Below are positions 1 through 64,000 of a DNA stretch of 64,000 bases, in pieces. The notes below the pieces were generated by a model. It was not told the DNA's origin. It saw only the letters and a program-made list of their open reading frames with translations, and did no database searches. The position numbers and the translations under genes were made by a program. Origin of the DNA: Aromatoleum toluvorans (GTDB taxonomy: Bacteria; Pseudomonadota; Gammaproteobacteria; Burkholderiales; Rhodocyclaceae); NCBI RefSeq assembly GCF_012910905.1, contig NZ_WTVN01000010.1, positions 1 through 64,000 on the forward strand, given 5' to 3'. Within the stretch, counting starts at the first letter, position 1. Every line of letters begins with the position of its first letter.

Positions 1-123
1 ACTTATGCTCCACGCTTCCTTCCCACGCTCGGTCGCCCTCGCGCAGTTGCGCTTCACTTCGTTCGCTGTGATCAACTTACGGTGGGACTTGCACCCACAG
101 GAGTGCGCCCATGCTGGGCGCAC
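1..123 (-). mobile_element. 5' end of a group II intron (probably class C), cut by window edge
   Basis: Read on the minus strand, the sequence starts GTGCGCCCAGCATGGGCGCAC and continues through CTGTGGGTGCAAGTCCCACC. This fits the GUGYG start and first domain-I helices of bacterial group II introns. It begins directly after the T-run of the hairpin at 128-162. Class C group II introns are known to insert just downstream of intrinsic terminators, so the position supports the call. Only the first ~120 nt are present. The reverse transcriptase ORF and domains V/VI would lie to the left of the window. Confidence 0.6.
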
Positions 124-162
124 AAAAAAACCCGTCGCGGACCGATGGTCCGGGACGGGTTT
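124..162 (-). terminator. Intrinsic terminator of the GlxA-type regulator gene
   Basis: AAACCCGTC/GACGGGTTT plus CGGACC/GGTCCG arms around a GAT loop, with a single G-G mismatch, make a strong hairpin at 128-162. On the minus strand it is followed by a run of seven T (130 to 124). It lies 20 bp past the stop codon of the regulator gene at 182. A group II intron sits at the end of the T-run. Confidence 0.85.
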
Positions 163-181
163 GGTGCGCGTACCTACCGGT

Positions 182-1351
182 TCAGCAGAGCGCGCGACGC
201 GGTACGCTCATCACACTCCCGTAAGTGGCCTCGCCCCTCGCAGCCATGAGCGCGAGTTCGGCGGTCGAGGCCGGCAGGATCGTGTCCTGCGCGTCGTGGC
301 TCTCGTCGGCGATGAACACCTCGCGCCGTCCGCGGGCCCCGCGCGGCACCGGCTCGATGGTCCGCTCGCTGCTCGGCGGCACGCCGAAAAAACCGCGGTA
401 GCACTTCGAGAAATGCGGCGTCGACACGAATCCGCAGGCGGTGGCGACTTCGATGATCATCATCGAGGTCTGCCGCAGCAATTGTCGCGCGCGGTTGATG
501 CGGATCGTCAGGTAATAGCGCGACGGCGAACAGTTCAGGTGCTTGAGGAAGAGCCGCTCCAGCTGCCGCCGTGAAATGCCGGCGATTGCGGCCAGGTCCT
601 CGAGCTCCAGCGGTTCCTCGATGTTCGCCTCCATCAACGCGACGATCTCGAGCAGTTTGGGCTGCGAAGTTCCCAATACGTGGCGCAGCGGGATGCGCTG
701 CTGCTCCTGATCGTTGCGGATGCGCTCGCACATGAACATTTCGGAGATCGCGCCCATCAGCTCGCGCCCGTGCTGCTTGCCGATCAGGTTCAGCATCATG
801 TCGAGCGGGGCCGTCCCGCCGGACGCCGTGAGGCGGTTCGCCTCGATCGTGAACAGGCGGTTCGTCACGAGCACTTTCGGGAAGGCTTCCTGCAAGCCCG
901 AAATGCATTCCCAATGAATGCTCGCGCGGTAACCGTCGAGCAGCCCGGCCTGCGCGAGCGCCCAGGTGCCCGTGCACACGCCGCCGATCAATGCGCCGCG
1001 GCGCGCCTGGGCCTGCAGGAAACCCAGATGGGACTTGCGGATCGCCTGCTGCTGCGCGACGCCGCCACACACGATCACGATGTCCAGATCGTTTGCGGCA
1101 TCCATGGGTGCATCCGGCAGGATGCGCTGGCCATCGCTCGCGCGCACCGGCTCGCCGTTCTCACTCAGCGTGAACCACTGGTAATGCTCTTCCCCGCTCA
1201 AGTGATTGGCCATGCGCAAGGGCTCGATGGCCGAGGAATGCGCGATCAACGTGAAATTGTCGAGCAGCAGAAAACCGATTCGCGTCGGCCCCGCCCCGAT
1301 ACCCCGCTCCGCGACCCTGCCTGCGGCCGCGCTATGGCGCTCGTCTTTCAT
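182..1351 (-). CDS. GlxA-family transcriptional regulator (DJ-1/PfpI + AraC HTH), GbdR/CdhR-like
   Basis: This 389-residue protein has an N-terminal DJ-1/PfpI-like amidotransferase fold (about residues 22-200, nucleophile-elbow motif GGVCTGTW with Cys126). A C-terminal AraC-type double helix-turn-helix follows (about 235-335, with GISRRQLERLF and TPHFSKCYR). This architecture is shared by GbdR and CdhR, activators of glycine betaine and carnitine catabolism. The start at 1351 is chosen because GGAGGAGGGGTA lies directly upstream; a longer reading frame exists but lacks such a site. It is divergent from a porin gene and an MttB-family methyltransferase gene, which makes these its likely targets (inference). 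The ligand cannot be told from sequence. Confidence 0.85.
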   Translation of the reverse strand: MKDERHSAAAGRVAERGIGAGPTRIGFLLLDNFTLIAHSSAIEPLRMANHLSGEEHYQWFTLSENGEPVRASDGQRILPDAPMDAANDLDIVIVCGGVAQQQAIRKSHLGFLQAQARRGALIGGVCTGTWALAQAGLLDGYRASIHWECISGLQEAFPKVLVTNRLFTIEANRLTASGGTAPLDMMLNLIGKQHGRELMGAISEMFMCERIRNDQEQQRIPLRHVLGTSQPKLLEIVALMEANIEEPLELEDLAAIAGISRRQLERLFLKHLNCSPSRYYLTIRINRARQLLRQTSMMIIEVATACGFVSTPHFSKCYRGFFGVPPSSERTIEPVPRGARGRREVFIADESHDAQDTILPASTAELALMAARGEATYGSVMSVPRRALC

Positions 1352-2015
1352 TACCCCTCCTCCAGCGACAACTTTGTCCCAAGCAGGCCGATCTTTTTGC
1401 CGGCCTTGTCGTTTGAATGCCCTCGCACACCGCCCGTGTGCGCCTGGCGTCGCTCGCCCGAAAGTCATACTTGAACTTTCCCGGAGCCATTGCATGCGGT
1501 CGTTTCCGACGGGGAAATAGTGACACTGCGCGCAGGGCTAATCAACTGCGCGGAGCCTTTCGGCTTGTCCCATTACGACAGGTTTTTTGTCGAACGCGAC
1601 ATGCGGCCTCGGCGGGTCCCGTGCGTGCGCGACTGAGGCGAGACTGAGCGGACAAATAGTTCTGCTACGAAGGAAGTGGTGAGAACTCCAGGCAATCAAT
1701 TTGCCCGCGGTGCAGCAATGTTCCCCTTGCGACCTTCGGCATTCTCCCTGCGTCGCGGCTATTGAACCCGAACCGGCACTCCTGTTTCATCTGCCGGCGC
1801 CTCGACGTCAACTCTCGCGCGCGCAACCTGCCCCTTGAGTTTTCCTGCGAGCCAATCGGGTCGGCCGCGCATGTTCGATTCAAGGGATCCCGATGATGCC
1901 GGCCGTCGCAATAACGGGATTCACTGCGACAAGAGGAATGGCGTTTCGACTCAAGCACGTGGCCGGAGTTTTCCATAACTACACAACAACGAGATTCAAC
2001 CAAGGAGGAAGATCA
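1352..2015. promoter_or_regulatory. Divergent intergenic region between regulator and porin, no gene seen
   Basis: This 664 bp stretch separates the divergent GlxA-type regulator and the porin. I see no supported coding sequence. An inverted repeat GTCGCA-N14-TGCGAC at 1905-1930, about 90 bp before the porin start, is a candidate regulator site. This is a visual match only. The region should hold both promoters. Confidence 0.4.
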
Positions 2016-3239
2016 ATGAAGTCTTTGAAGCGTTCATCGTCCGCGTCGCTTATGGTCGTCGCCACCTGTCTTTCCCTGTCGGCCTCGGGGGCACTGGCAC
2101 AGGCTGCGGACTCTCCCCTCAAATTCGACGGAGCCGTGCGGATCCGGGCCGAGCACCTCAGCTGGAATCCCGATCGCAAAGGGACGCTCGAATTCGACAC
2201 GATCCGGCTTGGTTACACATATGACGACGGCCGCTTCATCTCATCGGGCCGCGAACGCTATTACCACTACTCGACTCGTCAGACCGGCGCCGACGAGGGG
2301 GCCAGCCTGTTGATGAATGAATACCTGTGGGCCGGCCTGCGATTCTCGGACAAGAGCGAAGTTCACATCGGCCAGGATCTGGTTCCCTTCGGGACCGGGC
2401 GTTACGCTTCGCACAATTTCTTCGAATCGATGGCGTACTACGCGGGTTACGAGGACACCTTCGCGCTGGGCGTGAAGTACACGCGCAAGGACGGCGGCCT
2501 GAGCACGGCACTGGGCTTCTTCCCGTCCGACGGTGGCCATCTGCTCGGTGCCACGGACAATACCTCGGTGCTCGACGGGTACGACTCGCTCCGCTTCAGC
2601 AACCACCTGATGAAGCCTTACGGGCGGGAGGAGCGGAACACCTTTGTCGGCCGGGTGGCCTACGAATTCGAGATCGGCGGCGGCAAATCGGAGATCGGCG
2701 TTTCCGCACTCAATGGCCAGCTCGCCGCGACCGACTCCGCACTGTCCAAGGGCCGACGCAATGCCCAGGCGATTCATTACACCGGCGAATTCGGCAATTT
2801 CGGCGTAAAGCTCGAGACCATCCGCTACCGCAACAATTTTTCCGGAAACGGCTCGGTCAATGGCAACTGGTGGACGGCATGCAACAACGATTGCGTCATC
2901 ATCGGCTCGTACGGCTTCACCAATCGTCTGGCGGCCAAGGGCAATATCGATATCGTCAGTCTCAGCTACAAGATTCCCGGCTCGATCGGGCCGTTCAGCA
3001 ACTTCCGCGTTTATAACGACTGGAGCCAGTTGAGGAAATCCGCGTCCGGCTTTCAACGCAGCACCCAGAACGTGACGGGCGTCGAATTCGGCAGCGGAGG
3101 CTGGTGGATCATGCTCGACTTCGCCTACGGCAAGAACCAGCCTTATCTCTCACCGGTCTTTGGCGAGGCACTGGCCGCCGGCCGCTCGTCCGACGCATCG
3201 GGAAGGCGCTTCAACGCCAGCATCGGCTACTACTTCTGA
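2016..3239 (+). CDS. Outer-membrane porin
   Basis: This 407-residue protein has a clear signal peptide (basic MKSLKRSSS start, hydrophobic core, cleavage near SASGALA-QA at about residue 30). The rest is a beta-barrel-like pattern of short alternating aromatic strands ending in GYYF, the C-terminal aromatic signature used for outer-membrane insertion. It should form a diffusion channel for small solutes. AAGGAGG lies eight bases before the ATG at 2016, so the in-frame upstream start is rejected. A strong terminator follows the gene. The neighbouring methyltransferase suggests import of a methylated amine or a related small compound, but that is inference from context only. Confidence 0.8.
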   Translation: MKSLKRSSSASLMVVATCLSLSASGALAQAADSPLKFDGAVRIRAEHLSWNPDRKGTLEFDTIRLGYTYDDGRFISSGRERYYHYSTRQTGADEGASLLMNEYLWAGLRFSDKSEVHIGQDLVPFGTGRYASHNFFESMAYYAGYEDTFALGVKYTRKDGGLSTALGFFPSDGGHLLGATDNTSVLDGYDSLRFSNHLMKPYGREERNTFVGRVAYEFEIGGGKSEIGVSALNGQLAATDSALSKGRRNAQAIHYTGEFGNFGVKLETIRYRNNFSGNGSVNGNWWTACNNDCVIIGSYGFTNRLAAKGNIDIVSLSYKIPGSIGPFSNFRVYNDWSQLRKSASGFQRSTQNVTGVEFGSGGWWIMLDFAYGKNQPYLSPVFGEALAAGRSSDASGRRFNASIGYYF

Positions 3240-3277
3240 GCGCAGCCGAAAAGCCTGAAAAAGCCGATTCGAATCAG

Positions 3278-3318
3278 AAGCGATTGTCGCAGTGGGCGGC
3301 AATCGCTTTTTCTTTTTT
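3278..3318 (+). terminator. Intrinsic terminator after the porin gene
   Basis: AAGCGATTGTCGC and GCGGCAATCGCTT form a 13-bp stem with one mismatch around AGTGG, followed by TTTTTCTTTTTT. It lies 38 bp after the porin stop, so the next gene probably has its own promoter in 3319-3460. Confidence 0.85.
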
Positions 3319-3475
3319 CGGCGAGCGATCGGTCGAAAACGGTCTGCCCTGCCCCGCCGGATCGGCATGGCGCAATTCGCTAATCCCGGGTCGCATCGTG
3401 TCATGTCGGCCCCCACCTCCCTCCGCATACTCACAACGACGATGTGTCCGGAACCACACCATGGAGAGCGAGACA

Positions 3476-5038
3476 ATGATTACCACCGAAACCCGCCGGC
3501 GCGGCGGTCGCAGCGGAAGCGAGGCACGCCGGGCGGCGCGCTCACGCGGGCAAGGCGCGAGTGTGCCGTACGTCACCCGCAAGGTTCCCTTCTACGAAGT
3601 GCTCAACGAAGAAGGGCTCTCGATCATCGAGCACAACGCCGACACGATCCTCGAGGAAATCGGCATCGACTTCCGCGATGACCCGGAAGCGCTGCAGATC
3701 TGGCGCGACGCGGGGGCCGACGTGCAGGGCGAACGGGTGCGCATGCCGCGCGGCATGTGCCGCAAGCTGATCCAGGAGAATGCGCCGCGCGAGTTCACGC
3801 AGATCGCCCGCAACCCGGAACGCAGCGTGCGCATCGGCGGCGCCAACACGGTCTTCGTGCCTGCCTATGGCTGCCCCTTCATCCACAACCTCGACGACGG
3901 ACGCCGCTACGGCACCATCGAGGACTTCCGCAATTTCGTGAAGCTCGCCTACCTGTCGCCCAGTCTCCATCACTCGGGCGGCACGATCTGCGAGCCGGTC
4001 GACCTGCCGGTCAACAAGCGGCACTTCGACATGGTCTACAGCCACATGAAGTATTCCGACAAGTGCTTCATGGGCTCGGTGACCCACCCCGATCGCGCGA
4101 AGGACACGGTCGAGATGGCGAAAATCCTGTTCGGCGACCAGTGGATCGACCCCGAGACGGGCCGGCCGCGCACCGCGGTGATCAACCTGATAAACGCCAA
4201 CTCGCCGATGACCTTCGACGACACGATGCTCGGCGCAGCAAAGGTCTATGCGCGCAACAACCAGGCCTGCGTCGTCACCCCGTTCATCCTCGCCGGCGCG
4301 ATGTCGCCGGTGACCGTCGCCGGCACGGCCGCGCAGACGCTCGCCGAGGCGATGGCCGGCATGGCCTTCGTCCAGCTCGTCAATCCCGGTGCGCCGGTGG
4401 TGTTCGGCAGCTTCGCGAGCTCGATGTCGATGCAGTCCGGCGCGCCGACCTTCGGCACGCCCGAACCCGCACTGGTGCTGTACGTGATGGCCAACCTCGC
4501 GCGCCGCCTCGGCGTGCCCTTCCGCTCGGGCGGCTCGCTCACGGCCTCGAAGGTCCCGGACGCGCAGGCCGCGAGTGAAAGCGCGAACACCCTGCTGCCG
4601 ACCGCGCTCGCGGGCGTGAACTTCGCGCTGCATACCGCGGGCTGGCTCGAAGGCGGTCTGGCGATGGGCTACGAGAAGTTCATCATGGACGCCGACCAGG
4701 CCGGCATGATGCAGATCCTGATGGGCGGCGTCGATCTGTCCGAAAACGGCCAGGCGATGGATGCGATCCGCGACGTCGGCCCGGGCAAGCACTTCCTCGG
4801 CTGCGCCCACACCCAGGCGAACTTCGAGAACGCCTTCTACCGCTCACCCATCGCGGACAACAACAGCTTCGAGCAATGGGACGCCGAGGGCCGCCTCGAC
4901 ATGGCCCAGCGCGCCAACGCGCGCTGGAAGAGGATGCTCGCCGAGTACGAGGCGCCCGAGCTCGACCCCGCGGTCGACGAGGCCCTGCAGGCCTACATGC
5001 GTCGGCGCAAGGAGTCCTTCCCCGACTCGAATACCTGA
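3476..5038 (+). CDS. MttB-family (trimethylamine/glycine-betaine-type) corrinoid methyltransferase, no pyrrolysine codon
   Basis: This 520-residue protein belongs to the MttB superfamily (TIM barrel). Conserved stretches include NADTILEEIGIDF near the N-terminus, YSDKCFMGSV, NANSPMTFDD, PFILAGAMSPVT and GSFASSMSMQSGAPTFGTPE. True trimethylamine MttB carries an in-frame amber codon read as pyrrolysine. This gene has none, so it belongs to the non-Pyl group that includes the glycine betaine methyltransferase MtgB. These enzymes pass a methyl group to a corrinoid protein; no such protein gene is seen here. The ATG at 3476 fits a GGAG that itself overlaps an upstream in-frame ATG at 3461. Residues 1-25 are basic and probably disordered. 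Substrate unknown. Confidence 0.8.
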   Translation: MITTETRRRGGRSGSEARRAARSRGQGASVPYVTRKVPFYEVLNEEGLSIIEHNADTILEEIGIDFRDDPEALQIWRDAGADVQGERVRMPRGMCRKLIQENAPREFTQIARNPERSVRIGGANTVFVPAYGCPFIHNLDDGRRYGTIEDFRNFVKLAYLSPSLHHSGGTICEPVDLPVNKRHFDMVYSHMKYSDKCFMGSVTHPDRAKDTVEMAKILFGDQWIDPETGRPRTAVINLINANSPMTFDDTMLGAAKVYARNNQACVVTPFILAGAMSPVTVAGTAAQTLAEAMAGMAFVQLVNPGAPVVFGSFASSMSMQSGAPTFGTPEPALVLYVMANLARRLGVPFRSGGSLTASKVPDAQAASESANTLLPTALAGVNFALHTAGWLEGGLAMGYEKFIMDADQAGMMQILMGGVDLSENGQAMDAIRDVGPGKHFLGCAHTQANFENAFYRSPIADNNSFEQWDAEGRLDMAQRANARWKRMLAEYEAPELDPAVDEALQAYMRRRKESFPDSNT

Positions 5039-5100
5039 ACGACGACCGGCCCGACGCGCCGGCGATTGCGTGACGTGTCGGCAATCGGGATAATTTGTCC

Positions 5101-5255
5101 CGTCACAGCAAAACGGAACACGGTGCAAATCCGTGGCGGGCCCGCCGCTGTAATCGGGGACGGATGCCGCACATGCCACTGCCCAGGGGAAACAGACCCG
5201 GCGGGAAGGCGCGGCGAATCCGGCTGATCCGAAAGCCAGAAGACCTGCTGTGACG
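5101..5255 (+). promoter_or_regulatory. Cobalamin (B12) riboswitch
   Basis: The closing helix P1 is CGTCACAGCA (5101-5110) with TGCTGTGACG (5246-5255). Inside are the class hallmarks: GGTGCAAATCCGTG, GCCGCTGTAATCGGGGACGG, TGCCACTG, GGGAAGGCGCGGCG and the B12 box AGCCAGAAGACCTGCT. It precedes cobT and is followed by an intrinsic terminator, so it should shut off cobT by premature termination when adenosylcobalamin is abundant. Confidence 0.95.
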
Positions 5256-5277
5256 TGGTACAGGGAGCCTATGGACA

Positions 5278-5332
5278 GGGCTTCGCGGTTGCATTCCGTC
5301 GGGATGCGGCCGCGAGGCCCTTTTTCTTTTTC
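5278..5332 (+). terminator. Riboswitch-controlled intrinsic terminator
   Basis: GGGCTTCGCGG(TT)GCATTCC pairs with GGGATGC(GG)CCGCGAGGCCC around a GTC loop (5278-5320), followed by TTTTTCTTTTT. It lies between the B12 aptamer and the cobT start and is the expression platform of the riboswitch. Confidence 0.9.
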
Positions 5333-5341
5333 CATTACCGG

Positions 5342-6391
5342 ATGAATCGGATGCATTCTGAATTTTCCTTGCTTGCCCCGGATCGGGCATTGGCCGCTGC
5401 CCTGCAGCAAAAGATCGATCGCAAGACCAAACCGCTCGGCGCCCTCGGCCTTCTGGAAGGCCTCGGACTCAGGATCGGGCTGGTGCAGCAGAGCCTCACC
5501 CCCGCGCTCAGGAACCCTCACGTGATCGTCTTCGCCGGCGACCATGGTGCGGCCAGGGCGGGCGTGTCGGCCTACCCGCAGGACGTGACCTGGCAGATGG
5601 TCGAGAATTTCCTGGCCGGCGGCGCAGGCATCAATGTTTTTGCCCGCCAGAACGGCCTCGGGCTGACCGTGGTCGATGCCGGCGTGGCGCATGATTTCGG
5701 GCCGCGCCCGGGGCTGGTCGACGCCAAGATGGGGCCGGGAACGAAAAATTACCTGGAAGAGCCGGCGATGACCCGGGCCGAGTGCGCCACCGCCATGCAG
5801 CGTGGCGCCGGCATCATCCGCACGCTGGCCGCGGACGGCTGCAATATCGTCGGCTTCGGCGAAATGGGCATCGGCAACACCGCCGCCGCCTCGCTCATTA
5901 CCCACTGCCTGACCGGAACGCCGCTGGCTGATTGCATCGGGCGCGGCACCGGCCTCGACGACGCCGGCGTTGCCCGCAAGCACCAGTTGCTGGAAAAGGC
6001 CCTCGCCCGCACCGGCAGGGTGGACGATCCGCTGTCGGTGCTTGCCGAATTCGGCGGCTTCGAAATCGCCATGATGGCGGGGGCCATGTTGGCGGCCGCC
6101 CGAGCCGGGATGGTGCTGCTGATCGACGGTTTCATCGTCGGCTCGGCCGCCTTGACGGCCGCCCGCCTCGCCCCGGCCATCACCGAGTACTGCATCTTCT
6201 GCCACCGTTCGGCCGAACCCGGCCACGTTGCCCAGCTGACTGCCCTCGGTGCGCAACCGCTCATCGACCTCGGCTTGCGCCTGGGCGAAGGGACCGGTAC
6301 TGCGCTTGCCTATCCACTGGTGCAGGCAGCCGTCAATTTTGTCAATGAGATGGCGAGCTTCGAGTCGGCTGGCGTTTCAGACAAGGAGTGA
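5342..6391 (+). CDS. cobT: Nicotinate-nucleotide--dimethylbenzimidazole phosphoribosyltransferase
   Basis: This 349-residue protein, the usual length for CobT, makes alpha-ribazole phosphate from dimethylbenzimidazole and nicotinate mononucleotide for the lower ligand of cobalamin. Family landmarks are KTKPLGALG near residue 30, [26 protein letters not shown] and the C-terminal GEGTGTALA, which holds the catalytic Glu. The ATG at 5342 lies past the riboswitch terminator; an upstream in-frame start would fall inside the terminator and is rejected. A second ATG at 5351 is possible. The next gene faces it. In this window the obvious consumer of B12 is the two-subunit acyl-CoA mutase at 22.6-24.6 kb, and perhaps the MttB-type gene. 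Confidence 0.93.
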
Positions 6392-6417
6392 TGTGGGGAG
6401 TCCTGACTGCCCGGCGT

Positions 6418-9084
6418 TCAATCCAGAATTCCGAGCAGTCTTGCCCGGTCGACAGCGTGCCGCCGATTCGCTGCATTCAGTTTCGACAGCAGGTTCCTCA
6501 TATGCCACTTGATCGTTTCGGGGCCGACGTCGAGGATGTTGGCGATTTCCTTGTTCGTGCGCCCGTGCGCGAGCGCACCGAGGATCTCCATTTCCCGCGC
6601 CGACAGCTGTGCGGCGCGCTGTTTGGCGGCAGCCGCTTTCGGCGCGGTCGTTTCCGGCATCCAGCCGACGCGGCAGCGCTCCGTGGCGCGTTCGACGAAC
6701 GCCGCAGAGATGCCCGCCACGGTGCCGCCGGAGCGGTCGAGTTCGGGCAGCACGTCGAGTGCGCCGGGCCAGTCGTCGGCGAGCACGCGCACGAGGCCGA
6801 ACGACTCCGCGAGACTCAAGGCTTCGGCGAGCAGCCGCGGGCCTTCGTCGTCGTCGCGCAGCCCGCTCGAGCGCAGGATGCGGACAGCGAGTTGGTCCCG
6901 GCCGCGCCGTAGCCGCGCGGCGATCTCGGCGGCATGGTCGAGCGCCGCGAGTGCGGCAGTGTCTTCATGGTCGAGCAAGGCGACGCGCGCGGCAGCGATC
7001 TCGCGGATCAGCCGCAGCTCCGCTTCGAGGCCTCGGTCGGGGCGCGCGGGATCGCCGACGATCGTGTCGAGAGCGTTCATCAGCATCCGGCACGATACGA
7101 GCCGGTTGCGCACTGCGTGCTGGCGAATCTGCTCGCCCAGGCTCGCCGCTACGAGGCGCGGCTGGCCGCGCAGTTCGCCGATCGCGGCGAGGCTGTTGAG
7201 CGCGTCGAACGCCTTGCCTTCACTGCCCTTCTGGCTCTCGTAGCGCGCGAGGGTCAGGTACGCGAGGATCACTGCGTCGGGCAGCGCCGCCTGCTCGATC
7301 AGGTCGAGGCGGTTTGCGAGCAGCGCGCGGGACTCGTCCTCGGCGCCGAGTTCCCAGTTTGCCGCCGCGAGCCCCGCGGCGTGGATCGCCGCCGGCATCG
7401 AGCGCCAGCCCGTCGTGGCTTCGGCGCGCTCGAGCGCAGCACCGAAGACCGTCGCCGCCTCCCTCGCCTGCCCTTCAACCAGGTAGCTCAGGCCGACGGC
7501 AAACGCGCCGTAGATGGAATCGTAGAAGCTGCGCGCGACGCGTCCGTGGCCGTCCGAGATCTGCTGGTAGTAGCGCGCCCGCTCGGGAAAACCGCTATGG
7601 ATGGCGATGAAGGACAGCGTGTTGCAATACAGCGGCCCGAGGGCGGGATCGTAGCTGTCGATGCAGCCGCGCGCGCGCTGGTAGTCGTCGCAGTGGATCG
7701 CCGCCGCCGAGCGCACGATATTCGCCTGCAGGATGACTTCCGGTGTGACGCCGGGCCGAGCGAGGATCACGTCAACGAGCCGCTCGGCGTCCTGCGGCCG
7801 GTAGCACAGCGCGCACGCCCACGCGGCGGTGAGCTGGATTCCCTCGTGCCGCGTGAACTCCTCGGGCGGCAGGCGGTCGAGCCACGCCAGCACCTCGACG
7901 ATGCGCCCCTGCACGCCGAGGTAGCGCACGCGCTTCTCGATCCAGTCCATCGCCTGCGCACGCAATCCGCCCAGGAACGCGTGCTCGGCCGCATGTTCCA
8001 GCATGTCGTGCGCAGCGAACCATTCGGCGGCCTTTGCGTGCAGCGCCCGCCGCTCGTCGGCCGGCAACTCCTTGGCAAGGCTCGCGAGGTATTCGCGGAA
8101 CAGCGGATGCATCCGGTAGACGTCGCCGCCGTCGACGGACATCACGAGGCCGGTCTGCTGCTCGAGCCGTGCGAGGATCTCGGCCGCGTCGACTCCCCCG
8201 CCGAGCGCCGCGCACAGGCTCGGATGCAGGGTCTCGAGCAGCGACGCGCGCACGAGCATCGCGACAGCGCTCCCATCGAGACTTTCGAGCACGAACTGGG
8301 AGAAATAGCGTGCGATATCGCCTGTAGCGCCGGACAGTCCTGCGACCGTGCCGGCGACGTCGCTGCGTCTGGCCATTGCAGAGGTGACGATCTGCAGCGC
8401 CATCGGCCACCCTTCGGTGCGCTCGTGCAGCCGTGCGCAGGTCTCGATGTCGATGCCGTCGCCCAGCCGCCGACGCAGGAAGGCAGCGGTGTCCTCGAGG
8501 CGCAGTCGCAGGTCCTCGGTGACGAACTGCGTGTAGAGTCCGTGCGCACGCAGCTCCTCGACCGGGAACGGCGGGTCGGTGCGCGAGCTGACGACGAGGT
8601 GGAAATTCGGCGGCGCGTTCGTCACCAGGTAATAGATGAAGTCGATCGCGTTGCGGTCGGCAAGCTGGTGCAGGTCGTCGATCAGGAGATAGGTCGGACG
8701 TGCGAGCTCGTGCATCTGCACGAGCAGTTCGCTCGCGGCCCAGAGATCCGCGCCAGCCTGGTCGAACGCGCACGCCGGCAGTTCGAGCCCGACGGCGGTG
8801 CTCAGCGAAGCGAGCACCGCCGCTGCGACGCTCGCACCGTCGTCGGTCGCCTCGATCGTCAGCCAGCCGACAGCCCCGCCGTCCGCGAGCAGCTCGCGGC
8901 GCAGCTGCACGAGCAGCGAGGTCTTGCCGAAACCTGCAAGCGAGGTCACCGCGACGAGCGGTTGCTCGACTGCCTCGCGCAGCTGCGCGAGGAGGCGCGG
9001 CGGCGCGACCGCCTGCTTCGCCGAATGCGGCGGCATCGTCTTCAGGGCGAGACGATACGGGATGACGGCGGCGCTCTTCTTCAT
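6418..9084 (-). CDS. MalT-like LuxR-family ATPase regulator (STAND)
   Basis: This 888-residue protein has an N-terminal NTPase with Walker A SLAGFGKTSL (about residue 50) and a Walker-B-like YLLIDDLH (about 135). A long helical, TPR-like middle region and a C-terminal LuxR HTH follow (LSAREMEILGALAHGRTNKEIA and NLLSKLNAANR, last ~60 residues). MalT-type proteins bind an inducer in the TPR part and oligomerise with ATP. It is the last gene of a leftward five-gene set, 33 bp after the zinc-ribbon gene, so it may be co-expressed with the beta-oxidation genes it could regulate. The ribosome site before ATG 9084 is weak. Inducer unknown. Confidence 0.85.
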   Translation of the reverse strand: MKKSAAVIPYRLALKTMPPHSAKQAVAPPRLLAQLREAVEQPLVAVTSLAGFGKTSLLVQLRRELLADGGAVGWLTIEATDDGASVAAAVLASLSTAVGLELPACAFDQAGADLWAASELLVQMHELARPTYLLIDDLHQLADRNAIDFIYYLVTNAPPNFHLVVSSRTDPPFPVEELRAHGLYTQFVTEDLRLRLEDTAAFLRRRLGDGIDIETCARLHERTEGWPMALQIVTSAMARRSDVAGTVAGLSGATGDIARYFSQFVLESLDGSAVAMLVRASLLETLHPSLCAALGGGVDAAEILARLEQQTGLVMSVDGGDVYRMHPLFREYLASLAKELPADERRALHAKAAEWFAAHDMLEHAAEHAFLGGLRAQAMDWIEKRVRYLGVQGRIVEVLAWLDRLPPEEFTRHEGIQLTAAWACALCYRPQDAERLVDVILARPGVTPEVILQANIVRSAAAIHCDDYQRARGCIDSYDPALGPLYCNTLSFIAIHSGFPERARYYQQISDGHGRVARSFYDSIYGAFAVGLSYLVEGQAREAATVFGAALERAEATTGWRSMPAAIHAAGLAAANWELGAEDESRALLANRLDLIEQAALPDAVILAYLTLARYESQKGSEGKAFDALNSLAAIGELRGQPRLVAASLGEQIRQHAVRNRLVSCRMLMNALDTIVGDPARPDRGLEAELRLIREIAAARVALLDHEDTAALAALDHAAEIAARLRRGRDQLAVRILRSSGLRDDDEGPRLLAEALSLAESFGLVRVLADDWPGALDVLPELDRSGGTVAGISAAFVERATERCRVGWMPETTAPKAAAAKQRAAQLSAREMEILGALAHGRTNKEIANILDVGPETIKWHMRNLLSKLNAANRRHAVDRARLLGILD

Positions 9085-9117
9085 TGGCTCAGGGTGATCG
9101 GCTGTGTTCAGGACATC

Positions 9118-9336
9118 CTAGGACCGAGCGCAATCGCCGGCCACGCCGGATGCATCAGCGCCACGGGCCGCGCCGCGTGCGCGAAAGCGTTCGACGGCCT
9201 CGTTGAACTCCGCGATCGACTCGGCGCTGACCTTGGTACCGCATTCGTAACACGTGTCGTTGATGCGGTCGAACCAGCGGCAGCCGCACTGATCGCAGGC
9301 GAGCTCGGGTGCGCCGGCGGGATTGTGGAAGATCAT
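9118..9336 (-). CDS. Small zinc-ribbon protein, function unknown
   Basis: This 72-residue protein carries two CxxC-type pairs (CDQCGC near residue 15 and CYECG near 29), the pattern of a structural zinc ribbon. The tail is Ala/Gly/Arg rich. Its ATG overlaps the TGA of the upstream gene (ATGA at 9333-9336), so translation is coupled. I do not recognise the family. The tight pairing with the 163-residue protein suggests the two work together or that this is a small DNA/RNA- or partner-binding accessory. Confidence 0.6.
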   Translation of the reverse strand: MIFHNPAGAPELACDQCGCRWFDRINDTCYECGTKVSAESIAEFNEAVERFRARGAARGADASGVAGDCARS

Positions 9337-9824
9337 CGGCAGGCTCCGAGGAAGGCGAGGCCGAGCGTGTCGAGGAATTCCTCGTAGCCCGCGTCCTGCA
9401 ATTCGAACTTCGTGCGCAGCACGAAGAACATGATATGCCCCTGCCGGATCAGGCGCTTGATCAGCGAAAGCGTGTCCGCGCCGAGACTCGCGCGCATTGC
9501 TTCGAGCGCCTCGTCGTCGGCGACGAACAGCAGATCCACGCGCGCCTCCTGGAAGCCCGAATAGCGCATCAGGCCGGCCGTCATGCCGCTGCCGTCGTTG
9601 ATCCATTTCATCATCGGCACGTCGCCCGCCGCTTCGACGAGCCCGGCGACGTGCTTGCCGGGCTGGATGCCCGAGCCGCTCCTCGGCACGAAACCGACCG
9701 AGGAACCTTCGACCATGTCGGTGAAGAGCACGGCGTACCGGTCGAGCATCGTCTGCCACGGCGCCATGTCGCCGAAAGGGTCCGCGGCCGTCGCCGGTGC
9801 TTCCGCTTCCAGTTCAATCTGCAT
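9333..9824 (-). CDS. Conserved-looking protein of unknown function (163 aa)
   Basis: I do not recognise this 163-residue protein. It is acidic, has no signal peptide or membrane segment, and contains an orderly pattern of hydrophobic strands (GSSVGFVP, RVDLLFVADDEALEAM, HIMFFVLRTKFEL). A GGAGG site fits ATG 9824. It overlaps the thioesterase gene by 11 bp upstream and the zinc-ribbon gene by ATGA downstream, so it belongs to the leftward operon of the dehydrogenase/hydratase fusion. A role in handling CoA-ester intermediates of the same pathway is possible, but only context supports it. Confidence 0.6.
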   Translation of the reverse strand: MQIELEAEAPATAADPFGDMAPWQTMLDRYAVLFTDMVEGSSVGFVPRSGSGIQPGKHVAGLVEAAGDVPMMKWINDGSGMTAGLMRYSGFQEARVDLLFVADDEALEAMRASLGADTLSLIKRLIRQGHIMFFVLRTKFELQDAGYEEFLDTLGLAFLGACR

Positions 9825-10377
9825 GCTTGCCTCCGTCAGTGGCCCGCCGGTTGCCGTCCGCGGGAAGGGAAAGACCATCGGGTGCGATTTCCGGCACGGG
9901 CTGGCAATAGCGCCCGAGGCCGTCACGGATGTCCGCGGGGATCGGTACCGACTTCATCGTCTCGAGGTCCATCGTGACGAGCGTCTGCCGGGCCCGCAGG
10001 CGCAGCTCGTCGCCGACCCGGCCCTGCACGTCGAGACCGATCGAGCTTTCGCCGATGCGCGTAACGGTGAGCCCGAGCACGAGCGCGTCGCCCATCCGGC
10101 TGGGCCGCGTGAAGGTGCAGTCCATGCGCACAGTGGGAATTCCGAGCCGGCGCGTCAGGATCATGTCCGCGAACGAGGTGCCGAGCCCGTCCGCGAGCCA
10201 GTCCTCGACAAGCCCGTTGAGAAGCACGAAGTACTGCGGATAGAACACGATGCCGGCCGGGTCGCAATGCGCGAAGCGCACCAGCACCTCGCGTTCGAAC
10301 ATCGCCGGGCGTGCCGGAGCCGATGTCCTGGCTCCGGCATCGCCAACGAGCGCGATCGCGTTGCTGAGGTCTGTCAT
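9814..10377 (-). CDS. Acyl-CoA thioesterase, 4-hydroxybenzoyl-CoA thioesterase (hotdog) family
   Basis: This 187-residue protein shows the hotdog thioesterase signature VRFAHCDPAGIVFYPQYF, with the catalytic Asp in HCDPAGI as in 4-hydroxybenzoyl-CoA thioesterase. Then come hotdog strands MDCTFTRPSRMGDAL and ARQTLVTMD. The first ~25 and last ~25 residues are low-complexity extensions. GGGAG sits ten bases before ATG 10377. It lies between the dehydrogenase/hydratase fusion and two unknown small genes. It could release CoA from aromatic acyl-CoA esters that build up in indoleacetate or aminobenzoate metabolism (inference). The exact substrate cannot be read from sequence. Confidence 0.82.
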   Translation of the reverse strand: MTDLSNAIALVGDAGARTSAPARPAMFEREVLVRFAHCDPAGIVFYPQYFVLLNGLVEDWLADGLGTSFADMILTRRLGIPTVRMDCTFTRPSRMGDALVLGLTVTRIGESSIGLDVQGRVGDELRLRARQTLVTMDLETMKSVPIPADIRDGLGRYCQPVPEIAPDGLSLPADGNRRATDGGKHAD

Positions 10378-10464
10378 CGTGGTATCTCCCTTGCGCGTGG
10401 TCATGGACTCAATGTATCCACGCGCCGCCTCGGGCGCCCCCCCCACCCGGTATGGCTCCACCCG

Positions 10465-12480
10465 TCACGGCGTCTTCGTGAAATCCGGCTTGCGCTTCTG
10501 CTGGAAGGCCGTGATGCCCTCGCGGGCAGCGGCGGTGCAGGCACTGTCGCCCCATGCGAGGTAGCCGATCTCCAGCGCCTCCGCGAAGGTCGACGCGGCT
10601 GCCGCGGCACGCACGGCCCGTTCGAGGATGCCGATGACCTCGGCACTCAAGGGTTGACCGCTGACCGCCTGTGGCGCGATCGGATCGAGTTCCGCAATCG
10701 GCACCGCGCCGTCGGGGATGCCGCCCACCTTGCCGTCCAGCGCCTTCACTCTGGCGGCTGCCGCCCGGACCAGCGCCTGGTAGTCCCGGGCAAGTCCGTC
10801 GATCACGCCCAGTTCGAACGCCCGCGTCGCCTTCAGCCGCTCGGCCCGGCGCAACATGCCATGGAATTCGGCCGATGCCTGCGGCCAGCGCCGATACGGC
10901 ACGACCATCGCGCCGATGCCGTGGACGATGCCGAGCGTGATTTCGGGCATCTGCATCCACGCGCTTTCCAGGGCGACAATGCCGTGGCAGCGCATTGCCA
11001 GCTCGAAACCGCCTCCCAGGGCCATGCCGTTGATCGCGGCGACGACCGGTTTCTTCATCTGATCCAGATGCACGAGCAGCCGCGAGCAGTCGCGCGCATA
11101 CTGCGCCGATGCCGGCGCGTCGCCGAGCATGTTCACGAAGCGCCCGATGTCGCCGCCGGCGCAGAAGGCCCGGTTGCCGTAGCCGACGAGGACGAAGCCC
11201 GACACCGCGGGATCGTTCTCGAAGCGCCGGATGACCGACAGGATCTCGTCAGTCATTTCGTCGTGGAGCGCGTTCAGCGCCTCGGGGCGGCGCAGCGTGA
11301 TGACCTTGACGTCGCCGATGTCATCGACGAGCACGTGGCGCAGGAAGCCCTGATAGTCGCCGAGCCCCTTCCGTGCGGCCGGCATGCCGCGCCGCTCGTT
11401 GCAGAAGCGGGCGAGCATGCGGCCGGATTCTGCCTCGCCCATGTCGCGCATCAGTTCGAGCGGCCCCTTCTTGAACCCGAGCGCCTGGCGGCAACCGAAA
11501 TCGAGGTCGGCCGGTTCGCCGATGCCGCGGTCGAGGATGTCCACGGTTTGCGAAAACAGCACGCCGAGCAGGCGATCGCGCACGCGCTCGACCACGTTCG
11601 GCGCGACCGCGACGGACTTTCCGGGCGGCGCCGTCAGCCAGCGGTCCACCGAGCGGAACACCGGCGCCGGCCGGTAATGCTCGCCCTCGAGTTCGGCTTG
11701 CAGCGTGTTGGTCTCGGTGATGATCGGGTTGCCGTTCGCCAGGTTCAGCACGAAGAACGGCCCGGCGTGCACGAACTCGCCGGCGACGCTGTCGATTTCC
11801 GCCGCCGTCGCGCCGTCGAGCAGCAGCGCCGACTCGTTGCACCAGTTGTCGAAGATGCGGTCGAGCATGAAGCACGCGACGTCCTCGGTCACGAGCGGCA
11901 CCTTGCCGGTCTCGCAGAACACCCAGCGCAGGTATTCGACGACGACCGGGTCGGTGCGCGCCCAACCGACGACCTCGACGACCGGATTCTTCCACGCCGG
12001 CGCGAAGAAATGCGTGACGGTGGCACGCTCGGGGTGCTCGAGTTCGGCGTAGATCAGGGCGGCGGGCAAGGAGCTCGTGTTCGACGTGATCAGCGCGTCG
12101 ACGCGAACGACTGCCTCGACCTGCGCGAAGATGCGGCGCTTGAGCGCCAGGTCCTCGGTCGCGGCTTCCAGCACCCAGTCTGCCTCCGCCAGATCCTTGT
12201 AATCCAGCGTGCCGACCACGTTTGCCGTGACCGCGGCGGCTTCCGCCTCGCTCATCTTGCCTTTCGCGACCGCTTTGGCCGCGTAGTCCGCAAAGCGCTG
12301 CAGCGCCCGGTCGAGCGCGGCCTGGGCGACGTCGACGAGGATCAACTTCAAGCCCGGCAATGCGCTCTTCAGGTAATAGCCGATGTCCGGACCTATCGTG
12401 CCGGCACCGATTATCGCGACGGTGCGCGGCAGCGGGCGCTGCGGCGTGGCGAGCAGCGGATTGGCGAAACGGGTGACCAT
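10465..12480 (-). CDS. Fused 3-hydroxyacyl-CoA dehydrogenase / enoyl-CoA hydratase (dehydrogenase first)
   Basis: This 671-residue two-domain enzyme has an N-terminal 3-hydroxyacyl-CoA dehydrogenase. Its NAD site is AIIGAGTIG near residue 22, followed by TSNTSSLP and HFFAPAWKNPVVEVV. An enoyl-CoA hydratase/isomerase domain starts near residue 390 (RRPEALNALHDEM, FCAGGDIG, NGMALGGGFELAM, PEITLGIVHGIG). The order is the reverse of FadB and like archaeal-type fusions. GGAGG fits ATG 12480. As the first gene of a leftward operon beside the iaa genes, it is a good candidate for hydration and oxidation of 2-aminocinnamoyl-CoA, feeding the thiolase at 14.6 kb. The Aromatoleum iaa cluster also has such a fusion, as I recall. 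Confidence 0.87.
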   Translation of the reverse strand: MVTRFANPLLATPQRPLPRTVAIIGAGTIGPDIGYYLKSALPGLKLILVDVAQAALDRALQRFADYAAKAVAKGKMSEAEAAAVTANVVGTLDYKDLAEADWVLEAATEDLALKRRIFAQVEAVVRVDALITSNTSSLPAALIYAELEHPERATVTHFFAPAWKNPVVEVVGWARTDPVVVEYLRWVFCETGKVPLVTEDVACFMLDRIFDNWCNESALLLDGATAAEIDSVAGEFVHAGPFFVLNLANGNPIITETNTLQAELEGEHYRPAPVFRSVDRWLTAPPGKSVAVAPNVVERVRDRLLGVLFSQTVDILDRGIGEPADLDFGCRQALGFKKGPLELMRDMGEAESGRMLARFCNERRGMPAARKGLGDYQGFLRHVLVDDIGDVKVITLRRPEALNALHDEMTDEILSVIRRFENDPAVSGFVLVGYGNRAFCAGGDIGRFVNMLGDAPASAQYARDCSRLLVHLDQMKKPVVAAINGMALGGGFELAMRCHGIVALESAWMQMPEITLGIVHGIGAMVVPYRRWPQASAEFHGMLRRAERLKATRAFELGVIDGLARDYQALVRAAAARVKALDGKVGGIPDGAVPIAELDPIAPQAVSGQPLSAEVIGILERAVRAAAAASTFAEALEIGYLAWGDSACTAAAREGITAFQQKRKPDFTKTP

Positions 12481-12627
12481 CAGGGAGCCTCCTTCGGTAG
12501 TCTCAAGCGGCGTGCCGTCTTTGCGGCGCGCATCCTTGTCGGCCGACCTTACGGCGCCGGCCGGCGAACTCCTCTGGGGCACCCTTTTCAGGGCGATCGG
12601 CGCAGTCCAGCCGCCGTTTTGTTTTAA

Positions 12628-12639
12628 TGTATACAGTAT
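12628..12639 (-). promoter_or_regulatory. Candidate GntR operator upstream of the beta-oxidation operon
   Basis: The minus strand reads ATACTGTATACA, followed by TTAAAAC. The same 12-mer occurs before the GntR gene at 13797-13808. The core TGTATACA is palindromic and typical for FadR/FCD-type GntR regulators. It lies about 150 bp upstream of the fusion gene start, in the gap 12481-12714. Confidence 0.6.
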
Positions 12640-12714
12640 CCGGTGCACTGAAGAAAAAAAGCAACCGCTCCGGGCGCCCGGAATGAAACGACGCCATGGG
12701 ATCGGCGGATATCT

Positions 12715-13629
12715 TCAGAAAGACGACGGAGGCTTGGACGCAACACCGGGCGATTCCACACCGCGGCGCAGCATGTCGACCACCGCGGCGGCGATCTCGT
12801 CGGTCGAGCGCCGGCCTTCGCGATACCACACGTGCACCCAGTTCAGGACGCTCAACACCGTCAGGCGCAGCAGGCTGCGGTCGACGTCCGGCGCGAGCGG
12901 CAAGGCATCGATGAGACCGCGGTAGACGTTCTCGTAGGCCTCACGCATCGGCCGGATCCGCGCGAAGAGTTCCGGGTTGCCCGTCATCGCAAGGCTGTGG
13001 CCGGTGACGCGGTCGATGTAGCTGCCGCTGGTGATCGCAGCGATGTGCGCCTGGCAGACGCGGGTGAGTCGCTCCCAGGGGTCACTGGCACCCGTCAGGG
13101 CCTCAGCGACGGCGGCCATCAGGCGCCGGAAGCCTTCCCCGTGCACGGCGAGATAGAGCTCGTCCTTTGATGCGAAATAATGGTAGATCGACCCGGGCAG
13201 GAGCCCGACCCGGCTGGCGATGTCACGAATGGAAGTGCTGTCGTAGCCCTGCTCCGCGAAGAGCGCGGCCGCCGCATCGAGGATCACCTGGCGACGGTCG
13301 AGCGGCTCGCCATCGGTTGCGGCGTCGCCGGCGACGAGCTGCGCAGCGAGCGCCCCACGTTCCAGCAGTCCGCGCTGCGTGTCGGTGAGCGTCGCAACGC
13401 CCTCGCGCGACGCTTGCGCGATCGCCCGCAAGCGCTTCACGGTGGTCTCGAGGTCGTGCTTCTGCCAGATGTAACGCACCCCCGACGGCGAAACCGCGAG
13501 TCCGTCACGCCGCAGCCGGGCGGATACCGCCGCCTGGCCCAGTTCGGGCTCGTCACGAGCGAGTCGAAGGATCGCGGCCTCGACGTCCGGGGCGCGACGA
13601 TCTTCACCGTGGCAGGCATCCAGGCTCAT
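12715..13629 (-). CDS. TetR-family regulator with an extra N-terminal HTH domain
   Basis: This 303-residue protein is longer than usual for TetR proteins (about 200). Residues ~85-145 form the TetR HTH (ILDAAAALFAEQGYDSTSIRDIA and LLPGSIYHYFASKDELY). The C-terminal half is a helical ligand domain. Residues 1-80 look like a second, homeodomain-like HTH of the kind found in transposases and some regulators (AAVSARLRRDGLAVSPSGVRYI). GAGTGA precedes ATG 13629. It lies 234 bp upstream of the leftward beta-oxidation operon and is divergent from the GntR gene. The ligand may be an aromatic acyl-CoA, as for other regulators of such pathways (inference). Confidence 0.82.
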   Translation of the reverse strand: MSLDACHGEDRRAPDVEAAILRLARDEPELGQAAVSARLRRDGLAVSPSGVRYIWQKHDLETTVKRLRAIAQASREGVATLTDTQRGLLERGALAAQLVAGDAATDGEPLDRRQVILDAAAALFAEQGYDSTSIRDIASRVGLLPGSIYHYFASKDELYLAVHGEGFRRLMAAVAEALTGASDPWERLTRVCQAHIAAITSGSYIDRVTGHSLAMTGNPELFARIRPMREAYENVYRGLIDALPLAPDVDRSLLRLTVLSVLNWVHVWYREGRRSTDEIAAAVVDMLRRGVESPGVASKPPSSF

Positions 13630-13781
13630 GCGCGTCACTCGATTGATTGGACATCCATCATAGCCAAGCCACCGCCGTGGCAGCAAACTGCAGGAGCGGC
13701 TTCCGTCTGCGGGGAGTTCCGAATGGGACTTCTACGACGCGCAGCCGAAGCCGTCCGCTGTCGCCGTCCTCGAATGGGCAC

Positions 13782-13812
13782 TTTACACCTTAAAAAATAC
13801 TGTATACAGTAC
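13782..13812 (+). promoter_or_regulatory. Promoter/operator of the GntR-iaa unit with palindrome TACTGTATACAGTA
   Basis: TACTGTATACAGTA (13798-13811) is a perfect 14-bp palindrome, the expected site for the FCD-type GntR protein encoded just downstream. A possible -35 TTTACA lies at 13782-13787, so bound protein would cover the -10 region. The palindrome shares ATACTGTATACA with the site at 12628-12639. This suggests one regulator controls both arms (inference). Confidence 0.6.
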
Positions 13813-13864
13813 ACATCAACTCGAAAGCCGCCGCTAACAACGAACCCTCGAAAGGCTCCAGGAA

Positions 13865-14548
13865 ATGGTCTCCACGCTTCAGCCCGTCGAACGCCCCCTC
13901 GCTCTCGGTGAACGGGTCTATCACACCTTGCGCGATCACCTGCGCAGTGGTCAGATCGTCGCGGGCCAGCCGCTGCAGGAAGTCCAGCTCGCCGAAAAGC
14001 TCGGCGTCTCGCGCACCCCCGTGCGCGAAGCGCTGCGGCGCCTCGCGAGCGAAGGCTTGCTCGTGTCCGACAATCGCAGCTTCGTCGTGCCGGCGCTGAC
14101 GCTACAGGATGTCCACGACATCTACGAGATCCGCTTCCTCATCGAACCGGCTGCGATCCGCAGCATCGCTCCGCTCACACGCTCGGCCGAGCACCGCCGC
14201 GGCATCGAAGACGCACTGGCGGCGACCGCCCGCGCGCACAAGGCCGGCGACGCCGCAGCGTTCCGTGAGGCGACGATCTGCTTCCGTGCCGCGTGGCTCG
14301 CCCTGGTGCCGAATCCGCGGCTCGTGCGCATCGTCGAGCAGTACGCCGATCACATGCAACGCATCCGCACGCTGACGCTCGATGACCCGGAGATCCGCAC
14401 GATCGTGCTGCGCGGCCTGAACCGCATCTCCGCCGCACTGGCTGCGGGCGACGGCGACACCGCCGCGACGGCCATGCTCGAACACCTCGTCGAGGCAAAG
14501 CGGGCGTTCATCGCTGCCGTCGGCCTCACTGAAGACGGCCAGGCCTGA
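13865..14548 (+). CDS. GntR-family transcriptional regulator, FadR/FCD subfamily
   Basis: This 227-residue protein has an N-terminal winged HTH (LAEKLGVSRTPVREALRRLASEGLL, residues ~40-65) and an all-helical FCD effector domain. That domain includes YEIRFLIEPAAIRS and the late histidines of the metal/ligand site (ADHM, LEHLVEAKRAF). FCD regulators usually sense an acid or acyl-CoA intermediate and release their operator. The palindromes at 13798-13811 and 12628-12635 are likely sites. It is the first gene of the rightward series, 54 bp before the thiolase. It is a candidate controller of the iaa operon and the leftward beta-oxidation operon. Effector unknown. Confidence 0.87.
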   Translation: MVSTLQPVERPLALGERVYHTLRDHLRSGQIVAGQPLQEVQLAEKLGVSRTPVREALRRLASEGLLVSDNRSFVVPALTLQDVHDIYEIRFLIEPAAIRSIAPLTRSAEHRRGIEDALAATARAHKAGDAAAFREATICFRAAWLALVPNPRLVRIVEQYADHMQRIRTLTLDDPEIRTIVLRGLNRISAALAAGDGDTAATAMLEHLVEAKRAFIAAVGLTEDGQA

Positions 14549-14602
14549 CCCGGGCGATCGCCGTTTGTACCTTAGAAGAAAAAATACCGGAGACCGCAGA
14601 CG

Positions 14603-15811
14603 ATGACCCGCTACACGGCCGAAATTCCCTACGGCGCCTACTGGAGCACGCCCTTCGCGCGCTGGCAGGGCAGCTTCGCGTCGCTGCACAGCGTGCGCTT
14701 CGCCGCGCATGTGGCGAAGCGTGAGCTGGCGAAGCGGGACATCGACCCGCAGGTCATCGACTACGGCGTGCTCGGGTTCTCGGTGCCGCAGCAGCACGCG
14801 TTCTACGGCCTGCCGTGGCTCACCGGCCTCGTCGGCGCGACGCGTGCGGGCGGGCCGACGATGATGCAGGCCTGCGCGACCGGCGTGCGCACCCTGCTCG
14901 CCGCGGCGCAGGAGATCGAGGCCGGCATGGCCGAGGTCGCGCTTGCGGTGAACTGCGACCGCACGTCGAACGGCCCGCACCTCTATTACCCGAATCCTCG
15001 CGGCGCGGGCGGTACGGGCACATCCGAGAACTGGGTGCTCGACAACTTCGGCTGCGACCCGCTCGGCGGGCACTCGATGCTGCAGACGGCGGAGAACGTC
15101 GCGACGAAGCATGGCGTCGGAACCTCGCAGCAGCACGAGCTGGTGCTGCTGCGCGAGGCGCAGTACGCCGACGCGCTGAAGGACGATTCCGCCTTCCTGC
15201 GTCGCTTCATGACCCTGCCCTTCGAGGTGCCGAACGCCGATTTCCGCAAGGTCGCGAGCACGCTCGACGGCGACGAGGGCGTGTCGCGCTCGACGGCCGA
15301 GGGTCTCGCGAAGCTGAAGCCGGTCGCGAACGGCGGGACGGTCACGTTCGGCGCCCAGACGCATCCGGCGGACGGCAACGCGGCGATCCTCGTGACGACA
15401 CCCGAGCGGGCGAAAGCGCTGTCGAAGGATCCGTCGATCGCTGTGCGGCTGCACGGCTTCGGCCTCGCGCGCACGGAGCTCGCGTACATGCCCGATGCGA
15501 TGATCCCCGCCGCGCGCCGCGCGCTCGATCAGGCCGGACTCGCCATCGGGGACATGACGGCGATCAAGACCCATAACCCGTTCGCGGTGAACGATATTGT
15601 CTTCGCCCGCGAGACCGGCGCAAACCTTGATGCGATGAACAACTACGGCTGCTCGCTCGTGTGGGGTCATCCGCAGGCGCCGATGGGAACCCGCGCAATC
15701 ATCGAGCTTATCGAGGAACTCGCGCTGCGTGGCGGCGGCTACGGCCTCTTCACCGGTTGCGCGGCAGGCGATACGGCGATGGCGGTCGTCGTCGAAGTCG
15801 GCGACCGGTAA
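14603..15811 (+). CDS. iaaA: Thiolase of anaerobic indoleacetate degradation
   Basis: This 402-residue SCP2-type thiolase keeps the catalytic set: nucleophilic Cys91 (MMQACATG), His324 (KTHNPFAVND), His356 (WGHPQAPMG) and Cys386 (GCAAGD). In the iaa pathway a thiolase would cleave (2-aminobenzoyl)acetyl-CoA with CoA to 2-aminobenzoyl-CoA and acetyl-CoA. It starts the long rightward operon, after the GntR gene. A GGAG lies 10 bases before ATG 14603. The letter A is assigned from its place ahead of the CoA ligase in the Aromatoleum order and is an inference. The thiolase activity itself is well supported by the residues. Confidence 0.78.
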   Translation: MTRYTAEIPYGAYWSTPFARWQGSFASLHSVRFAAHVAKRELAKRDIDPQVIDYGVLGFSVPQQHAFYGLPWLTGLVGATRAGGPTMMQACATGVRTLLAAAQEIEAGMAEVALAVNCDRTSNGPHLYYPNPRGAGGTGTSENWVLDNFGCDPLGGHSMLQTAENVATKHGVGTSQQHELVLLREAQYADALKDDSAFLRRFMTLPFEVPNADFRKVASTLDGDEGVSRSTAEGLAKLKPVANGGTVTFGAQTHPADGNAAILVTTPERAKALSKDPSIAVRLHGFGLARTELAYMPDAMIPAARRALDQAGLAIGDMTAIKTHNPFAVNDIVFARETGANLDAMNNYGCSLVWGHPQAPMGTRAIIELIEELALRGGGYGLFTGCAAGDTAMAVVVEVGDR

Positions 15812-15986
15812 GCGTTGCAGGCGCGTCGCGACAGCAACGCGCGGCAGTACGGATTCAGGCATCACCTCCCCATTCGGGGAGACACGAGAGGCGCAAAGCG
15901 CCCGGACGCAGCATCCCCAACCGGATTCGAACGAGTCAGAAGAGGCGCGCAAAGCGCCCGTGACCGAACTTGGAGGAGGAGTGGGG

Positions 15987-17519
15987 ATGGACCTGTCCGA
16001 TTGGATTGTCCGTCGCGCCGGGCTGACGCCCGACAAGGCGGCAATCCGCTTTCCGGAGCGCGACCTGACGTACGCGGCCTTCGCCGCGGACATTGACCGT
16101 CTCGCGTCGGCGCTGCACGCGTCCGGCGTCGAGCGCGGCGACTGCGTCGCGTTTCTCGGCTACAACCGCCCCGAGACGCTCGCAGCGCTGTTCGCCTGCG
16201 CGCGTCTCGGGGCGCTCTTCATGCCGTTGAACTGGCGCCTCGCCGGCCCCGAGCACCGGCAATTGCTCGATGATTGCCCGCCGACGGTACTGCTCGTCGA
16301 GCCACGCTTCGTCGCGCAGATCGATGCATTCCGCGATGCACTTGCCGGGGTGACACTCGTCGCGCTCGGTGCGCCACCACCCGGCTGGATCGCCTTCGAC
16401 GACCTGATGCGGCGCGGCGGCCTACCCGTACCGCAGGACCCGCGCGTCGGCCCCGATACGCCGCTGCTGATCTGCTACACGTCGGGCACGACCGGCAAGG
16501 CGAAGGGTGCGCTTCTCACGCAAGACGCGCTCGCCTGCAACGCCGCGAACAGCGCAGACCTGCATGAACTTACGGCCGACGACCGTATCCTGACGACACT
16601 GCCGCTGTTCCACGTCGGCGGTCTCAACAACCAGACGACCCCTGCCCTGTCGCTCGGCTGCACGGTCGTCCTGCATCCCAGGTTCGACGTCGACGCGACC
16701 TTCGACGCGATCGAGCACGAGCGCATCACGCTGACCGTGCTCGTGCCGGCGCAGATCGAGGCGATGATGGCGCACCCGCGCTGGCCGAAGGCGGATCTCT
16801 CCAGTCTGCGGATGATCACGACGGGCTCGACGATCGTGCCCGACCGGCTCTTCCGCGCGGTACACGAACGCGGCATCCCCCTCGTGCAGATCTACGGATC
16901 GACCGAAACCAGCCCCATCGCCGCCTACGTGAAGGCCGCCGACGCGTACACGCACGCGGGTTCGGCGGGACGTCCGGCGCGCCACTGCAGCGTTCGCGTC
17001 GCGGCCGAAGGCGGCACGGACGCGAAGACGGGCGCGAGCGGCGAAATCCTCGTGCGCGGGACGAACGTGATGGCCGGTTACTGGAACAACCCACAGGCGA
17101 CCGCGGCGGCACTCAAGGACAACTGGTTCCACACCGGCGACATGGGGCACTTCGACGCCGACGGTTGGCTGTGGGTCGACGGCCGCAAGAAGGAAATGAT
17201 CATCTCGGGCGGCGAGAACATCTATCCGGCCGAGATCGAGAACCTCCTCGCCGAGTCGCCCGACATCGCCGAAGTGGCCGTCGTCGGCCGCCCCGACGAG
17301 CGCTGGGGCGAGTGCGTCGTCGCGGTCATCGTCACGCACGAAGGCTCGACGCTCGATGCGGACGGCGTGCTCGGACTCCTCGACGGCCGCATCGCCCGCT
17401 ACAAGCTGCCCAAGGAAGTGTTGTTCATCGACGAACTCCCGCGCACCGCACTGGGTAAGGTCCGCAAGGACGAAGTGCGGCGCCTGGTCGCGCGCAAAAC
17501 GTTCATGGAGCACATCTGA
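15987..17519 (+). CDS. iaaB: Acyl-CoA synthetase, indoleacetate-CoA-ligase-like
   Basis: This 510-residue AMP-forming ligase has the P-loop-like YTSGTTGKAKG (about residue 170), the adenine motif YGSTETSP (about 305), the hinge region WFHTGDMG...DGRKKEMI and the C-terminal PRTALGKVRKDE with the catalytic Lys. It activates a carboxylate to its CoA thioester in the cytoplasm. The strong GGAGGAGG before ATG 15987 sets the start; the reading frame runs on upstream through a 175-bp gap without a ribosome site. IaaB of Aromatoleum is reported to be an indoleacetate-CoA ligase, and this gene sits at the equivalent place. It ends TGATG, overlapping iaaC. Confidence 0.8.
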   Translation: MDLSDWIVRRAGLTPDKAAIRFPERDLTYAAFAADIDRLASALHASGVERGDCVAFLGYNRPETLAALFACARLGALFMPLNWRLAGPEHRQLLDDCPPTVLLVEPRFVAQIDAFRDALAGVTLVALGAPPPGWIAFDDLMRRGGLPVPQDPRVGPDTPLLICYTSGTTGKAKGALLTQDALACNAANSADLHELTADDRILTTLPLFHVGGLNNQTTPALSLGCTVVLHPRFDVDATFDAIEHERITLTVLVPAQIEAMMAHPRWPKADLSSLRMITTGSTIVPDRLFRAVHERGIPLVQIYGSTETSPIAAYVKAADAYTHAGSAGRPARHCSVRVAAEGGTDAKTGASGEILVRGTNVMAGYWNNPQATAAALKDNWFHTGDMGHFDADGWLWVDGRKKEMIISGGENIYPAEIENLLAESPDIAEVAVVGRPDERWGECVVAVIVTHEGSTLDADGVLGLLDGRIARYKLPKEVLFIDELPRTALGKVRKDEVRRLVARKTFMEHI

Positions 17520-19645
17520 TGACATTGAAAATCGGAATCGACGTCGGGGGCACCTTCACCGATTTCGTCGTTACCCGCGACGGCGCCGAGCCGGCGATCT
17601 TCAAGACGCTGTCGACGCCGTCCGACCCGTCGATCGCGGTGGTCAACGGGCTGACCGAGATCGCCGCGAGCATGCATCCGCCGATGACGCTCGAAGCGTT
17701 CGCGCCGACGATCGCCACGATCGTGCACGGCACGACCGTGACGACCAACGCGACCCTGACCGGCACCGGCGCGAAGAGCGGCCTGCTGACGACGGAAGGC
17801 GTGCGCGACGCGCTGGAAATGCGCCGCGGCGTGCGCGAGGAGCAGTACAACAACCGCTACACCAACGTGAAGCCGCTCGTGCCGCGCTTCCTGCGCGCGG
17901 GCATCCCGGGCCGGCTCGATCGCGACGGCAGCGAGACCGCGCGGCTCGATCTGGATGCGGTGAAGGAGGCGATCGCGCTCTTTCGCCGTGAAGGCGTGCA
18001 GGCGGTGTCGATCTGCTTCATGAACTCCTTCGCCAATCCCGCCCATGAGCAGGCCGCCGCCGAGCTGGTGCGGCGCGAGTTGCCGGCCGCCTACCTGTCG
18101 GTATCAACCGACCTGCTGCCGTCGATCCGCTTCTATGAGCGTGTCAGCACGACGGCGCTCAACTCCTACGTCGGGCCGAAGCTGAACCATTACCTGGACC
18201 AGCTCGTCGGCCGCTTGAAGGGCATCGGCTTCGACGGCCTGCTGCTGATCATGCAGTCGAACGGCGGCGTGATCTCGCCGCAGCTCGCACGCGAGAAGGC
18301 AGCGCTGACGCTGCTGTCCGGCCCCGCCGGCGGGCCGGGCGCGGGCCTGCACTACGTGCGCATCCATGGCCAGAACAAGTGCATCGTCACCGACATGGGC
18401 GGCACGAGCTTCGAGGCCTCGGTGGCGGTCGATGCGCCGATGATCAAGAACGACGGCGAGATCGCGCGCCACAAGATCGCGCTGCCGATGCTCGACATCC
18501 ACACGATCGGCGCCGGTGGCGGCTCGATCGGCTGGCTCGACGAAGGCGGCCTGTTGCGCATGGGCCCGCAGAGCGCCGGCGCGGACCCCGGTCCGGCGTG
18601 CTACGGCAAGGGCGGACGGCTGCCCGCGACGACCGATGCGAACGTCGTGCTGGGCTACCTCGACCCGGACTTCTTCGCCGGCGGGAAGATGAAGCTCGAC
18701 GTGGCCGCCGCGCGCACCGCGATCGAAGAGCACATCGCGCGGCCGATGGGGCTCGGCATCGAGGAGGCGGCGGCCGGCATGTACCGCGTCGCGTGCAACA
18801 ACATGGCGCAGGGCGTGCGCGAGGTGACGATCAAGCGCGGCTTCGATCCGCGCGAGTTCCCGTTCATCCCCGCGGGCGGCGCCGGCCCGATCCACTCCTG
18901 CCTGATCTGCGATGAACTCGAGATCCCGCTGCAGATCGTCCCGCGCGAATCGTCGGTGCTGTGCGCGTTCGGCATGTTGATGAGCGAACTCAAGCACGAC
19001 TTCGTGCGCACTTTCGTGTCGCGGCTCGACGCGGCGGATTGGACGAAGCTCCAGGACATCATCGCCGCGATGGCCGTCGAAGGGGCCCGCCAGCTCGACG
19101 AGGAGCGCATCCCCGAGGAGCGCCGCCGCTTCGACGTGAAGCTCGACTGCCGTTACGTGAAGCAGTACCACGAGGTCTCCTTCGTCGTGCCGCAGGCGCT
19201 GATCGCAACGGGTGACGCCGCAGGCATCGCACGCGCCTTCCACGCCGAGCACAACCGGCTGTACGGCTACTCGCTGGAAGCCGAGAACACGCCGGTCGAG
19301 ATCATCAACGTGCGCGTGCAGGCGATCGGGGTCACCGACAAGCCGGTCGCGCGCCACGAGTCGTGGGCGGGCGAGGATGCGGCGCACGCGCTGAAGGGCC
19401 GGCGCGCCGTCTATATCCCAGAGACCCGGAAGTTCCGCGAAGTCCCGGTCTATGACGGCCACCGCATGCGCCACGGCAACCGCATCGAAGGGCCGGCGAT
19501 GATCGAGCAGGAGACGACCGCAATCTTCGTGTCGGCGTCCTTCGACTGCGTCGTCGATGCGCTGGGTTCGTTTGCGCTGTACCGCAAGGGGCGCGAAGAC
19601 CTCGTCGAGTCGTGCATCGAGGAGAAGAAGGAGGCGCTGGCATGA
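17519..19645 (+). CDS. iaaC: Hydantoinase/carboxylase A-type subunit (oxindoleacetate ring opening)
   Basis: This 708-residue HyuA-type protein opens with the ATP-site motif IGIDVGGTFTDFV. It contains IVHGTTVTTNA, SGPAGG, DMGGTSFEA, TIGAGGGSIGW and GADPGPACYG, all typical of the ATP-hydrolysing hydantoinase/acetone-carboxylase superfamily. With the B-type subunit (iaaE) it is proposed in Aromatoleum to open the lactam ring of 2-oxoindole-3-acetate to (2-aminophenyl)succinate using ATP. Its start overlaps the iaaB stop. Its stop overlaps a small ORF (ATGA) that bridges to iaaE. A close alternative is acetophenone- or acetone-carboxylase activity; the mutase and CoA transferase in the same operon favour the indoleacetate role. 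Confidence 0.8.
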   Translation: MTLKIGIDVGGTFTDFVVTRDGAEPAIFKTLSTPSDPSIAVVNGLTEIAASMHPPMTLEAFAPTIATIVHGTTVTTNATLTGTGAKSGLLTTEGVRDALEMRRGVREEQYNNRYTNVKPLVPRFLRAGIPGRLDRDGSETARLDLDAVKEAIALFRREGVQAVSICFMNSFANPAHEQAAAELVRRELPAAYLSVSTDLLPSIRFYERVSTTALNSYVGPKLNHYLDQLVGRLKGIGFDGLLLIMQSNGGVISPQLAREKAALTLLSGPAGGPGAGLHYVRIHGQNKCIVTDMGGTSFEASVAVDAPMIKNDGEIARHKIALPMLDIHTIGAGGGSIGWLDEGGLLRMGPQSAGADPGPACYGKGGRLPATTDANVVLGYLDPDFFAGGKMKLDVAAARTAIEEHIARPMGLGIEEAAAGMYRVACNNMAQGVREVTIKRGFDPREFPFIPAGGAGPIHSCLICDELEIPLQIVPRESSVLCAFGMLMSELKHDFVRTFVSRLDAADWTKLQDIIAAMAVEGARQLDEERIPEERRRFDVKLDCRYVKQYHEVSFVVPQALIATGDAAGIARAFHAEHNRLYGYSLEAENTPVEIINVRVQAIGVTDKPVARHESWAGEDAAHALKGRRAVYIPETRKFREVPVYDGHRMRHGNRIEGPAMIEQETTAIFVSASFDCVVDALGSFALYRKGREDLVESCIEEKKEALA

Positions 19646-19806
19646 GCATCCTCGGACTGATGTTTCGCGCCCGGCGCCGTAGGGCGGATGAGCCGCGCAG
19701 CGGCGTTATCCGCCGTATGCCGGCTTCCGGCATTGCGCATTCGGCGGAAGGCGCTTCGCTTTTCCGCCCTACGTTTCGCACCAAGGAATGGAGGGTAGTC
19801 CCGTGA
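19642..19806 (+). CDS. REP-derived bridging micro-ORF between iaaC and iaaE (54 codons)
   Basis: The ATG overlaps the iaaC stop (ATGA). The TGA (19804-19806) overlaps the GTG start of iaaE. Most of the frame is the REP element at 19678-19773, yet it stays open. It ends in EWRVVP, whose codons carry the GGAGGGTAGTCC ribosome site of iaaE. A second ORF of the same design sits between iaaK and iaaL. It may serve translation coupling rather than make a functional protein. It occupies the slot where a D gene would be expected in the iaa lettering. Confidence 0.35.
   Translation: MSILGLMFRARRRRADEPRSGVIRRMPASGIAHSAEGASLFRPTFRTKEWRVVP
19678..19773 (+). repeat. REP-type palindromic element, copy 1
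   Basis: CGTAGGGCGGATGAGC ... CTTTTCCGCCCTACG: two hairpins (GGCGGAT/ATCCGCC and GGCGGAA/TTCCGCC) between outer arms CGTAGGGCGGA and TCCGCCCTACG. Same orientation as copy 3 and inverted relative to copies 2 and 4. Confidence 0.85.
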
Positions 19807-21500
19807 CCACGGCCAAAATCGACCCGATCCTGCTGTCGGTCTACGCGCGGACCTTCCGCTCGATCACCGACGAGATGAGCATCTCGATGGAGCAGACGAC
19901 GCGCTCGCCGATCCTGTGCGAGGCCAAGGACTATGTCACTGGCCTGTACGACGGCGACGGCAACATGCTGGAGCAGACCGAGAACCTGCCGATCCTCGCG
20001 TTCTCGCTGGCGCCGGTGTGCAAGTACATCAAGGACTACTTCGGCGACGACCTGCACCCGGGCGACGTGATCTTCCACAACGACGTATTCAGCCTGGGCA
20101 ACCAGAACAACGACGTCGCGGTGTTCAAGCCGGTGTTCTTCGAAGGCCAGCTCGTCGCCTGGACAGCGGTCAAGGGCCACCAGGCCGACATCGGCGGCGC
20201 CGTCGCAGGCGGCTACAACCCGAACGCGGTCGAGGTGTGGCAGGAGGCGCTGCGCATCCCGCCCGTAAAAGTCGTCGAGAAAGGCAAGCGGCGCAAGGAC
20301 GTGTGGAACCTGATCTTCGCCAACGTGCGCCTCGACATCGTGCAGCACGACATGAAAGCCGAGATGGGCGCCTGCACCGTCGGCGAGCGACGCTTCCTGG
20401 AGCTGATCGCGAAGTACGGCGTGGCGAGCTACGAGTCGCACAAGCAGGCGCTCTTCGACGCGACGCGACGGATGATGGAAGCGGAGATCGCGAAGATCCC
20501 GAACGGGCGCTACTCGGGCGAGGGTCGCGTGTATTACGACGGCCGCCATGTCGGTTCGGAATTCACGATCCGCGTCGACATCGAGGTCGAGGACCGCGCC
20601 ATCCGCTTCGACTACTCGCGCACCGACGCGCAGACCAACGGCTTCGTGAACGGCACCTTCACGTCGAGCGCATCGGCGACGATCCTGACGCTGCTGCAGA
20701 TGGTGAACCCCGACATCCCGCACAACGAAGGCATGGTGCAGCCGATCGAGATCGTGATCCCGGAAGGCACGATCCTGAACGCGGCCTACCCGAAGGCGAC
20801 GACCTTCGGCAACCACCTGTGCCCACCGAATGCCGACGCGATCCAGCGCGCGCTCGCGCCGGTGATGCCCGAGCGCGTGACCGCGGGCTGGAACAACCTG
20901 CTCGCGAGTCTGACGACCGGCATCGACCCGAAGACCAACGAGAAATACGTCGACATCGGCTTCATGGGCCTGAAGGGCGGCTCGGGGGCGATGCTCGGCA
21001 CCGACGGCTACGACCACATCGGCATGATCGACGCCTCCGGCGGCGTGCTCGACCAGGACTACGAGATGTTCGAGCAGCAGACGCCGCACCGCCTGATCCG
21101 CCACGAGCTGCTCGCGGATTCGGCCGGCGCCGGCGAATGGCGCGGCGGCCTGGGCGTCGAGACCATCTTCGAGATCGGCTCCAACGACACCCAGCTCGTG
21201 ACCTTCGGCGACGGCGACTTCGAGCCGGCGTTCGGGCTCTTCGGCGGCGGCGAAGGGGGCTTGAACTTCATCCGCCTGCATTATCCCGACGGCACGACCG
21301 TCGTGCCGAAGAACAAGGACCTGATCACCGGCGTGCCGAAAGGCACGATCTACCACCAGGTCGCGAGCGGCGGTGGCGGCTACGGCGATCCGAAGCGGCG
21401 CGATCGCAAGCTGCTCGCCGAGGAGATCCGCAACGGCGTCATTTCGGAGAAGGCGGCGCGCGAGCTGTACGGCTACGAGCCGGAAAAGGTTCCGGCATGA
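19803..21500 (+). CDS. iaaE: Hydantoinase/carboxylase B-type subunit
   Basis: This 565-residue HyuB-type subunit is marked by LLSVYARTFRSITDEMS, VIFHNDVFSLGNQNNDV, HQADIGG and the C-terminal SGGGGYGDPKRRD, all standard for this family. It pairs with iaaC. GTG 19803 is chosen because GGAGGG sits eight bases upstream and the same leader drives iaaL; an in-frame ATG at 19788 overlaps that ribosome site. It ends ATGA into iaaF. The gap to iaaC holds a REP element rather than the usual tight coupling. The substrate assignment (2-oxoindole-3-acetate) comes from gene context and knowledge of Aromatoleum. Confidence 0.8.
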   Translation: MTTAKIDPILLSVYARTFRSITDEMSISMEQTTRSPILCEAKDYVTGLYDGDGNMLEQTENLPILAFSLAPVCKYIKDYFGDDLHPGDVIFHNDVFSLGNQNNDVAVFKPVFFEGQLVAWTAVKGHQADIGGAVAGGYNPNAVEVWQEALRIPPVKVVEKGKRRKDVWNLIFANVRLDIVQHDMKAEMGACTVGERRFLELIAKYGVASYESHKQALFDATRRMMEAEIAKIPNGRYSGEGRVYYDGRHVGSEFTIRVDIEVEDRAIRFDYSRTDAQTNGFVNGTFTSSASATILTLLQMVNPDIPHNEGMVQPIEIVIPEGTILNAAYPKATTFGNHLCPPNADAIQRALAPVMPERVTAGWNNLLASLTTGIDPKTNEKYVDIGFMGLKGGSGAMLGTDGYDHIGMIDASGGVLDQDYEMFEQQTPHRLIRHELLADSAGAGEWRGGLGVETIFEIGSNDTQLVTFGDGDFEPAFGLFGGGEGGLNFIRLHYPDGTTVVPKNKDLITGVPKGTIYHQVASGGGGYGDPKRRDRKLLAEEIRNGVISEKAARELYGYEPEKVPA

Positions 21501-22626
21501 ACTTCGACCTCACCGACGAACAGCGCGCGATCCGCGACACTTTCGCGCGCTTCTGCGACGAACGCATCGCGCCGCAGGCCGCCGCGCTCGACGAGGCGCA
21601 CGCGTTCCCGCGCGCGCTCTTCCGCGAGCTCGGCGAGCTCGGCTTCTTCGGCATGCGCTATCCGGAATCGGTCGGCGGCACCGGGCTCGCGCTGACCGAG
21701 TTCTGCCTCGCGCTGACCGAGGTCGCGCGCGGCTCGATGTCGCTCGCCGGCGCGGTCGCGATGCAGTCGCTGATGGGCACGAAGTTCCTGCAGCTCCTCG
21801 GCAACGCCGACATCGTCGAGCGTCTGTTCAAGCCGGCGCTGCGCGGCGACCGGATCGGCGCGATCTGCATGACCGAGCCGAACGCGGGCTCGGACCTCGA
21901 ATCGATTGCGACCACCGCGACGAAGGTCGACGGCGGCTACGTGATCAACGGCCAGAAGACCTGGATCACCTCCGCGCCGCTCGCCGATTTCTTCACGGTG
22001 TTCGCGCGGGCCGGCGAGGAAAGGAAGCTGACGATCTTCCTCGTCGAGAAGGAGTTCAGGGGCCTCACCGTCGGCCGCGAAATCCACAAGATGGGCGTGT
22101 GGGCGCTGCCGACCTCCGAAGTCGCCTTCAACGACTGCTTCGTGCCGGACAGCCACCGCCTTTCGAAGGAGGAAGGCGACGGCGAGGGGCATCTGAGGAA
22201 GACGCTCGCCGAGATTCGCATCATCACCGGCGCGATGGCGCTCGGCGTCGCGCGCGCGGCGCTGGATGAAGCCGTGCGCTACGCCGGCGAGCGCCAGCAG
22301 TTCGGCAAACCGATCAACCGCTTCCAGGCGATCCAGCTGAAGCTCGCGGAGATGGCGACCGGGCTCGAAGCGGCGACCGCCCTCGTCCACCGCGCCGCCT
22401 GGCTGTGCGACGCGAAGCGCCCGCATCACAAGGAGGCCGCGATGGCGAAGCTGTTTGCGACCGAGACCGCCGCCTCGATCTGCGACCAGGCCGCGCGCGT
22501 GCTCGCGTCCTACGGCTACGCGATGGAGTACCCGGTGCAGCGCTACCTGCGCGACGTGCGCTTCACGCTGATCGGCGGCGGCACCAGCGAAATCCTCAAA
22601 CTCGTCATTGCGAAGGAGGTCAGCGC

Positions 22627-22630
<4 letters not shown>
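21497..22630 (+). CDS. iaaF: Acyl-CoA dehydrogenase, (2-aminobenzyl)malonyl-CoA-type, decarboxylating
   Basis: This 377-residue FAD acyl-CoA dehydrogenase has the usual motifs ICMTEPNAGSDL, NGQKTWIT and RQQFGKPI. The catalytic-base position near the C-terminus (normally the Glu of YEGTSE) is Gly361 in IGGGTSE. IaaF of Aromatoleum is described as a benzylmalonyl-CoA dehydrogenase, which oxidises and decarboxylates. With a leaving alpha-carboxylate, no proton-abstracting base is needed, which fits the missing Glu (inference). It should give 2-aminocinnamoyl-CoA. It is coupled by ATGA overlaps on both sides, directly before the mutase that would make its substrate. Confidence 0.82.
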
Positions 22631-23027
<397 letters not shown>

Positions 23028-23031
<4 letters not shown>

Positions 23032-24641
23032 ACGACCGTGCGCAGACGACCGTGAAACGCGTCCTCAACGAATCCGGCCTCGAAGTCCAGCAGCTCTACA
23101 CCGCCGACGACGTCGCGGCCAGCGGCGGCGACGCGATGATAGGCCTGCCGGGGGAATATCCCTTCACCCGCGGCATCCATCGCGAGATGTACCGCAAGCA
23201 GCCTTGGACAATGCGCCAGTACGCGGGCTTCGGCAATCCGCAGGACACGAACCAGCGTTTCAAGTACCTGATCGCGAACGGCCAGACGGGCCTGAACGTC
23301 GCGTTCGACCTGCCCACGCAGATCGGCCTCGACTCGGACGACCCGCTCGCCGCCGGCGAGATCGGCCGCGTGGGCATGTCGGTGGACACCTTGCGCGACT
23401 TCGAGATCGCATTCGAGGGCATCGACCTCGAGAAGATCACCGTGTCGATGACGATCAACGGTGCGGCGGCCATCGCGATCGCGATGTACCTGGCGATGGC
23501 CGAGAAGCGCGGCTACGACGTCAAGCAGCTGCGCGGCACGGCGCAGAACGACATCCTCAAGGAGTTCATCGGCCGCGGCACCTGGATCTTCCCGGTCGAG
23601 CCGTCGATCAAGCTCGTCGGCGACACGATCGAGTACTGCGCGCAGCACGCGCCGAAGTACAGCCCGGTGTCGGTGTGCGGCTACCACATTCGCGAGTCGG
23701 GCGCGACGCCGGCCGAGGAGATGGCCTACGCGTTCTGCATCGCCCGGGCGTACGCCGATGAGGTCATCGCACGCGGGCTCCACGTCGACGAGTTCGCCGG
23801 GCGGCTGTCGTACAACTTCAACATCTTCGGCAACCTCTTCGAGCAGGTCTGCAAGTTCCGCGCGGGCCGCAGTCTGTGGGCGAAGATCATGAAGGAGGAA
23901 TACCAGGCGGAGAAGCCCGGCTCGATGTGGCTGCGCATGATCGCGGCGGGCGGCGGCGGCGGGCTGACCTTCGAGCAGCCCGAGCTCAACATCGTGCGCG
24001 GCGCCTATTACGCACTGATCAGCGCGCTCTCGGGCACGCAGACGATGGCGTTGTGCTCGTACGACGAGGCCTACACCATCCCGACCGAGTATTCGGCACG
24101 CATCTCGCTGCGCACGATGCAGATCCTCATCGCAGAGATGGGCCTTACCGAGACGGTCGATCCGCTCGGCGGCTCGTACTACGTCGAGACGATGACGAAC
24201 CAGATGCGCGAGAAGATGGAGCAGATCATCGCCGAGACCGACGCGCAGGGCGGCATCGTCAAGCTCGTCTCCGAAGGCGCGATCCAGGCCAAGGTGTCCG
24301 CGCAGGCCTACAAGATGCAGCGCGACATCGAGAGCGGCAAGTTCCCCAAGGTCGGCGTCAACTGCTACCGCAACGACCAGGAGGACGAGCATCCGGTCGA
24401 CTTCCACCCCTACAACGAGGACGACGCGCGCGTGCAGATCGAGTCGCTGAACCGCGTGCGCGCCGAGCGCGATGCGGAGCGCGTCACGCGTGCGCTCGCC
24501 GCGGTGGGCGAGGCCGCGCGGGCCGGCACGAACGTCATGCCGGCGATCGTCGAGGCGGTGAAGGCCTACGCGAGCGTCGGCGAGATCACGCAGGAACTGG
24601 TGAAAGTGTTCGGACGGTACCAGGAACCGATCCGCTTCTGA
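23028..24641 (+). CDS. iaaH: Adenosylcobalamin-dependent acyl-CoA mutase, large subunit
   Basis: This 537-residue TIM-barrel subunit belongs to the methylmalonyl-CoA mutase family. With a constant offset of 24 to the Propionibacterium enzyme it keeps Tyr65 (Tyr89), Gln173 (Gln197), Arg183 (Arg207, the carboxylate binder) and His220 (His244). Isobutyryl- and 2-hydroxyisobutyryl-CoA mutases instead have Phe/Ile and Gln at the Tyr89 and Arg207 positions. The substrate is therefore a dicarboxylic acyl-CoA, matching the proposed (2-aminophenyl)succinyl-CoA. Tyr75 of the model enzyme is His51 here, which may help fit an aryl group (inference). Start ATG 23028 overlaps the small-subunit stop. Confidence 0.85.
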
Positions 24642-24665
24642 GGAAAAGCACGGAACGGAACAACG

Positions 24666-24774
24666 CGTAGGGCGGAAAAGCGAAGCGCCTTCCGCCGCAT
24701 GTAATCCGGGTTTCAGCACCATCAACAGACGAAACACATGCGGCGGATAACGCCTTCGGCTCATCCGCCCTACG
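24666..24774 (+). repeat. REP-type palindromic element, copy 2
   Basis: CGTAGGGCGGAAAAGCGAAG ... ATCCGCCCTACG between the mutase and the molybdenum hydroxylase genes. Same hairpin pair as copy 1 in the opposite order, with about 50 bp of unrelated spacer. It does not carry a bridging ORF. Confidence 0.85.
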
Positions 24775-24822
24775 AAATGCGGCACGAAGGACCGATTTGA
24801 TGACAAGTTCTGAGGAAATAAT

Positions 24823-25689
24823 ATGACGGGACTGGAACGATATGCCGCGCCGCAGAGCCTCGACGAGGCGCTCGGCATCCTGCAGCAGGGCGAGGTGACG
24901 ATACTGGCGGGCGGCACCGACCTGATGCCGCAGACGAAAGCCGGCCGCATCGCATTCAAGCCGACGCTGATGAACATCGGCCGCGTCGCCGGACTGAAGG
25001 GCGTCACGCTCGACGGCGGACACCTGCGCATCGCTGCCCTCACCACGATCAGCGAGCTCCTTCGCGATCCGCTCGTCGCGCAGCACGCGCCGGTGCTCGC
25101 CGAGGCTTGCGATCACTTCGCGAGCGACCAGATCCGCAACGCCGGCACGCTCGGCGGCAACATCAACAACGCCTCGCCCGCGGGCGACACGCTCGTGCCG
25201 CTGATCGTGCTCGACGCGGAAGTCGAACTCGCCTCGAAGCCCAATGGCAGCGTCAGCACGCGCCGCATGCCGCTCGCCGAGTTCTTCACCGGCCCGGGCA
25301 GGACGAAGCGCGCCGGCAACGAGTTGCTGACCGCCGTGCGCATCCCGCTGCCGAAACCGGGTCACGTCGCACGCTTCTACAAGTTCGGCACGCGCCCCGC
25401 GCTCGACATCTCGACGATCTCGATCGGCATCGCCGGCATCAAGCGCGACGGCGCGCTCACGGATACCCGCGTCGCCTTCGGCGCGGTCGCCCCGACGCCG
25501 GTCCGCGCCCCGCGCACCGAAGCCGCACTCGAAGGTCGCCGCCTCGACAGCGACGCGATCGAAGCTGCCGCCGGCGCCGCGCGCGACGAGGTGAACCCGA
25601 TCGACGACGTGCGCGCCAGCGCGTGGTACCGCAAGGAACTGATCCACAACATGACCAAGAGGATGCTCGACCATGTTGCTCAAGCATGA
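24823..25689 (+). CDS. iaaI: Molybdenum hydroxylase FAD subunit (CoxM type)
   Basis: This 288-residue protein is the FAD-binding subunit of a xanthine-dehydrogenase-family enzyme, with the two FAD motifs ILAGGTDLMP (about residue 28) and NAGTLGGNINNASPAGD (about 106). It moves electrons from the 2Fe-2S subunit to an acceptor. In the iaa pathway such an enzyme would hydroxylate indoleacetate at C2 to 2-oxoindole-3-acetate with water as the oxygen source, so it works without O2. GAGGA precedes ATG 24823. The end overlaps the next gene by 17 bp. Letters I, J, K follow operon order (inference). Confidence 0.83.
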   Translation: MTGLERYAAPQSLDEALGILQQGEVTILAGGTDLMPQTKAGRIAFKPTLMNIGRVAGLKGVTLDGGHLRIAALTTISELLRDPLVAQHAPVLAEACDHFASDQIRNAGTLGGNINNASPAGDTLVPLIVLDAEVELASKPNGSVSTRRMPLAEFFTGPGRTKRAGNELLTAVRIPLPKPGHVARFYKFGTRPALDISTISIGIAGIKRDGALTDTRVAFGAVAPTPVRAPRTEAALEGRRLDSDAIEAAAGAARDEVNPIDDVRASAWYRKELIHNMTKRMLDHVAQA

Positions 25690-26146
25690 CATCGAATTCA
25701 CGCTGAACGGCGTCACAAAAAGGCTCACCGTCGACGTCACGATGAACGCGCTCGACCTGCTGCGCGACGTGGTCGGGCTGACCGGCACGAAGTACGGCTG
25801 TGGCGAAGGCGAGTGCGGCGCGTGCACGATCCGCGTCGATGGCGAGACGCGCAATTCCTGCCTGATGTTCGCCGTCGATTTCGACGGCCGCGACATCGTC
25901 ACGATCGAGGGACTCGCCGCCGACCCGAAGGCCGATGCGCTGCGCGAGTCCTTCGTCGAGCACGGCGCGGTGCAGTGCGGTTTCTGCACGCCGGGCATGG
26001 TGATGCAGGCGTCCCACATCCTCGACGCGCATCCGGATGCCGACGCGGAGACCATCAAGCGCGGCCTCGAAGGGAACCTGTGCCGCTGCACCGGCTACAA
26101 GAAGATCGTCGACGCGGTCGAATCCGCGTGCTGCGGCGGCCGATGA
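25673..26146 (+). CDS. iaaJ: Molybdenum hydroxylase 2x[2Fe-2S] subunit (CoxS type)
   Basis: This 157-residue protein has eight cysteines in the standard arrangement: YGCGEGECGACT with a later Cys in NSCL for the plant-ferredoxin-type cluster, and CGFCTPG ... CRCTGY for the helical-bundle cluster. It links the molybdenum site to FAD. The start at 25673 overlaps the end of the FAD subunit, and the Mo subunit starts 13 bp after the stop with its own GAGGAG site. Confidence 0.9.
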   Translation: MLLKHDIEFTLNGVTKRLTVDVTMNALDLLRDVVGLTGTKYGCGEGECGACTIRVDGETRNSCLMFAVDFDGRDIVTIEGLAADPKADALRESFVEHGAVQCGFCTPGMVMQASHILDAHPDADAETIKRGLEGNLCRCTGYKKIVDAVESACCGGR

Positions 26147-26159
26147 GGAGAACGACAGC

Positions 26160-28568
26160 ATGAACGTCGCAGAAAAACCCGTCATCACGGCCGACTCGCT
26201 GATCGGCCAGCGCATCCAGAAGAAGGACGCGCCCGAGAAAGCCGCCGGCAAGACGCGCTACATCCAGGACATGATCGTGCCGGGCATGCTGCACGCGAAA
26301 ATCCTGCGCTCGTCGCGCGTGCATGCGCGGATCAGGAGCATCGACACGTCGGCCGCGAAGGCGCTGCCGGGCGTGCATGTCGTCCTCACCGCGGCGGATG
26401 TGCCGGACCAGCAGCCCATCGGCGTGGCGCGCGACCATCTGCCGCTGAAGGGCGAACGCGTGCGCAGCCTGCGCGACGAGATCGCCGCCGTCGCCGCCGA
26501 CAGCGAGGAGATCGCCGAGGCCGCGCTAAAACTGATCCGTGTCGAATACGAGGATCTGCCGGTCATCGCCACGCCCGAGGACGCGGTCAAGGCCGACGCG
26601 CCGCTGATCCACCCTGCCCCGCTCGACGCCGACGGCAAGCCGAAGACCGTGCCGCCGAAGACGCCGATCGCGTTCGCCGGCAAGGCGGACAACATCGCGA
26701 TGCGCTTCGACTACACGCACGGTGACGTCGCCGCTGCCGAAGCCGAGTCCGATGTCGTCGTCGAGGACACGTTCCAGCTGCATTACGTCACGCACTGCTG
26801 CATGGGCGTGTCGGGCGTCATCGCCGAGTTCGACGCGTCCGGCAACCTGCTGATGTATTCGAACACGCAGGTGCCCTTCCTGCACAAGCGCGAGTTTGCG
26901 GAATATCTCAACATCGACCCGAGCCGCGTGCGCATCATCCAGCCGCCGATCGGCGGCGGCTTCGGCTCCAAGCTCGACATCTACCCCTTCGAGGTCATCT
27001 GCATCTTCCTCGCGCGCGCCGCGAAGCGCCCCGTGAAGATGGTCTTTACGCGCAAGGAAGAGTTTCTGGCCTCGCCCACGCGCCAGCCGGTGCTGCTGAC
27101 CTTGCGATCGGGCTGCAGAAAGGACGGCACGCTGACCTTCCGCCAGGTGCACACACTGCACGACAACGGCGCCTACACATCGTGGGGCGCGACGACGCCC
27201 TTCGTGATGATGCAGACCTTCTCGTCGTTGTACCGCGTGCCGGCCTGCGACTACCACACGACGGTGGCGTACACGAACAACCCGTACGCCGGCTCCTTCC
27301 GCGGCTACGGCAACCTCCAGGCGACCTTCGCCATCGAGCAGCACATGGACATGCTGGCCGAACGGATCGGCATGGACCCGCTCGACTTCCGGCTGAAGAA
27401 CGCGCAGGAGGCCGGCGAAGTCACCGGCCAGGGCATGACGTTCAAGAGCTGCGGATTCAGGGAGTGCCTGACAACCGCGGCCGAGCGCAGCGACTACCGG
27501 AAGAAGCACGCCGACAACCTCGCCCACCGCGACGCCCCGGGACCGGTGAAGCGCGGCATCGGCATCGCGTCGATGCTGCACGTCGGCGGCGGCGCGAAGA
27601 TTTATCCGTCGGACGGCTGCGGCACGATCCTGAAGCTCGATGACTTCGCGAACGTCACGCTCATCACCGGCGCCTCCGAGATCGGCCAGGGCTCGGAGAC
27701 GGTGCTGTCGCAGCTCGTCTGCGAGGAGCTGGGTCTGCCGATCTCGGCAGTCACCGTCGTCAATAACGACACCGCGATCACGCCTTGGGACGTCGGCGTA
27801 CACGCGAGCCGCACGACCTTCATCGCCGGCAATTCGGCAATCGGCGCGGCGCGCAAGGCCAAGGCGAAGATCCTCGCGGCGGCGGCGAAGAAGCACGGCT
27901 GCGACGAGGCGACGCTGGACCTGCGCGGCGGCTTCGTCGTCGTTGCCGAGACCGGCGAACCGGTCGTCGAGCTCGCGCGCCTGATGCGGAACCTCCACTT
28001 CTCCGACAAGGCCGAGCTCGTCATGACGACCTTCTACTACGAGCCGCCGAGCGTGCATCAGGACAAGGCCTTCAAGGGCGACGTGTCGGCCGCGTACGCG
28101 TGGGCGGCGCAGGTGGTCGAAGTCGAGGTCGATACCGACACCGGCATCGTGAAGATGACGAAGGTCACCGGCACCCACGACGTCGGCCGCGTGCTCAACC
28201 GCCTCGGCCTCGAAGGCCAGATCGAGGGCGGCGTCGTCATGGGCCAGGGCTACGCCCTGACCGAGAACCTGATCGTCGAAAACGGCGTCACGCGCAACCC
28301 GAACTTCCGCGACTACAAGCTCGTGACCGCGCCGGAGATCCCGGAGATGGACATCACGTTCGTCGAGTCCATGGACGGCGAAGGTCCGCAGGGCGCGAAG
28401 GGCGTCGGCGAAGCGCCGGCGATCTGCATCGCCGCAGCGGCTGCGAACGCGATCTACAACGCGACCGGGGTGCGCATCTTCGCCCTGCCCTTCACGCCGG
28501 AAGCGGTGTACCGGGCGCTCCGCGGCAAGGCCGAAAAGCCGCACTGGGAAGCGTGGCAGCCGGAATGA
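26160..28568 (+). CDS. iaaK: Molybdenum hydroxylase catalytic subunit (CoxL/XdhB type)
   Basis: This 802-residue protein is the molybdopterin subunit. It has GGGFGSK (about residue 265), SFRGYG (about 380), [10 protein letters not shown] (about 505) and, near the C-terminus, KGVGEAP with the conserved active-site Glu. There is no CoxL-type Cys loop that I can see, so CO dehydrogenase is unlikely. It should catalyse hydroxylation of a heteroaromatic ring carbon, here proposed as C2 of indoleacetate. Start ATG 26160 has GAGGAG nine bases upstream; a longer in-frame reading would overlap the FeS gene. Its stop overlaps a small bridging ORF. Confidence 0.85.
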
Positions 28569-28717
28569 GCATCGAACGCCAGGGGGCAGCCGTAGGGCGG
28601 ATGAGCCGCGTAGCGGCGTTATCCGCCGTATGCCATTCGGCGGAAGGCGCTTCGCTTTTCCGCCCTACGTTCTGCGAGGCCCAGACAACGCTCAACGAGT
28701 GGAGGGTAGTCCAATGA
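28565..28717 (+). CDS. REP-derived bridging micro-ORF between iaaK and iaaL (50 codons)
   Basis: The ATG overlaps the iaaK stop (ATGA 28565-28568). The TGA (28715-28717) overlaps the iaaL start (ATGA). It reads through REP copy 3 and shares MSI at the start and [12 protein letters not shown] plus EWRVV at the end with the micro-ORF before iaaE. The final codons contain the iaaL ribosome site GGAGGGTAGTCC. Its repeated design suggests a role in keeping translation coupled across an inserted repeat. Confidence 0.35.
28591..28669 (+). repeat. REP-type palindromic element, copy 3
   Basis: CGTAGGGCGGATGAGCCG ... CTTTTCCGCCCTACG, the shortest copy. Same orientation as copy 1. Followed, as in copy 1, by a TGGAGGGTAGTCC ribosome-site segment. 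Confidence 0.85.
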
Positions 28718-29910
28718 AACGCCGTACGATCCTGTCGATGGAGCAGGCGCTGTCGATGCCCTACGCGACGCTGCGCTTTGCGCAGCTCGGCTGGCGCGTG
28801 ATCCGCCTCGAATCCACACCGGCCGGCGACGGCCTGCCCGGCGACCCGAACCGCTACATCGGCGGCAAGGTCGCCGACGACGACCGCCGGACCTATTTCA
28901 TCGCCCCGAACGTCGGCAAGGAAGCGATCGCGCTCAACCTCAAAGAGCCCGACGGCCAGGCGCTGCTGAGGCGCCTGCTGGTCGTACTCGACGTCGACGT
29001 CTTCTGCTGCAACACCGTGCCGCGGCGCTACAGGCAGCTCGGCATCGACTACGAGACCCTGAGCGCCGCGAAGCCCGACCTGATCTGGGCCGGCATCTCG
29101 GCGATGGGGCCGGACTATCCGGATGCGCCGGGCTACGATCCGGTGCTGCAGGCGATGGCGGGCTACATGGAGCTCACCGGACCCGCCGACGGCCCGCCGA
29201 CGCTCGCCGGGGTGCCGATCATCGACCTCAAGTCAGGCGACGAGGTCTACGCGAACGTGATGATGGCGCTGCTGGAGCGCGCCGAAACGGGCAAGGGCAC
29301 GCGCATCGACGTGTCGATGCTTCAGGCGGCGGCATCCTGGCTCATCACGACGCTGCCGCTGCTCGATTTCGACTGCCAACCCGCCGAGATCACGCGCTGC
29401 GGCAACGAACATCGCAAGTTCATCCCGACCAATGTCTATCCGACCGCGGACGGCTTCATCTACATGGCGATCGGCAGCGACGTGCAGTGGAAGCGGCTCA
29501 CCGAGATCCCGAAGTTCGCGTCGATCGGCAGCGCCGCGCGCGCAACGAACGAAGGACGGCACCGCGAACGCGACGCGATCCACCGCGACGTCGCCGCTGT
29601 CACCAGCCGCTATCCGACCGCCGGGATCGCCGCCGACTTCCGCGACGCGACGATCCCGCACGCGCCGATCCACGACATCCCGGCCGTGCGCGAAATGGAG
29701 GCCATCCGCCGGCGGCTGACGACGACGCGCATGCCTGGCGGCAAGCTCGTGCATATGCAGCCGATGGCGGTGAACGTGACGGGTGCCGATGGCGAGGAGC
29801 TGCCGTTTCCGCCGCGCTACGGCCAGCACACCGACGCGGTGCTGCGCGAGGCCGGCTGCAGCGACGACGAGATCGCCCTGCTCCGCACCCGCGGGATCGC
29901 TGCGGGTTAG
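28714..29910 (+). CDS. iaaL: Family III CoA transferase (CaiB/BaiF), (2-aminophenyl)succinyl-CoA-forming
   Basis: This 398-residue protein of the CaiB/BaiF family is recognisable from [28 protein letters not shown], the IIDLKSG segment with the active-site Asp, and RIDVSML. Family III enzymes form a mixed anhydride on that Asp. IaaL of Aromatoleum is reported as a phenylsuccinyl-CoA transferase that activates (2-aminophenyl)succinate, the product of ring opening, for the mutase. GGAGGG is eight bases before ATG 28714. The N-terminus is short compared with formyl-CoA transferase. The gene ends the enzyme part of the operon. Confidence 0.82.
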
Positions 29911-30058
29911 CGGCGCAGGTTTGTCATGCGACACCCCACCGGGAAGGGTGCCGCCCTCGACTTGTGAAACCCGGAGCCCATCGACGGCGAGAGGAGCGCG
30001 CGGCCCGATCCGCGCGACAAGAGGTCCTTGTGGTCCACACCGTAGGAGAGATCAGAAC

Positions 30059-31207
30059 ATGAAGACGCTTGGCATTGGGTTGGCGTTGTCCGGACTCGTG
30101 CTGACAGCATCCCTGTCGGCGCACGCCCAGGTGAAGATCGGCGTCGTATCGTCGGCGACCGGTCCCACCGCGCTGGTCGGTATCCCGCAGAAGAACACCG
30201 TGCAGCTGCTGCCGCCGAAGATCGGCGATCTCACCGTCGAGTACATCGCACTCGACGATGCGAGCGACCCGACGGCTTCTGTCACCGCCGTGAAGAAGCT
30301 GATCTCGGAGCAGAACGTCGATGCGATCATCGGCCCCTCGGGCTCCCCCAACGCCATGGGGGTAATCCAGTTCGTCGCCGAAGCGGGTGTGCCGCTGCTC
30401 GCCCCGGTCGGCACCGCCGCCGTCGTCACCCCGATGGACGACAAGAAGAAGTGGGTGTTCAAGACCACCCAAAACGACGACATCATCGCCACGGCGCTCG
30501 TCGAGCACATGCTCAAGAGCGGCGTGAAGACGGTCGGCTTCATCGGCACCGGTGACCCTTACGGCGAGAACTGGCACAAGGTGTTTTCCGCGCTCGCCGA
30601 GAAGAACGGCCTCAGGATCACCGCGAACGAACGTTTCCAGCGTTCCGACACCTCGGCGACCGGCCAGTGCCTCAAGCTCGTCGGCGCCAACCCCGACGCG
30701 GTGCTGATCGCCGCACCGGGCGGGCCGTCGGTGCTGCCGCAGACCACGCTGCACGACCAGGGCTACAAAGGCAGGCTCTACCAGACGCATGGCGCCGCCC
30801 TGCCCGATTTCCTCAAGCTCGGCGGCAAGAAGGTCGAAGGCACGATCCTCGCCGCGAGCCTGATGCTGGTGCTACCCGAGATCGCCGACAGCAATCCGTC
30901 GAAGAAGGTCGCGGCAGAGTACATCGCCGCCTACGAGAAGGCCCACGGTGCGAGGCCCGCCACCTTCGGCGCCAACGTCTTCGACGCCGGTCTCTTGCTG
31001 CAGCAGGCGATTCCCACCGCGGCGAAGGTCGCGAAACCTGGCACGAAGGAGTTCCGCGCCGCGCTGCGCGACAGTCTCGAGCATACCCGTGAGCTCGTCG
31101 GCACCCAGGGCATCTATAACATGAGCGCGACCGACCACAGCGGCTTCGACGAGCGCGGACGCGTGCTCATCGCGGTCAAGGACGGCGCCTGGACGTTGGC
31201 GAAGTAA
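30059..31207 (+). CDS. iaaM: Periplasmic branched-chain-amino-acid-type substrate-binding protein
   Basis: This 382-residue protein has a signal peptide (cleavage near SAHA-QV, residue 23) and the LivK-like Leu/Ile/Val binding fold, with KIGVVSSATGPTALVG and IIGPSGSPNAMGVIQ. It would bind an aromatic or indolic acid for an ABC importer, but no permease or ATPase gene is in the window. GGAGAG lies eight bases before ATG 30059. A near-identical paralogue (about 90 percent by eye) lies at 57646-58797 at the end of the aerobic cluster. It is followed by REP copy 4. The letter M follows gene order. Confidence 0.78.
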   Translation: MKTLGIGLALSGLVLTASLSAHAQVKIGVVSSATGPTALVGIPQKNTVQLLPPKIGDLTVEYIALDDASDPTASVTAVKKLISEQNVDAIIGPSGSPNAMGVIQFVAEAGVPLLAPVGTAAVVTPMDDKKKWVFKTTQNDDIIATALVEHMLKSGVKTVGFIGTGDPYGENWHKVFSALAEKNGLRITANERFQRSDTSATGQCLKLVGANPDAVLIAAPGGPSVLPQTTLHDQGYKGRLYQTHGAALPDFLKLGGKKVEGTILAASLMLVLPEIADSNPSKKVAAEYIAAYEKAHGARPATFGANVFDAGLLLQQAIPTAAKVAKPGTKEFRAALRDSLEHTRELVGTQGIYNMSATDHSGFDERGRVLIAVKDGAWTLAK

Positions 31208-31231
31208 GTGGCGAATCGGTCGTCGCATAGC

Positions 31232-31326
31232 CCGTAGGGCGGAAAAGCGAAGCGCCTTCCGCCGAAATGTCAGTGGATGGTGAGGCACATGCGGCGGATT
31301 ACGCCTTCGGCTCATCCGCCCTACGG
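31232..31326 (+). repeat. REP-type palindromic element, copy 4
   Basis: CCGTAGGGCGGAAAAGCGAAG ... ATCCGCCCTACGG just after the binding-protein gene and before a terminator for the opposite strand. Orientation as copy 2. It may cap the 3' end of the iaa messenger. Confidence 0.85.
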
Positions 31327-31351
31327 TTCGTGGCTTGCCGCGCCCGCAAAA

Positions 31352-31375
31352 CAAAAAGGGGGCTCGCGCCCCCTT
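31352..31375 (-). terminator. Intrinsic terminator of the abmG/binding-protein transcript
   Basis: The minus strand reads AAGGGGGCGCGAGCCCCCTTTTTG: a perfect GGGGGC/GCCCCC stem with a T-run. It lies 25 bp beyond the stop of the gene at 31400. Confidence 0.9.
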
Positions 31376-31399
31376 GCTCGTCCCGAAAGATCCGATGCT

Positions 31400-32575
31400 T
31401 TACATGCGGCAGCCGCGCGCGGGATCGGCGAGCGCCTTCTCGGCGACGCCGACGAGCTTGTTGTCGCGGCCTTCGGCCTTGCGCAGGTAGATGTCCTGCA
31501 CCGGGTTGTGCGCTTTCGACAGCGTGAAGGCGCCGCGCGGGCTGTCGATCTTCGCCGCCTCCATCGCCTTGATCATCTTCGGCTGATCGAGCTTGCCACC
31601 CTTGACCGCATCGAGGCCCACGCGCAGCAGCTGGGCGGCGTCGTAGCCCTGCGCGGCATACACGTCGGGCTGCATCTTGTAGGTCGTCGCGTACTTGTTG
31701 CGGAAGGCCGTGTCCTTGGGGTTCGTCAGGCCGTCGGCGTAATGCAGCGTCGTCAGCAGCCCTTCTCCCGCGCCGCCCATCGCATCGAGCGTACCGTCGG
31801 TGAGGAAGCCCGATGCATACAAGGGGATCGCCTTCTTCAGGCCCGCGGCGTCGTAGTCCTTGACGAACTTGGCCGCGCCTGCGCCGGCGAAGAACACGAA
31901 CACCGCGTCGGGCTTGAGGTTCGCGATCTCGGTCAGGAGGGCCTGGAACTCGACGTTCGGGAAGGGCAGGTAGAGTTCCTTCGCGACCTTGCCGCCGGCC
32001 TTCTCGAAGGCCTCCTTGAAACCGCCCACGGCCTGTTCGCCGGCCGCGTACTTCCACGTCAGGGTGACCACGTTCTTGTGCCCGCGCTCGGCCGCGACCT
32101 TGCCCATGCCGTAGGCCGGCTGCCAGTTCGTGAACGAGGTGCGGAACACGTTCGGCGCGCACAGCGGGCCGGTGAGCTCGTCGGCGCCAGCGTTGGGCAC
32201 GATCAGCAGCGTCTTCGTGTCGCGCGCGACCTTGGCCATCGCCAGCGCCACGCCCGAATGCACGGTGCCCACGAGCACATCGACCTCGTCGCGCTTGACG
32301 AGCTTCGACGCGTTCTCGGTCGCCTTGGACGGATCGGATTCGTCGTCGACGACGAAGTACTCCACCTCGCGCCCGCCGAGCGTGCCGCCCTGCTCCGTGA
32401 CGTGCTGCTTGAAGCCGTTGGTGATCGCGGTGCCCAGCGCGGCATAGGTGCCGGTGTAAGGCAGCATCAGCCCGACCTTGACCTTCTCGGCGGCATGCGC
32501 CGCACCAAGTGTCAGTGCGCCGAGTGTCACGGCGGCGATGCCGCGGACCACGTTGGCTCCATTCTTCCTGGTCAT
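31400..32575 (-). CDS. Periplasmic substrate-binding protein (LivK-like), 2-aminobenzoate-type
   Basis: This 391-residue protein has a signal peptide ending near GAAHA-AE (residue 29) and the periplasmic-binding fold (KVGLMLPYTGTYAALG, DVLVGTVHSGVALAMAKVA). It differs clearly from the other two binding proteins in the window. It is the last gene of the leftward abm unit, 133 bp after the 2-aminobenzoate ligase gene, with GGAGGAG before ATG 32575 and a strong terminator after it. Binding of anthranilate or benzoate for an ABC importer is likely from context. No transport partners are encoded here. Confidence 0.8.
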   Translation of the reverse strand: MTRKNGANVVRGIAAVTLGALTLGAAHAAEKVKVGLMLPYTGTYAALGTAITNGFKQHVTEQGGTLGGREVEYFVVDDESDPSKATENASKLVKRDEVDVLVGTVHSGVALAMAKVARDTKTLLIVPNAGADELTGPLCAPNVFRTSFTNWQPAYGMGKVAAERGHKNVVTLTWKYAAGEQAVGGFKEAFEKAGGKVAKELYLPFPNVEFQALLTEIANLKPDAVFVFFAGAGAAKFVKDYDAAGLKKAIPLYASGFLTDGTLDAMGGAGEGLLTTLHYADGLTNPKDTAFRNKYATTYKMQPDVYAAQGYDAAQLLRVGLDAVKGGKLDQPKMIKAMEAAKIDSPRGAFTLSKAHNPVQDIYLRKAEGRDNKLVGVAEKALADPARGCRM

Positions 32576-32708
32576 TCCCGTCTCCTCCGGTTATTGGTAT
32601 GTGGGCGTAAACCGCTGCCGGTCGCCCGCGCCGGTCAGGACCCGTTTCCGTCTGCGCGGAATCGATCCCGGGCCCTTCAATGATTTTCGTATCCAGCCGT
32701 TACCGATA

Positions 32709-34337
32709 TCAGGGTTTGCCCTCGCGCAGCCGGAAGCGCTGCAACTTGCCGGTCTCGGTGCGCGGCAGCGAATCGCGGAATTCGACTGCACGCGGGTACT
32801 TGTACGGCGCGATCGTGCGCTTGACGAAGTCCTGCAGCTCGCGCACGAGCAGTTCCCCCACTCCGCGGCCGGGGCGCGGCACGACGAAGGCCTTGACGAT
32901 CTGCCCGCGCTCCTCGTCGGGCACGCCGATGACCGCGCATTCGGCGACCGCCGGATGCTGCATCAGTGCGTCCTCGACTTCCGGCGCGCCGATGTTGTAG
33001 CCGGCCGACACGATCATGTCGTCGAGCCGCGACTGGTAGTGGAAATAGCCGTCGGCGTCCATGGAGTACGCGTCGCCGGTGTAGTTCCAGCCGTCGCCGA
33101 CGTAGTTGCGCTGGCGCGAGTCGTCGAGGTAGCGGCAGCCGGTCGGCCCTTTCACGGCGAGCCGGCCGACAGTGCCGACGGGCACTTCGCGGCCTTCTTC
33201 ATCGACGACGCGCGCGCGATAACCCGGCACGACGGTGCCCGTCGCCCCCGGGCGGGCGTGCTCGGCGTCGGCGGAGATGAAGATGTGGAACATCTCGGTC
33301 GCACCGATGCCGTCGATGATCTCGATGCCCGTCGCGTCCTTCCACAGCGCCCGCGTCGCCGCCTGCAGCACTTCGCCCGCCGACACGCACTTCACCAGCG
33401 GTCCGCCCATGGGGGCACCGAGCCGGCGTTCGCGCACGCCCTCGGCCATCGCGCGATACGAGGTCGGCGCAGTGAAGAGGATCGTCGCGCCGAACTCGCC
33501 GATCGCGTCGAGGAGCCGCGGCGGGGACGCCTGCTCGAGCAGCACCGTCGATGCGCCGACGCTCATCGGGAACAGCAGCAGGCCGCCCAGCCCGAACGTG
33601 AACGCGAGCGGCGGGCTGCCGATAAAGACGTCATCGGGCTGCGGCCGCAGAACGTGCGGCGGCCAGCAGCGGCAGGCGGCGATGACATCGCGGTGGAAAT
33701 GCATCGTCGCCTTCGGCTGTCCCGTCGTCCCTGAGGTGAACGCGAGGATGCAGGTGTCGTCGGAGGCGGTCGCGACGGCGTCGAACTCTCCGGGCTGGCG
33801 CGCCATCGCCGCTTCGAGGCCGCCGCCGGACGGGTCGCCGAAGGAGACCACCTGCCCGACGGACGGACGCGTCGCCACCGCCTCGTCGAGCTCGCCGCGC
33901 AGCGCGTGCGCGCACAGCGCATGCGTGACGCAGCCCTTGTCGAGGATCTGCCCGAGCTCCTTCGCGCGCAGCAGCGGCATCGTCGCCACCGCGATCGCGC
34001 CGGCCTTCATGACCGCGAACCAGCAGGCAGCCAACATGGGGCTGTTCGGCCCGCGCAGCAGGACGCGATTGCCCGGCACAACGCCGAGCTCATGCACGAG
34101 CACGTTCGCGATGCGGTTGGCGTGTCCCAGCAGGTCGCGGTAGGTCCAGCACAGCCCGCCGGGCGCACGCACGCAGACACGGTCGCCGTCGCCGGCGAGA
34201 ACACGGCGGTCGAGCAGCTCGACGGCACAGTTCACCAGCGGGGGAAACTGCAGCGACGGTAGCTCGAACAGGAATTCGGGCTGCAGCTCGGGCGGCGGCA
34301 GGCGATCGCGCGCGAAGGTATCGACGTGACTCGTCAC
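32709..34337 (-). CDS. abmG: 2-aminobenzoate-CoA ligase
   Basis: This 542-residue AMP-forming ligase has AFTSGTTGQPKATMHFHRD (about residue 190), GIGATEMFHIF (about 320), NYTGDAYSMDADGYF and the C-terminal RTETGKLQRFRLR with the catalytic Lys. Its length and sequence style match benzoate-CoA and 2-aminobenzoate-CoA ligases. The N-terminus PPPELQPEFLFELP is typical of the aminobenzoate type. It makes 2-aminobenzoyl-CoA, the substrate of AbmA encoded upstream on the same strand. The start codon is GTG at 34337 with GGGGAG nine bases before it. The gene is read from the MarR gene side, 124 bp downstream of it. Confidence 0.83.
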   Translation of the reverse strand: MTSHVDTFARDRLPPPELQPEFLFELPSLQFPPLVNCAVELLDRRVLAGDGDRVCVRAPGGLCWTYRDLLGHANRIANVLVHELGVVPGNRVLLRGPNSPMLAACWFAVMKAGAIAVATMPLLRAKELGQILDKGCVTHALCAHALRGELDEAVATRPSVGQVVSFGDPSGGGLEAAMARQPGEFDAVATASDDTCILAFTSGTTGQPKATMHFHRDVIAACRCWPPHVLRPQPDDVFIGSPPLAFTFGLGGLLLFPMSVGASTVLLEQASPPRLLDAIGEFGATILFTAPTSYRAMAEGVRERRLGAPMGGPLVKCVSAGEVLQAATRALWKDATGIEIIDGIGATEMFHIFISADAEHARPGATGTVVPGYRARVVDEEGREVPVGTVGRLAVKGPTGCRYLDDSRQRNYVGDGWNYTGDAYSMDADGYFHYQSRLDDMIVSAGYNIGAPEVEDALMQHPAVAECAVIGVPDEERGQIVKAFVVPRPGRGVGELLVRELQDFVKRTIAPYKYPRAVEFRDSLPRTETGKLQRFRLREGKP

Positions 34338-34461
34338 GATGGCATCTCCCCTGTTGGCGTGAATTCAGGATGGTGACGGATTCCGCGCGCGGTGCGCCCC
34401 CCCATGACGGGGAGCAACGCGGGCGCCGGATCGGTGTCGGCGCAACCGGGCCGTCGAGCCC

Positions 34462-34947
34462 TCAGTCGGACACTGCCGAGAGATGCGCCTTCAAGCGGTC
34501 GAGCAGCTTCAGCATCTGCCGCTTCTCGGCATGGTCGAGCCCGGCCAGCAGGCCGACGACCCATTGCTCGTGCTCGTGCGCCATCCGGTCGAACTGGCGC
34601 TGGCCCTCGGGCGTGAGCATCACCGTGAAGGAGCGCCGGTCGCGCGGATCGTCGCGCCGCTCCACCAGGCCTTCCTCGGCGAGCTTGTCGGTCAGCCCGG
34701 TCACGTTGCCGCCGGTCACCATCAGCAGGCGCGACAGATCGCTCATCTTCAGCCCTTCCGGATGACGATCCAGCTGCGCCATCAGGTCGAAGCGCGGCAG
34801 CGTCGAATCGAAGTTCGTCCGCAGCCGCGTGCGCAGCTGCGCCTCGACGAGGTTGGTGCAGGTCAGCAGCCGCAGCCAGACGCGCAACGCCTCGTGCTCG
34901 GCGGCGCGTGCATCGGTCGAGGGGTGGGCGGTGGCGGGCGTGGACAT
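34462..34947 (-). CDS. MarR-family regulator of the abm unit
   Basis: This 161-residue protein is a MarR winged-helix regulator: TNLVEAQLRTRLR dimer helix, LSRLLMVTGGNVTGLTDKLAEEGLV recognition region, and the wing RDDPRDRRSFTVMLT. ATG 34947 is chosen; TTG 34971 is possible because neither has a strong ribosome site. It lies between RidA and abmG on the same strand, with its own promoter in the 101-bp gap and a palindrome in the promoter spacer. It probably represses abmG and itself until 2-aminobenzoate or its CoA ester is present (inference from family and position). Confidence 0.83.
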   Translation of the reverse strand: MSTPATAHPSTDARAAEHEALRVWLRLLTCTNLVEAQLRTRLRTNFDSTLPRFDLMAQLDRHPEGLKMSDLSRLLMVTGGNVTGLTDKLAEEGLVERRDDPRDRRSFTVMLTPEGQRQFDRMAHEHEQWVVGLLAGLDHAEKRQMLKLLDRLKAHLSAVSD

Positions 34948-34997
34948 GCGGGGTCGAAGTCGGGAAAACAACAGAAAGGAGCCGAGTCGGCAAAAAT

Positions 34998-35026
34998 ACT
35001 TTACTCATGAATTAATTCGGTTTCAA
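34998..35026 (-). promoter_or_regulatory. Promoter with embedded palindrome upstream of marR-abmG
   Basis: On the minus strand TTGAAA (35026-35021), 17 bp, then TAAAGT (35003-34998). The spacer contains the palindrome GAATTAATTC (35009-35018) and CATGAATT on the plus strand. Position and symmetry suit a MarR operator. The promoter at 44906-44934 has the same 17-bp spacing and the same -10 hexamer. Confidence 0.6.
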
Positions 35027-35048
35027 GCAAAATCGCCCCGCACAGGGC

Positions 35049-35447
35049 TCAGTCCGGGATCACCGCAGTGACCTCGATCTCGACTTTCGCGTCGTCCTCG
35101 ACGAGGTCGGCGACCTGCACCGCCGTCATCGCCGGAAAGTTGCGCCCCATCACCTCGCGGTAAACCTGGCCAATTTCCTTCAGCCGCGCGACGTATTCCT
35201 TCTTGTCGACGAGGTACCAGGTCATGCGCGTGACATGCTCGGGGCCGCCGCCCGCGCAACGCACGACGTCGATGGCATTCTTCAGCGCGAGGAAGACCTG
35301 CTGCACGAGGTCCTCGCTCGGGAAGCGGCACTGCGCGTCCCAGCCGATCTGGCCGCCGACGAAGATCTGGCGTCCGCGCGCCTCGATGCCGTTCGAGTAG
35401 CCCTTGGGCGCGGCCCAGCTCTCGGGCTGAATCACCTTATGAACCAT
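35049..35447 (-). CDS. RidA/YjgF-family enamine/imine deaminase-like protein
   Basis: This 132-residue protein of the RidA family has [21 protein letters not shown] at the N-terminus, [19 protein letters not shown], and the C-terminal VEIEVTAVI. Members hydrolyse reactive enamines or imines, and some act as aminomuconate deaminases. In the abm context the ring-reduced 2-amino intermediate is an enamine, so release of ammonia from it is a sensible role (inference). AAGGAG lies before ATG 35447. It overlaps the acyl-CoA dehydrogenase gene by 11 bp. Confidence 0.83.
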
Positions 35448-36642
35448 GCTTGTCTCCTTCGGGGGATGCCGTTCGTGACGCGGTCTGCGCCGGCTGTTTC
35501 ATGAGTTCGCGCGCGACGATGAGCTTCTGCACCTCGGTCGCGCCCTCGTAGATGCGCAGCGCGCGGATCTCGCGGTACAGCGACTCGACCTTGACCCCGA
35601 CCCTCACGCCCTGCCCGCCATGCATCTGCACCGCGGCGTCGATGACGCGCTGTGCATTCTCGGTGGCGGTCATCTTCGCCATCGCCGCCTCCCGGGTCGT
35701 CGGGCGCTTCGCGACGTCGCGCTGCCACGCGGCGCGCGCCGTCAGCAACGCCGCTGCATCGATGTCGGTCGCCATCTCGCCGAGCTTCGCCTGCGTGAGC
35801 TGGAAGTCCGCGAGCGTGTGGCCGAACATCGCGCGGCCCTTCGCGTGCGACACCGCCTCGTCGAGCGCCCGGCGTGCGAAGCCGAGGGCGGCCGCGGCGA
35901 CCGAGGCGCGGAAGATGTCGAGCGTGCGCATCGCGATCTTGAAGCCTTCGCCCGAGGCGCCGAGACGGTTCTCGGCCGGCACGCGCAGGCCCTTGAAGCG
36001 CAGCCTCGCGAGCGGGTGCGGCGCGATGACGTCGAGCCGCTCGGCGACCTCGAAGCCGGGCATGTCCGGTGTCACGACGAAGGCCGACAGCCCGCGCGTG
36101 CCCGGCGCATCGCCGGTGCGCGCGAACACGCAATACACGTCGGCGATGCCGCCGTTCGAGATCCACGTCTTCTCGCCGTCGAGCACGTAGTGGTCGCCGT
36201 CCGCCCGCGCGGTCGTCACGATCGCGGCGACGTCGGAGCCGGCTTCGGGCTCGGTCAGTGCGAACGCGGCGATCCATTCGCCGGATGCGACCTTTGGCAG
36301 CACCCGGCGCTTCATCTCGTCGGAACCGGCGAGCGTGATCGCACCCGAGCCCAGCCCCTGCATCGCGAACGCGAAGTCGGCGAGCCCGTCGTGGTAAGCG
36401 AGCGTTTCGCGCGCGACGCACAGCGCCCTCGAATCGAGCTCCGGCAGTGCGCCCCCGAACGCCGCCGGCACGCAGTAGCGCAGGAACCCGGCGCGGCCGA
36501 GCGCGGCGACGAGGCGGCGGCACGCGGCGTCGGTGTCGTGATGGTCGATCGACGGCATCGCGGCCGCCCAATCGAAGATCGCGTCCGACAGCGCGCGGTG
36601 CTCGGGGCCGAAGAACGGCAGGTCGAGGAAGCTGCGGTCCAT
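35437..36642 (-). CDS. Acyl-CoA dehydrogenase of the 2-aminobenzoyl-CoA pathway
   Basis: This 401-residue acyl-CoA dehydrogenase has [36 protein letters not shown] and the C-terminal [11 protein letters not shown] with the normal catalytic Glu, in contrast to iaaF. It oxidises a saturated acyl-CoA to the enoyl-CoA with FAD. It is in the leftward series abmA - SDR - hydratase - this gene - ridA, which fits beta-oxidation of the alicyclic CoA ester made by AbmA. Start 36642 is four bases after the hydratase stop. The exact substrate is not known. Confidence 0.85.
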
Positions 36643-36646
36643 GGTC

Positions 36647-37492
36647 TCAGCAGCCTTCGAACTTCGGCTTTTCCTTCGCGGCGAACGCCTGGAACGCGCG
36701 CCCGAAGTCGCCGGTCACCATGCAGATCGCCTGGGCCTGGGCCTCCGACTCGATCATCTCCTCGATACCCATCGCCCACTCCTGGTTCAGCATGGTCTTC
36801 GTCATCGTGTGCGCGAACCACGGGCCGTCGGCGAGGGTTTTCGCGAGGGCCTGGGCCTTGCCGAGCAGTTCGGCGGGTGCATGCACGGCGCTGAAGAAGC
36901 CGCACGCGAGCGCCTCGTCGGCCCCCATCGCGCGGCCGGTCATCAGCAGGTCGGTCGCCTTGCCCTGCCCGACGACGCGCGGCAGCAGCCCGCAGGCGCC
37001 CATGTCGGCACCGGCGAGGCCGACGCGCGTGAAGAGATACGCGGTCTTCGCCTCCGCGGTGCCGAGGCGGAAATCCGCCGCGAGCGCGACCATTGCGCCC
37101 GCGCCGGCGCAGATGCCGTCGATCGCCGCAACGATCGGTTGCGGCGCGCGGCGCATCGCCTTGACGAGGTCGCCGGTCATGCGCGTGAAGGCAAGCAGTT
37201 CGGGCATCGACATCTTGGTGAGCGGCTCAATGATCTCGAACACGTCGCCGCCGGAGCAGAAGTTGCCGCCGGCGCCCTGGATCACCACCGTGCGCACGTC
37301 GCTCGCATATGCGAGGCCGCGGAACAGGTCGCGCAGCTCGGCGTAAGAGTCAAAGGTGAGCGGGTTCTTCTTCTCCGGGCGGTTCAGCGTGATCGTCGCG
37401 ACGCGCCCGTCGGCGGAACATTCCCAGCGGAAATGACGCGCTGCGTAGTCCTTGAAGGGGTGCTTGTGGTCCTGCATCGACAGCTCGGCCAT
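36647..37492 (-). CDS. Enoyl-CoA hydratase/isomerase-family protein
   Basis: This 281-residue crotonase-fold protein has [15 protein letters not shown], the oxyanion-hole motif [30 protein letters not shown] and the Gly-rich [13 protein letters not shown]. In the usual second acidic position I see Asp in GADMG rather than Glu of the ERF or SPE motif, so the reaction could be hydration or ring hydrolysis. It belongs to the leftward abm series, with GGAG before ATG 37492. A role in opening or hydrating the cyclohexene-carboxyl-CoA intermediate is likely from context. Confidence 0.83.
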
Positions 37493-37565
37493 GTTTGTCT
37501 CCAGTTGGTTGTGACCCGCACGTCAGTGAGAGCGCGGTAAAAAATTCCTGGCTCGAGGGCCAATT

Positions 37566-37725
37566 CGTAGGGCGGAAAAGCGCAGCGCCTTCCGCCGCAT
37601 GGAGAAGCGAAGCCGTGGCCCGACGACCGCGGAATCACGTCGCGACGGTCGCCGGAAACACAAGCCCAGAGCGCATCCTCGACTGCCGCACATTCGGCGG
37701 AAGGCGCTGCGCTTTTCCGCCCTAC
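37566..37725 (-). repeat. REP-type palindromic element, copy 5
   Basis: Both arms are of the GGCGGAAAAGCGCAGCGCCTTCCGCC type, in inverted orientation, separated by about 90 bp. It lies between the SDR gene (stop 37759) and the hydratase gene (start 37492) of the abm series. Confidence 0.85.
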
Positions 37726-37758
37726 AGCAGACAGGTCGGCCATCGTCATTTCCGCAAA

Positions 37759-38571
37759 TCAGCCGCACATCACCTCGCCCCCCGCGACCGCGATCGACTG
37801 ACCGTGGATCGCATCGCTCGACCGCAGGCACAGCCAGCCGACCGTTGCCGCGACGTCCTCGGGCTGCACGAGCCGCCCCTGCGGGTTGCGCGCCGCGAGC
37901 GCGGCCTTCGCGTCGTCGGTGCTGCGCCCGGTCTTGGCGACGATGTTGTCGACGGCGCCTTCGATCAGCGGCGTATCGGTGTAGCCGGGGCACACCGCGT
38001 TGACGGTGATCCCCTGCTGCGCGACCTCAAGCGCGAGCGCGCGTGTGAGGCCGACGACGCCGTGCTTGGCGGCGCAGTACGCGGCGACGTAGGCGTAACC
38101 GACGAGGCCCGCGGTGCTTGCGACGTTGACGATGCGCCCCCAGCCCGCGGCCTGCATCCCCGCGAGGACCGCGTGCGTGCAGTGGTAGGTGCCGGTGAGA
38201 TTCACGGCGAGCATCTCGCTCCACAGCTCGGGATCAGTGCGGCCGAACGGCGCGCTTTTCGCCGCGCCGGCGTTGTTCACGAGAATCGCGATCGGCCCGC
38301 GCGCCGCGGCGGCGGCGTCGAACGCTGCGCGCACAGCGGCGAAGTCCGTGATGTCGGCGACGACGAGGCCATGGCCTTCGCCTTCGAGTTCTGCACAGGT
38401 CGCTTCGAGCGCCGGCCCGCGCCGACCGACGAGCGTCAGCGTCGCGCCGAGCCGTGCGAGCTCGAGCGCGCAGGCGCGGCCGATACCGCTGCCGGCGCCG
38501 GTCACCAGCGCATGCCGGCCGGCGAGCGGCGCGGCGGTTTTTTCTCTCTTGGGATCGGGGGTGGTTGTCAT
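37759..38571 (-). CDS. Short-chain dehydrogenase/reductase (classical)
   Basis: This 270-residue classical SDR has the NAD(P) motif TGAGSGIG (about residue 25), NNAG, catalytic Ser in NVASTAG, Tyr and Lys in YCAAKHG, and PGYTDTPL. It probably oxidises a 3-hydroxyacyl-CoA or a ring hydroxyl formed in the abm pathway. It is the second gene of the leftward abm series, 40 bp after abmA. The ribosome site before ATG 38571 is weak. Substrate not readable from sequence. Confidence 0.85.
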   Translation of the reverse strand: MTTTPDPKREKTAAPLAGRHALVTGAGSGIGRACALELARLGATLTLVGRRGPALEATCAELEGEGHGLVVADITDFAAVRAAFDAAAAARGPIAILVNNAGAAKSAPFGRTDPELWSEMLAVNLTGTYHCTHAVLAGMQAAGWGRIVNVASTAGLVGYAYVAAYCAAKHGVVGLTRALALEVAQQGITVNAVCPGYTDTPLIEGAVDNIVAKTGRSTDDAKAALAARNPQGRLVQPEDVAATVGWLCLRSSDAIHGQSIAVAGGEVMCG

Positions 38572-38611
38572 CGTGATGTTCCCATGCTCGCTTGCGGGTC
38601 TGGGTTCCCGG

Positions 38612-41017
38612 TTATTTGGCTATCGAAGCCGCCACGGCGGCGCGCTGCAGATTCGTCTCGTACTGACCGCGCGCCGAGCGGTACTGCTTCGGCCACGCGA
38701 CCTCGCCGAAGCCGATCTTCGCCGCTTCGTGCAGCGTCCACGCCGGGTCCGCTAGGTGCGGCCGCGCGAGGGCGCACAGATCCGCGCGGCCCGCGGCGAT
38801 GATGCTGTTGGCGTGGTCCGCCTCGGAAATCGCGCCCACCGCGAGCGTCGGGATGCCGACCTCGTTGCGGATGCGGTCGGCGAACGGCGTCTGGTACATG
38901 CGGCCGTAGACCGGTGCATCGCCCTTCCACACCTGGCCCGACGAGCAGTCGATGATGTCGGCACCGGCCTCCTTGAAGAGGCGCGCGATCGCGACCGCGT
39001 CGTCGGCGGTGTTGCCGCCGGGGAACCAGTCGTGGCACGACAGGCGCACCGACATCGGGCGGTTCGTCGGCCACATCGCACGCATCGCCTTGAACACTTC
39101 GAGCGGGAAGCGCGCGCGGTTCTCGAGGTCGCCGCCGAACTCGTCGGTGCGGCGGTTGGTCAGCGGCGACAGGAAGCTCGACAGCAGGTAGCCGTGCGCG
39201 CAGTGCAGCTCCAGGATGTCGAAGCCGGCCTCGGCCGCCATCCGCGTGGCGCGCACGAAGTCGTTGCGCACGCGCTCCATGTCGTCGCGCGTCATCGCAC
39301 GCGGCACCTGCGAGTGCGGCAGATAGGGCAGCGGCGAGGCGGAGATCAGTTCCCACGCGCCCGTGTCGAGCGGCTCGTCGATGCCTTCCCACGCGAGCTT
39401 CGTCGCACCCTTGCGGCCGGCATGGCCGAGCTGCATGCCGATCTTCGCGTCCGAGTTGCCATGCACGAAATCGACGATGCGCTTCCACGCATTCACATGC
39501 TCGGGCTTGTACATGCCCGCGCATCCCGGCGTGATGCGCGCATCGGGCGACACGCAGGTCATCTCCGTGTACAGGAGGCCCGCGCCGCCCAACGCACGCG
39601 AGCCGAAATGCACGAGGTGGAAGTCGGTCGGCGCGCCGTCCTCGGCCGAGTACATCGCCATCGGCGACATCACGATGCGATTCGCCAGCGTCAGGCCCCG
39701 CAGCTTGAAAGGCGTGAACATCGGCGGCGGGGGCGTCTCGTCGTCGCGCACCGTCATGCCGGCCTTGCGCGCGAGCCAGCGCTCGTAGCCTTCGAGCCAG
39801 CCCGCGTCGCGCAGCCGCAGGTTCTCGTGCGAGATGCGCTGCGAGCGAGTCAGCATCGAGTACATGAACTGCTCCGGCTCCAAGGTATCGCAGTAGCGCG
39901 CGCCGCACACCTCGAACCATTCCATCGCATTCCACGCCGCGTTCTGCAGCCGCAGCACGTCGATGTTGCGCGCCGCCTGATAGCGCTCCAGCACCGCGGG
40001 GATGTGCTCGCGCGTATCACCCTCGTCGCGGAAGAGCCGCGTTAGCTCGATCGCGTCCTCGAGCGCGAGCTTGGTGCCCGAGCCGATCGCAAAATGCGCG
40101 GTATGCACGGCGTCGCCCATCAGCACGACGTGGCTCTTGCCGTTGTAGTGATGCCACTGTTCGCACTTCACGCGCTGGAAGTTGAGCCATGCCGAGCCGC
40201 GCAGGTGGCGCGAGTTGGTCATCAGGCGGTGGCTGTCGAGATGCTTGCCGAAGAGCTGTTCGCAGAACGCGATCGACTGCTCCTGGTCGGCGGTATCGAG
40301 GCCGTGCGCCTTCCACACGTGCTCGGGGCATTCGACGATGAAGGTGGTGGTCTTGTCGTCGAACTTGTAAATGTGCGCCTGGAACCAGCCGTGCTCGGTC
40401 TTCTCGAAGAAGAACGTGAAGGCGTCGAAGAGCTTGGTGGTGCCGAGCCAGATGTAGCGGTTGGGCCGCGTGACGATGTCCGGCTTGAACACCTCCGCAT
40501 ATTTGTTGCGGATGCGCGAGTTGATGCCGTCGGAGGCGATGATGAGATCGGCGTCGGGAAACTCGGCGTCCGACTCGACCTCGCGATCGAACACGAGCTC
40601 GACGCCCAGTTCCTCGCAGCGCGCCTGCAGGATGTTGAGCATCATTTTGCGGCCGATGCCGACGAAGCCGTGGCCGCCGCTGCGGATCGTGCGCCCCTTG
40701 AAATGGAGCTCGATGTCGTCCCAGTGGTTGAACGCGACCTGGATCGCGTCGGCGGTCTCGGGGTCCCACTCGCGCATGTTGTCCATCGTCGCGTCCGAGA
40801 ACACCACGCCCCAGCCGAAGGTGTCGTACGGGCGATTGCGCTCGATCACGCGGATCTGATGCGCCGGATTCAGCTTCTTCATCAGGATCGCGAAATACAG
40901 CCCCGCGGGTCCGCCGCCGATACACACGATGCGCATGGCTTCCCGCCCGGCCGCGGCAAGGACGGCCTGCTCCCCCTCCGGGGACAGCGAGCAAAGTGAG
41001 CGTGGGGGCTGTGTCAT
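38612..41017 (-). CDS. abmA: 2-aminobenzoyl-CoA monooxygenase/reductase
   Basis: This 801-residue protein is a two-part flavoprotein. The N-terminal half is a salicylate-hydroxylase-like monooxygenase: FAD motif [12 protein letters not shown] at residue 28, [26 protein letters not shown]. The C-terminal half (from ~415) is an old-yellow-enzyme reductase: [46 protein letters not shown]. This fusion is characteristic of the Azoarcus evansii enzyme that both hydroxylates and reduces 2-aminobenzoyl-CoA to an alicyclic product. AAAGGAG supports ATG 41017. The first 27 residues derive from a repeated hairpin, and the true start could be ATG 40936 (774 aa, close to the known size). Confidence 0.88.
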
Positions 41018-41361
41018 CTCGGGTCTCCTTTGTCCGGACGTCCGGGGGTAAAGCCGGGCGCCCTGCCGATCTATTTTAGTTTCGAATATTTCACACTTAA
41101 AGCACTTAGTCAAACGTCGGCGCGAGTCACGCCCGAAGACTTCGGATCGTCCGGGCTGCGACCTGCGCTGCGTTGGGTGCATTACCCCACATCAGCCACC
41201 GTTTTACCCCCCCCCATGTGGGGGAGGTGCGGTGCGCCGCGAAACCGCAATATCCCCCGACGCCGTGCGGTATCGCTTGCTGCGCCGCGGAAATAAAACT
41301 TCGTGACTGAATATTTTAAGCCTGATATATCTTCGCTCCACTCTACTCGCGGGAGTTCGAC
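41018..41361. promoter_or_regulatory. Divergent promoter region abmA / TRAP genes
   Basis: This 344-bp stretch has no gene. Leftward: TTGACT (41113-41108), 17 bp, AATATT (41090-41085), a good promoter for abmA. Rightward: a weaker GTGACT (41303-41308), 17 bp, TATATC (41326-41331) before the TRAP genes. Both contain GAATATTT near the start site. A run of nine C followed by ATGTGGGGG (41207-41224) can fold into a C/G hairpin. Confidence 0.5.
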
Positions 41362-41892
41362 ATGGCCTTGCAGCAAGCGGCAATCGGGACCGGCATCACG
41401 CTCCGATCCCGTCCCGGACGGTTCTACCACCTGCTGATGAACGCCTGCGGCACGCTCGCGGCGCTGCTTTTCGGCGGCATGGCGCTGCTCGTGTGCGCCG
41501 ACGTCGTGATGCGCAACGTCGGCCTCGGATCGATCGCATGGAGCGTCGAGGCGACCGAATACATCCTGATGGTCGCAACCTTTGTCGCGGCGCCATGGCT
41601 GCTGTACCTGAACGACCACATCCGCGTCGACGTCGTGCTGCGCGCGCTGTCGGCGCCGATGCAGCGCCGTCTGGAGCTCGGGACCGACCTCGCCTGCTGC
41701 GTGATCTGCGCGGTTCTCGCATGGCAGACCGTCGCGGTGGCACAGGACACGGCCGCCCAGGGCAGTCTCGTGTTCAAGGTGCTGGTGTTCCCGGAATGGT
41801 GGCTGAATCTGCCGATGGTGTTCTCGTGCACGCTGCTCGCGGTCGAGTTCGCGCGCCGCTTCATCAATCTGCTGGCGCGGGAGGCGAACTGA
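41362..41892 (+). CDS. TRAP transporter small membrane subunit (DctQ-like)
   Basis: This 176-residue protein has four hydrophobic segments (about 28-48, 65-85, 105-125, 140-160) and the DctQ motif WSVEATEYILMVATF. It is the small permease subunit of a TRAP transporter, which uses an ion gradient and a periplasmic binding protein to import organic acids. GGGAG lies before ATG 41362. DctM follows after one base. Given the neighbours, an aromatic or indolic acid is the likely cargo (inference). Confidence 0.87.
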   Translation: MALQQAAIGTGITLRSRPGRFYHLLMNACGTLAALLFGGMALLVCADVVMRNVGLGSIAWSVEATEYILMVATFVAAPWLLYLNDHIRVDVVLRALSAPMQRRLELGTDLACCVICAVLAWQTVAVAQDTAAQGSLVFKVLVFPEWWLNLPMVFSCTLLAVEFARRFINLLAREAN

Positions 41893-41893
41893 G

Positions 41894-43210
41894 ATGGAAT
41901 GGTACTGGGCGCTTGCACTGATGCTGGGCCTGATGTTCGGGCTGATGGGAATCGGGCTGCCGGTCGCGTTCACCTTCCTCGGCGTGAACCTGGTCGGTGC
42001 CTGGGTGTTCCTCGGCGGCGAAGCGGGGCTCGCGCAGCTCGTGAGGAATTCGGTCGGCGCGGTGACGAGCTTTTCGCTCACGCCGATCCCGCTGTTCGTG
42101 CTGATGGGCGAGGTGCTGTTCCACACCGGGCTCGCGTTCCGCGCCATCGAGGCGATCGAGCGGCTGATCGCGCGGCTGCCGGGGCGGCTGTCGGTGGTGT
42201 CGGTGCTCGGCGGCACGACCTTCGCCGCGCTGTCGGGCTCGACGATCGCGAACACCGCGATGATGGGCGGCGTGATGCTGCCCGAGATGTTGAAGCGCGG
42301 CTATCACCCGACGCTCGCGATGGGACCGATCATGGCGGTCGGCGGCATCGCGATGCTGATTCCGCCGTCGGCGCTCGCGGTCATGCTCGGCAGCCTCGCC
42401 GGCATCTCGATCGCACAGTTGCTGGTCGGCGGCATCCTGCCGGGCCTCGTGATGGCGGCATGCTTCCTCGCCTATGTGATGATCCGCTGCCGCATCGACC
42501 CGGGCCTCGCGCCGCTCGACGAGGCACCGCGCGCGCCCGACGCCTGGACGCGCTGGAAGCCGTTCGTGCGCGACGTCGTGCCGCTGTTCTCGATCTTCGC
42601 CGCGGTCGTCGGCAGCATGCTTGCCGGGTGGGCGTCGCCAACCGAATCGGCCGCAATCGGCGCCCTCGCCTCCGTCCTCGCAACAGTCTGCTACGGCGCA
42701 CTGACATTGCGTTCCCTCAAGAAATCGCTCGTCGAGACCGCGCGCGTGTCGGTCGTGATCCTGTTCGTGCTCGTCGCCTCGACGACCTTCGCGCAGATCC
42801 TGAGCTTCTCGGGCGCGACGAGCGGCGCGCTGAGCCTCATCAACGCGCTCGAACTCTCGCCGATGATGCTCGTCCTCGGCATGCTCGCGATCCTGCTCGT
42901 GCTCGGCTGCGTCATCGACCAGATCAGCATGATGATGATCACTCTGCCGTTCTTCATGCCGCTCGCCAATGCTGCCGGGATCGACCCGGTATGGCTCGGC
43001 GTGCTGATGCTGGTCGCGATGGAACTCGGCCTGCTGACGCCGCCGTTCGGCCTGCTGCTGATGGTGATGCAGTCGGTAGCCCCGCCGCCGATCCAGTTGC
43101 GCCAGATCTACGCCGCCGCGGCGCCTTTCGTGCTGATCGAGATCGGCGTACTCGCCCTCATCGTCACGCTGCCCTGGCTGGCCGTCGGCCTGCCGCGGCT
43201 GATGCAGTAG
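41894..43210 (+). CDS. TRAP transporter large permease (DctM-like)
   Basis: This 438-residue, very hydrophobic DctM-type protein has about 12 membrane segments. Recognisable stretches are FTPIP-like SLTPIPLFVLMGEVLF, LGGTTFAALSGSTIANTA, PPSALAVMLGSLAGISIAQLL and LELGLLTPPFGLLL-like MELGLLTPPFG. It carries the translocation pathway of the TRAP transporter together with DctQ. ATG 41894 follows GGGAGG. DctP follows after 48 bp. Confidence 0.92.
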   Translation: MEWYWALALMLGLMFGLMGIGLPVAFTFLGVNLVGAWVFLGGEAGLAQLVRNSVGAVTSFSLTPIPLFVLMGEVLFHTGLAFRAIEAIERLIARLPGRLSVVSVLGGTTFAALSGSTIANTAMMGGVMLPEMLKRGYHPTLAMGPIMAVGGIAMLIPPSALAVMLGSLAGISIAQLLVGGILPGLVMAACFLAYVMIRCRIDPGLAPLDEAPRAPDAWTRWKPFVRDVVPLFSIFAAVVGSMLAGWASPTESAAIGALASVLATVCYGALTLRSLKKSLVETARVSVVILFVLVASTTFAQILSFSGATSGALSLINALELSPMMLVLGMLAILLVLGCVIDQISMMMITLPFFMPLANAAGIDPVWLGVLMLVAMELGLLTPPFGLLLMVMQSVAPPPIQLRQIYAAAAPFVLIEIGVLALIVTLPWLAVGLPRLMQ

Positions 43211-43258
43211 TCCGCCTTCCACCCCACGCCACACCATAACGAGATGGAGAACGAGGAG

Positions 43259-44230
43259 ATGAAGATCCGCCCCCGCAAGCTCGCCGTCGCCGCGCTGATC
43301 GCGCTGCTCGGAACCGGCGCGAACGCCGCCGAGATCACGCTGAAGGCCGTCAGCGCATTCGGCCACGACACCTTCTTCAATCAGCGCTTCAAGACCTTCG
43401 TCGACAAGGTCAATACGGAAGGCAAGGGCATCATGAAGATCCAGGTTGTCGGCGGCCCCGAGGCGATCCCGCCGCTCGAAGTCGGCAACGCGGTGCGCAC
43501 CGGCGTCGTCGACCTCGCGAACACGACCGGCGTGTTCCACGCGAACCTCGTCCCCGAGGCCCTCGCCGGCTCCTTCGCCGAGAAATCGATGGCGGAGCTG
43601 CGCGCGAATGGCGGCTACGCGCTGCTCGACCGCATCCACCGCGACAAGGCCAACATGGTGTGGCTCGGGCGGGTGTCCGACGGGCTGCAGTACCACATCT
43701 ACACGAACAAGAAGGTCGACGCCGGCAATTTCTCGGGCATGAAGCTCAGGAGCGTGCCGGTCTATCGCGCGTTCTTCCAGTCGCTCGGCGCGACGCCGCT
43801 GCAGGTGCCGCCGGGCGAAGTGTTCACCGCGCTCGAGCGCGGTGTCGTCGACGGCTACGGCTGGCCGTCGGTGGGCATCTTCGACCTCGGCTGGCAGGAG
43901 AAGACGAAGTACCGCGTCGAGCCCGGTTTCTACAACGTCGAGGTCGGCCTGTACATGAACCAGAACACGTGGAAGAAGCTCGATGACGCGCAGCGCGCGT
44001 TCCTCGAAAAGCAGATCGCGTGGGTCGAGGCGGAGAACGTCAAGGACCTGAAGGCGGCCGAGGCCGAGAAGGCGCGCCAGGCCGGCGCGAAGATCGACAC
44101 CATCGCGATCCCCGAGGCCGAGGTCCGGCAGTTCCGCGCCCGCGCCTACGACGCGGGCTGGAAGGGTATCGAGCAGGCGAGCCCGCAGCACGTCGCGAAG
44201 CTGCGCGAGCTGTTCGGCAACGTGCACTGA
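43259..44230 (+). CDS. TRAP transporter periplasmic binding protein (DctP-like)
   Basis: This 323-residue protein has a signal peptide (MKIRPRK start, cleavage near GANA-AE at about residue 24). DctP features include ALERGVVDGYGWPSVGIFDLGW and the binding arginine region GMKLRSVPVYRAFFQSLGA. ATG 43259 is chosen over an in-frame ATG 43244, whose GGAG serves as its ribosome site. It delivers a carboxylate to DctQM. A G+C-rich hairpin lies after the stop and the next gene faces it. Confidence 0.87.
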   Translation: MKIRPRKLAVAALIALLGTGANAAEITLKAVSAFGHDTFFNQRFKTFVDKVNTEGKGIMKIQVVGGPEAIPPLEVGNAVRTGVVDLANTTGVFHANLVPEALAGSFAEKSMAELRANGGYALLDRIHRDKANMVWLGRVSDGLQYHIYTNKKVDAGNFSGMKLRSVPVYRAFFQSLGATPLQVPPGEVFTALERGVVDGYGWPSVGIFDLGWQEKTKYRVEPGFYNVEVGLYMNQNTWKKLDDAQRAFLEKQIAWVEAENVKDLKAAEAEKARQAGAKIDTIAIPEAEVRQFRARAYDAGWKGIEQASPQHVAKLRELFGNVH

Positions 44231-44239
44231 CGCGCGCCC

Positions 44240-44260
44240 GGCGGGCCGCGAAGGCCCGCC
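44240..44260. terminator. Hairpin between convergent dctP and marR genes
   Basis: GGCGGGCC-GCGAA-GGCCCGCC is a perfect 8-bp stem, ten bases after the dctP stop and four bases before the marR stop. There is no T-run on either strand, so it is a weak or factor-assisted bidirectional terminator at most. Confidence 0.4.
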
Positions 44261-44264
44261 CGCC

Positions 44265-44762
44265 CTACCCGCCGTCGGCGAGCGGCGCTGCCGGCGGGTG
44301 CAGCGCGATCAGGTCCTTCAGCATGCCGATCAGGAGTGCCGCGTTGTCGTGGCCGAACGGTTCGAGCACGGCCTGCTGGTGGCGCAGGGCGTGCGCGCAC
44401 AGCGAATCCGCAAGGCCCCTGCCCTTGCGCGTGAGACGGACGAGCGTCTGTCGGCGATCGCGGCGCGCGCCGGTGCGCTCGACGAGCCCGTCGGCCTCCA
44501 TCCGCTGCACGACCTTGCTCAGCGTCGGCTGTTTCGTCAGCGCTAGCTGCGCGAGGGTACCGATGCTCTCGCCGTCGCTGCCCGAGAGGCTCGCGAGCAC
44601 GCGCCACTCGGTCACCGACAGGCCGGACGCCTCGACCTCGCGATGGAACTCGCGCGAGATGCGGCTGCTCGCCTGCGCGAGCAGGTACGCGAGATAGCCG
44701 TCGACGAAGCGTCCAGATGCTTCGCTCAATACATCGTTTCCGGTCGTCGTCGCATCCACCAT
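44265..44762 (-). CDS. MarR-family regulator of the aerobic cluster
   Basis: This 165-residue MarR protein has GYLAYLLAQASSRISREF as dimer helix, VTEWRVLASLSG, the recognition helix region TKQPTLSKVVQRMEADGLV and the wing GARRDRRQTLVRLT. GGAG fits ATG 44762. It is divergent from the oxidoreductase-Rieske operon. An inverted repeat CATGAA-TT-TTCATG at 44885-44898 lies just before that operon's promoter and is the likely operator. MarR proteins control aerobic auxin-degradation (iad) loci in Variovorax, as I recall. A phenolic or indolic acid is the expected ligand (inference). Confidence 0.85.
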   Translation of the reverse strand: MVDATTTGNDVLSEASGRFVDGYLAYLLAQASSRISREFHREVEASGLSVTEWRVLASLSGSDGESIGTLAQLALTKQPTLSKVVQRMEADGLVERTGARRDRRQTLVRLTRKGRGLADSLCAHALRHQQAVLEPFGHDNAALLIGMLKDLIALHPPAAPLADGG

Positions 44763-44884
44763 CACCCGCTCCGTTCCTTTCCGAACCGCTCGCCGCGGAA
44801 GCCCCGCGGCGCACAACCCGGAATGTGATTGCTGTTCAAATCATCATCGCAAGTTTAAGCCCTGTATGGATAAATTTCTTTTTC

Positions 44885-44934
44885 CATGAATTTTCATGTT
44901 TTCCATTGACAAGGTAAAGCTTCATACCTAAAGT
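44885..44934 (+). promoter_or_regulatory. MarR operator and promoter of the oxidoreductase-Rieske operon
   Basis: Inverted repeat CATGAATTTTCATG (44885-44898), then -35 TTGACA (44906-44911), 17 bp, -10 TAAAGT (44929-44934). The leader of about 70 nt carries GGAGGAG before ATG 45010. This is the best-looking sigma-70 promoter in the window. Confidence 0.7.
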
Positions 44935-45009
44935 AAATTCCACAACAACGCTGCGGACGGCATCAAGGCAACGCGACGCCGGACCGGGTGAAAACCGGAG
45001 GAGACAAGA

Positions 45010-47274
45010 TGGCCCCGACCCCAACAGTCTGGCCGTCGCCCGTGCGCCGCCCACTGCGGCCGTGCGGCGATGCCCGCATCCCCTGCGCCGGACAGCCGCG
45101 CCATGGCTGAGCGCTCGTTCGCGAAGGAAGTCGAGCAGCTCCGGCTGCCGGCCGGCAGCGAGTTCCGCGGCGAAGGCATCCTGGCCGTCACCAAGGCCTT
45201 GCTGCAGTCCGGTGTCGGCTACGTCGCCGGCTACCAGGGCTCGCCGATCTCGCACCTGATGGACGTGCTCGCCGACGCGAAGGAGATCCTCGACGAGCTC
45301 GGCGTGCATTTCGAGGCGAGCGCCTCCGAGGCCACCGCAGCAGCGACGCTCGCCGCGTCGGTGATGTACCCGATCCGCGGCGCGGTCACGTGGAAGTCCA
45401 CGGTCGGCACCAACGTCGCATCCGACGCGCTCGCCAACCTCGCGTCGGGCGGCGTCACCGGCGGCGCGCTGGTGATCATCGGCGAGGATTACGGCGAAGG
45501 CTCGTCGATCATGCAGGAGCGCTCGCACGCCTTCGCGATGAAGTCGCAGATGTGGCTGCTCGATCCGCGCCCGAATCTCGAATCCATCGTCAAGGCGGTC
45601 GAGGACGGCTTCGAGCTGTCGGAGGCGAGCAACACGCCGGTGATGCTCGAGATGCGCATCCGCTCGTGCCACGTGCATGGCCGCTTCACGACCCGCGAGA
45701 ACCGCCGGCCCGCGTTCAGCCTCGCCGACGCGCTCGAAAACCCGCGCCGCGACACCGGCCGCATCGTGCTGCCGCCCGCCTCCTTCGCGCACGAGCACGA
45801 GAAGGTCCGCGACCGCTGGCCCGCCGCCGTGAAGTTCATCCGCGAGCGGAAACTCAACGAGTTCTTCGACGGCGACGACGCCCACGCCGACCTCGGTCTG
45901 ATCCTGCAGGGCGGCCTCTACAACGGCGTCATCCGCGCGCTGCAGCTGCTCGGCCTCGCCGACGCGTTCGGCAACAGCCGCATCCCGCTGTACGTGATGA
46001 ACGTCACCTACCCCGTCATCGACGACGAGGTGCTCGCCTTCTGTGCGACCAAGCGCGCGGTGCTGCTGCTCGAAGAAGGCCAGCCCGACTACATCGAGCA
46101 GAACCTCAACACCATCCTGCGCCGCTCCGGCGTGACGACGGCGCTGTGCGGCAAGGACGTGCTGCCGATGGCCGGCGAATACACGACGCAGGTCATGCGC
46201 GACGGCATCGAAGCCTTCCTTACGACCCACGCGCCGCGCGCACTCGAATCGTCCGCGGCGGTGCCGGCGCAGGCCCCCACCGCGGTGCCGATCACCTTCC
46301 ACCCGAAAGTCCGCGATCTCGCCGCCGTCGTGCCGCCCCGGCCCGCGGGCTTCTGCACCGGCTGCCCCGAGCGGCCGATCTTCGCGGCAATGAAGCTCGC
46401 GCAGGCCGAGCTCGGCGAGCATCACATCTCGTGCGACATCGGCTGCCACCTGTTCTCCATCCTGCCGCCGTTCAACCTCGGCGCGACGACGATGGGCTAC
46501 GGGCTCGGCGCGGCGTCGAGCTCGGCGTTCAACGTGAAGTCCGGCAAGCGTTCGATCTCGGTGATGGGCGACGGCGGCTTCTGGCACAACGGCCTGACGA
46601 GCGGCATCGCCAACGCGGTGTTCAACAAGAACGACGGGGTCATCGTCATCGTCGACAACTTCTACTCGTCGGCCACCGGCGGGCAGGACATCCCGTCGTC
46701 GCGCGCGGACAACCCCAACCGCGCGACCAAGCATCCGATCGAGGCGGCGATCCGCGGCGCCGGCGTCCAGTGGGTGCGCACCATCGACCGCACCTACGAC
46801 GTCGCCCGCGTGCGCGACACGCTCGAAGAGGCGCTGACGACGAGCACCGACGGCCCGAAGGTCATCATCGCCCAGTCCGAATGCATGCTGAACAAGCAGC
46901 GGCGCGTGAAACCGCTGTTCAACAAGGCGGTGAAGGCCGGCGAGCGGGTCGTCAAGGAGCGCTTCGGCGTCGATCCGGACGTGTGCAGCGGCGATCATGC
47001 GTGCATCCGCCTGTCGGGCTGCCCCTCGCTGTCGGTGAAGGACAGCGGCGACCCCCTGAAGGAGGACCCGGTGGCGCACGTCGACAACAGCTGTGTCGGC
47101 TGCGGCAACTGCGGCGAAGTCGCCGAGGCCGCGGTGCTGTGCCCGTCCTTCTATCGCGCCGACATCATCCACAACCCGACCGCGGCCGACCGCATCAAGG
47201 CGCGCGTGCGCGGCGCCGTCATCGGCTGGCTGCAGCGACGCCGCGCGGCGCGGCTCGCGCGCCACGCGCTGTGA
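45010..47274 (+). CDS. Indolepyruvate/2-oxoacid:ferredoxin oxidoreductase, alpha (TPP) subunit, IorA-like
   Basis: This 754-residue IorA-type subunit has an N-terminal pyruvate-oxidoreductase-like domain (GYQGSPISHLMDV, VGTNVASDALANL), the segment FCTGCPERPIF, and a TPP domain with MGDGGFWHNG ... NFYSSATGGQ. It ends with a ferredoxin-like tail (CVGCGNCGEVAEAAVLCPSF) and upstream CSGDHACIRLSGC. It oxidatively decarboxylates an aryl 2-oxoacid to an acyl-CoA, reducing ferredoxin. In this cluster, isatinate (2-aminophenylglyoxylate) giving 2-aminobenzoyl-CoA is an attractive substrate (inference); arylpyruvates are the alternative. GGAGGAG supports ATG 45010; ATG 45103 would give the usual N-terminus. 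Confidence 0.83.
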   Translation, partial: WPRPQQSGRRPCAAHCGRAAMPASPAPDSRAMAERSFAKEVEQLRLPAGSEFRGEGILAVTKALLQSGVGYVAGYQGSPISHLMDVLADAKEILDELGVHFEASASEATAAATLAASVMYPIRGAVTWKSTVGTNVASDALANLASGGVTGGALVIIGEDYGEGSSIMQERSHAFAMKSQMWLLDPRPNLESIVKAVEDGFELSEASNTPVMLEMRIRSCHVHGRFTTRENRRPAFSLADALENPRRDTGRIVLPPASFAHEHEKVRDRWPAAVKFIRERKLNEFFDGDDAHADLGLILQGGLYNGVIRALQLLGLADAFGNSRIPLYVMNVTYPVIDDEVLAFCATKRAVLLLEEGQPDYIEQNLNTILRRSGVTTALCGKDVLPMAGEYTTQVMRDGIEAFLTTHAPRALESSAAVPAQAPTAVPITFHPKVRDLAAVVPPRPAGFCTGCPERPIFAAMKLAQAELGEHHISCDIGCHLFSILPPFNLGATTMGYGLGAASSSAFNVKSGKRSISVMGDGGFWHNGLTSGIANAVFNKNDGVIVIVDNFYSSATGGQDIPSSRADNPNRATKHPIEAAIRGAGVQWVRTIDRTYDVARVRDTLEEALTTSTDGPKVIIAQSECMLNKQRRVKPLFNKAVKAGERVVKERFGVDPDVCSGDHACIRLSGCPSLSVKDSGDPLKEDPVAHVDNSCVGCGNCGEVAEAAVLCPSFYRADIIHNPTAADRIKARVRGAVIGWLQRRRAARLARHAL

Positions 47275-47282
47275 GGATTCCG

Positions 47283-48881
47283 ATGAGCGAAGTGACCCTT
47301 CATTCCGGCACGCCGATCAAGATCGCGATCCTCGCGATGGGCGGCCAGGGCGGCGGCGTGCTCGCCGACTGGATCGTCGAGATGGCCGAAGCGGGCGGCT
47401 GGTGGGCGCAGACGACCTCCGTGCCGGGGGTGGCTCAGCGCACCGGCGCGACGATCTACTACGTCGAGCTGTTGCCCGAGGCCGCCGCGCATGCTGCCGG
47501 ACGCGCGCCGGTGCTCGCGATGATGCCCACGCCGGGCGACGTCGATGTCGTCGTCGCCGCCGAGCTGATGGAAGCCGGCCGCGCGATGCAGCGCGGCCTC
47601 GTGAGCCCGGACCGCACGACGCTGATCGCCTCGACGCACCGCAGCTACGCAGTCGCCGAGAAGGCCGCGCCCGGCAATGGCATCGCCGATCCCAACAAGG
47701 TCCTCGATGCCGGGCGCGAAGCGGCGAAGCGCCTGCTGTGCTTCGACCTGCAGCAGATGGCCGAGCGCGCCGGCAGCGTGATCTCGGCGAGCCTGTTCGG
47801 TGCGATCGCCGGGGCCGGCGTGCTGCCCTTCGCCCGCGACGCGTTCGAAGCGACGATCCGCCACGGCGGCGTCGGTGTCGAGGCGAGCCTGAAGGCGTTC
47901 GCGCTCGGCTTCGATGCCGCGGCCGGAGCCCCTGCCGCCCCCGCGCCCATAGACACCTCGCGCCCGCTGCCCGATGTGCCCGCGAGCGCGGGGCATCCGC
48001 GCGTGCAGGCGCTGCTCGACACGGTGAAGCAGTTCCCGCAGGCCGCGCAGCCGCTGGTCGTCGCGGGCGTGCGCCGGCTGATCGACTACCAGGACGTCGC
48101 CTACGCGGAGGACTATCTGCGCACGCTGCAGGGCTTCCGCACGCTCGACGCGCAGGCCGGCGGCGACGCGCGCGACTGGGCGCTGACGCAGGCGGCGGCC
48201 CGTTACGTCGCAGTCGCCATGAGCTACGACGACGTGATCCGCGTCGCCGACCTGAAAACGCGCGGCAGCCGGTTCGAGCGCGTGCGCAGCGAAGTCGGCG
48301 CGAAGAGCGACCAGCTTGTCTACACGACCGAGTTCATGCAGCCGCGCCTGGAAGAGATCTGCGGCACGCTGCCGCTGCGGCTCGGTCGTTGGCTGGAGAA
48401 CTCGAAGACGCTCGGCGGCTTCATCCGCCGCCGGGTCGAGCATGGCCGGCGCGTGAAGACCGGCACGCTGACGTGGTTCGTCGGGCTGTACTGCCTCGCC
48501 GGCCTGCGCCGCTTTCGCCGCGGCACGCTGCGCCATGCGATCGAGACGGCGCACATCGACGATTGGCTCGCCCGCACGACCCGCATCGTCGCGACCGACT
48601 ATGCCCTCGCCGTCGAGGTGCTCGCCTGCCGGCGGCTCATCAAGGGCTACAGCGGCACGCACGACCGCGGCGACCGCCGCTTCGCGCGGCTGATGCAAGC
48701 TGCCGACGAACTCGCCGGCCAGCCCGACGCCGCCGCAACGCTGAAATCCTTGCGCGAAGCCGCGCTCGCCGACGAGGAAGGCAAGGCGCTCGACGCACAG
48801 CTCGCTCAGCTGTTGAGCGCGCGCGCCGCGCCTCCCGCAGGCGGCCGTGCACGAATCGACACCCCCCGCGTCGCGGCCTGA
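47283..48881 (+). CDS. 2-oxoacid:ferredoxin oxidoreductase, beta (gamma-type) subunit with long C-terminal domain, IorB-like
   Basis: This 532-residue protein has residues ~10-200 as the CoA/oxoacid-binding domain of IorB (IAILAMGGQGGGVLADWI, TSVPGVAQRTGATIYY). A helical C-terminal domain of about 300 residues follows (YRY-like region, FIRRRVEHGRRVKTGTLTWFVGLY, LIKGYSGTHDRGDRRF), which is found on long bacterial IorB proteins. It pairs with the TPP subunit encoded nine bases upstream. GAGGA precedes ATG 47283. The long form is typical for aromatic-degrading Betaproteobacteria, where it forms phenylacetyl- or indoleacetyl-CoA from arylpyruvates. Confidence 0.85.
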   Translation: MSEVTLHSGTPIKIAILAMGGQGGGVLADWIVEMAEAGGWWAQTTSVPGVAQRTGATIYYVELLPEAAAHAAGRAPVLAMMPTPGDVDVVVAAELMEAGRAMQRGLVSPDRTTLIASTHRSYAVAEKAAPGNGIADPNKVLDAGREAAKRLLCFDLQQMAERAGSVISASLFGAIAGAGVLPFARDAFEATIRHGGVGVEASLKAFALGFDAAAGAPAAPAPIDTSRPLPDVPASAGHPRVQALLDTVKQFPQAAQPLVVAGVRRLIDYQDVAYAEDYLRTLQGFRTLDAQAGGDARDWALTQAAARYVAVAMSYDDVIRVADLKTRGSRFERVRSEVGAKSDQLVYTTEFMQPRLEEICGTLPLRLGRWLENSKTLGGFIRRRVEHGRRVKTGTLTWFVGLYCLAGLRRFRRGTLRHAIETAHIDDWLARTTRIVATDYALAVEVLACRRLIKGYSGTHDRGDRRFARLMQAADELAGQPDAAATLKSLREAALADEEGKALDAQLAQLLSARAAPPAGGRARIDTPRVAA

Positions 48882-48908
48882 GCCGTGACCCTATCGAGGA
48901 GCGTTCCC

Positions 48909-49898
48909 ATGCGCACATTCGAACTCGAAATCCGTTCCGTCACAGCGGAAACCCCGCTGATCCTCGCGTTCGAACTCGCCGCACCCGATGGCGCCGTCCT
49001 GCCCGGCTTCAGCGCCGGCGCGCATCTGCAGATCGCGGTGCCGGGGCTTGCCGAGCCGCGCTGCTATTCGCTGATCGAGCTTGCGCCCGCCGCCGCGGCA
49101 TTCGAGCGCCCGACCCGCTACCGGCTCGGCGTGCGCATCGAGGACGGCAGCCGCGGCGGCTCACGCTTCATGCACGCGCTGAAAGCGGGCGACCGCGTCA
49201 CCGTGACGGGCCCGAAGAACGAGTTTGCACTGCACGAACCGGGGCCGGACGAAGCACCGGTCGTGCTGCTCGCCGGGGGAATCGGCATCACGCCCGTCGC
49301 CTCGATGGCGGCGGCGCTGAAGGCAGCCGGGCGCCCCTTCGTGCTGCACTACAGCGGCCGCAGCCGCGACCAACTCGCCTTCGTCGACGAACTCGCGACG
49401 CTGGCCGGCGACGCGCTCGTGTTGCACGCCGACGACGACCCCATGACCCGGCTCGACATCGCCGCGCTACTCGATTCGGTGAAACCCTCGCGCAGCGAAG
49501 CCCCGCACCTCTATGTGTGCGGCCCCAAAGGGATGATCGACGCGACCATAAACGGCGCGAAGGCGCGCGGCTGGCCCACCGGCCACGTGCATTTCGAACT
49601 CTTCGCCGCGGCGGCGCCCGTCGCGGGCGACCAGCCCTTCGAGCTCGAACTGCGCCAGTCCGGCCGCGTGCTCACGGTCCCCGCCGACAAGACCATCGTC
49701 GAGGTCATGGAGGCCGCCGGCTGCGACCCGATGTTCGACTGCAAGCGCGGCGAATGCGGCGTGTGCACCGCGACCGTCCTCGAAGGCGTGCCGGACCACC
49801 GCGACTACTTCCTGACGGACTCGGAGAAGGCCGAAGGAAAGCTGATCCAGATCTGCATCTCGCGCGCAAAGAGCGCGCGGCTGGTGCTCGATCTCTGA
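48909..49898 (+). CDS. Rieske oxygenase reductase component (FNR domain + [2Fe-2S] ferredoxin)
   Basis: This 329-residue protein of the phthalate-dioxygenase-reductase/VanB type has a flavin-binding domain (RCYSLIELAP-like region with CYSLI), a pyridine nucleotide domain (VLLAGGIGITPVASM, HLYVCGPKGM), then a C-terminal plant-type ferredoxin (FDCKRGECGVCTATVLEG plus a distal Cys in QICIS). It passes electrons from NAD(P)H to the oxygenase encoded next. GAGGAG supports ATG 48909. By order and family it corresponds to the reductase of iad-type auxin loci (iadC as I recall), but this name is not certain. Confidence 0.88.
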   Translation: MRTFELEIRSVTAETPLILAFELAAPDGAVLPGFSAGAHLQIAVPGLAEPRCYSLIELAPAAAAFERPTRYRLGVRIEDGSRGGSRFMHALKAGDRVTVTGPKNEFALHEPGPDEAPVVLLAGGIGITPVASMAAALKAAGRPFVLHYSGRSRDQLAFVDELATLAGDALVLHADDDPMTRLDIAALLDSVKPSRSEAPHLYVCGPKGMIDATINGAKARGWPTGHVHFELFAAAAPVAGDQPFELELRQSGRVLTVPADKTIVEVMEAAGCDPMFDCKRGECGVCTATVLEGVPDHRDYFLTDSEKAEGKLIQICISRAKSARLVLDL

Positions 49899-49933
49899 AA
49901 CACCACAGACGAGAAAACTCGCAGGAGGAGACG

Positions 49934-51247
49934 ATGGAACGTTACACGGGCAACCCGGACGCCGTGCGCGCACTGGTGCGCGACCTCGAAGTGCACAAGG
50001 ACACCTACATCGACGAGGAAGTCTTCGCGCTCGAAATGGAGCACCTCTTCGCCAACACCTGGGTCTATGTCGGCCACGCCAGCCAGGTGCCGAACAAGGG
50101 GGACTTCTACACGACGACCGTCGGCACCGAGCCGGTCGTGATGGTGCGACACACCGACGACTCGATCCGCGTGCTGTACAACCGCTGCCCGCACAAGGGC
50201 GTCAAGGTCGCCGGCGAGACCTGCGGCAACACCGGAAAATTCTTCCGCTGCCCCTACCACGCCTGGACCTTCAAGACCGACGGCAGCCTCCTCGCCGTGC
50301 CGCTGAAGAAAGGCTACGAGAACACCGGCTTCGAGTCCTGCGAGGCCAAGCATGGCATGGCCCCGGTCCAGAACGTGAAGGTCTACCGCGACTTCGTGTT
50401 CTGCCGACTCAACCCGAACGGCATTTCGTTCGAGGACTACTTCGGCGAATCGCTGTCGACCATCGACAACATGGTCGACCGCTCGCCCGAAGGCCGCCTC
50501 GAAGTCGCCGGCGGCGTGCTGCGCTACATGCACAACTGCAACTGGAAGATGCTCGTCGACAACCAGACCGACACCTGCCACCCGATGGTCGCGCACGAAT
50601 CCTCCGCCGGGACCGCGGTGAAGGTGTGGCAGGAAGCGCCCGAAGGCACGCCCAAACCGATGGCGGTCGAACTCTTCGCGCCCTTCGTCTCCTCGTACGA
50701 GTTCTTCGAGAACATGGGCATCCGCGTATGGGACAACGGCCACGGCCACACCGGCGTCGCCGACTCGATCCATGCCGCCTATTCGCCCGCCCCCGGCTAC
50801 TGGGAACAGATGGTCGCCGCCTACGGCGAGGAGCGCGCCAAACACATCCTTGGCGACACCCGGCACAACACCGTCTATTTCCCGAACATCATGGTCAAGG
50901 GCCCGATCCAGACGCTGCGCCTGTTCAAGCCGATCGCCGCGAACAAGACCCTCGTCGAGTCCTGGACCTTCCGCCTAGTCGGCGCGCCCGACCTGCTGCT
51001 CGAACGCACGCTGATGTACAACCGGCTGATCAACGCCCCGACCTCCGTCGTCGGCCACGACGACCTCGAGATGTACGAACGCGCGCAGGAAGCCCTGCAA
51101 TCGCGCGGCCGCGACTGGATCAACGTCGCAAGGCTGTTCGACCCCGCCGAGAAGGAACAGAAGAACGTCGCGACGAACGGCACGAACGAGTGGCAGATGC
51201 GCAACCAGTTCCGCGCCTGGGCGAAGTTCATGACGGAAAGCATGTAG
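49934..51247 (+). CDS. Rieske non-heme iron oxygenase, alpha subunit
   Basis: This 437-residue alpha subunit has the Rieske motif CPHKG ... CPYHAW (residues ~88-110) binding the [2Fe-2S] cluster. The mononuclear iron motif lies in NWKMLVDNQTDTCHPMVAHES (His, His and the bridging Asp, about 200-215), and a distal Asp/Glu-rich region closes the site. It adds one or two oxygen atoms to an aromatic ring. In this cluster the likely substrate is the indole ring of indoleacetate, giving a hydroxylated oxindole-acetate, as for IadD/IacC-type enzymes (inference). AGGAGGAG precedes ATG 49934. The small subunit follows after a 198-bp gap with repeat-like sequence. Confidence 0.87.
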   Translation: MERYTGNPDAVRALVRDLEVHKDTYIDEEVFALEMEHLFANTWVYVGHASQVPNKGDFYTTTVGTEPVVMVRHTDDSIRVLYNRCPHKGVKVAGETCGNTGKFFRCPYHAWTFKTDGSLLAVPLKKGYENTGFESCEAKHGMAPVQNVKVYRDFVFCRLNPNGISFEDYFGESLSTIDNMVDRSPEGRLEVAGGVLRYMHNCNWKMLVDNQTDTCHPMVAHESSAGTAVKVWQEAPEGTPKPMAVELFAPFVSSYEFFENMGIRVWDNGHGHTGVADSIHAAYSPAPGYWEQMVAAYGEERAKHILGDTRHNTVYFPNIMVKGPIQTLRLFKPIAANKTLVESWTFRLVGAPDLLLERTLMYNRLINAPTSVVGHDDLEMYERAQEALQSRGRDWINVARLFDPAEKEQKNVATNGTNEWQMRNQFRAWAKFMTESM

Positions 51248-51445
51248 AGCCACGGCAAATAACCCCGAAAGCCAGGGACGGTCGGGGTGTTGGCGGAGCG
51301 GGCGAGGACTGTCTGAGCGAGGGCCGCGGGAGCGGCCCGACGCGAGTTCCGCAGCCCGCAGAGCAAATACCCCGGCAGGCCCGATTAGCGGCACCTCCCG
51401 CCCTCGCCCGAAGAAAACAGCGCAAACAGAACGAGGAACAAACAA

Positions 51446-51931
51446 ATGTCCGCCCTCGACATCACCCACAAGACCCTCACCGACTTCATCTACGCCGAAG
51501 CCCGTCTCCTCGACGAGCAGCGCTTCGAAGACTGGCTCAACCTGTTCACAGAAGACGGCCACTACTGGATGCCGCTCGCGCACGGCCAGACCGACCCCCG
51601 CCTGCACACCTCGCTGATGTACGAAGACAAGCTGCTGCTGCGAGTACGCGTCGAACGTCTCGCCGGCCAGCGCACCTTCTCGCAACAGCCGAAAAGTCGC
51701 TGCCACCACCTGCTGCAGGCGCCCACCGTCGAATCGCCCGCCCCCGATGGCGAGCACGTCGTGCGCACCGCCTTCCACTACGTCGAGACGCGCCAGGACC
51801 AACAGACCCTCTTCGCCGGCTGGACCACGCACCACGTCGTCGAAGACGCAGGCGCGCTGAAGATCCGCCTCAAGCGCGTCGACCTCGTCAATTGCGACGC
51901 CGCGTTCGGCAACATCCAGCTCTTCATGTGA
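51446..51931 (+). CDS. Rieske oxygenase beta subunit
   Basis: This 161-residue protein has the SnoaL-like cone fold of ring-hydroxylating oxygenase small subunits: FIYAEARLLDEQRFEDWLNLFTEDGHYWMPL, SLMYEDKLLLRVRVERL and a C-terminal VDLVNCDAAFGNIQLFM. It has a structural role in an alpha3beta3 oxygenase. GAGGAA precedes ATG 51446. It is separated from the alpha gene by a 198-bp gap, and the CoA ligase starts 19 bp after the stop. Confidence 0.88.
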   Translation: MSALDITHKTLTDFIYAEARLLDEQRFEDWLNLFTEDGHYWMPLAHGQTDPRLHTSLMYEDKLLLRVRVERLAGQRTFSQQPKSRCHHLLQAPTVESPAPDGEHVVRTAFHYVETRQDQQTLFAGWTTHHVVEDAGALKIRLKRVDLVNCDAAFGNIQLFM

Positions 51932-51950
51932 GCCCCTCGTGAGCCCCTTC

Positions 51951-53585
51951 ATGACCGCCACCGTCTTCGACGCCTTCACCGCGGCCGCCGGGCAATGGGG
52001 CGAACGCCCCTTTCTGTGCATCCTGCCCGACACCGCCGCGGCCTACGGCATCGCACCCAGCGAACTCGCCTATCGCGACGCCGCACAGCGCATCGAGGCG
52101 CTGCGCCAGGCCTACGCCGCCGCCGGCTACGGCCCCGGCCACCGCGTCGGCCTGCTGCTCGAAAACCGCCCGGCCTTCTTCCTGCACTGGTTCGCACTCA
52201 ACGCACTGGGCGTCTCCGTCGTCCCGATCAACGCCGACCTCCGCGCCGCCGAACTCGAATACCTCATCGGCCACTCCGAAATCGCCCTCGCCGTCGCACT
52301 GCCGCAGCGCCACGCCGATCTCGCCGCAGCAGCCGAACGCGCCGGCCGCCCGCTGCACATCATCAGCGACGGCGACACGCCGCCGGCCGCCGCCTTCCCC
52401 GCGCCGCTCGCGGGCACGGTGCCGGGCGAGCTCACCGAATGCGCCCTGCTCTACACCTCCGGCACCACCGGCCGGCCCAAGGGCTGCATGCTGCCGAACC
52501 GCTACTTCCTGCACGCCGGCCGCTGGTACGCCAACATCGGCGGCCTCGCGCGCCTCATGCCTGGCGAGGAGCGCATGATCACGCCGCTGCCGCTGGTGCA
52601 TATGAACGCGATGGCGTATTCGACGATGGCCATGCTCATGACCGGCGGCTGCCTCGTCCCCCTCGACCGCTTCCACCCCAAGCGCTGGTGGGCCAACGTC
52701 CGCGAGGCGCGCGCCACCGTCGTGCATTACCTCGGCGTCATGCCGGCGATGCTCATGAAGGCCGAGGCCTCGCCCGAAGACCGCGCCCATTCCGTGCGCT
52801 TCGGCTTCGGCGCCGGCGTCGATCGCACCCTGCACGCCGCGTTCGAAACGCGCTTCGGCTTCCCGCTGCTCGAAGCCTGGGCGATGACCGAGACCGGCGC
52901 CGGGGCCGTCGTCATCGCGAACCATGAGCCGCGCAAGGTCGGCACGAGCTGCTTCGGCAAGGAGGCGTCCGACATCGAAGTCCGCATCGCGACCGAAGAC
53001 GGGCGCGACGCTGCCACCGACGAACCCGGCGAGCTGCTCGTGCGCCACGCCGGCGACGATCCGCGCTACGGCTTCCTCGCCGGCTACCTGAAGGACGAGG
53101 CCGCGACCGCGGAGGCCTGGGCCGGCGGCTGGTTCCATACCGGCGATGTCGTGCGCCGCGACGTCGACGGCCACCTGCATTTCGTCGACCGCAAGAAGAA
53201 CGTCATCCGCCGCAGCGGCGAGAACATCGCCGCGGTCGAGGTCGAGAGCGTGCTGCAGCAGCATCCGCTGGTGAAGGCGGTCGCCGTCGCCGCGGTGCCC
53301 GATCCCGTGCGCGGCGACGAAGTCATGGCCTGCATCGTGCCCCAGCAGCCGCTCGCCGACCGCCGCGCGATGGAGGCCGCCGCCGAGGAACTGGTGCGCT
53401 GGACGCTCGGCGAACTGGCGTACTACAAGGCGCCGGGCCATATCGCCTTCGTCGACGGCCTGCCGCTGACGGTCACGAACAAGATCCAGCGCGGCGAACT
53501 CAAGGCGCTGGCGCCCACGCTCGTCGGCGCGCCCGAGTGCGTCGATACCTGCGCGCTGAAGAAGCGCCAGGAGACGGCCACATGA
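51951..53585 (+). CDS. Acyl-CoA synthetase of the aerobic cluster
   Basis: This 544-residue AMP-forming ligase has LLYTSGTTGRPKGC (about residue 165), AWAMTETGAG (about 310), WFHTGDVVRRDVDGHL, RKKNVIRRSGENI and the C-terminal TVTNKIQRGELK with the catalytic Lys. It should make a CoA thioester of the oxygenase product so that the thiolase-fold protein encoded next can cleave it (inference). ATG 51951 is used; GTG 51939 is in frame with an equally weak ribosome site. It ends ATGA into the next gene. Confidence 0.83.
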   Translation: MTATVFDAFTAAAGQWGERPFLCILPDTAAAYGIAPSELAYRDAAQRIEALRQAYAAAGYGPGHRVGLLLENRPAFFLHWFALNALGVSVVPINADLRAAELEYLIGHSEIALAVALPQRHADLAAAAERAGRPLHIISDGDTPPAAAFPAPLAGTVPGELTECALLYTSGTTGRPKGCMLPNRYFLHAGRWYANIGGLARLMPGEERMITPLPLVHMNAMAYSTMAMLMTGGCLVPLDRFHPKRWWANVREARATVVHYLGVMPAMLMKAEASPEDRAHSVRFGFGAGVDRTLHAAFETRFGFPLLEAWAMTETGAGAVVIANHEPRKVGTSCFGKEASDIEVRIATEDGRDAATDEPGELLVRHAGDDPRYGFLAGYLKDEAATAEAWAGGWFHTGDVVRRDVDGHLHFVDRKKNVIRRSGENIAAVEVESVLQQHPLVKAVAVAAVPDPVRGDEVMACIVPQQPLADRRAMEAAAEELVRWTLGELAYYKAPGHIAFVDGLPLTVTNKIQRGELKALAPTLVGAPECVDTCALKKRQETAT

Positions 53586-54754
53586 GGAGCCGCCAGAGCT
53601 ACGACGGCGTCGCCGCCGCGGTGCCCTTCACCGTGCCCTACGCGCGCTACTCGACGCACGCCGCGCACTGGTGGCTCGGCCGCGCCCTCGCCGCGCTGAT
53701 CCGCGAGTCGGGCATCGCCAAGGCCGACATCGACGGCGTCTGTGTCTCGAGCTTCACGCTCGGCCCCGATACCGCGGTCGGACTGATGCAGCACCTCGGC
53801 ATGAGCCCGCGCTGGCTCGACCACATCCCGATGGGGGGCGCGTCCGGCGTCGTCGCGCTGCGGCGCGCCGCGCGCGCGGTGCAGGCCGGCGACGCGGAAG
53901 TCATCGCGTGCATCGCCGGCGACACCAACCACGTCGACTCCTTCCGCCACACCGTCAGCCAGTTCTCGCGCTTCGCCCAGGACGCCGTCTATCCCTACGG
54001 CGCCGGCGGGCCGAACGCGAGCTTCGCGCTGCTCACCGACCACTATATGCGGCAGTACGGCGCCACCCGCGAGGACTTCGGCAAGCTCTGCGTCGCCCAG
54101 CGCGACAACGCGCTGAGGAACCCGCACGCGCTGATGAAGAAGCCCCTGACGCTCGCGCAATACCTCGACGCACGGCCGATCACCGACCCCATCCATCTCT
54201 TCGACTGCGTGATGCCCTGCGCCGGCGCCGAAGGCTTCCTCGTCATGACGGAGGAACGGGCGCGCGCCCTGAAGCTGCCGCGCGTGCGCATCCGCTCCAC
54301 GATCGAGCGCCACAACGCCTACCCCGACGACCCGATCCAGTTCCGCGGCGGCTGGGCGATGGACCGCGATGCGCTGTACGAGCACGCCGGCCTCTCGCCC
54401 GCCGACGTCGACTTCGTCGAGACCTACGACGACTACCCGGTGATCAACATGCTGCAGTTCGAGGACCTCGGCTTCTGCGCGAAGGGCGAAGCGCCCGCCT
54501 TCGTGCGCGAACACGACTTCACGATCGACGGCTCCTTCCCGTTCAACACCTCCGGCGGGCAGCTCTCGGTCGGCCAGGCCGGCGCGGCGGGAGGCTACCT
54601 CGGGCTCGTGCAGGCGCTGCGCCAGCTCACGAACGTCGCTGGCGCCATGCAGGTCGCCGACGCACGCATCGGCCTCGTGTCCGGCTTCGGCATGATCAAC
54701 TACGACCGCGGCCTGTGCTCCGGCGCGGCGCTCCTCGAACGGGGGACGGCATGA
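53582..54754 (+). CDS. Thiolase-fold protein lacking the catalytic Cys, probable Ltp2-like retro-aldolase
   Basis: This 390-residue SCP2-thiolase-fold protein lacks the nucleophile: the usual Cys loop reads MGGASGVVALRRA (85-97). The GHP histidine motif reads VGQAGAAGG, and the C-terminal Cys-His region reads GFGMINYDRGLCSG. Thiolysis is therefore unlikely. DUF35-partnered proteins of this kind include the steroid retro-aldolase Ltp2, which cleaves a tertiary beta-hydroxyacyl-CoA; here a DUF35 domain is encoded next (ATGA coupling). A fitting reaction is cleavage of 3-hydroxy-oxindole-3-acetyl-CoA to isatin plus acetyl-CoA (inference). AGGAG precedes ATG 53582. Confidence 0.75.
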   Translation: MRSRQSYDGVAAAVPFTVPYARYSTHAAHWWLGRALAALIRESGIAKADIDGVCVSSFTLGPDTAVGLMQHLGMSPRWLDHIPMGGASGVVALRRAARAVQAGDAEVIACIAGDTNHVDSFRHTVSQFSRFAQDAVYPYGAGGPNASFALLTDHYMRQYGATREDFGKLCVAQRDNALRNPHALMKKPLTLAQYLDARPITDPIHLFDCVMPCAGAEGFLVMTEERARALKLPRVRIRSTIERHNAYPDDPIQFRGGWAMDRDALYEHAGLSPADVDFVETYDDYPVINMLQFEDLGFCAKGEAPAFVREHDFTIDGSFPFNTSGGQLSVGQAGAAGGYLGLVQALRQLTNVAGAMQVADARIGLVSGFGMINYDRGLCSGAALLERGTA

Positions 54755-55995
54755 CCGACGCCACGCCCAAGCCGAAACGCAAAAACCCCGTCGCGCGCAC
54801 GCGCCTGCCGACGCTGCCGCCCGCATCGCGCAGCCGCGCGGCGCTCGGCCTCGCCCGTGCCGCCGCCGAAGGGCGCTTCGAGATGCAGGCCTGCGCCGAC
54901 TGCGGCGCGGTGCAATACCCGCCGCGCGAAGTCTGCGGCAGCTGCCTGTCCGAGCGGCTCGACTGGCGCGAGGTCGCCAACGGCGGCGCACTGATCGCGA
55001 CGACGACCTTGCGCCACAGCAACGATCCGTATTTCCGCGAGCGCCTGCCGTGGCGCGTCGGCACCGTGAAGATGGACGCCGGCCCCTCGGTGGTCGCGCA
55101 CGTGCATGAAGACTGCCACGAAGCCGGCCGCGTGCGCCTCGCCCTGAAACTCGACCGTAGCGGCCAGGCCGTGCTGCACGCGCTGCCCGCGGAGGACACC
55201 CCGAACATGAACGATTCGCCCCAACTGCGCGAGACGCATTGCGACCCGAAGCACCGCCGCGTGCTCGTCACCGACGGACGCTCCACGCTCGGCCGCGCGA
55301 TGGTCAAGGCCTTGCTCGACGCCGGCGCGTCGACCGTCTTCATCGGCGATCCGGCGACGTGGAAGGCCGATGCCGGTTTCGACGCCTTTGTCGCCTCCGA
55401 TCCGCGCATCGAGCCGGTCGCGCTCGACGTCACCGACACCGACTCGGTCGACCGGCTCGCCGCGTCGATCGGCGCCAAGGTCGAGATCCTCATCAACACC
55501 GCCGACCACCTGCGCGACGGCGGGGTCATGAACGCCCGCGACGTCGGGCTCGCGCGCGACGCCTTCGACGTCAATGTGCTCGGCCTGATGCGGCTCGCGC
55601 AGGCCTTCGGCCCGACGATGTGCTTCCGCGCGGCCGACGGCACGCACGGCGCGGTCGCGTGGGTGAACCTGCTGTCAATCCATGCGCTCGCGGCCCTGCC
55701 CGCGCGCGGCGCGTGGTCGGCGTCGAAGGCCGCCGCCCTGTCCGCCGCCCTGACCCTACGTGCCGAGTTCGGCGGCGCCGGCATACGGGTCATGAACGTC
55801 TTCCCCGGCCCGATCGACGACGAATGGGAACAGCTGACCCCGCCCCCGAAGCTCGCGCCCTCCGCGGTCGCCGCCGCCGTCGTCCGCGGGCTGCGCGACG
55901 GCGTCGAGGATCTTTACGTCGGAGACGTCGCCGAGGAGCTGCGGGCGCGCCTGCGCGACAACCAAAAGGCCGTCGAACGCGAACTCGGCGGCTGA
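54751..55995 (+). CDS. DUF35/OB-fold zinc-ribbon protein fused to a degenerate SDR domain
   Basis: This 414-residue protein has residues ~45-145 as a DUF35 domain: zinc ribbon Cys48/51/62/65 (CADCG ... CGSC) and an OB-fold. Such domains partner thiolase-fold enzymes like the one encoded just upstream. Residues ~168-400 are an SDR fold with altered motifs: TDGRSTLG (174-181) for the NAD site, NTAD (249-252) for NNAG, Ser309 present, but Trp322 in place of the catalytic Tyr (WSASK). A true Tyr-dependent oxidoreductase is unlikely, so the SDR part may bind nucleotide or serve as a scaffold. ATGA overlaps the upstream gene. I know of no characterised protein with this fusion. Confidence 0.8.
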   Translation: MTDATPKPKRKNPVARTRLPTLPPASRSRAALGLARAAAEGRFEMQACADCGAVQYPPREVCGSCLSERLDWREVANGGALIATTTLRHSNDPYFRERLPWRVGTVKMDAGPSVVAHVHEDCHEAGRVRLALKLDRSGQAVLHALPAEDTPNMNDSPQLRETHCDPKHRRVLVTDGRSTLGRAMVKALLDAGASTVFIGDPATWKADAGFDAFVASDPRIEPVALDVTDTDSVDRLAASIGAKVEILINTADHLRDGGVMNARDVGLARDAFDVNVLGLMRLAQAFGPTMCFRAADGTHGAVAWVNLLSIHALAALPARGAWSASKAAALSAALTLRAEFGGAGIRVMNVFPGPIDDEWEQLTPPPKLAPSAVAAAVVRGLRDGVEDLYVGDVAEELRARLRDNQKAVERELGG

Positions 55996-56055
55996 CTGCG
56001 CCGCAACACACGACAGACCCGTAAGGGCACCCCACCCACCGAAGGAGACCCCCAC

Positions 56056-56841
56056 GTGAGCACCGCCATCCTCGCGCAGTTCATGGCCGAGCTGCTGTCC
56101 GGCCGCATCCGACTCGTCGACCTCACGCAAACCCTGACCCCGGAATTCCCGACCATCGTCCTGCCGCCGGAACTCGGCCAGGCCTGGCCCTTCCGCATCG
56201 AGGAGATCTCGCGCTACGACGAGCGCGGCCCGGCCTGGTACTGGAACAACTTCTCCTGTTCGGAACATACCGGCACGCACTTCGATGCCCCGGTGCATTG
56301 GGTCACCGGCAAGGACCAGCCGAACAACGCCGTCGACTCGATCCCGGTCGACAACTTCATCGCCGCCGCCTGCGTCATCGACGTCTCCGCCGAGGCTGCA
56401 AAGAACCCCGATTTCCTGCTCACTATCGACTTCGTCGAGAAGTGGGAAGAAAAGCACGGCCGCATCCCCGAGCGCTCGTGGGTGCTGCTGCGCACCGACT
56501 GGTCCAAGCGCAGCGGCGCGAAGGAATACCTGAACATGGCCGAGGACGGCGCGCATTCGCCGGGCCCCGACGCCGAGGTCGTGCCCTGGCTGATCCGCGA
56601 ACGCCACGTGCACGGCTTCGGCACCGAATCGATCGGCACCGACGCCGGCCAGGCGCATCACCTCAACCCGCCCTACCCGTGCCACTACTTCATGCACGGC
56701 AACAACCGCTACGGCCTGCAGTGCCTGACGAACCTCGACCAGCTGCCGCCCCAGGGCGCGCTGATCCTCGCCGCGCCGCTCAAGATCCGTAACGGCTCCG
56801 GCAGCCCGCTGCGCGTGCTCGCGCTGACCCCGCACATCTGA
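56056..56841 (+). CDS. Cyclase-family metal hydrolase, isatin-hydrolase-like
   Basis: This 261-residue protein of the kynurenine formamidase/cyclase superfamily has the metal motif HTGTHFDAPVHW: His71, His75, Asp77 and His81, matching the HxxxHxDxxxH spacing of isatin hydrolase. Other family pieces are WVLLRTDWSKR and HGFGTESIGTDAG. Isatin hydrolase opens isatin to isatinate with Mn2+. Kynurenine formamidase or a cyclic imide hydrolase are alternatives; the oxindole context favours isatin. Start is GTG 56056 with AAGGAG seven to eight bases upstream. It lies 60 bp after the DUF35-SDR gene. Confidence 0.8.
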   Translation: MSTAILAQFMAELLSGRIRLVDLTQTLTPEFPTIVLPPELGQAWPFRIEEISRYDERGPAWYWNNFSCSEHTGTHFDAPVHWVTGKDQPNNAVDSIPVDNFIAAACVIDVSAEAAKNPDFLLTIDFVEKWEEKHGRIPERSWVLLRTDWSKRSGAKEYLNMAEDGAHSPGPDAEVVPWLIRERHVHGFGTESIGTDAGQAHHLNPPYPCHYFMHGNNRYGLQCLTNLDQLPPQGALILAAPLKIRNGSGSPLRVLALTPHI

Positions 56842-56851
56842 GGACATGACG

Positions 56852-57580
56852 ATGAGCGAAAGACGTGTCGCGATCGTCACCGGCGGCAGCGCCGGCATCG
56901 GCGCCGATATCTGCCGGCGCATGCTGGAGGACGGCTACGAGGTGGTTTCCGTCGCGCGCCGCGCCGCCGACTGGACACACCCGCGGCTGACGAACGTCCA
57001 GGTCGACCTCCTCGACGCCGCCGCGACGGAAACCGCCGCGCAGGAGATCGCGCGCGACTTCCCGGTGAGCCACCTCATCCACAACGCCGGCGTGATCTGG
57101 CCGAAACTGCTGCCCGACGTCACGCAGGACGAGCTGCACGGCCTCACGCAGATCCACCTCGGCGCGGCGATCAGCCTGATGCAGGCGGCGCTGCCCGGCA
57201 TGCGGGCGCGCGGCTTCGGCCGCGTCGTGCTGATGTCCTCGCGCGGCGCGCTGGGGCTCGCCACGCGCACCGCCTATTCGGCGACCAAGGCCGGCATGAT
57301 CGGCATGGCGCGCACCTGGGCGCTCGAACTCGCGCCGCACGGCATCACCGTGAACGTCGTCGCCCCCGGCCCCATCGCTACCGACATGTTCCACGACGTC
57401 GTCCCCGCCGGCAGCGAGCGCGAGCAGAAACTCGCCGCGAACATCCCGGTCGGGCGCATCGGCCGCCCCGACGACGTCACCCGCGCGGTGATGTTCTTCG
57501 CCGACCCCGCGAACAGCTTCGTGACCGGCCAGACCCTGTACGTCTGCGGCGGCGCGAGCGTCGGCACGCTGACGATCTGA
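56852..57580 (+). CDS. Short-chain dehydrogenase/reductase
   Basis: This 242-residue classical SDR has TGGSAGIG, HNAG (variant of NNAG), Ser in MSSRGA, and the intact YSATK with catalytic Tyr and Lys, followed by APGPIATDMF. It likely oxidises or reduces an alcohol/ketone in the aerobic pathway, for example dioxindole-type side products to isatin (inference). ATG 56852 fits AGGA seven bases upstream; ATG 56846 is possible. It lies ten bases after the cyclase stop. Confidence 0.85.
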   Translation: MSERRVAIVTGGSAGIGADICRRMLEDGYEVVSVARRAADWTHPRLTNVQVDLLDAAATETAAQEIARDFPVSHLIHNAGVIWPKLLPDVTQDELHGLTQIHLGAAISLMQAALPGMRARGFGRVVLMSSRGALGLATRTAYSATKAGMIGMARTWALELAPHGITVNVVAPGPIATDMFHDVVPAGSEREQKLAANIPVGRIGRPDDVTRAVMFFADPANSFVTGQTLYVCGGASVGTLTI

Positions 57581-57645
57581 TGCCACCCCATAACCAGACG
57601 CCGTAAGGCGCCCCACCCCAAGCACCGCACCCACGGAGACGAAAG

Positions 57646-58797
57646 ATGAAGCTGAACAAAGCTGCCACCACCCTCGCGATCGCCCTGGCCGCCTTCGCGT
57701 CGCAGTCCGCCCTCGCCCAGGTGAAGATCGGCGTCGTGTCGTCGGCGACCGGCCCGACCGCGCTGGTCGGCATTCCGCAGAAGAATACGGTACCGCTGCT
57801 GCCGGCGAAGATCGGCGATCTCAGCGTCGAGTACGTCCCGCTCGACGACGCGAGCGATCCCACCGCCTCGGTCACCGCAGTGAAGAAGCTGATCTCGGAG
57901 CAGAACGTCGATGCGATCATCGGCCCCTCGGGCTCGCCCAACGCGATGGGCGTGATCCAGTTCGTCGCCGACGCAGGCGTGCCGCTGCTCGCGCCGGTCG
58001 GCACCGCCGCCGTCGTGACGCCGATGGACGACAAGAAGAAGTGGGTGTTCAAGACCACGCAGAACGACGACATCATCGCCACGGCGCTGGTCGAGCACAT
58101 GGTGAAAAGGGGCGTGAAGACGGTCGGCTTCATCGGCGTCGGCGACCCCTACGGCGAGAACTGGTACAAGGTGTTCTCGGCGCTCGCCGAAAAGAACGGC
58201 ATGAAGATCGTCGCCAACGAGCGCTACCAGCGCCAGGACGCATCGGTCACCGGCCAAAGCCTGAAGATCCTCGCCGCTAAACCCGACGCGGTGCTCGTCG
58301 CCGCCGCCGGCGGTCCCGCGGTGCTGCCGCAGACCACGCTCGTCGAGCAGGGCTACAAGGGCCAGATCTACCAGACCCACGGCGCCGCCCTGCCCGACTT
58401 CCTCAAGCTCGGTGGCAGGAAGGTCGAGGGCACGATCCTCGCCGCGAGCCTGATGCTGGTGCTGCCCGAGATCGCCGACAGCCATCCGTCGAAGAGGATC
58501 GCCGCCGACTACATCGCCGCCTACGAGAAGGCGCACGGCACGAAACCCGCGACCTTCGGCGCCAACGTCTTCGACGCCGGCCTGCTGCTGCAGCAGGCGA
58601 TCCCGGCCGCCGCGAAGGTCGCCAAACCCGGCACGAAGGAGTTCCGCGCCGCGCTGCGCGACAGCCTCGAGCAGACCCGCGAGCTCGTCGGCACCCAAGG
58701 CATCTACAACATGAGCGCCACCGACCACAGCGGCTTCGACGAGCGCGGCCGCGTGCTCATCGCCGTCAGGGACGGCGGCTGGACGCTGGCGAAGTAA
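57646..58797 (+). CDS. Periplasmic substrate-binding protein, paralogue of the iaa-operon protein
   Basis: This 383-residue LivK-like protein has a signal peptide ending near SALA-QV (residue 24). From there it is almost the same as the protein at 30059-31207 throughout, including KIGVVSSATGPTALVG and TRELVGTQGIYNMSATD; differences are scattered and conservative. The two copies close the anaerobic and the aerobic clusters and are each followed by a REP element. This fits one importer serving both pathways with separately regulated binding proteins. GGAGAC precedes ATG 57646. Confidence 0.85.
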   Translation: MKLNKAATTLAIALAAFASQSALAQVKIGVVSSATGPTALVGIPQKNTVPLLPAKIGDLSVEYVPLDDASDPTASVTAVKKLISEQNVDAIIGPSGSPNAMGVIQFVADAGVPLLAPVGTAAVVTPMDDKKKWVFKTTQNDDIIATALVEHMVKRGVKTVGFIGVGDPYGENWYKVFSALAEKNGMKIVANERYQRQDASVTGQSLKILAAKPDAVLVAAAGGPAVLPQTTLVEQGYKGQIYQTHGAALPDFLKLGGRKVEGTILAASLMLVLPEIADSHPSKRIAADYIAAYEKAHGTKPATFGANVFDAGLLLQQAIPAAAKVAKPGTKEFRAALRDSLEQTRELVGTQGIYNMSATDHSGFDERGRVLIAVRDGGWTLAK

Positions 58798-58814
58798 GCC
58801 GGTCATTGCATAAC

Positions 58815-58909
58815 CCGTAGGGCGGAACAAGCGCAGCGCATTCCGCCGGATGGCGCCCCTCGCGGATCGGCATCCGGCGGATTACGCCTGCGGCTAATCC
58901 GCCCTACGG
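58815..58909 (+). repeat. REP-type palindromic element, copy 6
   Basis: CCGTAGGGCGGAACAAGCGCAG ... AATCCGCCCTACGG after the second binding-protein gene. Same layout as copy 4, with a few changes. Likely 3'-end element of the aerobic operon. Confidence 0.85.
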
Positions 58910-59035
58910 TTCACGTCCCGCACACGAAACACTCGCACCACCCTCACCACCCTCACCACCTTTGACAACGGACAGAATCCCCGCGCGACATCCCCTCTAG
59001 ACTGAAGCAATTCCAACAATTGCCCGGTCACCGAA

Positions 59036-60241
59036 ATGCTCGCAACCCTGCCCCGCATCGTCCCGGTGTCGCTATGGGTGAGCGCGTTCCGCCCCTTCTT
59101 CCTGCTCGGCACCCTGTACGCCCCGCTGCTGATGGGTGCCTGGCTCGGCGCATGGCTCGGCTGGTGGAGCGGCCCGGTCGGCAACATGCCGGCGGCGCTG
59201 TGGCACGGTCACGAGATGATCTTCGGCTTCTCCACCGCAATCATCCTCGGCATCGTGCTCACCGCGCTGCCGAGCTGGGCCGGCACCGAGGAGATCCACG
59301 GCACTCGCCTCGCCCTCATCGTCGCCGCATGGCTCGCCGGCCGGCTCGCCTTCTGGGCCCTGCCGCTGCTGCCCGCCGGCGTCGCGGCCGTGGCCGACTG
59401 CCTGCTGTTTCCGCTCGTGTTCGCGACGGTCGCACCGCAGCTGCTGCGGGCGGCGAACCGCCTGTACCTGTTGCTGCTGCCGGTTCTCGCGGCCTTCTTC
59501 ACGGCGAACCTCGCCTTTCATCTCAGCATCGGCGCAGGCAATCCGGCCTTCGCCACGCTCGCCCTGCACGGCGGCGTCTATACGATCCTCACGCTCTACG
59601 TGCTCAAGGGCGGCGTGCTCACGCCGATCTTCACCGGCAACGCGCTGCGCGAAAAAGGGCGCGGGGAACAGGCGCCGTTCCGGATGTGGCTCGACGTCAC
59701 CGCCGTCGGCCTCGTCGTCGCGCTCGCCGCGCTCGACCTCGCCGGCGCGCCGGCCCGCTGGGTCGGCCTCGCCGCCCTCGCCTGCGCTCTCGTCCATGCG
59801 GGGCGCGTCGGCCGCTGGAAAGGCTGGCGCGTCGCCGACGTCCCCCTCCTCCTCGTCATGCACCTCGGCTTCGCCTGGCTGATCCTCGCCTTCGCCCTCA
59901 AGGCGCTCGCGGCGCTCACCGGCCTCGTTTCCGGCACCGCATGGCTGCACGCCTTCACGGTCGGCAGCCTCGGGATGATGATGCTCGGCCTGATGACCCG
60001 CGTAAGCCTACGCCACACCGGCCGCCCCCTCGCGCTGCCGTCCGCAATGCGCCTCGCCTGCGCGCTCGTCTTCACCGCGGCAATCGCGCGGCTACTGCTG
60101 TCGATGCCCGAAGTGCGACCAGCCGCGATCACCGCGGCCGCGGTGCTCTGGGCGGGGGCTTTCGCAATCTACTTGTCCAGGTTCGGGGCGCTGCTGGCAA
60201 GACCGAGCCTTCCGCGCAAGAGTGGCGGACTCAACAATTGA
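59036..60241 (+). CDS. nnrS: NnrS-family membrane protein
   Basis: This 401-residue protein has about 12 hydrophobic segments. The NnrS hallmarks are FRPFFLLG (residues ~18-25) and WHGHEMIFGF (about 56-65), whose histidines are thought to bind heme and copper, plus a distal LGMMMLGLMTR. NnrS proteins protect denitrifiers against nitric oxide stress and are usually under NO-responsive control. I find no convincing DNR/FNR box in the 126 bp before the start. It stands alone after the aerobic cluster. The start ATG 59036 has only a weak ribosome site. Confidence 0.85.
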   Translation: MLATLPRIVPVSLWVSAFRPFFLLGTLYAPLLMGAWLGAWLGWWSGPVGNMPAALWHGHEMIFGFSTAIILGIVLTALPSWAGTEEIHGTRLALIVAAWLAGRLAFWALPLLPAGVAAVADCLLFPLVFATVAPQLLRAANRLYLLLLPVLAAFFTANLAFHLSIGAGNPAFATLALHGGVYTILTLYVLKGGVLTPIFTGNALREKGRGEQAPFRMWLDVTAVGLVVALAALDLAGAPARWVGLAALACALVHAGRVGRWKGWRVADVPLLLVMHLGFAWLILAFALKALAALTGLVSGTAWLHAFTVGSLGMMMLGLMTRVSLRHTGRPLALPSAMRLACALVFTAAIARLLLSMPEVRPAAITAAAVLWAGAFAIYLSRFGALLARPSLPRKSGGLNN

Positions 60242-60506
60242 AGCCGAGAACCCGTGCCCGACTCAAGATAAATGCAGGGGCCATCCTTCTCTTCTAAGCG
60301 ACTGGCAAGTCGCGAGCCCGAGCTCCCGTTCTGACTCCCCAGCGCGAACGTCAGCTGTATGTGTTGCAGTTGCTCGAAATCGTGGTCGACACCCTCGCAG
60401 GTACTCAAGCTTTGCGCAGCGATCGGCGCTGCCCCTGTTCATCATCTCATCCGGCCGTGCTACGCCTTGATGTTTCCAAATTGAATTTCTCCGAATCCAA
60501 TGATCA
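60242..60506. other. Non-coding transition to AT-richer DNA
   Basis: After nnrS the base composition changes to a lower GC level. I see no supported gene, tRNA or direct repeat here. Short open frames exist but lack ribosome sites and family likeness. Confidence 0.4.
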
Positions 60507-61091
60507 TCAAGGAAGCCGACGACAAGCGCGCACAACTTGGCCGCGGGGTGTATTGGATGAGGGGAGGGGAAAAGCTGGATTCCCTCGTGCGATGACAGAC
60601 TCGATGCCGATCCATTCAAAGTTGTCATGTCCATCGATCCAGATTGGAAGGGTCAGCAAGTCCTCAGGCAGACCTTTCATGTTCTCCCACCAGCAGATCG
60701 GAATCATGCCGCCACCTTCGAGGAAGCCGACAAGCTCTGAAAGCCAACCCGAATATTCCCAGTCACGGCCTTTGCCTTTTGCGGCAATCTCTGGGAAGCA
60801 TTCGAGAAATTTTTCAGCCAACGCCCTGGCGTCCTTTCCAGAAGCGTCCTTCCATCCGAAATATTCGCCAGAACCCGTGATTGCAACAAGCTCGTTGTCA
60901 CCTGCGAGTCTTCCGGCAGGAATTGCTATTCCGTTTTCGGCGAAGCAGTGTTTCGGGGCAATCGCGAAACGGAAGCCGAGTGGGTTCATGTACGGCATAC
61001 CACGCAACTGTTGGTAGCCAAGTCGGTGAAGCTCGGAGAGCATACGAAGGCATCTCTGTGCCCTACGAACCCATTCGATCCTAGATTTCAT
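60507..61091 (-). CDS. Hypothetical protein (194 aa)
   Basis: I do not recognise this 194-residue protein. It starts with a basic stretch (MKSRIEWVRRAQ), is rich in aromatic and small residues in the middle (GSGEYFGWKDASG, DWEYSGWLSELVGFLEGGG, ICWWENMKGLP), and has no membrane segment. GGAGAG precedes ATG 61091. Base use is unlike the catabolic genes to the left, in line with an acquired segment. It lies 169 bp downstream of the EVE/nuclease gene on the same strand, so it could be part of the same defence cassette; an immunity-type or accessory role is a guess. Confidence 0.55.
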   Translation of the reverse strand: MKSRIEWVRRAQRCLRMLSELHRLGYQQLRGMPYMNPLGFRFAIAPKHCFAENGIAIPAGRLAGDNELVAITGSGEYFGWKDASGKDARALAEKFLECFPEIAAKGKGRDWEYSGWLSELVGFLEGGGMIPICWWENMKGLPEDLLTLPIWIDGHDNFEWIGIESVIARGNPAFPLPSSNTPRGQVVRACRRLP

Positions 61092-61260
61092 TCGTCTCTC
61101 CGTTTTTCACAAGACTAGCATTTAGAGATAATTCTGGACAGATCGTTCCGCCAACCGCGAGTCCGTGGGCGTTCTTGAATTTTCCAGAAATGCATACGAT
61201 GCTAAGTCTTCCATCTCATTGGCCGGGACCGACTTCTATCAAGTCATTTTTATCACATAA

Positions 61261-62385
61261 CTATTCAGCTTCGTCGGCTGACTCCTCGAGCTTTTCGAGC
61301 ACTTCTTGTTTTAGGTACTCGAGGTTCGGGTCCTCTGCAAGTTGCTGAACCTTCTCATATGGCAGATATGTACAAAGTTTTGATAATGCACCTTGATTGA
61401 ATATAGCGAAAGCCGGGCGACGTAGTTCCTGGAATACCTTCTTGCGACGTTCCTCTGGCGCGACGATGTGCAATTTCGTGTGGAAATTGGGCTGCAAGGC
61501 AAGTAAGTCAGCCATGCGCAGTAGGCCTGAGTAGATCGCTGTCGTGTGCTCCACCTCGAAGGCACGAACGATCGATTTCTTCTGGAGCCAAAGTACATCT
61601 ATCTGCTCGACAGTTTTGATTGCGGGCTCTGAAAACTGGGCGTATGGAAGTTGGTTGAGCAGAATGGGCTCATCCATCTCTGAGGCGACAGCCTCCTTGT
61701 CAGCCTTCGGAATCCAGACCTCAAAACCCATCGCTAGACCAATATTCGCGAGCAAGGCCTGCATCTTGTGAGAGGTCCGAACCGGGCCCGCTTCAGCTTG
61801 GCTGTCAGTTTGCTGATCTACCACTGTGTCTTCTGGAGGCTCCGGTTCAGGGATGTGAACGGAAACGGCTTGGCCAACGACGTTGGTCATTTTGTAGCTT
61901 CGCCGCTTGTCCCAGTCGTCCTTAGTGATGCCGTCTGAAATTGGCTTGGCGGCTTGGCTGGCAAGTAGTTCCTCGACAAATTGACCGTCGACTTCGGAAA
62001 GTCTGACGCCGCTGCTGCGAAGGATTGCGTTCCAACCGCCAGCGCCCTGTTCTACATTCTTCGTGAATGATAGGGCAGTCCAAACGTCCTTCCGTTTGAT
62101 AGGAACTAGGGAACCTTTATCTAGCCATATCAGCGGTTTGCAGGCGAACTGTAGAGAGTATTCTTGGATGACCTCGTCTCCAGGCGCCGCCTCAGATAAG
62201 TTACCCGTGACTTCTAGAATGCCAACCCAGCAGGACAGACCTTTCAGGTAGCAGACGATCTTGTCGCCGGGCTTGATCTTGGTAACCCACGCTCTTCGGT
62301 TAGGGTGAAAGCCGCAGATGGACTTTTCTGTCTTGGAGAATTCTTCGTAGGTCTCAACGGAAAAAATATCGACAAAGTAGGTCAT
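61261..62385 (-). CDS. EVE-like domain fused to a PD-(D/E)xK-like nuclease domain, putative modification-dependent restriction protein
   Basis: In this 374-residue protein, residues 1-105 resemble an EVE/PUA-like domain (FVDIFS start, NRRAWVTKIKPGDKIVCYLKG, WVGILEV), a fold that reads modified bases. Residues ~205-330 look like a restriction-type nuclease core: Asp263 in EQIDVLWLQ and Glu277/Glu279 in AFEVEHTT. A Glu/Pro/Asp-rich linker (about 178-200) joins them. The layout suggests recognition and cleavage of modified DNA, as in type IV systems (inference). Composition is AT-richer than the left part of the window. The start at 62385 has AAAGG nine to ten bases upstream. Confidence 0.6.
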   Translation of the reverse strand: MTYFVDIFSVETYEEFSKTEKSICGFHPNRRAWVTKIKPGDKIVCYLKGLSCWVGILEVTGNLSEAAPGDEVIQEYSLQFACKPLIWLDKGSLVPIKRKDVWTALSFTKNVEQGAGGWNAILRSSGVRLSEVDGQFVEELLASQAAKPISDGITKDDWDKRRSYKMTNVVGQAVSVHIPEPEPPEDTVVDQQTDSQAEAGPVRTSHKMQALLANIGLAMGFEVWIPKADKEAVASEMDEPILLNQLPYAQFSEPAIKTVEQIDVLWLQKKSIVRAFEVEHTTAIYSGLLRMADLLALQPNFHTKLHIVAPEERRKKVFQELRRPAFAIFNQGALSKLCTYLPYEKVQQLAEDPNLEYLKQEVLEKLEESADEAE

Positions 62386-62664
62386 GACTACGGGCCTTTG
62401 TGTGTTTCTTTGGCGGAGGTGGGCGTGGGAAGTAATCTACGCCAGAAGCATGAGCATGGGAACTGCTCAGCCAATAATCGACCGCCCAAGTTGAATGTAG
62501 GCTGTCAGGCTGGTTACAGCGTGAAGCCGCCATCCGAATGACAGGTTTGTCGCCTGGACAAGTGCCAGGAGGTGGCCGGTAGTACGCTCTGGGCATCTAC
62601 CCCGATAGCCGCCGGAGGCAGCCAGTTCAAGAATCAGGCTCCGTTCAACAGCAAGGAGCCGATC

Positions 62665-63087
62665 ATGGAAACCCATGAGCATCGGCATCGGGAAGCTTGG
62701 AACAAGGGGAAGTTGGCTAGTCAGAAAGCACCGCTCAAACCCAAGGACATCTGGGCGATCCGCATCCGTCTGCAGAATGCGCATGCGGTGCGCAACCTGC
62801 CCATGTTCAACCTCGCGATCGACAGTAAGCCCAGCGACTGCGATCTAGTCAGCGTGAGGGTGCGCGACGTGACGCACGGAAACTAGGTCCTCTCACGCGC
62901 GACGGTAGTGCAAAGGAAGACGCAGCGGCCCGCGCAGTTCGAGCTGACCGAGTCTACGCGCACTGCGGTCGCTCCCTGGATCGCGAAGGCCGCGCTGAGG
63001 CCCGAGACCAACCTCTTTTAGATTCGCCTGCACCAAACTCCACATGTCTCCACCTGGCAGTACGCGACTCGCCATCCCGGAACTTGA
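62665..63087 (+). pseudogene. Broken integrase-like gene (tyrosine-recombinase-type) with two in-frame amber stops
   Basis: AAGGAG precedes ATG 62665. The frame begins METHEHRHREAWNKGKL and continues KPKDIWAIRIRLQNAH ... DLVSVRVRDV, as in a common small integrase family. It is stopped by TAG at 62884, yet the same frame continues with family-like VLSRATVVQRKTQRPAQFELTES and APWIAKAALRPETNLF. A second TAG at 63019 follows, then IRLHQTPHVSTWQYATRH before TGA 63085. The C-terminal catalytic part is absent. It marks a decayed mobile or island-borne element. Confidence 0.7.
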
Positions 63088-63314
63088 AAAATGTCCATTT
63101 AGGTCGCTCATGGGTCGCTGGCACGTGCAACTAAGAATACTTTCCGCCTGGTCTCAACTCATGTAGCCGACCGCATGTACTCCGGATTACGCGAGGCGTC
63201 AAGGATATGAGAAATCTTGTCATCATAATGCCAGTACATTACCCTAGCTGCCTCTACGTACTTTCATGTATCCATAGCCCCCGTGTTACTTGAGCAGGGG
63301 CAATCGAGCTAATA

Positions 63315-64000
63315 ATGGACCCGATTTCATTAATCGAAACAGCAAAGCAATTTTTTGACGGGCAAGGTGCCCTGGCAAACGCCGCTGGCATAGTAAGTTT
63401 TATCGGAGGCGGCGCGATCGCCGCTTGGAAGATTTCTGCGTACGTCCTTCAACGGGTTTCAACGAAAAAATTTAACTCCATTTCCGAGTGGGCTCTTGCC
63501 AAATACGGAAACAACGGCGGTCTTTTAACCGAGAAATTGCGGCAATCCATAAGAATATCATTTGTGGATGACAACCTTGCAGACCTCCCAGAAGCATACA
63601 TTCGCAGCCTAAAATATGATCTAACGACGTTCGACCATATTTCGCTTGCCGATATATCTATACTAGAAAGATTTGATGTTGTTGTTCTCGATATAACAAA
63701 CGTAGTCCCTGAGGACATGAGAAACGGCGGACTTGAAATCATCAAGCGATTAAAATCACTGCCGACCCCGCCCCTTGTTATAGCCGTCTCCCAAAAAAAA
63801 TATGATCCGACTGTCTCAAATTTTTTTAAGCTAGCTGACGCGGTATTGAAGAAACCTGTCAAGGAAGCGGAGTTAGAAGCCGCATTAAATAGGCTACTAA
63901 TTACCCTCGTCACCCCAAATGGGCTGGCAAAATCTATCGACACCTTGCTAGACACGTATGTGATAAGCGAGAATGATAGAAAAAATTTAAATGGCCAATT
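63315..64000 (+). CDS. Receiver-domain protein with N-terminal membrane segment, partial (runs off window)
   Basis: An open frame of 228 codons starts at ATG 63315 and reaches the window end without a stop. Residues ~25-42 (GIVSFIGGGAIAAW) may form a membrane segment. From about residue 77 a response-regulator receiver fold is visible: ISFVDDN (acidic pair), VVVLDI (phospho-acceptor Asp), VIAVSQKKYDP, and AVLKKPVKEAELEAAL with the conserved Lys-Pro. Codon use is AT-rich, unlike the catabolic genes. The output domain, if any, lies beyond the window. Only a weak ribosome site is seen, so the start is less sure than the frame. Confidence 0.65.
   Translation, partial: MDPISLIETAKQFFDGQGALANAAGIVSFIGGGAIAAWKISAYVLQRVSTKKFNSISEWALAKYGNNGGLLTEKLRQSIRISFVDDNLADLPEAYIRSLKYDLTTFDHISLADISILERFDVVVLDITNVVPEDMRNGGLEIIKRLKSLPTPPLVIAVSQKKYDPTVSNFFKLADAVLKKPVKEAELEAALNRLLITLVTPNGLAKSIDTLLDTYVISENDRKNLNGQ

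What the first reader, a model, noticed from the sequence alone, without database searches (positions are those of the whole stretch)
45010..57580. Candidate aerobic indoleacetate route through isatin and isatinate to 2-aminobenzoyl-CoA
Seen: in one operon a Rieske oxygenase with reductase, a CoA ligase, a thiolase-fold protein without Cys, a DUF35 partner, an isatin-hydrolase-like cyclase with the HxxxHxDxxxH metal motif, an SDR, and an IorAB-type 2-oxoacid:ferredoxin oxidoreductase. Inference: oxygenation to 3-hydroxy-2-oxindole-3-acetate, CoA activation, retro-aldol cleavage to isatin plus acetyl-CoA, hydrolysis to isatinate (a 2-oxoacid), then CoA-dependent oxidative decarboxylation by IorAB to 2-aminobenzoyl-CoA, which the neighbouring abmA product takes up. 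Each gene gets a step. The IorAB and retro-aldolase steps are, to my knowledge, not established. Parts resemble the iad auxin loci of Variovorax and Achromobacter.
Basis: partly seen in the sequence, partly recalled or inferred. Interest (0 to 1): 0.9.

Follow-up and report, generated by a model that had tools for sequence, protein, structure and literature searches.

The report
Auxin breakdown operon ending in aminobenzoyl-CoA
This is a complete bacterial operon for destroying the plant hormone auxin, of a known type, and comparison of many genomes suggests that its two least understood genes turn the intermediate isatinate straight into the building block 2-aminobenzoyl-CoA, a step for which I found no published gene.

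Summary
Window 44265-58797 is a complete iad auxin-degradation locus (iadR, iadA-J, iadK2) beside an abm (2-aminobenzoyl-CoA) cluster. (1) IadAB (IorAB-type): of 199 Rhizobiaceae genomes 61 have isatin hydrolase and all 61 are among the 66 with IadA; 46 of the 61 lack the Rieske oxygenase IadD. All 66 have an AbmA homologue, against 50 of 133 others. Beyond the window, the same genome has a second isatin hydrolase followed by phenylglyoxylate dehydrogenase-type genes; isatinate is 2-aminophenylglyoxylate. Best reading: IadAB is a CoA-acylating isatinate oxidoreductase making 2-aminobenzoyl-CoA, bypassing anthranilate. (2) IadG has Gly for the thiolase nucleophile and the Tyr of steroid retro-aldolases; IadH is a DUF35-SDR fusion whose SDR triad is intact in 0 of 20 sequences. 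This contradicts the published ketothiolase and dehydrogenase labels. Nothing is shown biochemically. Published strains with iadC-K2 but without iadA still make anthranilate, and in the window's own order the IadA-isatin hydrolase link is looser (10 of 35).

The parts
44265..44816 (-). iadR: MarR-family regulator, divergent from iadA
   Evidence: MarR-type NCBIfam hits (HpaR 3.2e-17, below its cut-off); position as published for iadR/iadA; iadR homologues precede iadA in relatives such as L006 and L008-L013
45070..47274 (+). iadA: IorA-type subunit with a TPP domain and a cysteine-rich C-terminus (alternative start MAERSF at 45103); proposed isatinate oxidoreductase, CoA-acylating
   Evidence: TIGR03336 IOR_alpha 283.1 bits, below its cut-off of 650.9; PF02775; linkage to isatin hydrolase; no solved relative at E 0.001
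47283..48881 (+). iadB: IorB-type subunit, POR + DUF6537 (searches used 47268-48881)
   Evidence: NF006179 736.7 bits against cut-off 348; PF01558 and PF20169; start
48885..49898 (+). iadC: reductase component of the Rieske oxygenase
   Evidence: Fer2 and NAD_binding_1
49934..51247 (+). iadD: Rieske oxygenase alpha subunit; searches used 49970-51247, start set by eye from the translation
   Evidence: 9o71 E 3.9e-183, 7yls E 7.7e-181
51446..51931 (+). iadE: Rieske oxygenase beta subunit
   Evidence: PF00866 1.4e-29
51951..53585 (+). iadF: AMP-forming acyl-CoA ligase, proposed to activate dioxindole-3-acetate (searches used 51954-53585)
   Evidence: PF00501 1.6e-57
53582..54754 (+). iadG: thiolase-fold protein, proposed retro-aldolase releasing isatin and acetyl-CoA
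   Evidence: 9myr E 2.7e-48, 4u4e E 5.4e-44, 6ok1 E 4.6e-42; YDDY motif 21 of 21; Gly86 opposite the Cys of two thiolases
54751..55995 (+). iadH: DUF35 zinc-ribbon/OB domain fused to a degenerate SDR domain, proposed scaffold of IadG
   Evidence: PF12172, PF01796, PF00106; four Cys 20 of 20, intact S-Y-K triad 0 of 20
56056..56841 (+). iadI: isatin hydrolase
   Evidence: 5nmp E 8e-117, 5nnb E 2.9e-112; HTGTHFDAPVH; 11 of 11 site residues of LaIHA
56846..57580 (+). iadJ: SDR dehydrogenase with catalytic Tyr and Lys
   Evidence: PF13561 7e-45; Tyr 21 of 21, Lys 21 of 21, Ser 20 of 21
57646..58797 (+). iadK2: ABC-transporter solute-binding protein
   Evidence: weak NCBIfam hits to binding proteins; position as in the published iad locus
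38612..41182 (-). abmA (recalled name): 2-aminobenzoyl-CoA monooxygenase/reductase-type protein, likely start near 40936
   Evidence: NF006101 1391.3 bits against cut-off 1078; that model is named salicylyl-CoA 5-hydroxylase/oxidoreductase
37759..38571 (-). abm-cluster SDR
36647..37492 (-). abm-cluster enoyl-CoA hydratase
   Evidence: NF006107 472 bits against cut-off 330
35437..36642 (-). abm-cluster acyl-CoA dehydrogenase
   Evidence: acyl-CoA dehydrogenase models, all below cut-off
35049..35447 (-). abm-cluster Rid-family protein
   Evidence: TIGR00004 1.5e-14, below cut-off
32709..34337 (-). abmG-like (recalled name) benzoate-CoA-ligase-family protein, candidate 2-aminobenzoate-CoA ligase
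   Evidence: TIGR02262 357.4 bits, just below cut-off 375.25
41362..44230 (+). TRAP transporter (small permease by position and sequence, large permease, binding protein) between abm and iad
   Evidence: TIGR00786 and NF037995 over cut-off; ORFs

Best explanation
The operon is an iad-type aerobic auxin-degradation operon whose end product here is most likely 2-aminobenzoyl-CoA. Steps: IadCDE and IadJ oxidise indole-3-acetate to dioxindole-3-acetate (reported for Variovorax in a preprint). IadF makes its CoA ester (inferred). IadG, held by the DUF35 domain of IadH, cleaves the tertiary beta-hydroxyacyl-CoA by retro-aldol reaction to isatin and acetyl-CoA, with Tyr282 as base (inferred). IadI hydrolyses isatin to isatinate (known activity of the family). 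IadAB, a TPP-dependent 2-oxoacid oxidoreductase, converts isatinate (2-aminophenylglyoxylate) plus CoA to 2-aminobenzoyl-CoA, CO2 and two low-potential electrons (inferred). The neighbouring abm products take up 2-aminobenzoyl-CoA without passing through free anthranilate or paying for a ligase step. Free anthranilate would be an overflow product.
For: IadAB: (a) 199 Rhizobiaceae genomes: IadA and IadI both 61, IadA only 5, IadI only 0, neither 133 (Fisher 8e-46); without the 15 IadD genomes 46/5/0/133; all 66 IadA genomes have an AbmA homologue against 50 of 133 others (4e-21). (b) Of 68 IadA places (of 69; one fragment of G077 dropped) 54 have isatin hydrolase within 20 kb, 27 AbmA and 3 IadD. 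(c) Compact modules: L084 ECH-ACAD-iadI-iadA-iadB-Rid-MarR, about 10 bp between iadI and iadA; L138 abm genes plus iadI-iadA-iadB, with iadC-H not found in the 20 kb. (d) The same genome has a second isatin hydrolase followed by PadE, PadG, PadH, PadI genes, all over NCBIfam cut-offs for phenylglyoxylate dehydrogenase, and a separate Pad set on another contig without isatin hydrolase in the 19 kb read; the arrangement recurs in G341, another family. (e) Of 25 isatin-hydrolase loci in 18 of 86 relatives: 11 Pad-linked, 8 in iadG/H/J context, 3 directly before iadA, 3 neither. (f) 16 loci with IorA below 65% identity: 0 with isatin hydrolase, 0 with abmA; tree: 0 of 19 against 51 of 90. IadG/IadH. 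Published: C8H7NO3 (isatinate by formula) and C7H7NO accumulate strongly only in iadC-K2 overexpressors built in a deletion that includes iadA.
Against: No enzyme assay. iadC-K2 in the deletion strain restored anthranilate fully, so iadAB is not needed for it, and those strains are also overexpressors. In 270 genomes of the window's order, 25 of 35 IadA-type genomes lack IadI; at 65% identity or more 5 of 14 lack it; 2 of 12 IadI genomes (G341, G360) lack IadA, and G360 has no Pad match either. G489 and G490 have isatin hydrolase without Pad or IadA in the 20 kb read. Of 60 well-flanked IadA loci 16 show neither isatin hydrolase nor an abm gene. Some IadD-negative loci still carry iadF/G/H (L031, L055, L093 of G003), so lack of IadD does not mean lack of an indoleacetate-type route. 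Control (f) is not independent: except G389 those genomes have no IadI anywhere, and four loci at 65-72% (L158-L161) show none either. A ligase candidate lies in the neighbouring abm cluster. Fisher tests ignore relatedness. AbmA hits at 47-60% identity may include salicylyl-CoA hydroxylases.
Confidence: 0.72

Rival explanations
1. IadAB feeds the top of the pathway: it oxidises indolepyruvate from tryptophan to indoleacetyl-CoA, and the iad route itself ends in free anthranilate, which AbmG activates.
For: Family name indolepyruvate oxidoreductase; iadC-K2 suffices for anthranilate from auxin; a ligase candidate is in the abm cluster.
Against: 46 of 199 Rhizobiaceae genomes have IadA and IadI but no IadD, so IadA tracks isatin hydrolase more closely than the auxin oxygenase. 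Isatin hydrolase is also paired with phenylglyoxylate dehydrogenase-type genes. IadA is below the IOR_alpha equivalog cut-off (283.1 against 650.9 bits). iadDE degrade free auxin (PMC9613470, passages).
Confidence: 0.12
2. IadAB acts on isatinate but releases 2-aminobenzaldehyde or anthranilate rather than the CoA ester.
For: C7H7NO, the formula of 2-aminobenzaldehyde (my reading), and anthranilate are reported products.
Against: C7H7NO accumulates strongly in strains whose background lacks iadA. Pad-type enzymes form benzoyl-CoA (recalled). AbmA takes the CoA ester (recalled).
Confidence: 0.1
3. IadG is a true ketothiolase and IadH an alcohol dehydrogenase; the acetyl side chain leaves reductively as C8H7NO2 (the published assignment).
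For: Annotation; C8H7NO2 accumulates without iadI (PMC12633357).
Against: Gly86 stands opposite the Cys of two thiolases and Tyr282 opposite their His; YDDY is 21 of 21; the SDR triad of IadH is intact in 0 of 20. A tertiary alcohol cannot give a 3-ketoacyl-CoA (chemistry). Isatin could be reduced to dioxindole by other enzymes when IadI is missing (inference).
Confidence: 0.12

Closest known systems
iad auxin-degradation locus (Variovorax, Achromobacter, Bradyrhizobium)
   Same: Same genes, including the IorA/IorB homologues named iadA and iadB as markers of iad-type operons, and MarR control
   Different: Published routes end at anthranilate; the text I saw gives no role to iadAB. Here the locus adjoins an abm cluster and iadAB is proposed to make 2-aminobenzoyl-CoA
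Phenylglyoxylate dehydrogenase PadEFGHI (Aromatoleum/Azoarcus)
   Same: CoA-acylating oxidation of an arylglyoxylate (recalled); paralogues follow an isatin hydrolase in the same genome
   Different: Several smaller subunits, one of them an NAD(P)-type flavoprotein (PadH), against the two large subunits of IadAB
IorAB indolepyruvate:ferredoxin oxidoreductase
   Same: Domain families
   Different: IadA scores below the IOR_alpha equivalog cut-off; genomic partners include isatin hydrolase and abm genes
Steroid side-chain retro-aldolases CtSal and TcLtp2 with DUF35 partners
   Same: Thiolase fold, DUF35 partner, Tyr base, no nucleophilic Cys (passages of PMC12329534). 6ok1 is TcLtp2; 9myr I take to be CtSal from its YDCY motif
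   Different: Motif YDDY instead of YDCY or YDHF; DUF35 fused to a degenerate SDR; a small indolic substrate is proposed
Isatin hydrolases RsIHA and LaIHA (5nmp, 5nnb)
   Same: Full-length match; 11 of 11 listed metal-site and pocket residues of LaIHA (residues from passages of PMC6117287; check)
   Different: Nothing notable

Membership tests
iad locus | iadC-J, iadK2 and divergent iadR together, with iadAB | tested here: met
iad locus | degrades indole-3-acetate through isatin | not testable with these tools
   no expression or growth data for this organism
IorAB (IOR_alpha equivalog) | score above the curated cut-off of TIGR03336 | tested here: not met
   283.1 against 650.9 bits
IorB-type beta subunit (NF006179) | score above the curated cut-off | tested here: met
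   736.7 against 348 bits
Isatin hydrolase | HxxxHxDxxxH metal site plus pocket residues of LaIHA | tested here: met
   11 of 11 residues
Sal/Ltp2-type retro-aldolase | catalytic Tyr of the YD-x-[YF] motif; Gly at the thiolase nucleophile | tested here: met
   Tyr282 and Gly86 21 of 21 each; Gly86 opposite Cys of 7yvy and 7pxp
Sal/Ltp2-type retro-aldolase | general acid: Cys304 of CtSal or Tyr344 of TcLtp2 | tested here: not met
   Asp284 at the CtSal Cys304 position, 21 of 21; no Tyr at the TcLtp2 Tyr344 position in the alignment (by eye). Asp284 may serve as the acid (inference)
Classical SDR dehydrogenase (IadH) | Ser-Tyr-Lys triad | tested here: not met
   0 of 20
Phenylglyoxylate dehydrogenase (second isatin locus, outside the window) | PadE, PadG, PadH, PadI over NCBIfam cut-offs | tested here: met
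   311.9/300, 772.5/700, 567.3/475, 850/700 bits; PadF not tested
iac locus | IacA-type first enzyme, catechol end product | not tested
   an iac-type first enzyme was not searched for; the operon holds the Rieske IadDE instead

The most novel reading that the evidence does not exclude
Isatin hydrolase plus a CoA-acylating arylglyoxylate oxidoreductase is a widespread module that bacteria have built at least twice, with IadAB (IorAB-type) or with PadEFGHI-type enzymes. IadAB is a new enzyme, isatinate oxidoreductase (CoA-acylating), that sends isatin from auxin and other indoles to 2-aminobenzoyl-CoA without free anthranilate. IadG/IadH is a new small-molecule branch of the Sal/Ltp2 retro-aldolases.
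Probability: 0.68. Interest if true: 0.75.

Novelty: new variant of a known kind. Interest (0 to 1): 0.62.

Why it matters
The iad pathway is how Variovorax protects roots from excess auxin, and it is being engineered into other plant bacteria (PMC12633357). The papers I saw leave the isatinate-to-anthranilate step without a gene, give iadAB no function, and call IadG/IadH a thiolase and a dehydrogenase. If this reading holds, the pathway ends in an energised ring-cleavage substrate, anthranilate is overflow, cassettes lacking iadAB (such as iadC-K2) are incomplete, and many rhizobia without IadD still carry an isatin route. All of this can be tested with a few deletions and one enzyme assay.

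Tried and rejected
Rejected: IadG as ketothiolase and IadH as dehydrogenase (active-site residues); IadAB as a plain indolepyruvate enzyme (cut-off; profile). Considered and not used: absence of abmG as support. Of three abm clusters read in IadA-negative genomes two (L107, L108) carry abmG and the third (L109) shows none within 17 kb, while 11 of 60 well-flanked IadA loci carry it, so it does not discriminate. AbmA linkage in the window's order: 20 of 35 IadA genomes against 18 of 235 others. The IadA loci are the 80 best of 581 relatives; 60 of the 80 have at least 7 kb on both sides, and of these 37 hold isatin hydrolase, 23 IadD, 21 an abm gene, 23 isatin hydrolase without IadD, and 16 neither isatin hydrolase nor an abm gene. 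The control read 16 loci, covering 19 of the 31 places below 65% identity. The tree holds one genome twice (L030 and L092), loci of unequal length, and weak support at inner nodes (0.178 at one). L034 was not held for genome search. Structure prediction, fold search, promoter and RNA-family scans, and the padloc and phrogs libraries were not run. find_trnas found none in the window.
Full report
What is there. Window 44265-58797 holds a divergent MarR gene and eleven forward genes: IorA-type, IorB-type, reductase, Rieske alpha, Rieske beta, AMP-forming ligase, thiolase-fold protein, DUF35-SDR fusion, cyclase, SDR and a solute-binding protein. These are the genes of the published iad locus: Variovorax iadC-K2 in PMC12633357 (preprint; introduction, two results sections, discussion and main figure legends read; passages), and iadA/iadB as the IorA/IorB homologues and markers of iad-type operons in PMC9613470 (passages only). 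The Rieske subunit matches the solved IadDE entry 9o71. The cyclase matches solved isatin hydrolases and keeps 11 of 11 metal-site and pocket residues listed for LaIHA (PMC6117287, passages; check). On the minus strand, 31400-41182, lies an abm-type cluster: abmA, SDR, enoyl-CoA hydratase, acyl-CoA dehydrogenase, Rid protein and a benzoate-CoA-ligase-family protein. The names abmA and abmG are recalled; the library calls them salicylyl-CoA 5-hydroxylase/oxidoreductase and benzoate-CoA ligase family (the latter just below cut-off).

What is published and what is open. PMC12633357 assigns IadCDE as monooxygenase and IadJ as dehydrogenase giving dioxindole-3-acetate. [quoted passage not shown] Its main text has 0 occurrences of iadA and iadB; the structural paper PMC10374108 also has 0. 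[quoted passage not shown] So the fate of isatinate and the role of iadAB are open in what I could see. A search for isatinate dehydrogenase, decarboxylase or oxidoreductase and for 2-aminophenylglyoxylate found no paper. Searches joining isatin, 2-aminobenzoyl-CoA, phenylglyoxylate, oxindole and indole-3-acetic acid gave listings of which I opened some; none, by listing or passage, proposes this step. The library holds open-licence papers only; the Achromobacter paper that named the iad genes did not turn up.

The retro-aldol step. The best solved matches of IadG are 9myr (E 2.7e-48; its YDCY motif and numbering fit CtSal, which I take it to be), an uncharacterised thiolase 4u4e, and 6ok1, TcLtp2 (E 4.6e-42). 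In CtSal and TcLtp2 a Tyr of a YDCY or YDHF motif is the base, and CtSal has Gly where thiolases have the nucleophilic Cys (PMC12329534, passages). IadG has YDDY in 21 of 21 sequences (window plus 20 loci at 40% identity and 80% coverage or more). Gly86, also 21 of 21, stands opposite the Cys of two solved thiolases (7yvy, 7pxp), and Tyr282 stands opposite their His (by eye). The general acid of CtSal (Cys304) is Asp284 here, 21 of 21, and the second Tyr of TcLtp2 is not conserved, so the acid is uncertain. DUF35 domains are the partners of these aldolases; IadH carries one, with its four zinc-ribbon cysteines in 20 of 20, fused to an SDR domain that keeps Tyr in 3 of 20, Lys in 9 of 20 and the full Ser-Tyr-Lys triad in 0 of 20. 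IadJ keeps Tyr and Lys in 21 of 21. A tertiary alcohol beta to a thioester is what these aldolases cleave, and the cleavage needs no redox step. This argues against the published thiolase and dehydrogenase labels; it is an inference from residues.

The IadAB step: co-occurrence. In 199 genomes drawn evenly from the family of G003 (the Neorhizobium genome of L030, so Rhizobiaceae), IadA was found in 66, IadI in 61, AbmA homologues in 116 and IadD in 15, at the E-value limits. IadA and IadI: both 61, IadA only 5, IadI only 0, neither 133. IadA and AbmA: 66, 0, 50, 83. Without the 15 IadD genomes IadA and IadI are 46, 5, 0, 133. Of 68 IadA places (69; one fragment of G077 dropped), 54 have isatin hydrolase within 20 kb and 39 within 5 kb; 27 have AbmA and 3 have IadD within 20 kb. 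So IadA follows isatin hydrolase more closely than the auxin oxygenase. Some IadD-negative loci nevertheless carry iadF/G/H with isatin hydrolase (L031, L055, and L093 in G003), perhaps with another oxygenase. In 270 genomes of the window's own order the link is looser: 35 IadA, 12 IadI, 10 both; at 65% IadA identity or more 9 of 14 have IadI. Genomes are related, so the Fisher values overstate the independent evidence.

The IadAB step: anatomy. L084 carries, on one strand, enoyl-CoA hydratase, acyl-CoA dehydrogenase, iadI, iadA, iadB, Rid and MarR genes, with about 10 bp between iadI and iadA. L138, from the window's genus, has abm genes and an iadI-iadA-iadB unit; iadC-H were not found in the 20 kb read. 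L030 has iadAB divergent from abmA with isatin hydrolase 6.4 kb away. As a control, 16 loci with IorA below 65% identity (19 of the 31 such places) show isatin hydrolase in 0 and abmA in 0 within the 7-19 kb read. This control is not independent: except G389 those genomes have no IadI anywhere. Four loci at 65-72% (L158-L161), from genomes without IadI, show none either. In an IorA tree the outer group has 0 of 19 and the IadA group 51 of 90 with isatin hydrolase in the DNA held (lengths differ and one genome appears twice).

A second, unlike partner. Fifteen kilobases beyond the window on the same contig lies a second isatin hydrolase (58% identical to IadI), followed on the same strand by genes that pass the NCBIfam cut-offs for phenylglyoxylate dehydrogenase PadE, PadG, PadH and PadI, with FdhD, an Fe-S protein and a molybdopterin oxidoreductase upstream. 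The genome has another Pad set on contig C23 without isatin hydrolase in the 19 kb read; of 23 genomes searched only this one and G341, of another family, have PadG over its cut-off, and G341 has it beside an isatin hydrolase. Of 25 isatin-hydrolase loci in 18 of 86 relatives, 11 are next to PadE/PadG, 8 are in iadG/H/J context, 3 directly precede iadA, and 3 show neither within 1.5 kb. For two of those three 20 kb were read and no Pad or IadA gene was found. In Aromatoleum anaerobium (G007) isatin hydrolase lies about 12 kb from iadAB. Phenylglyoxylate dehydrogenase forms benzoyl-CoA from phenylglyoxylate (recalled). Isatinate is 2-aminophenylglyoxylate, so the expected product is 2-aminobenzoyl-CoA. 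Two different oxidoreductase types beside the same hydrolase point to that substrate.

Fit with published metabolites. C8H7NO3 (isatinate by formula) and C7H7NO (2-aminobenzaldehyde by formula, my reading) accumulated strongly only in strains overexpressing iadC-K2. Such strains were built in the HS33 deletion, which removes genes 77-53 and so iadA, gene 72; iadB is gene 71 by inference. This is what loss of an isatinate-consuming IadAB would do, but overexpression alone could also explain it. Anthranilate was fully restored with iadC-K2, so another route from isatinate exists in Variovorax.

Verdict. The finding is real and the locus type is known. I rate it a new variant of a known kind.

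Noticed in passing
window 13865-29910 (+): A second indoleacetate-type cluster: GntR regulator, thiolase, hydantoinase A and B, three-subunit molybdenum hydroxylase, class III CoA-transferase. It looks like the anaerobic iaa cluster of Aromatoleum (recalled), so aerobic and anaerobic auxin routes would flank one abm cluster.
   Followed up: partly
G000:C11 about 73800-85000 (L086, L087), outside the window: Molybdopterin oxidoreductase, Fe-S protein, FdhD, isatin hydrolase 2 and PadE/G/H/I-type genes together; a plausible anaerobic oxindole-isatin-aminobenzoyl-CoA route (inference). Isatin hydrolase of this type (83% identity or more) is next to PadE/G in 8 of 11 same-genus genomes that have it.
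   Followed up: partly
L018, L019, L022, L036, L041, L042, L047, L049 and similar rhizobial loci: Isatin hydrolase and iadAB accompanied by FAD-dependent oxidoreductases (cluster c4, judged by eye), a MarR-like protein and ABC-transporter genes; the source of isatin there is unknown.
   Followed up: no
L151, L152, L157: Tandem or neighbouring IorA paralogues, in L152 and L157 with a TRAP transporter gene, in other families of the window's order; substrate unknown.
   Followed up: no
L070, L072, L083: IadAB with TRAP transporter genes and a LysR-like gene but no isatin hydrolase in the DNA held; G008 (L070) and G009 (L083) have none in the genome. Perhaps import of an arylglyoxylate.
   Followed up: no
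window 60000-64000: G+C falls to 0.53 from 0.62-0.71 elsewhere; an ORF at 61261-62385 (-) looks foreign; possible island edge. An NnrS gene lies at 59036-60241.
   Followed up: no
literature, PMC8383072: The name iad is also used for a Pseudomonas cluster whose layout resembles iac clusters (passages), so the gene letters there do not match those used here.
   Followed up: no
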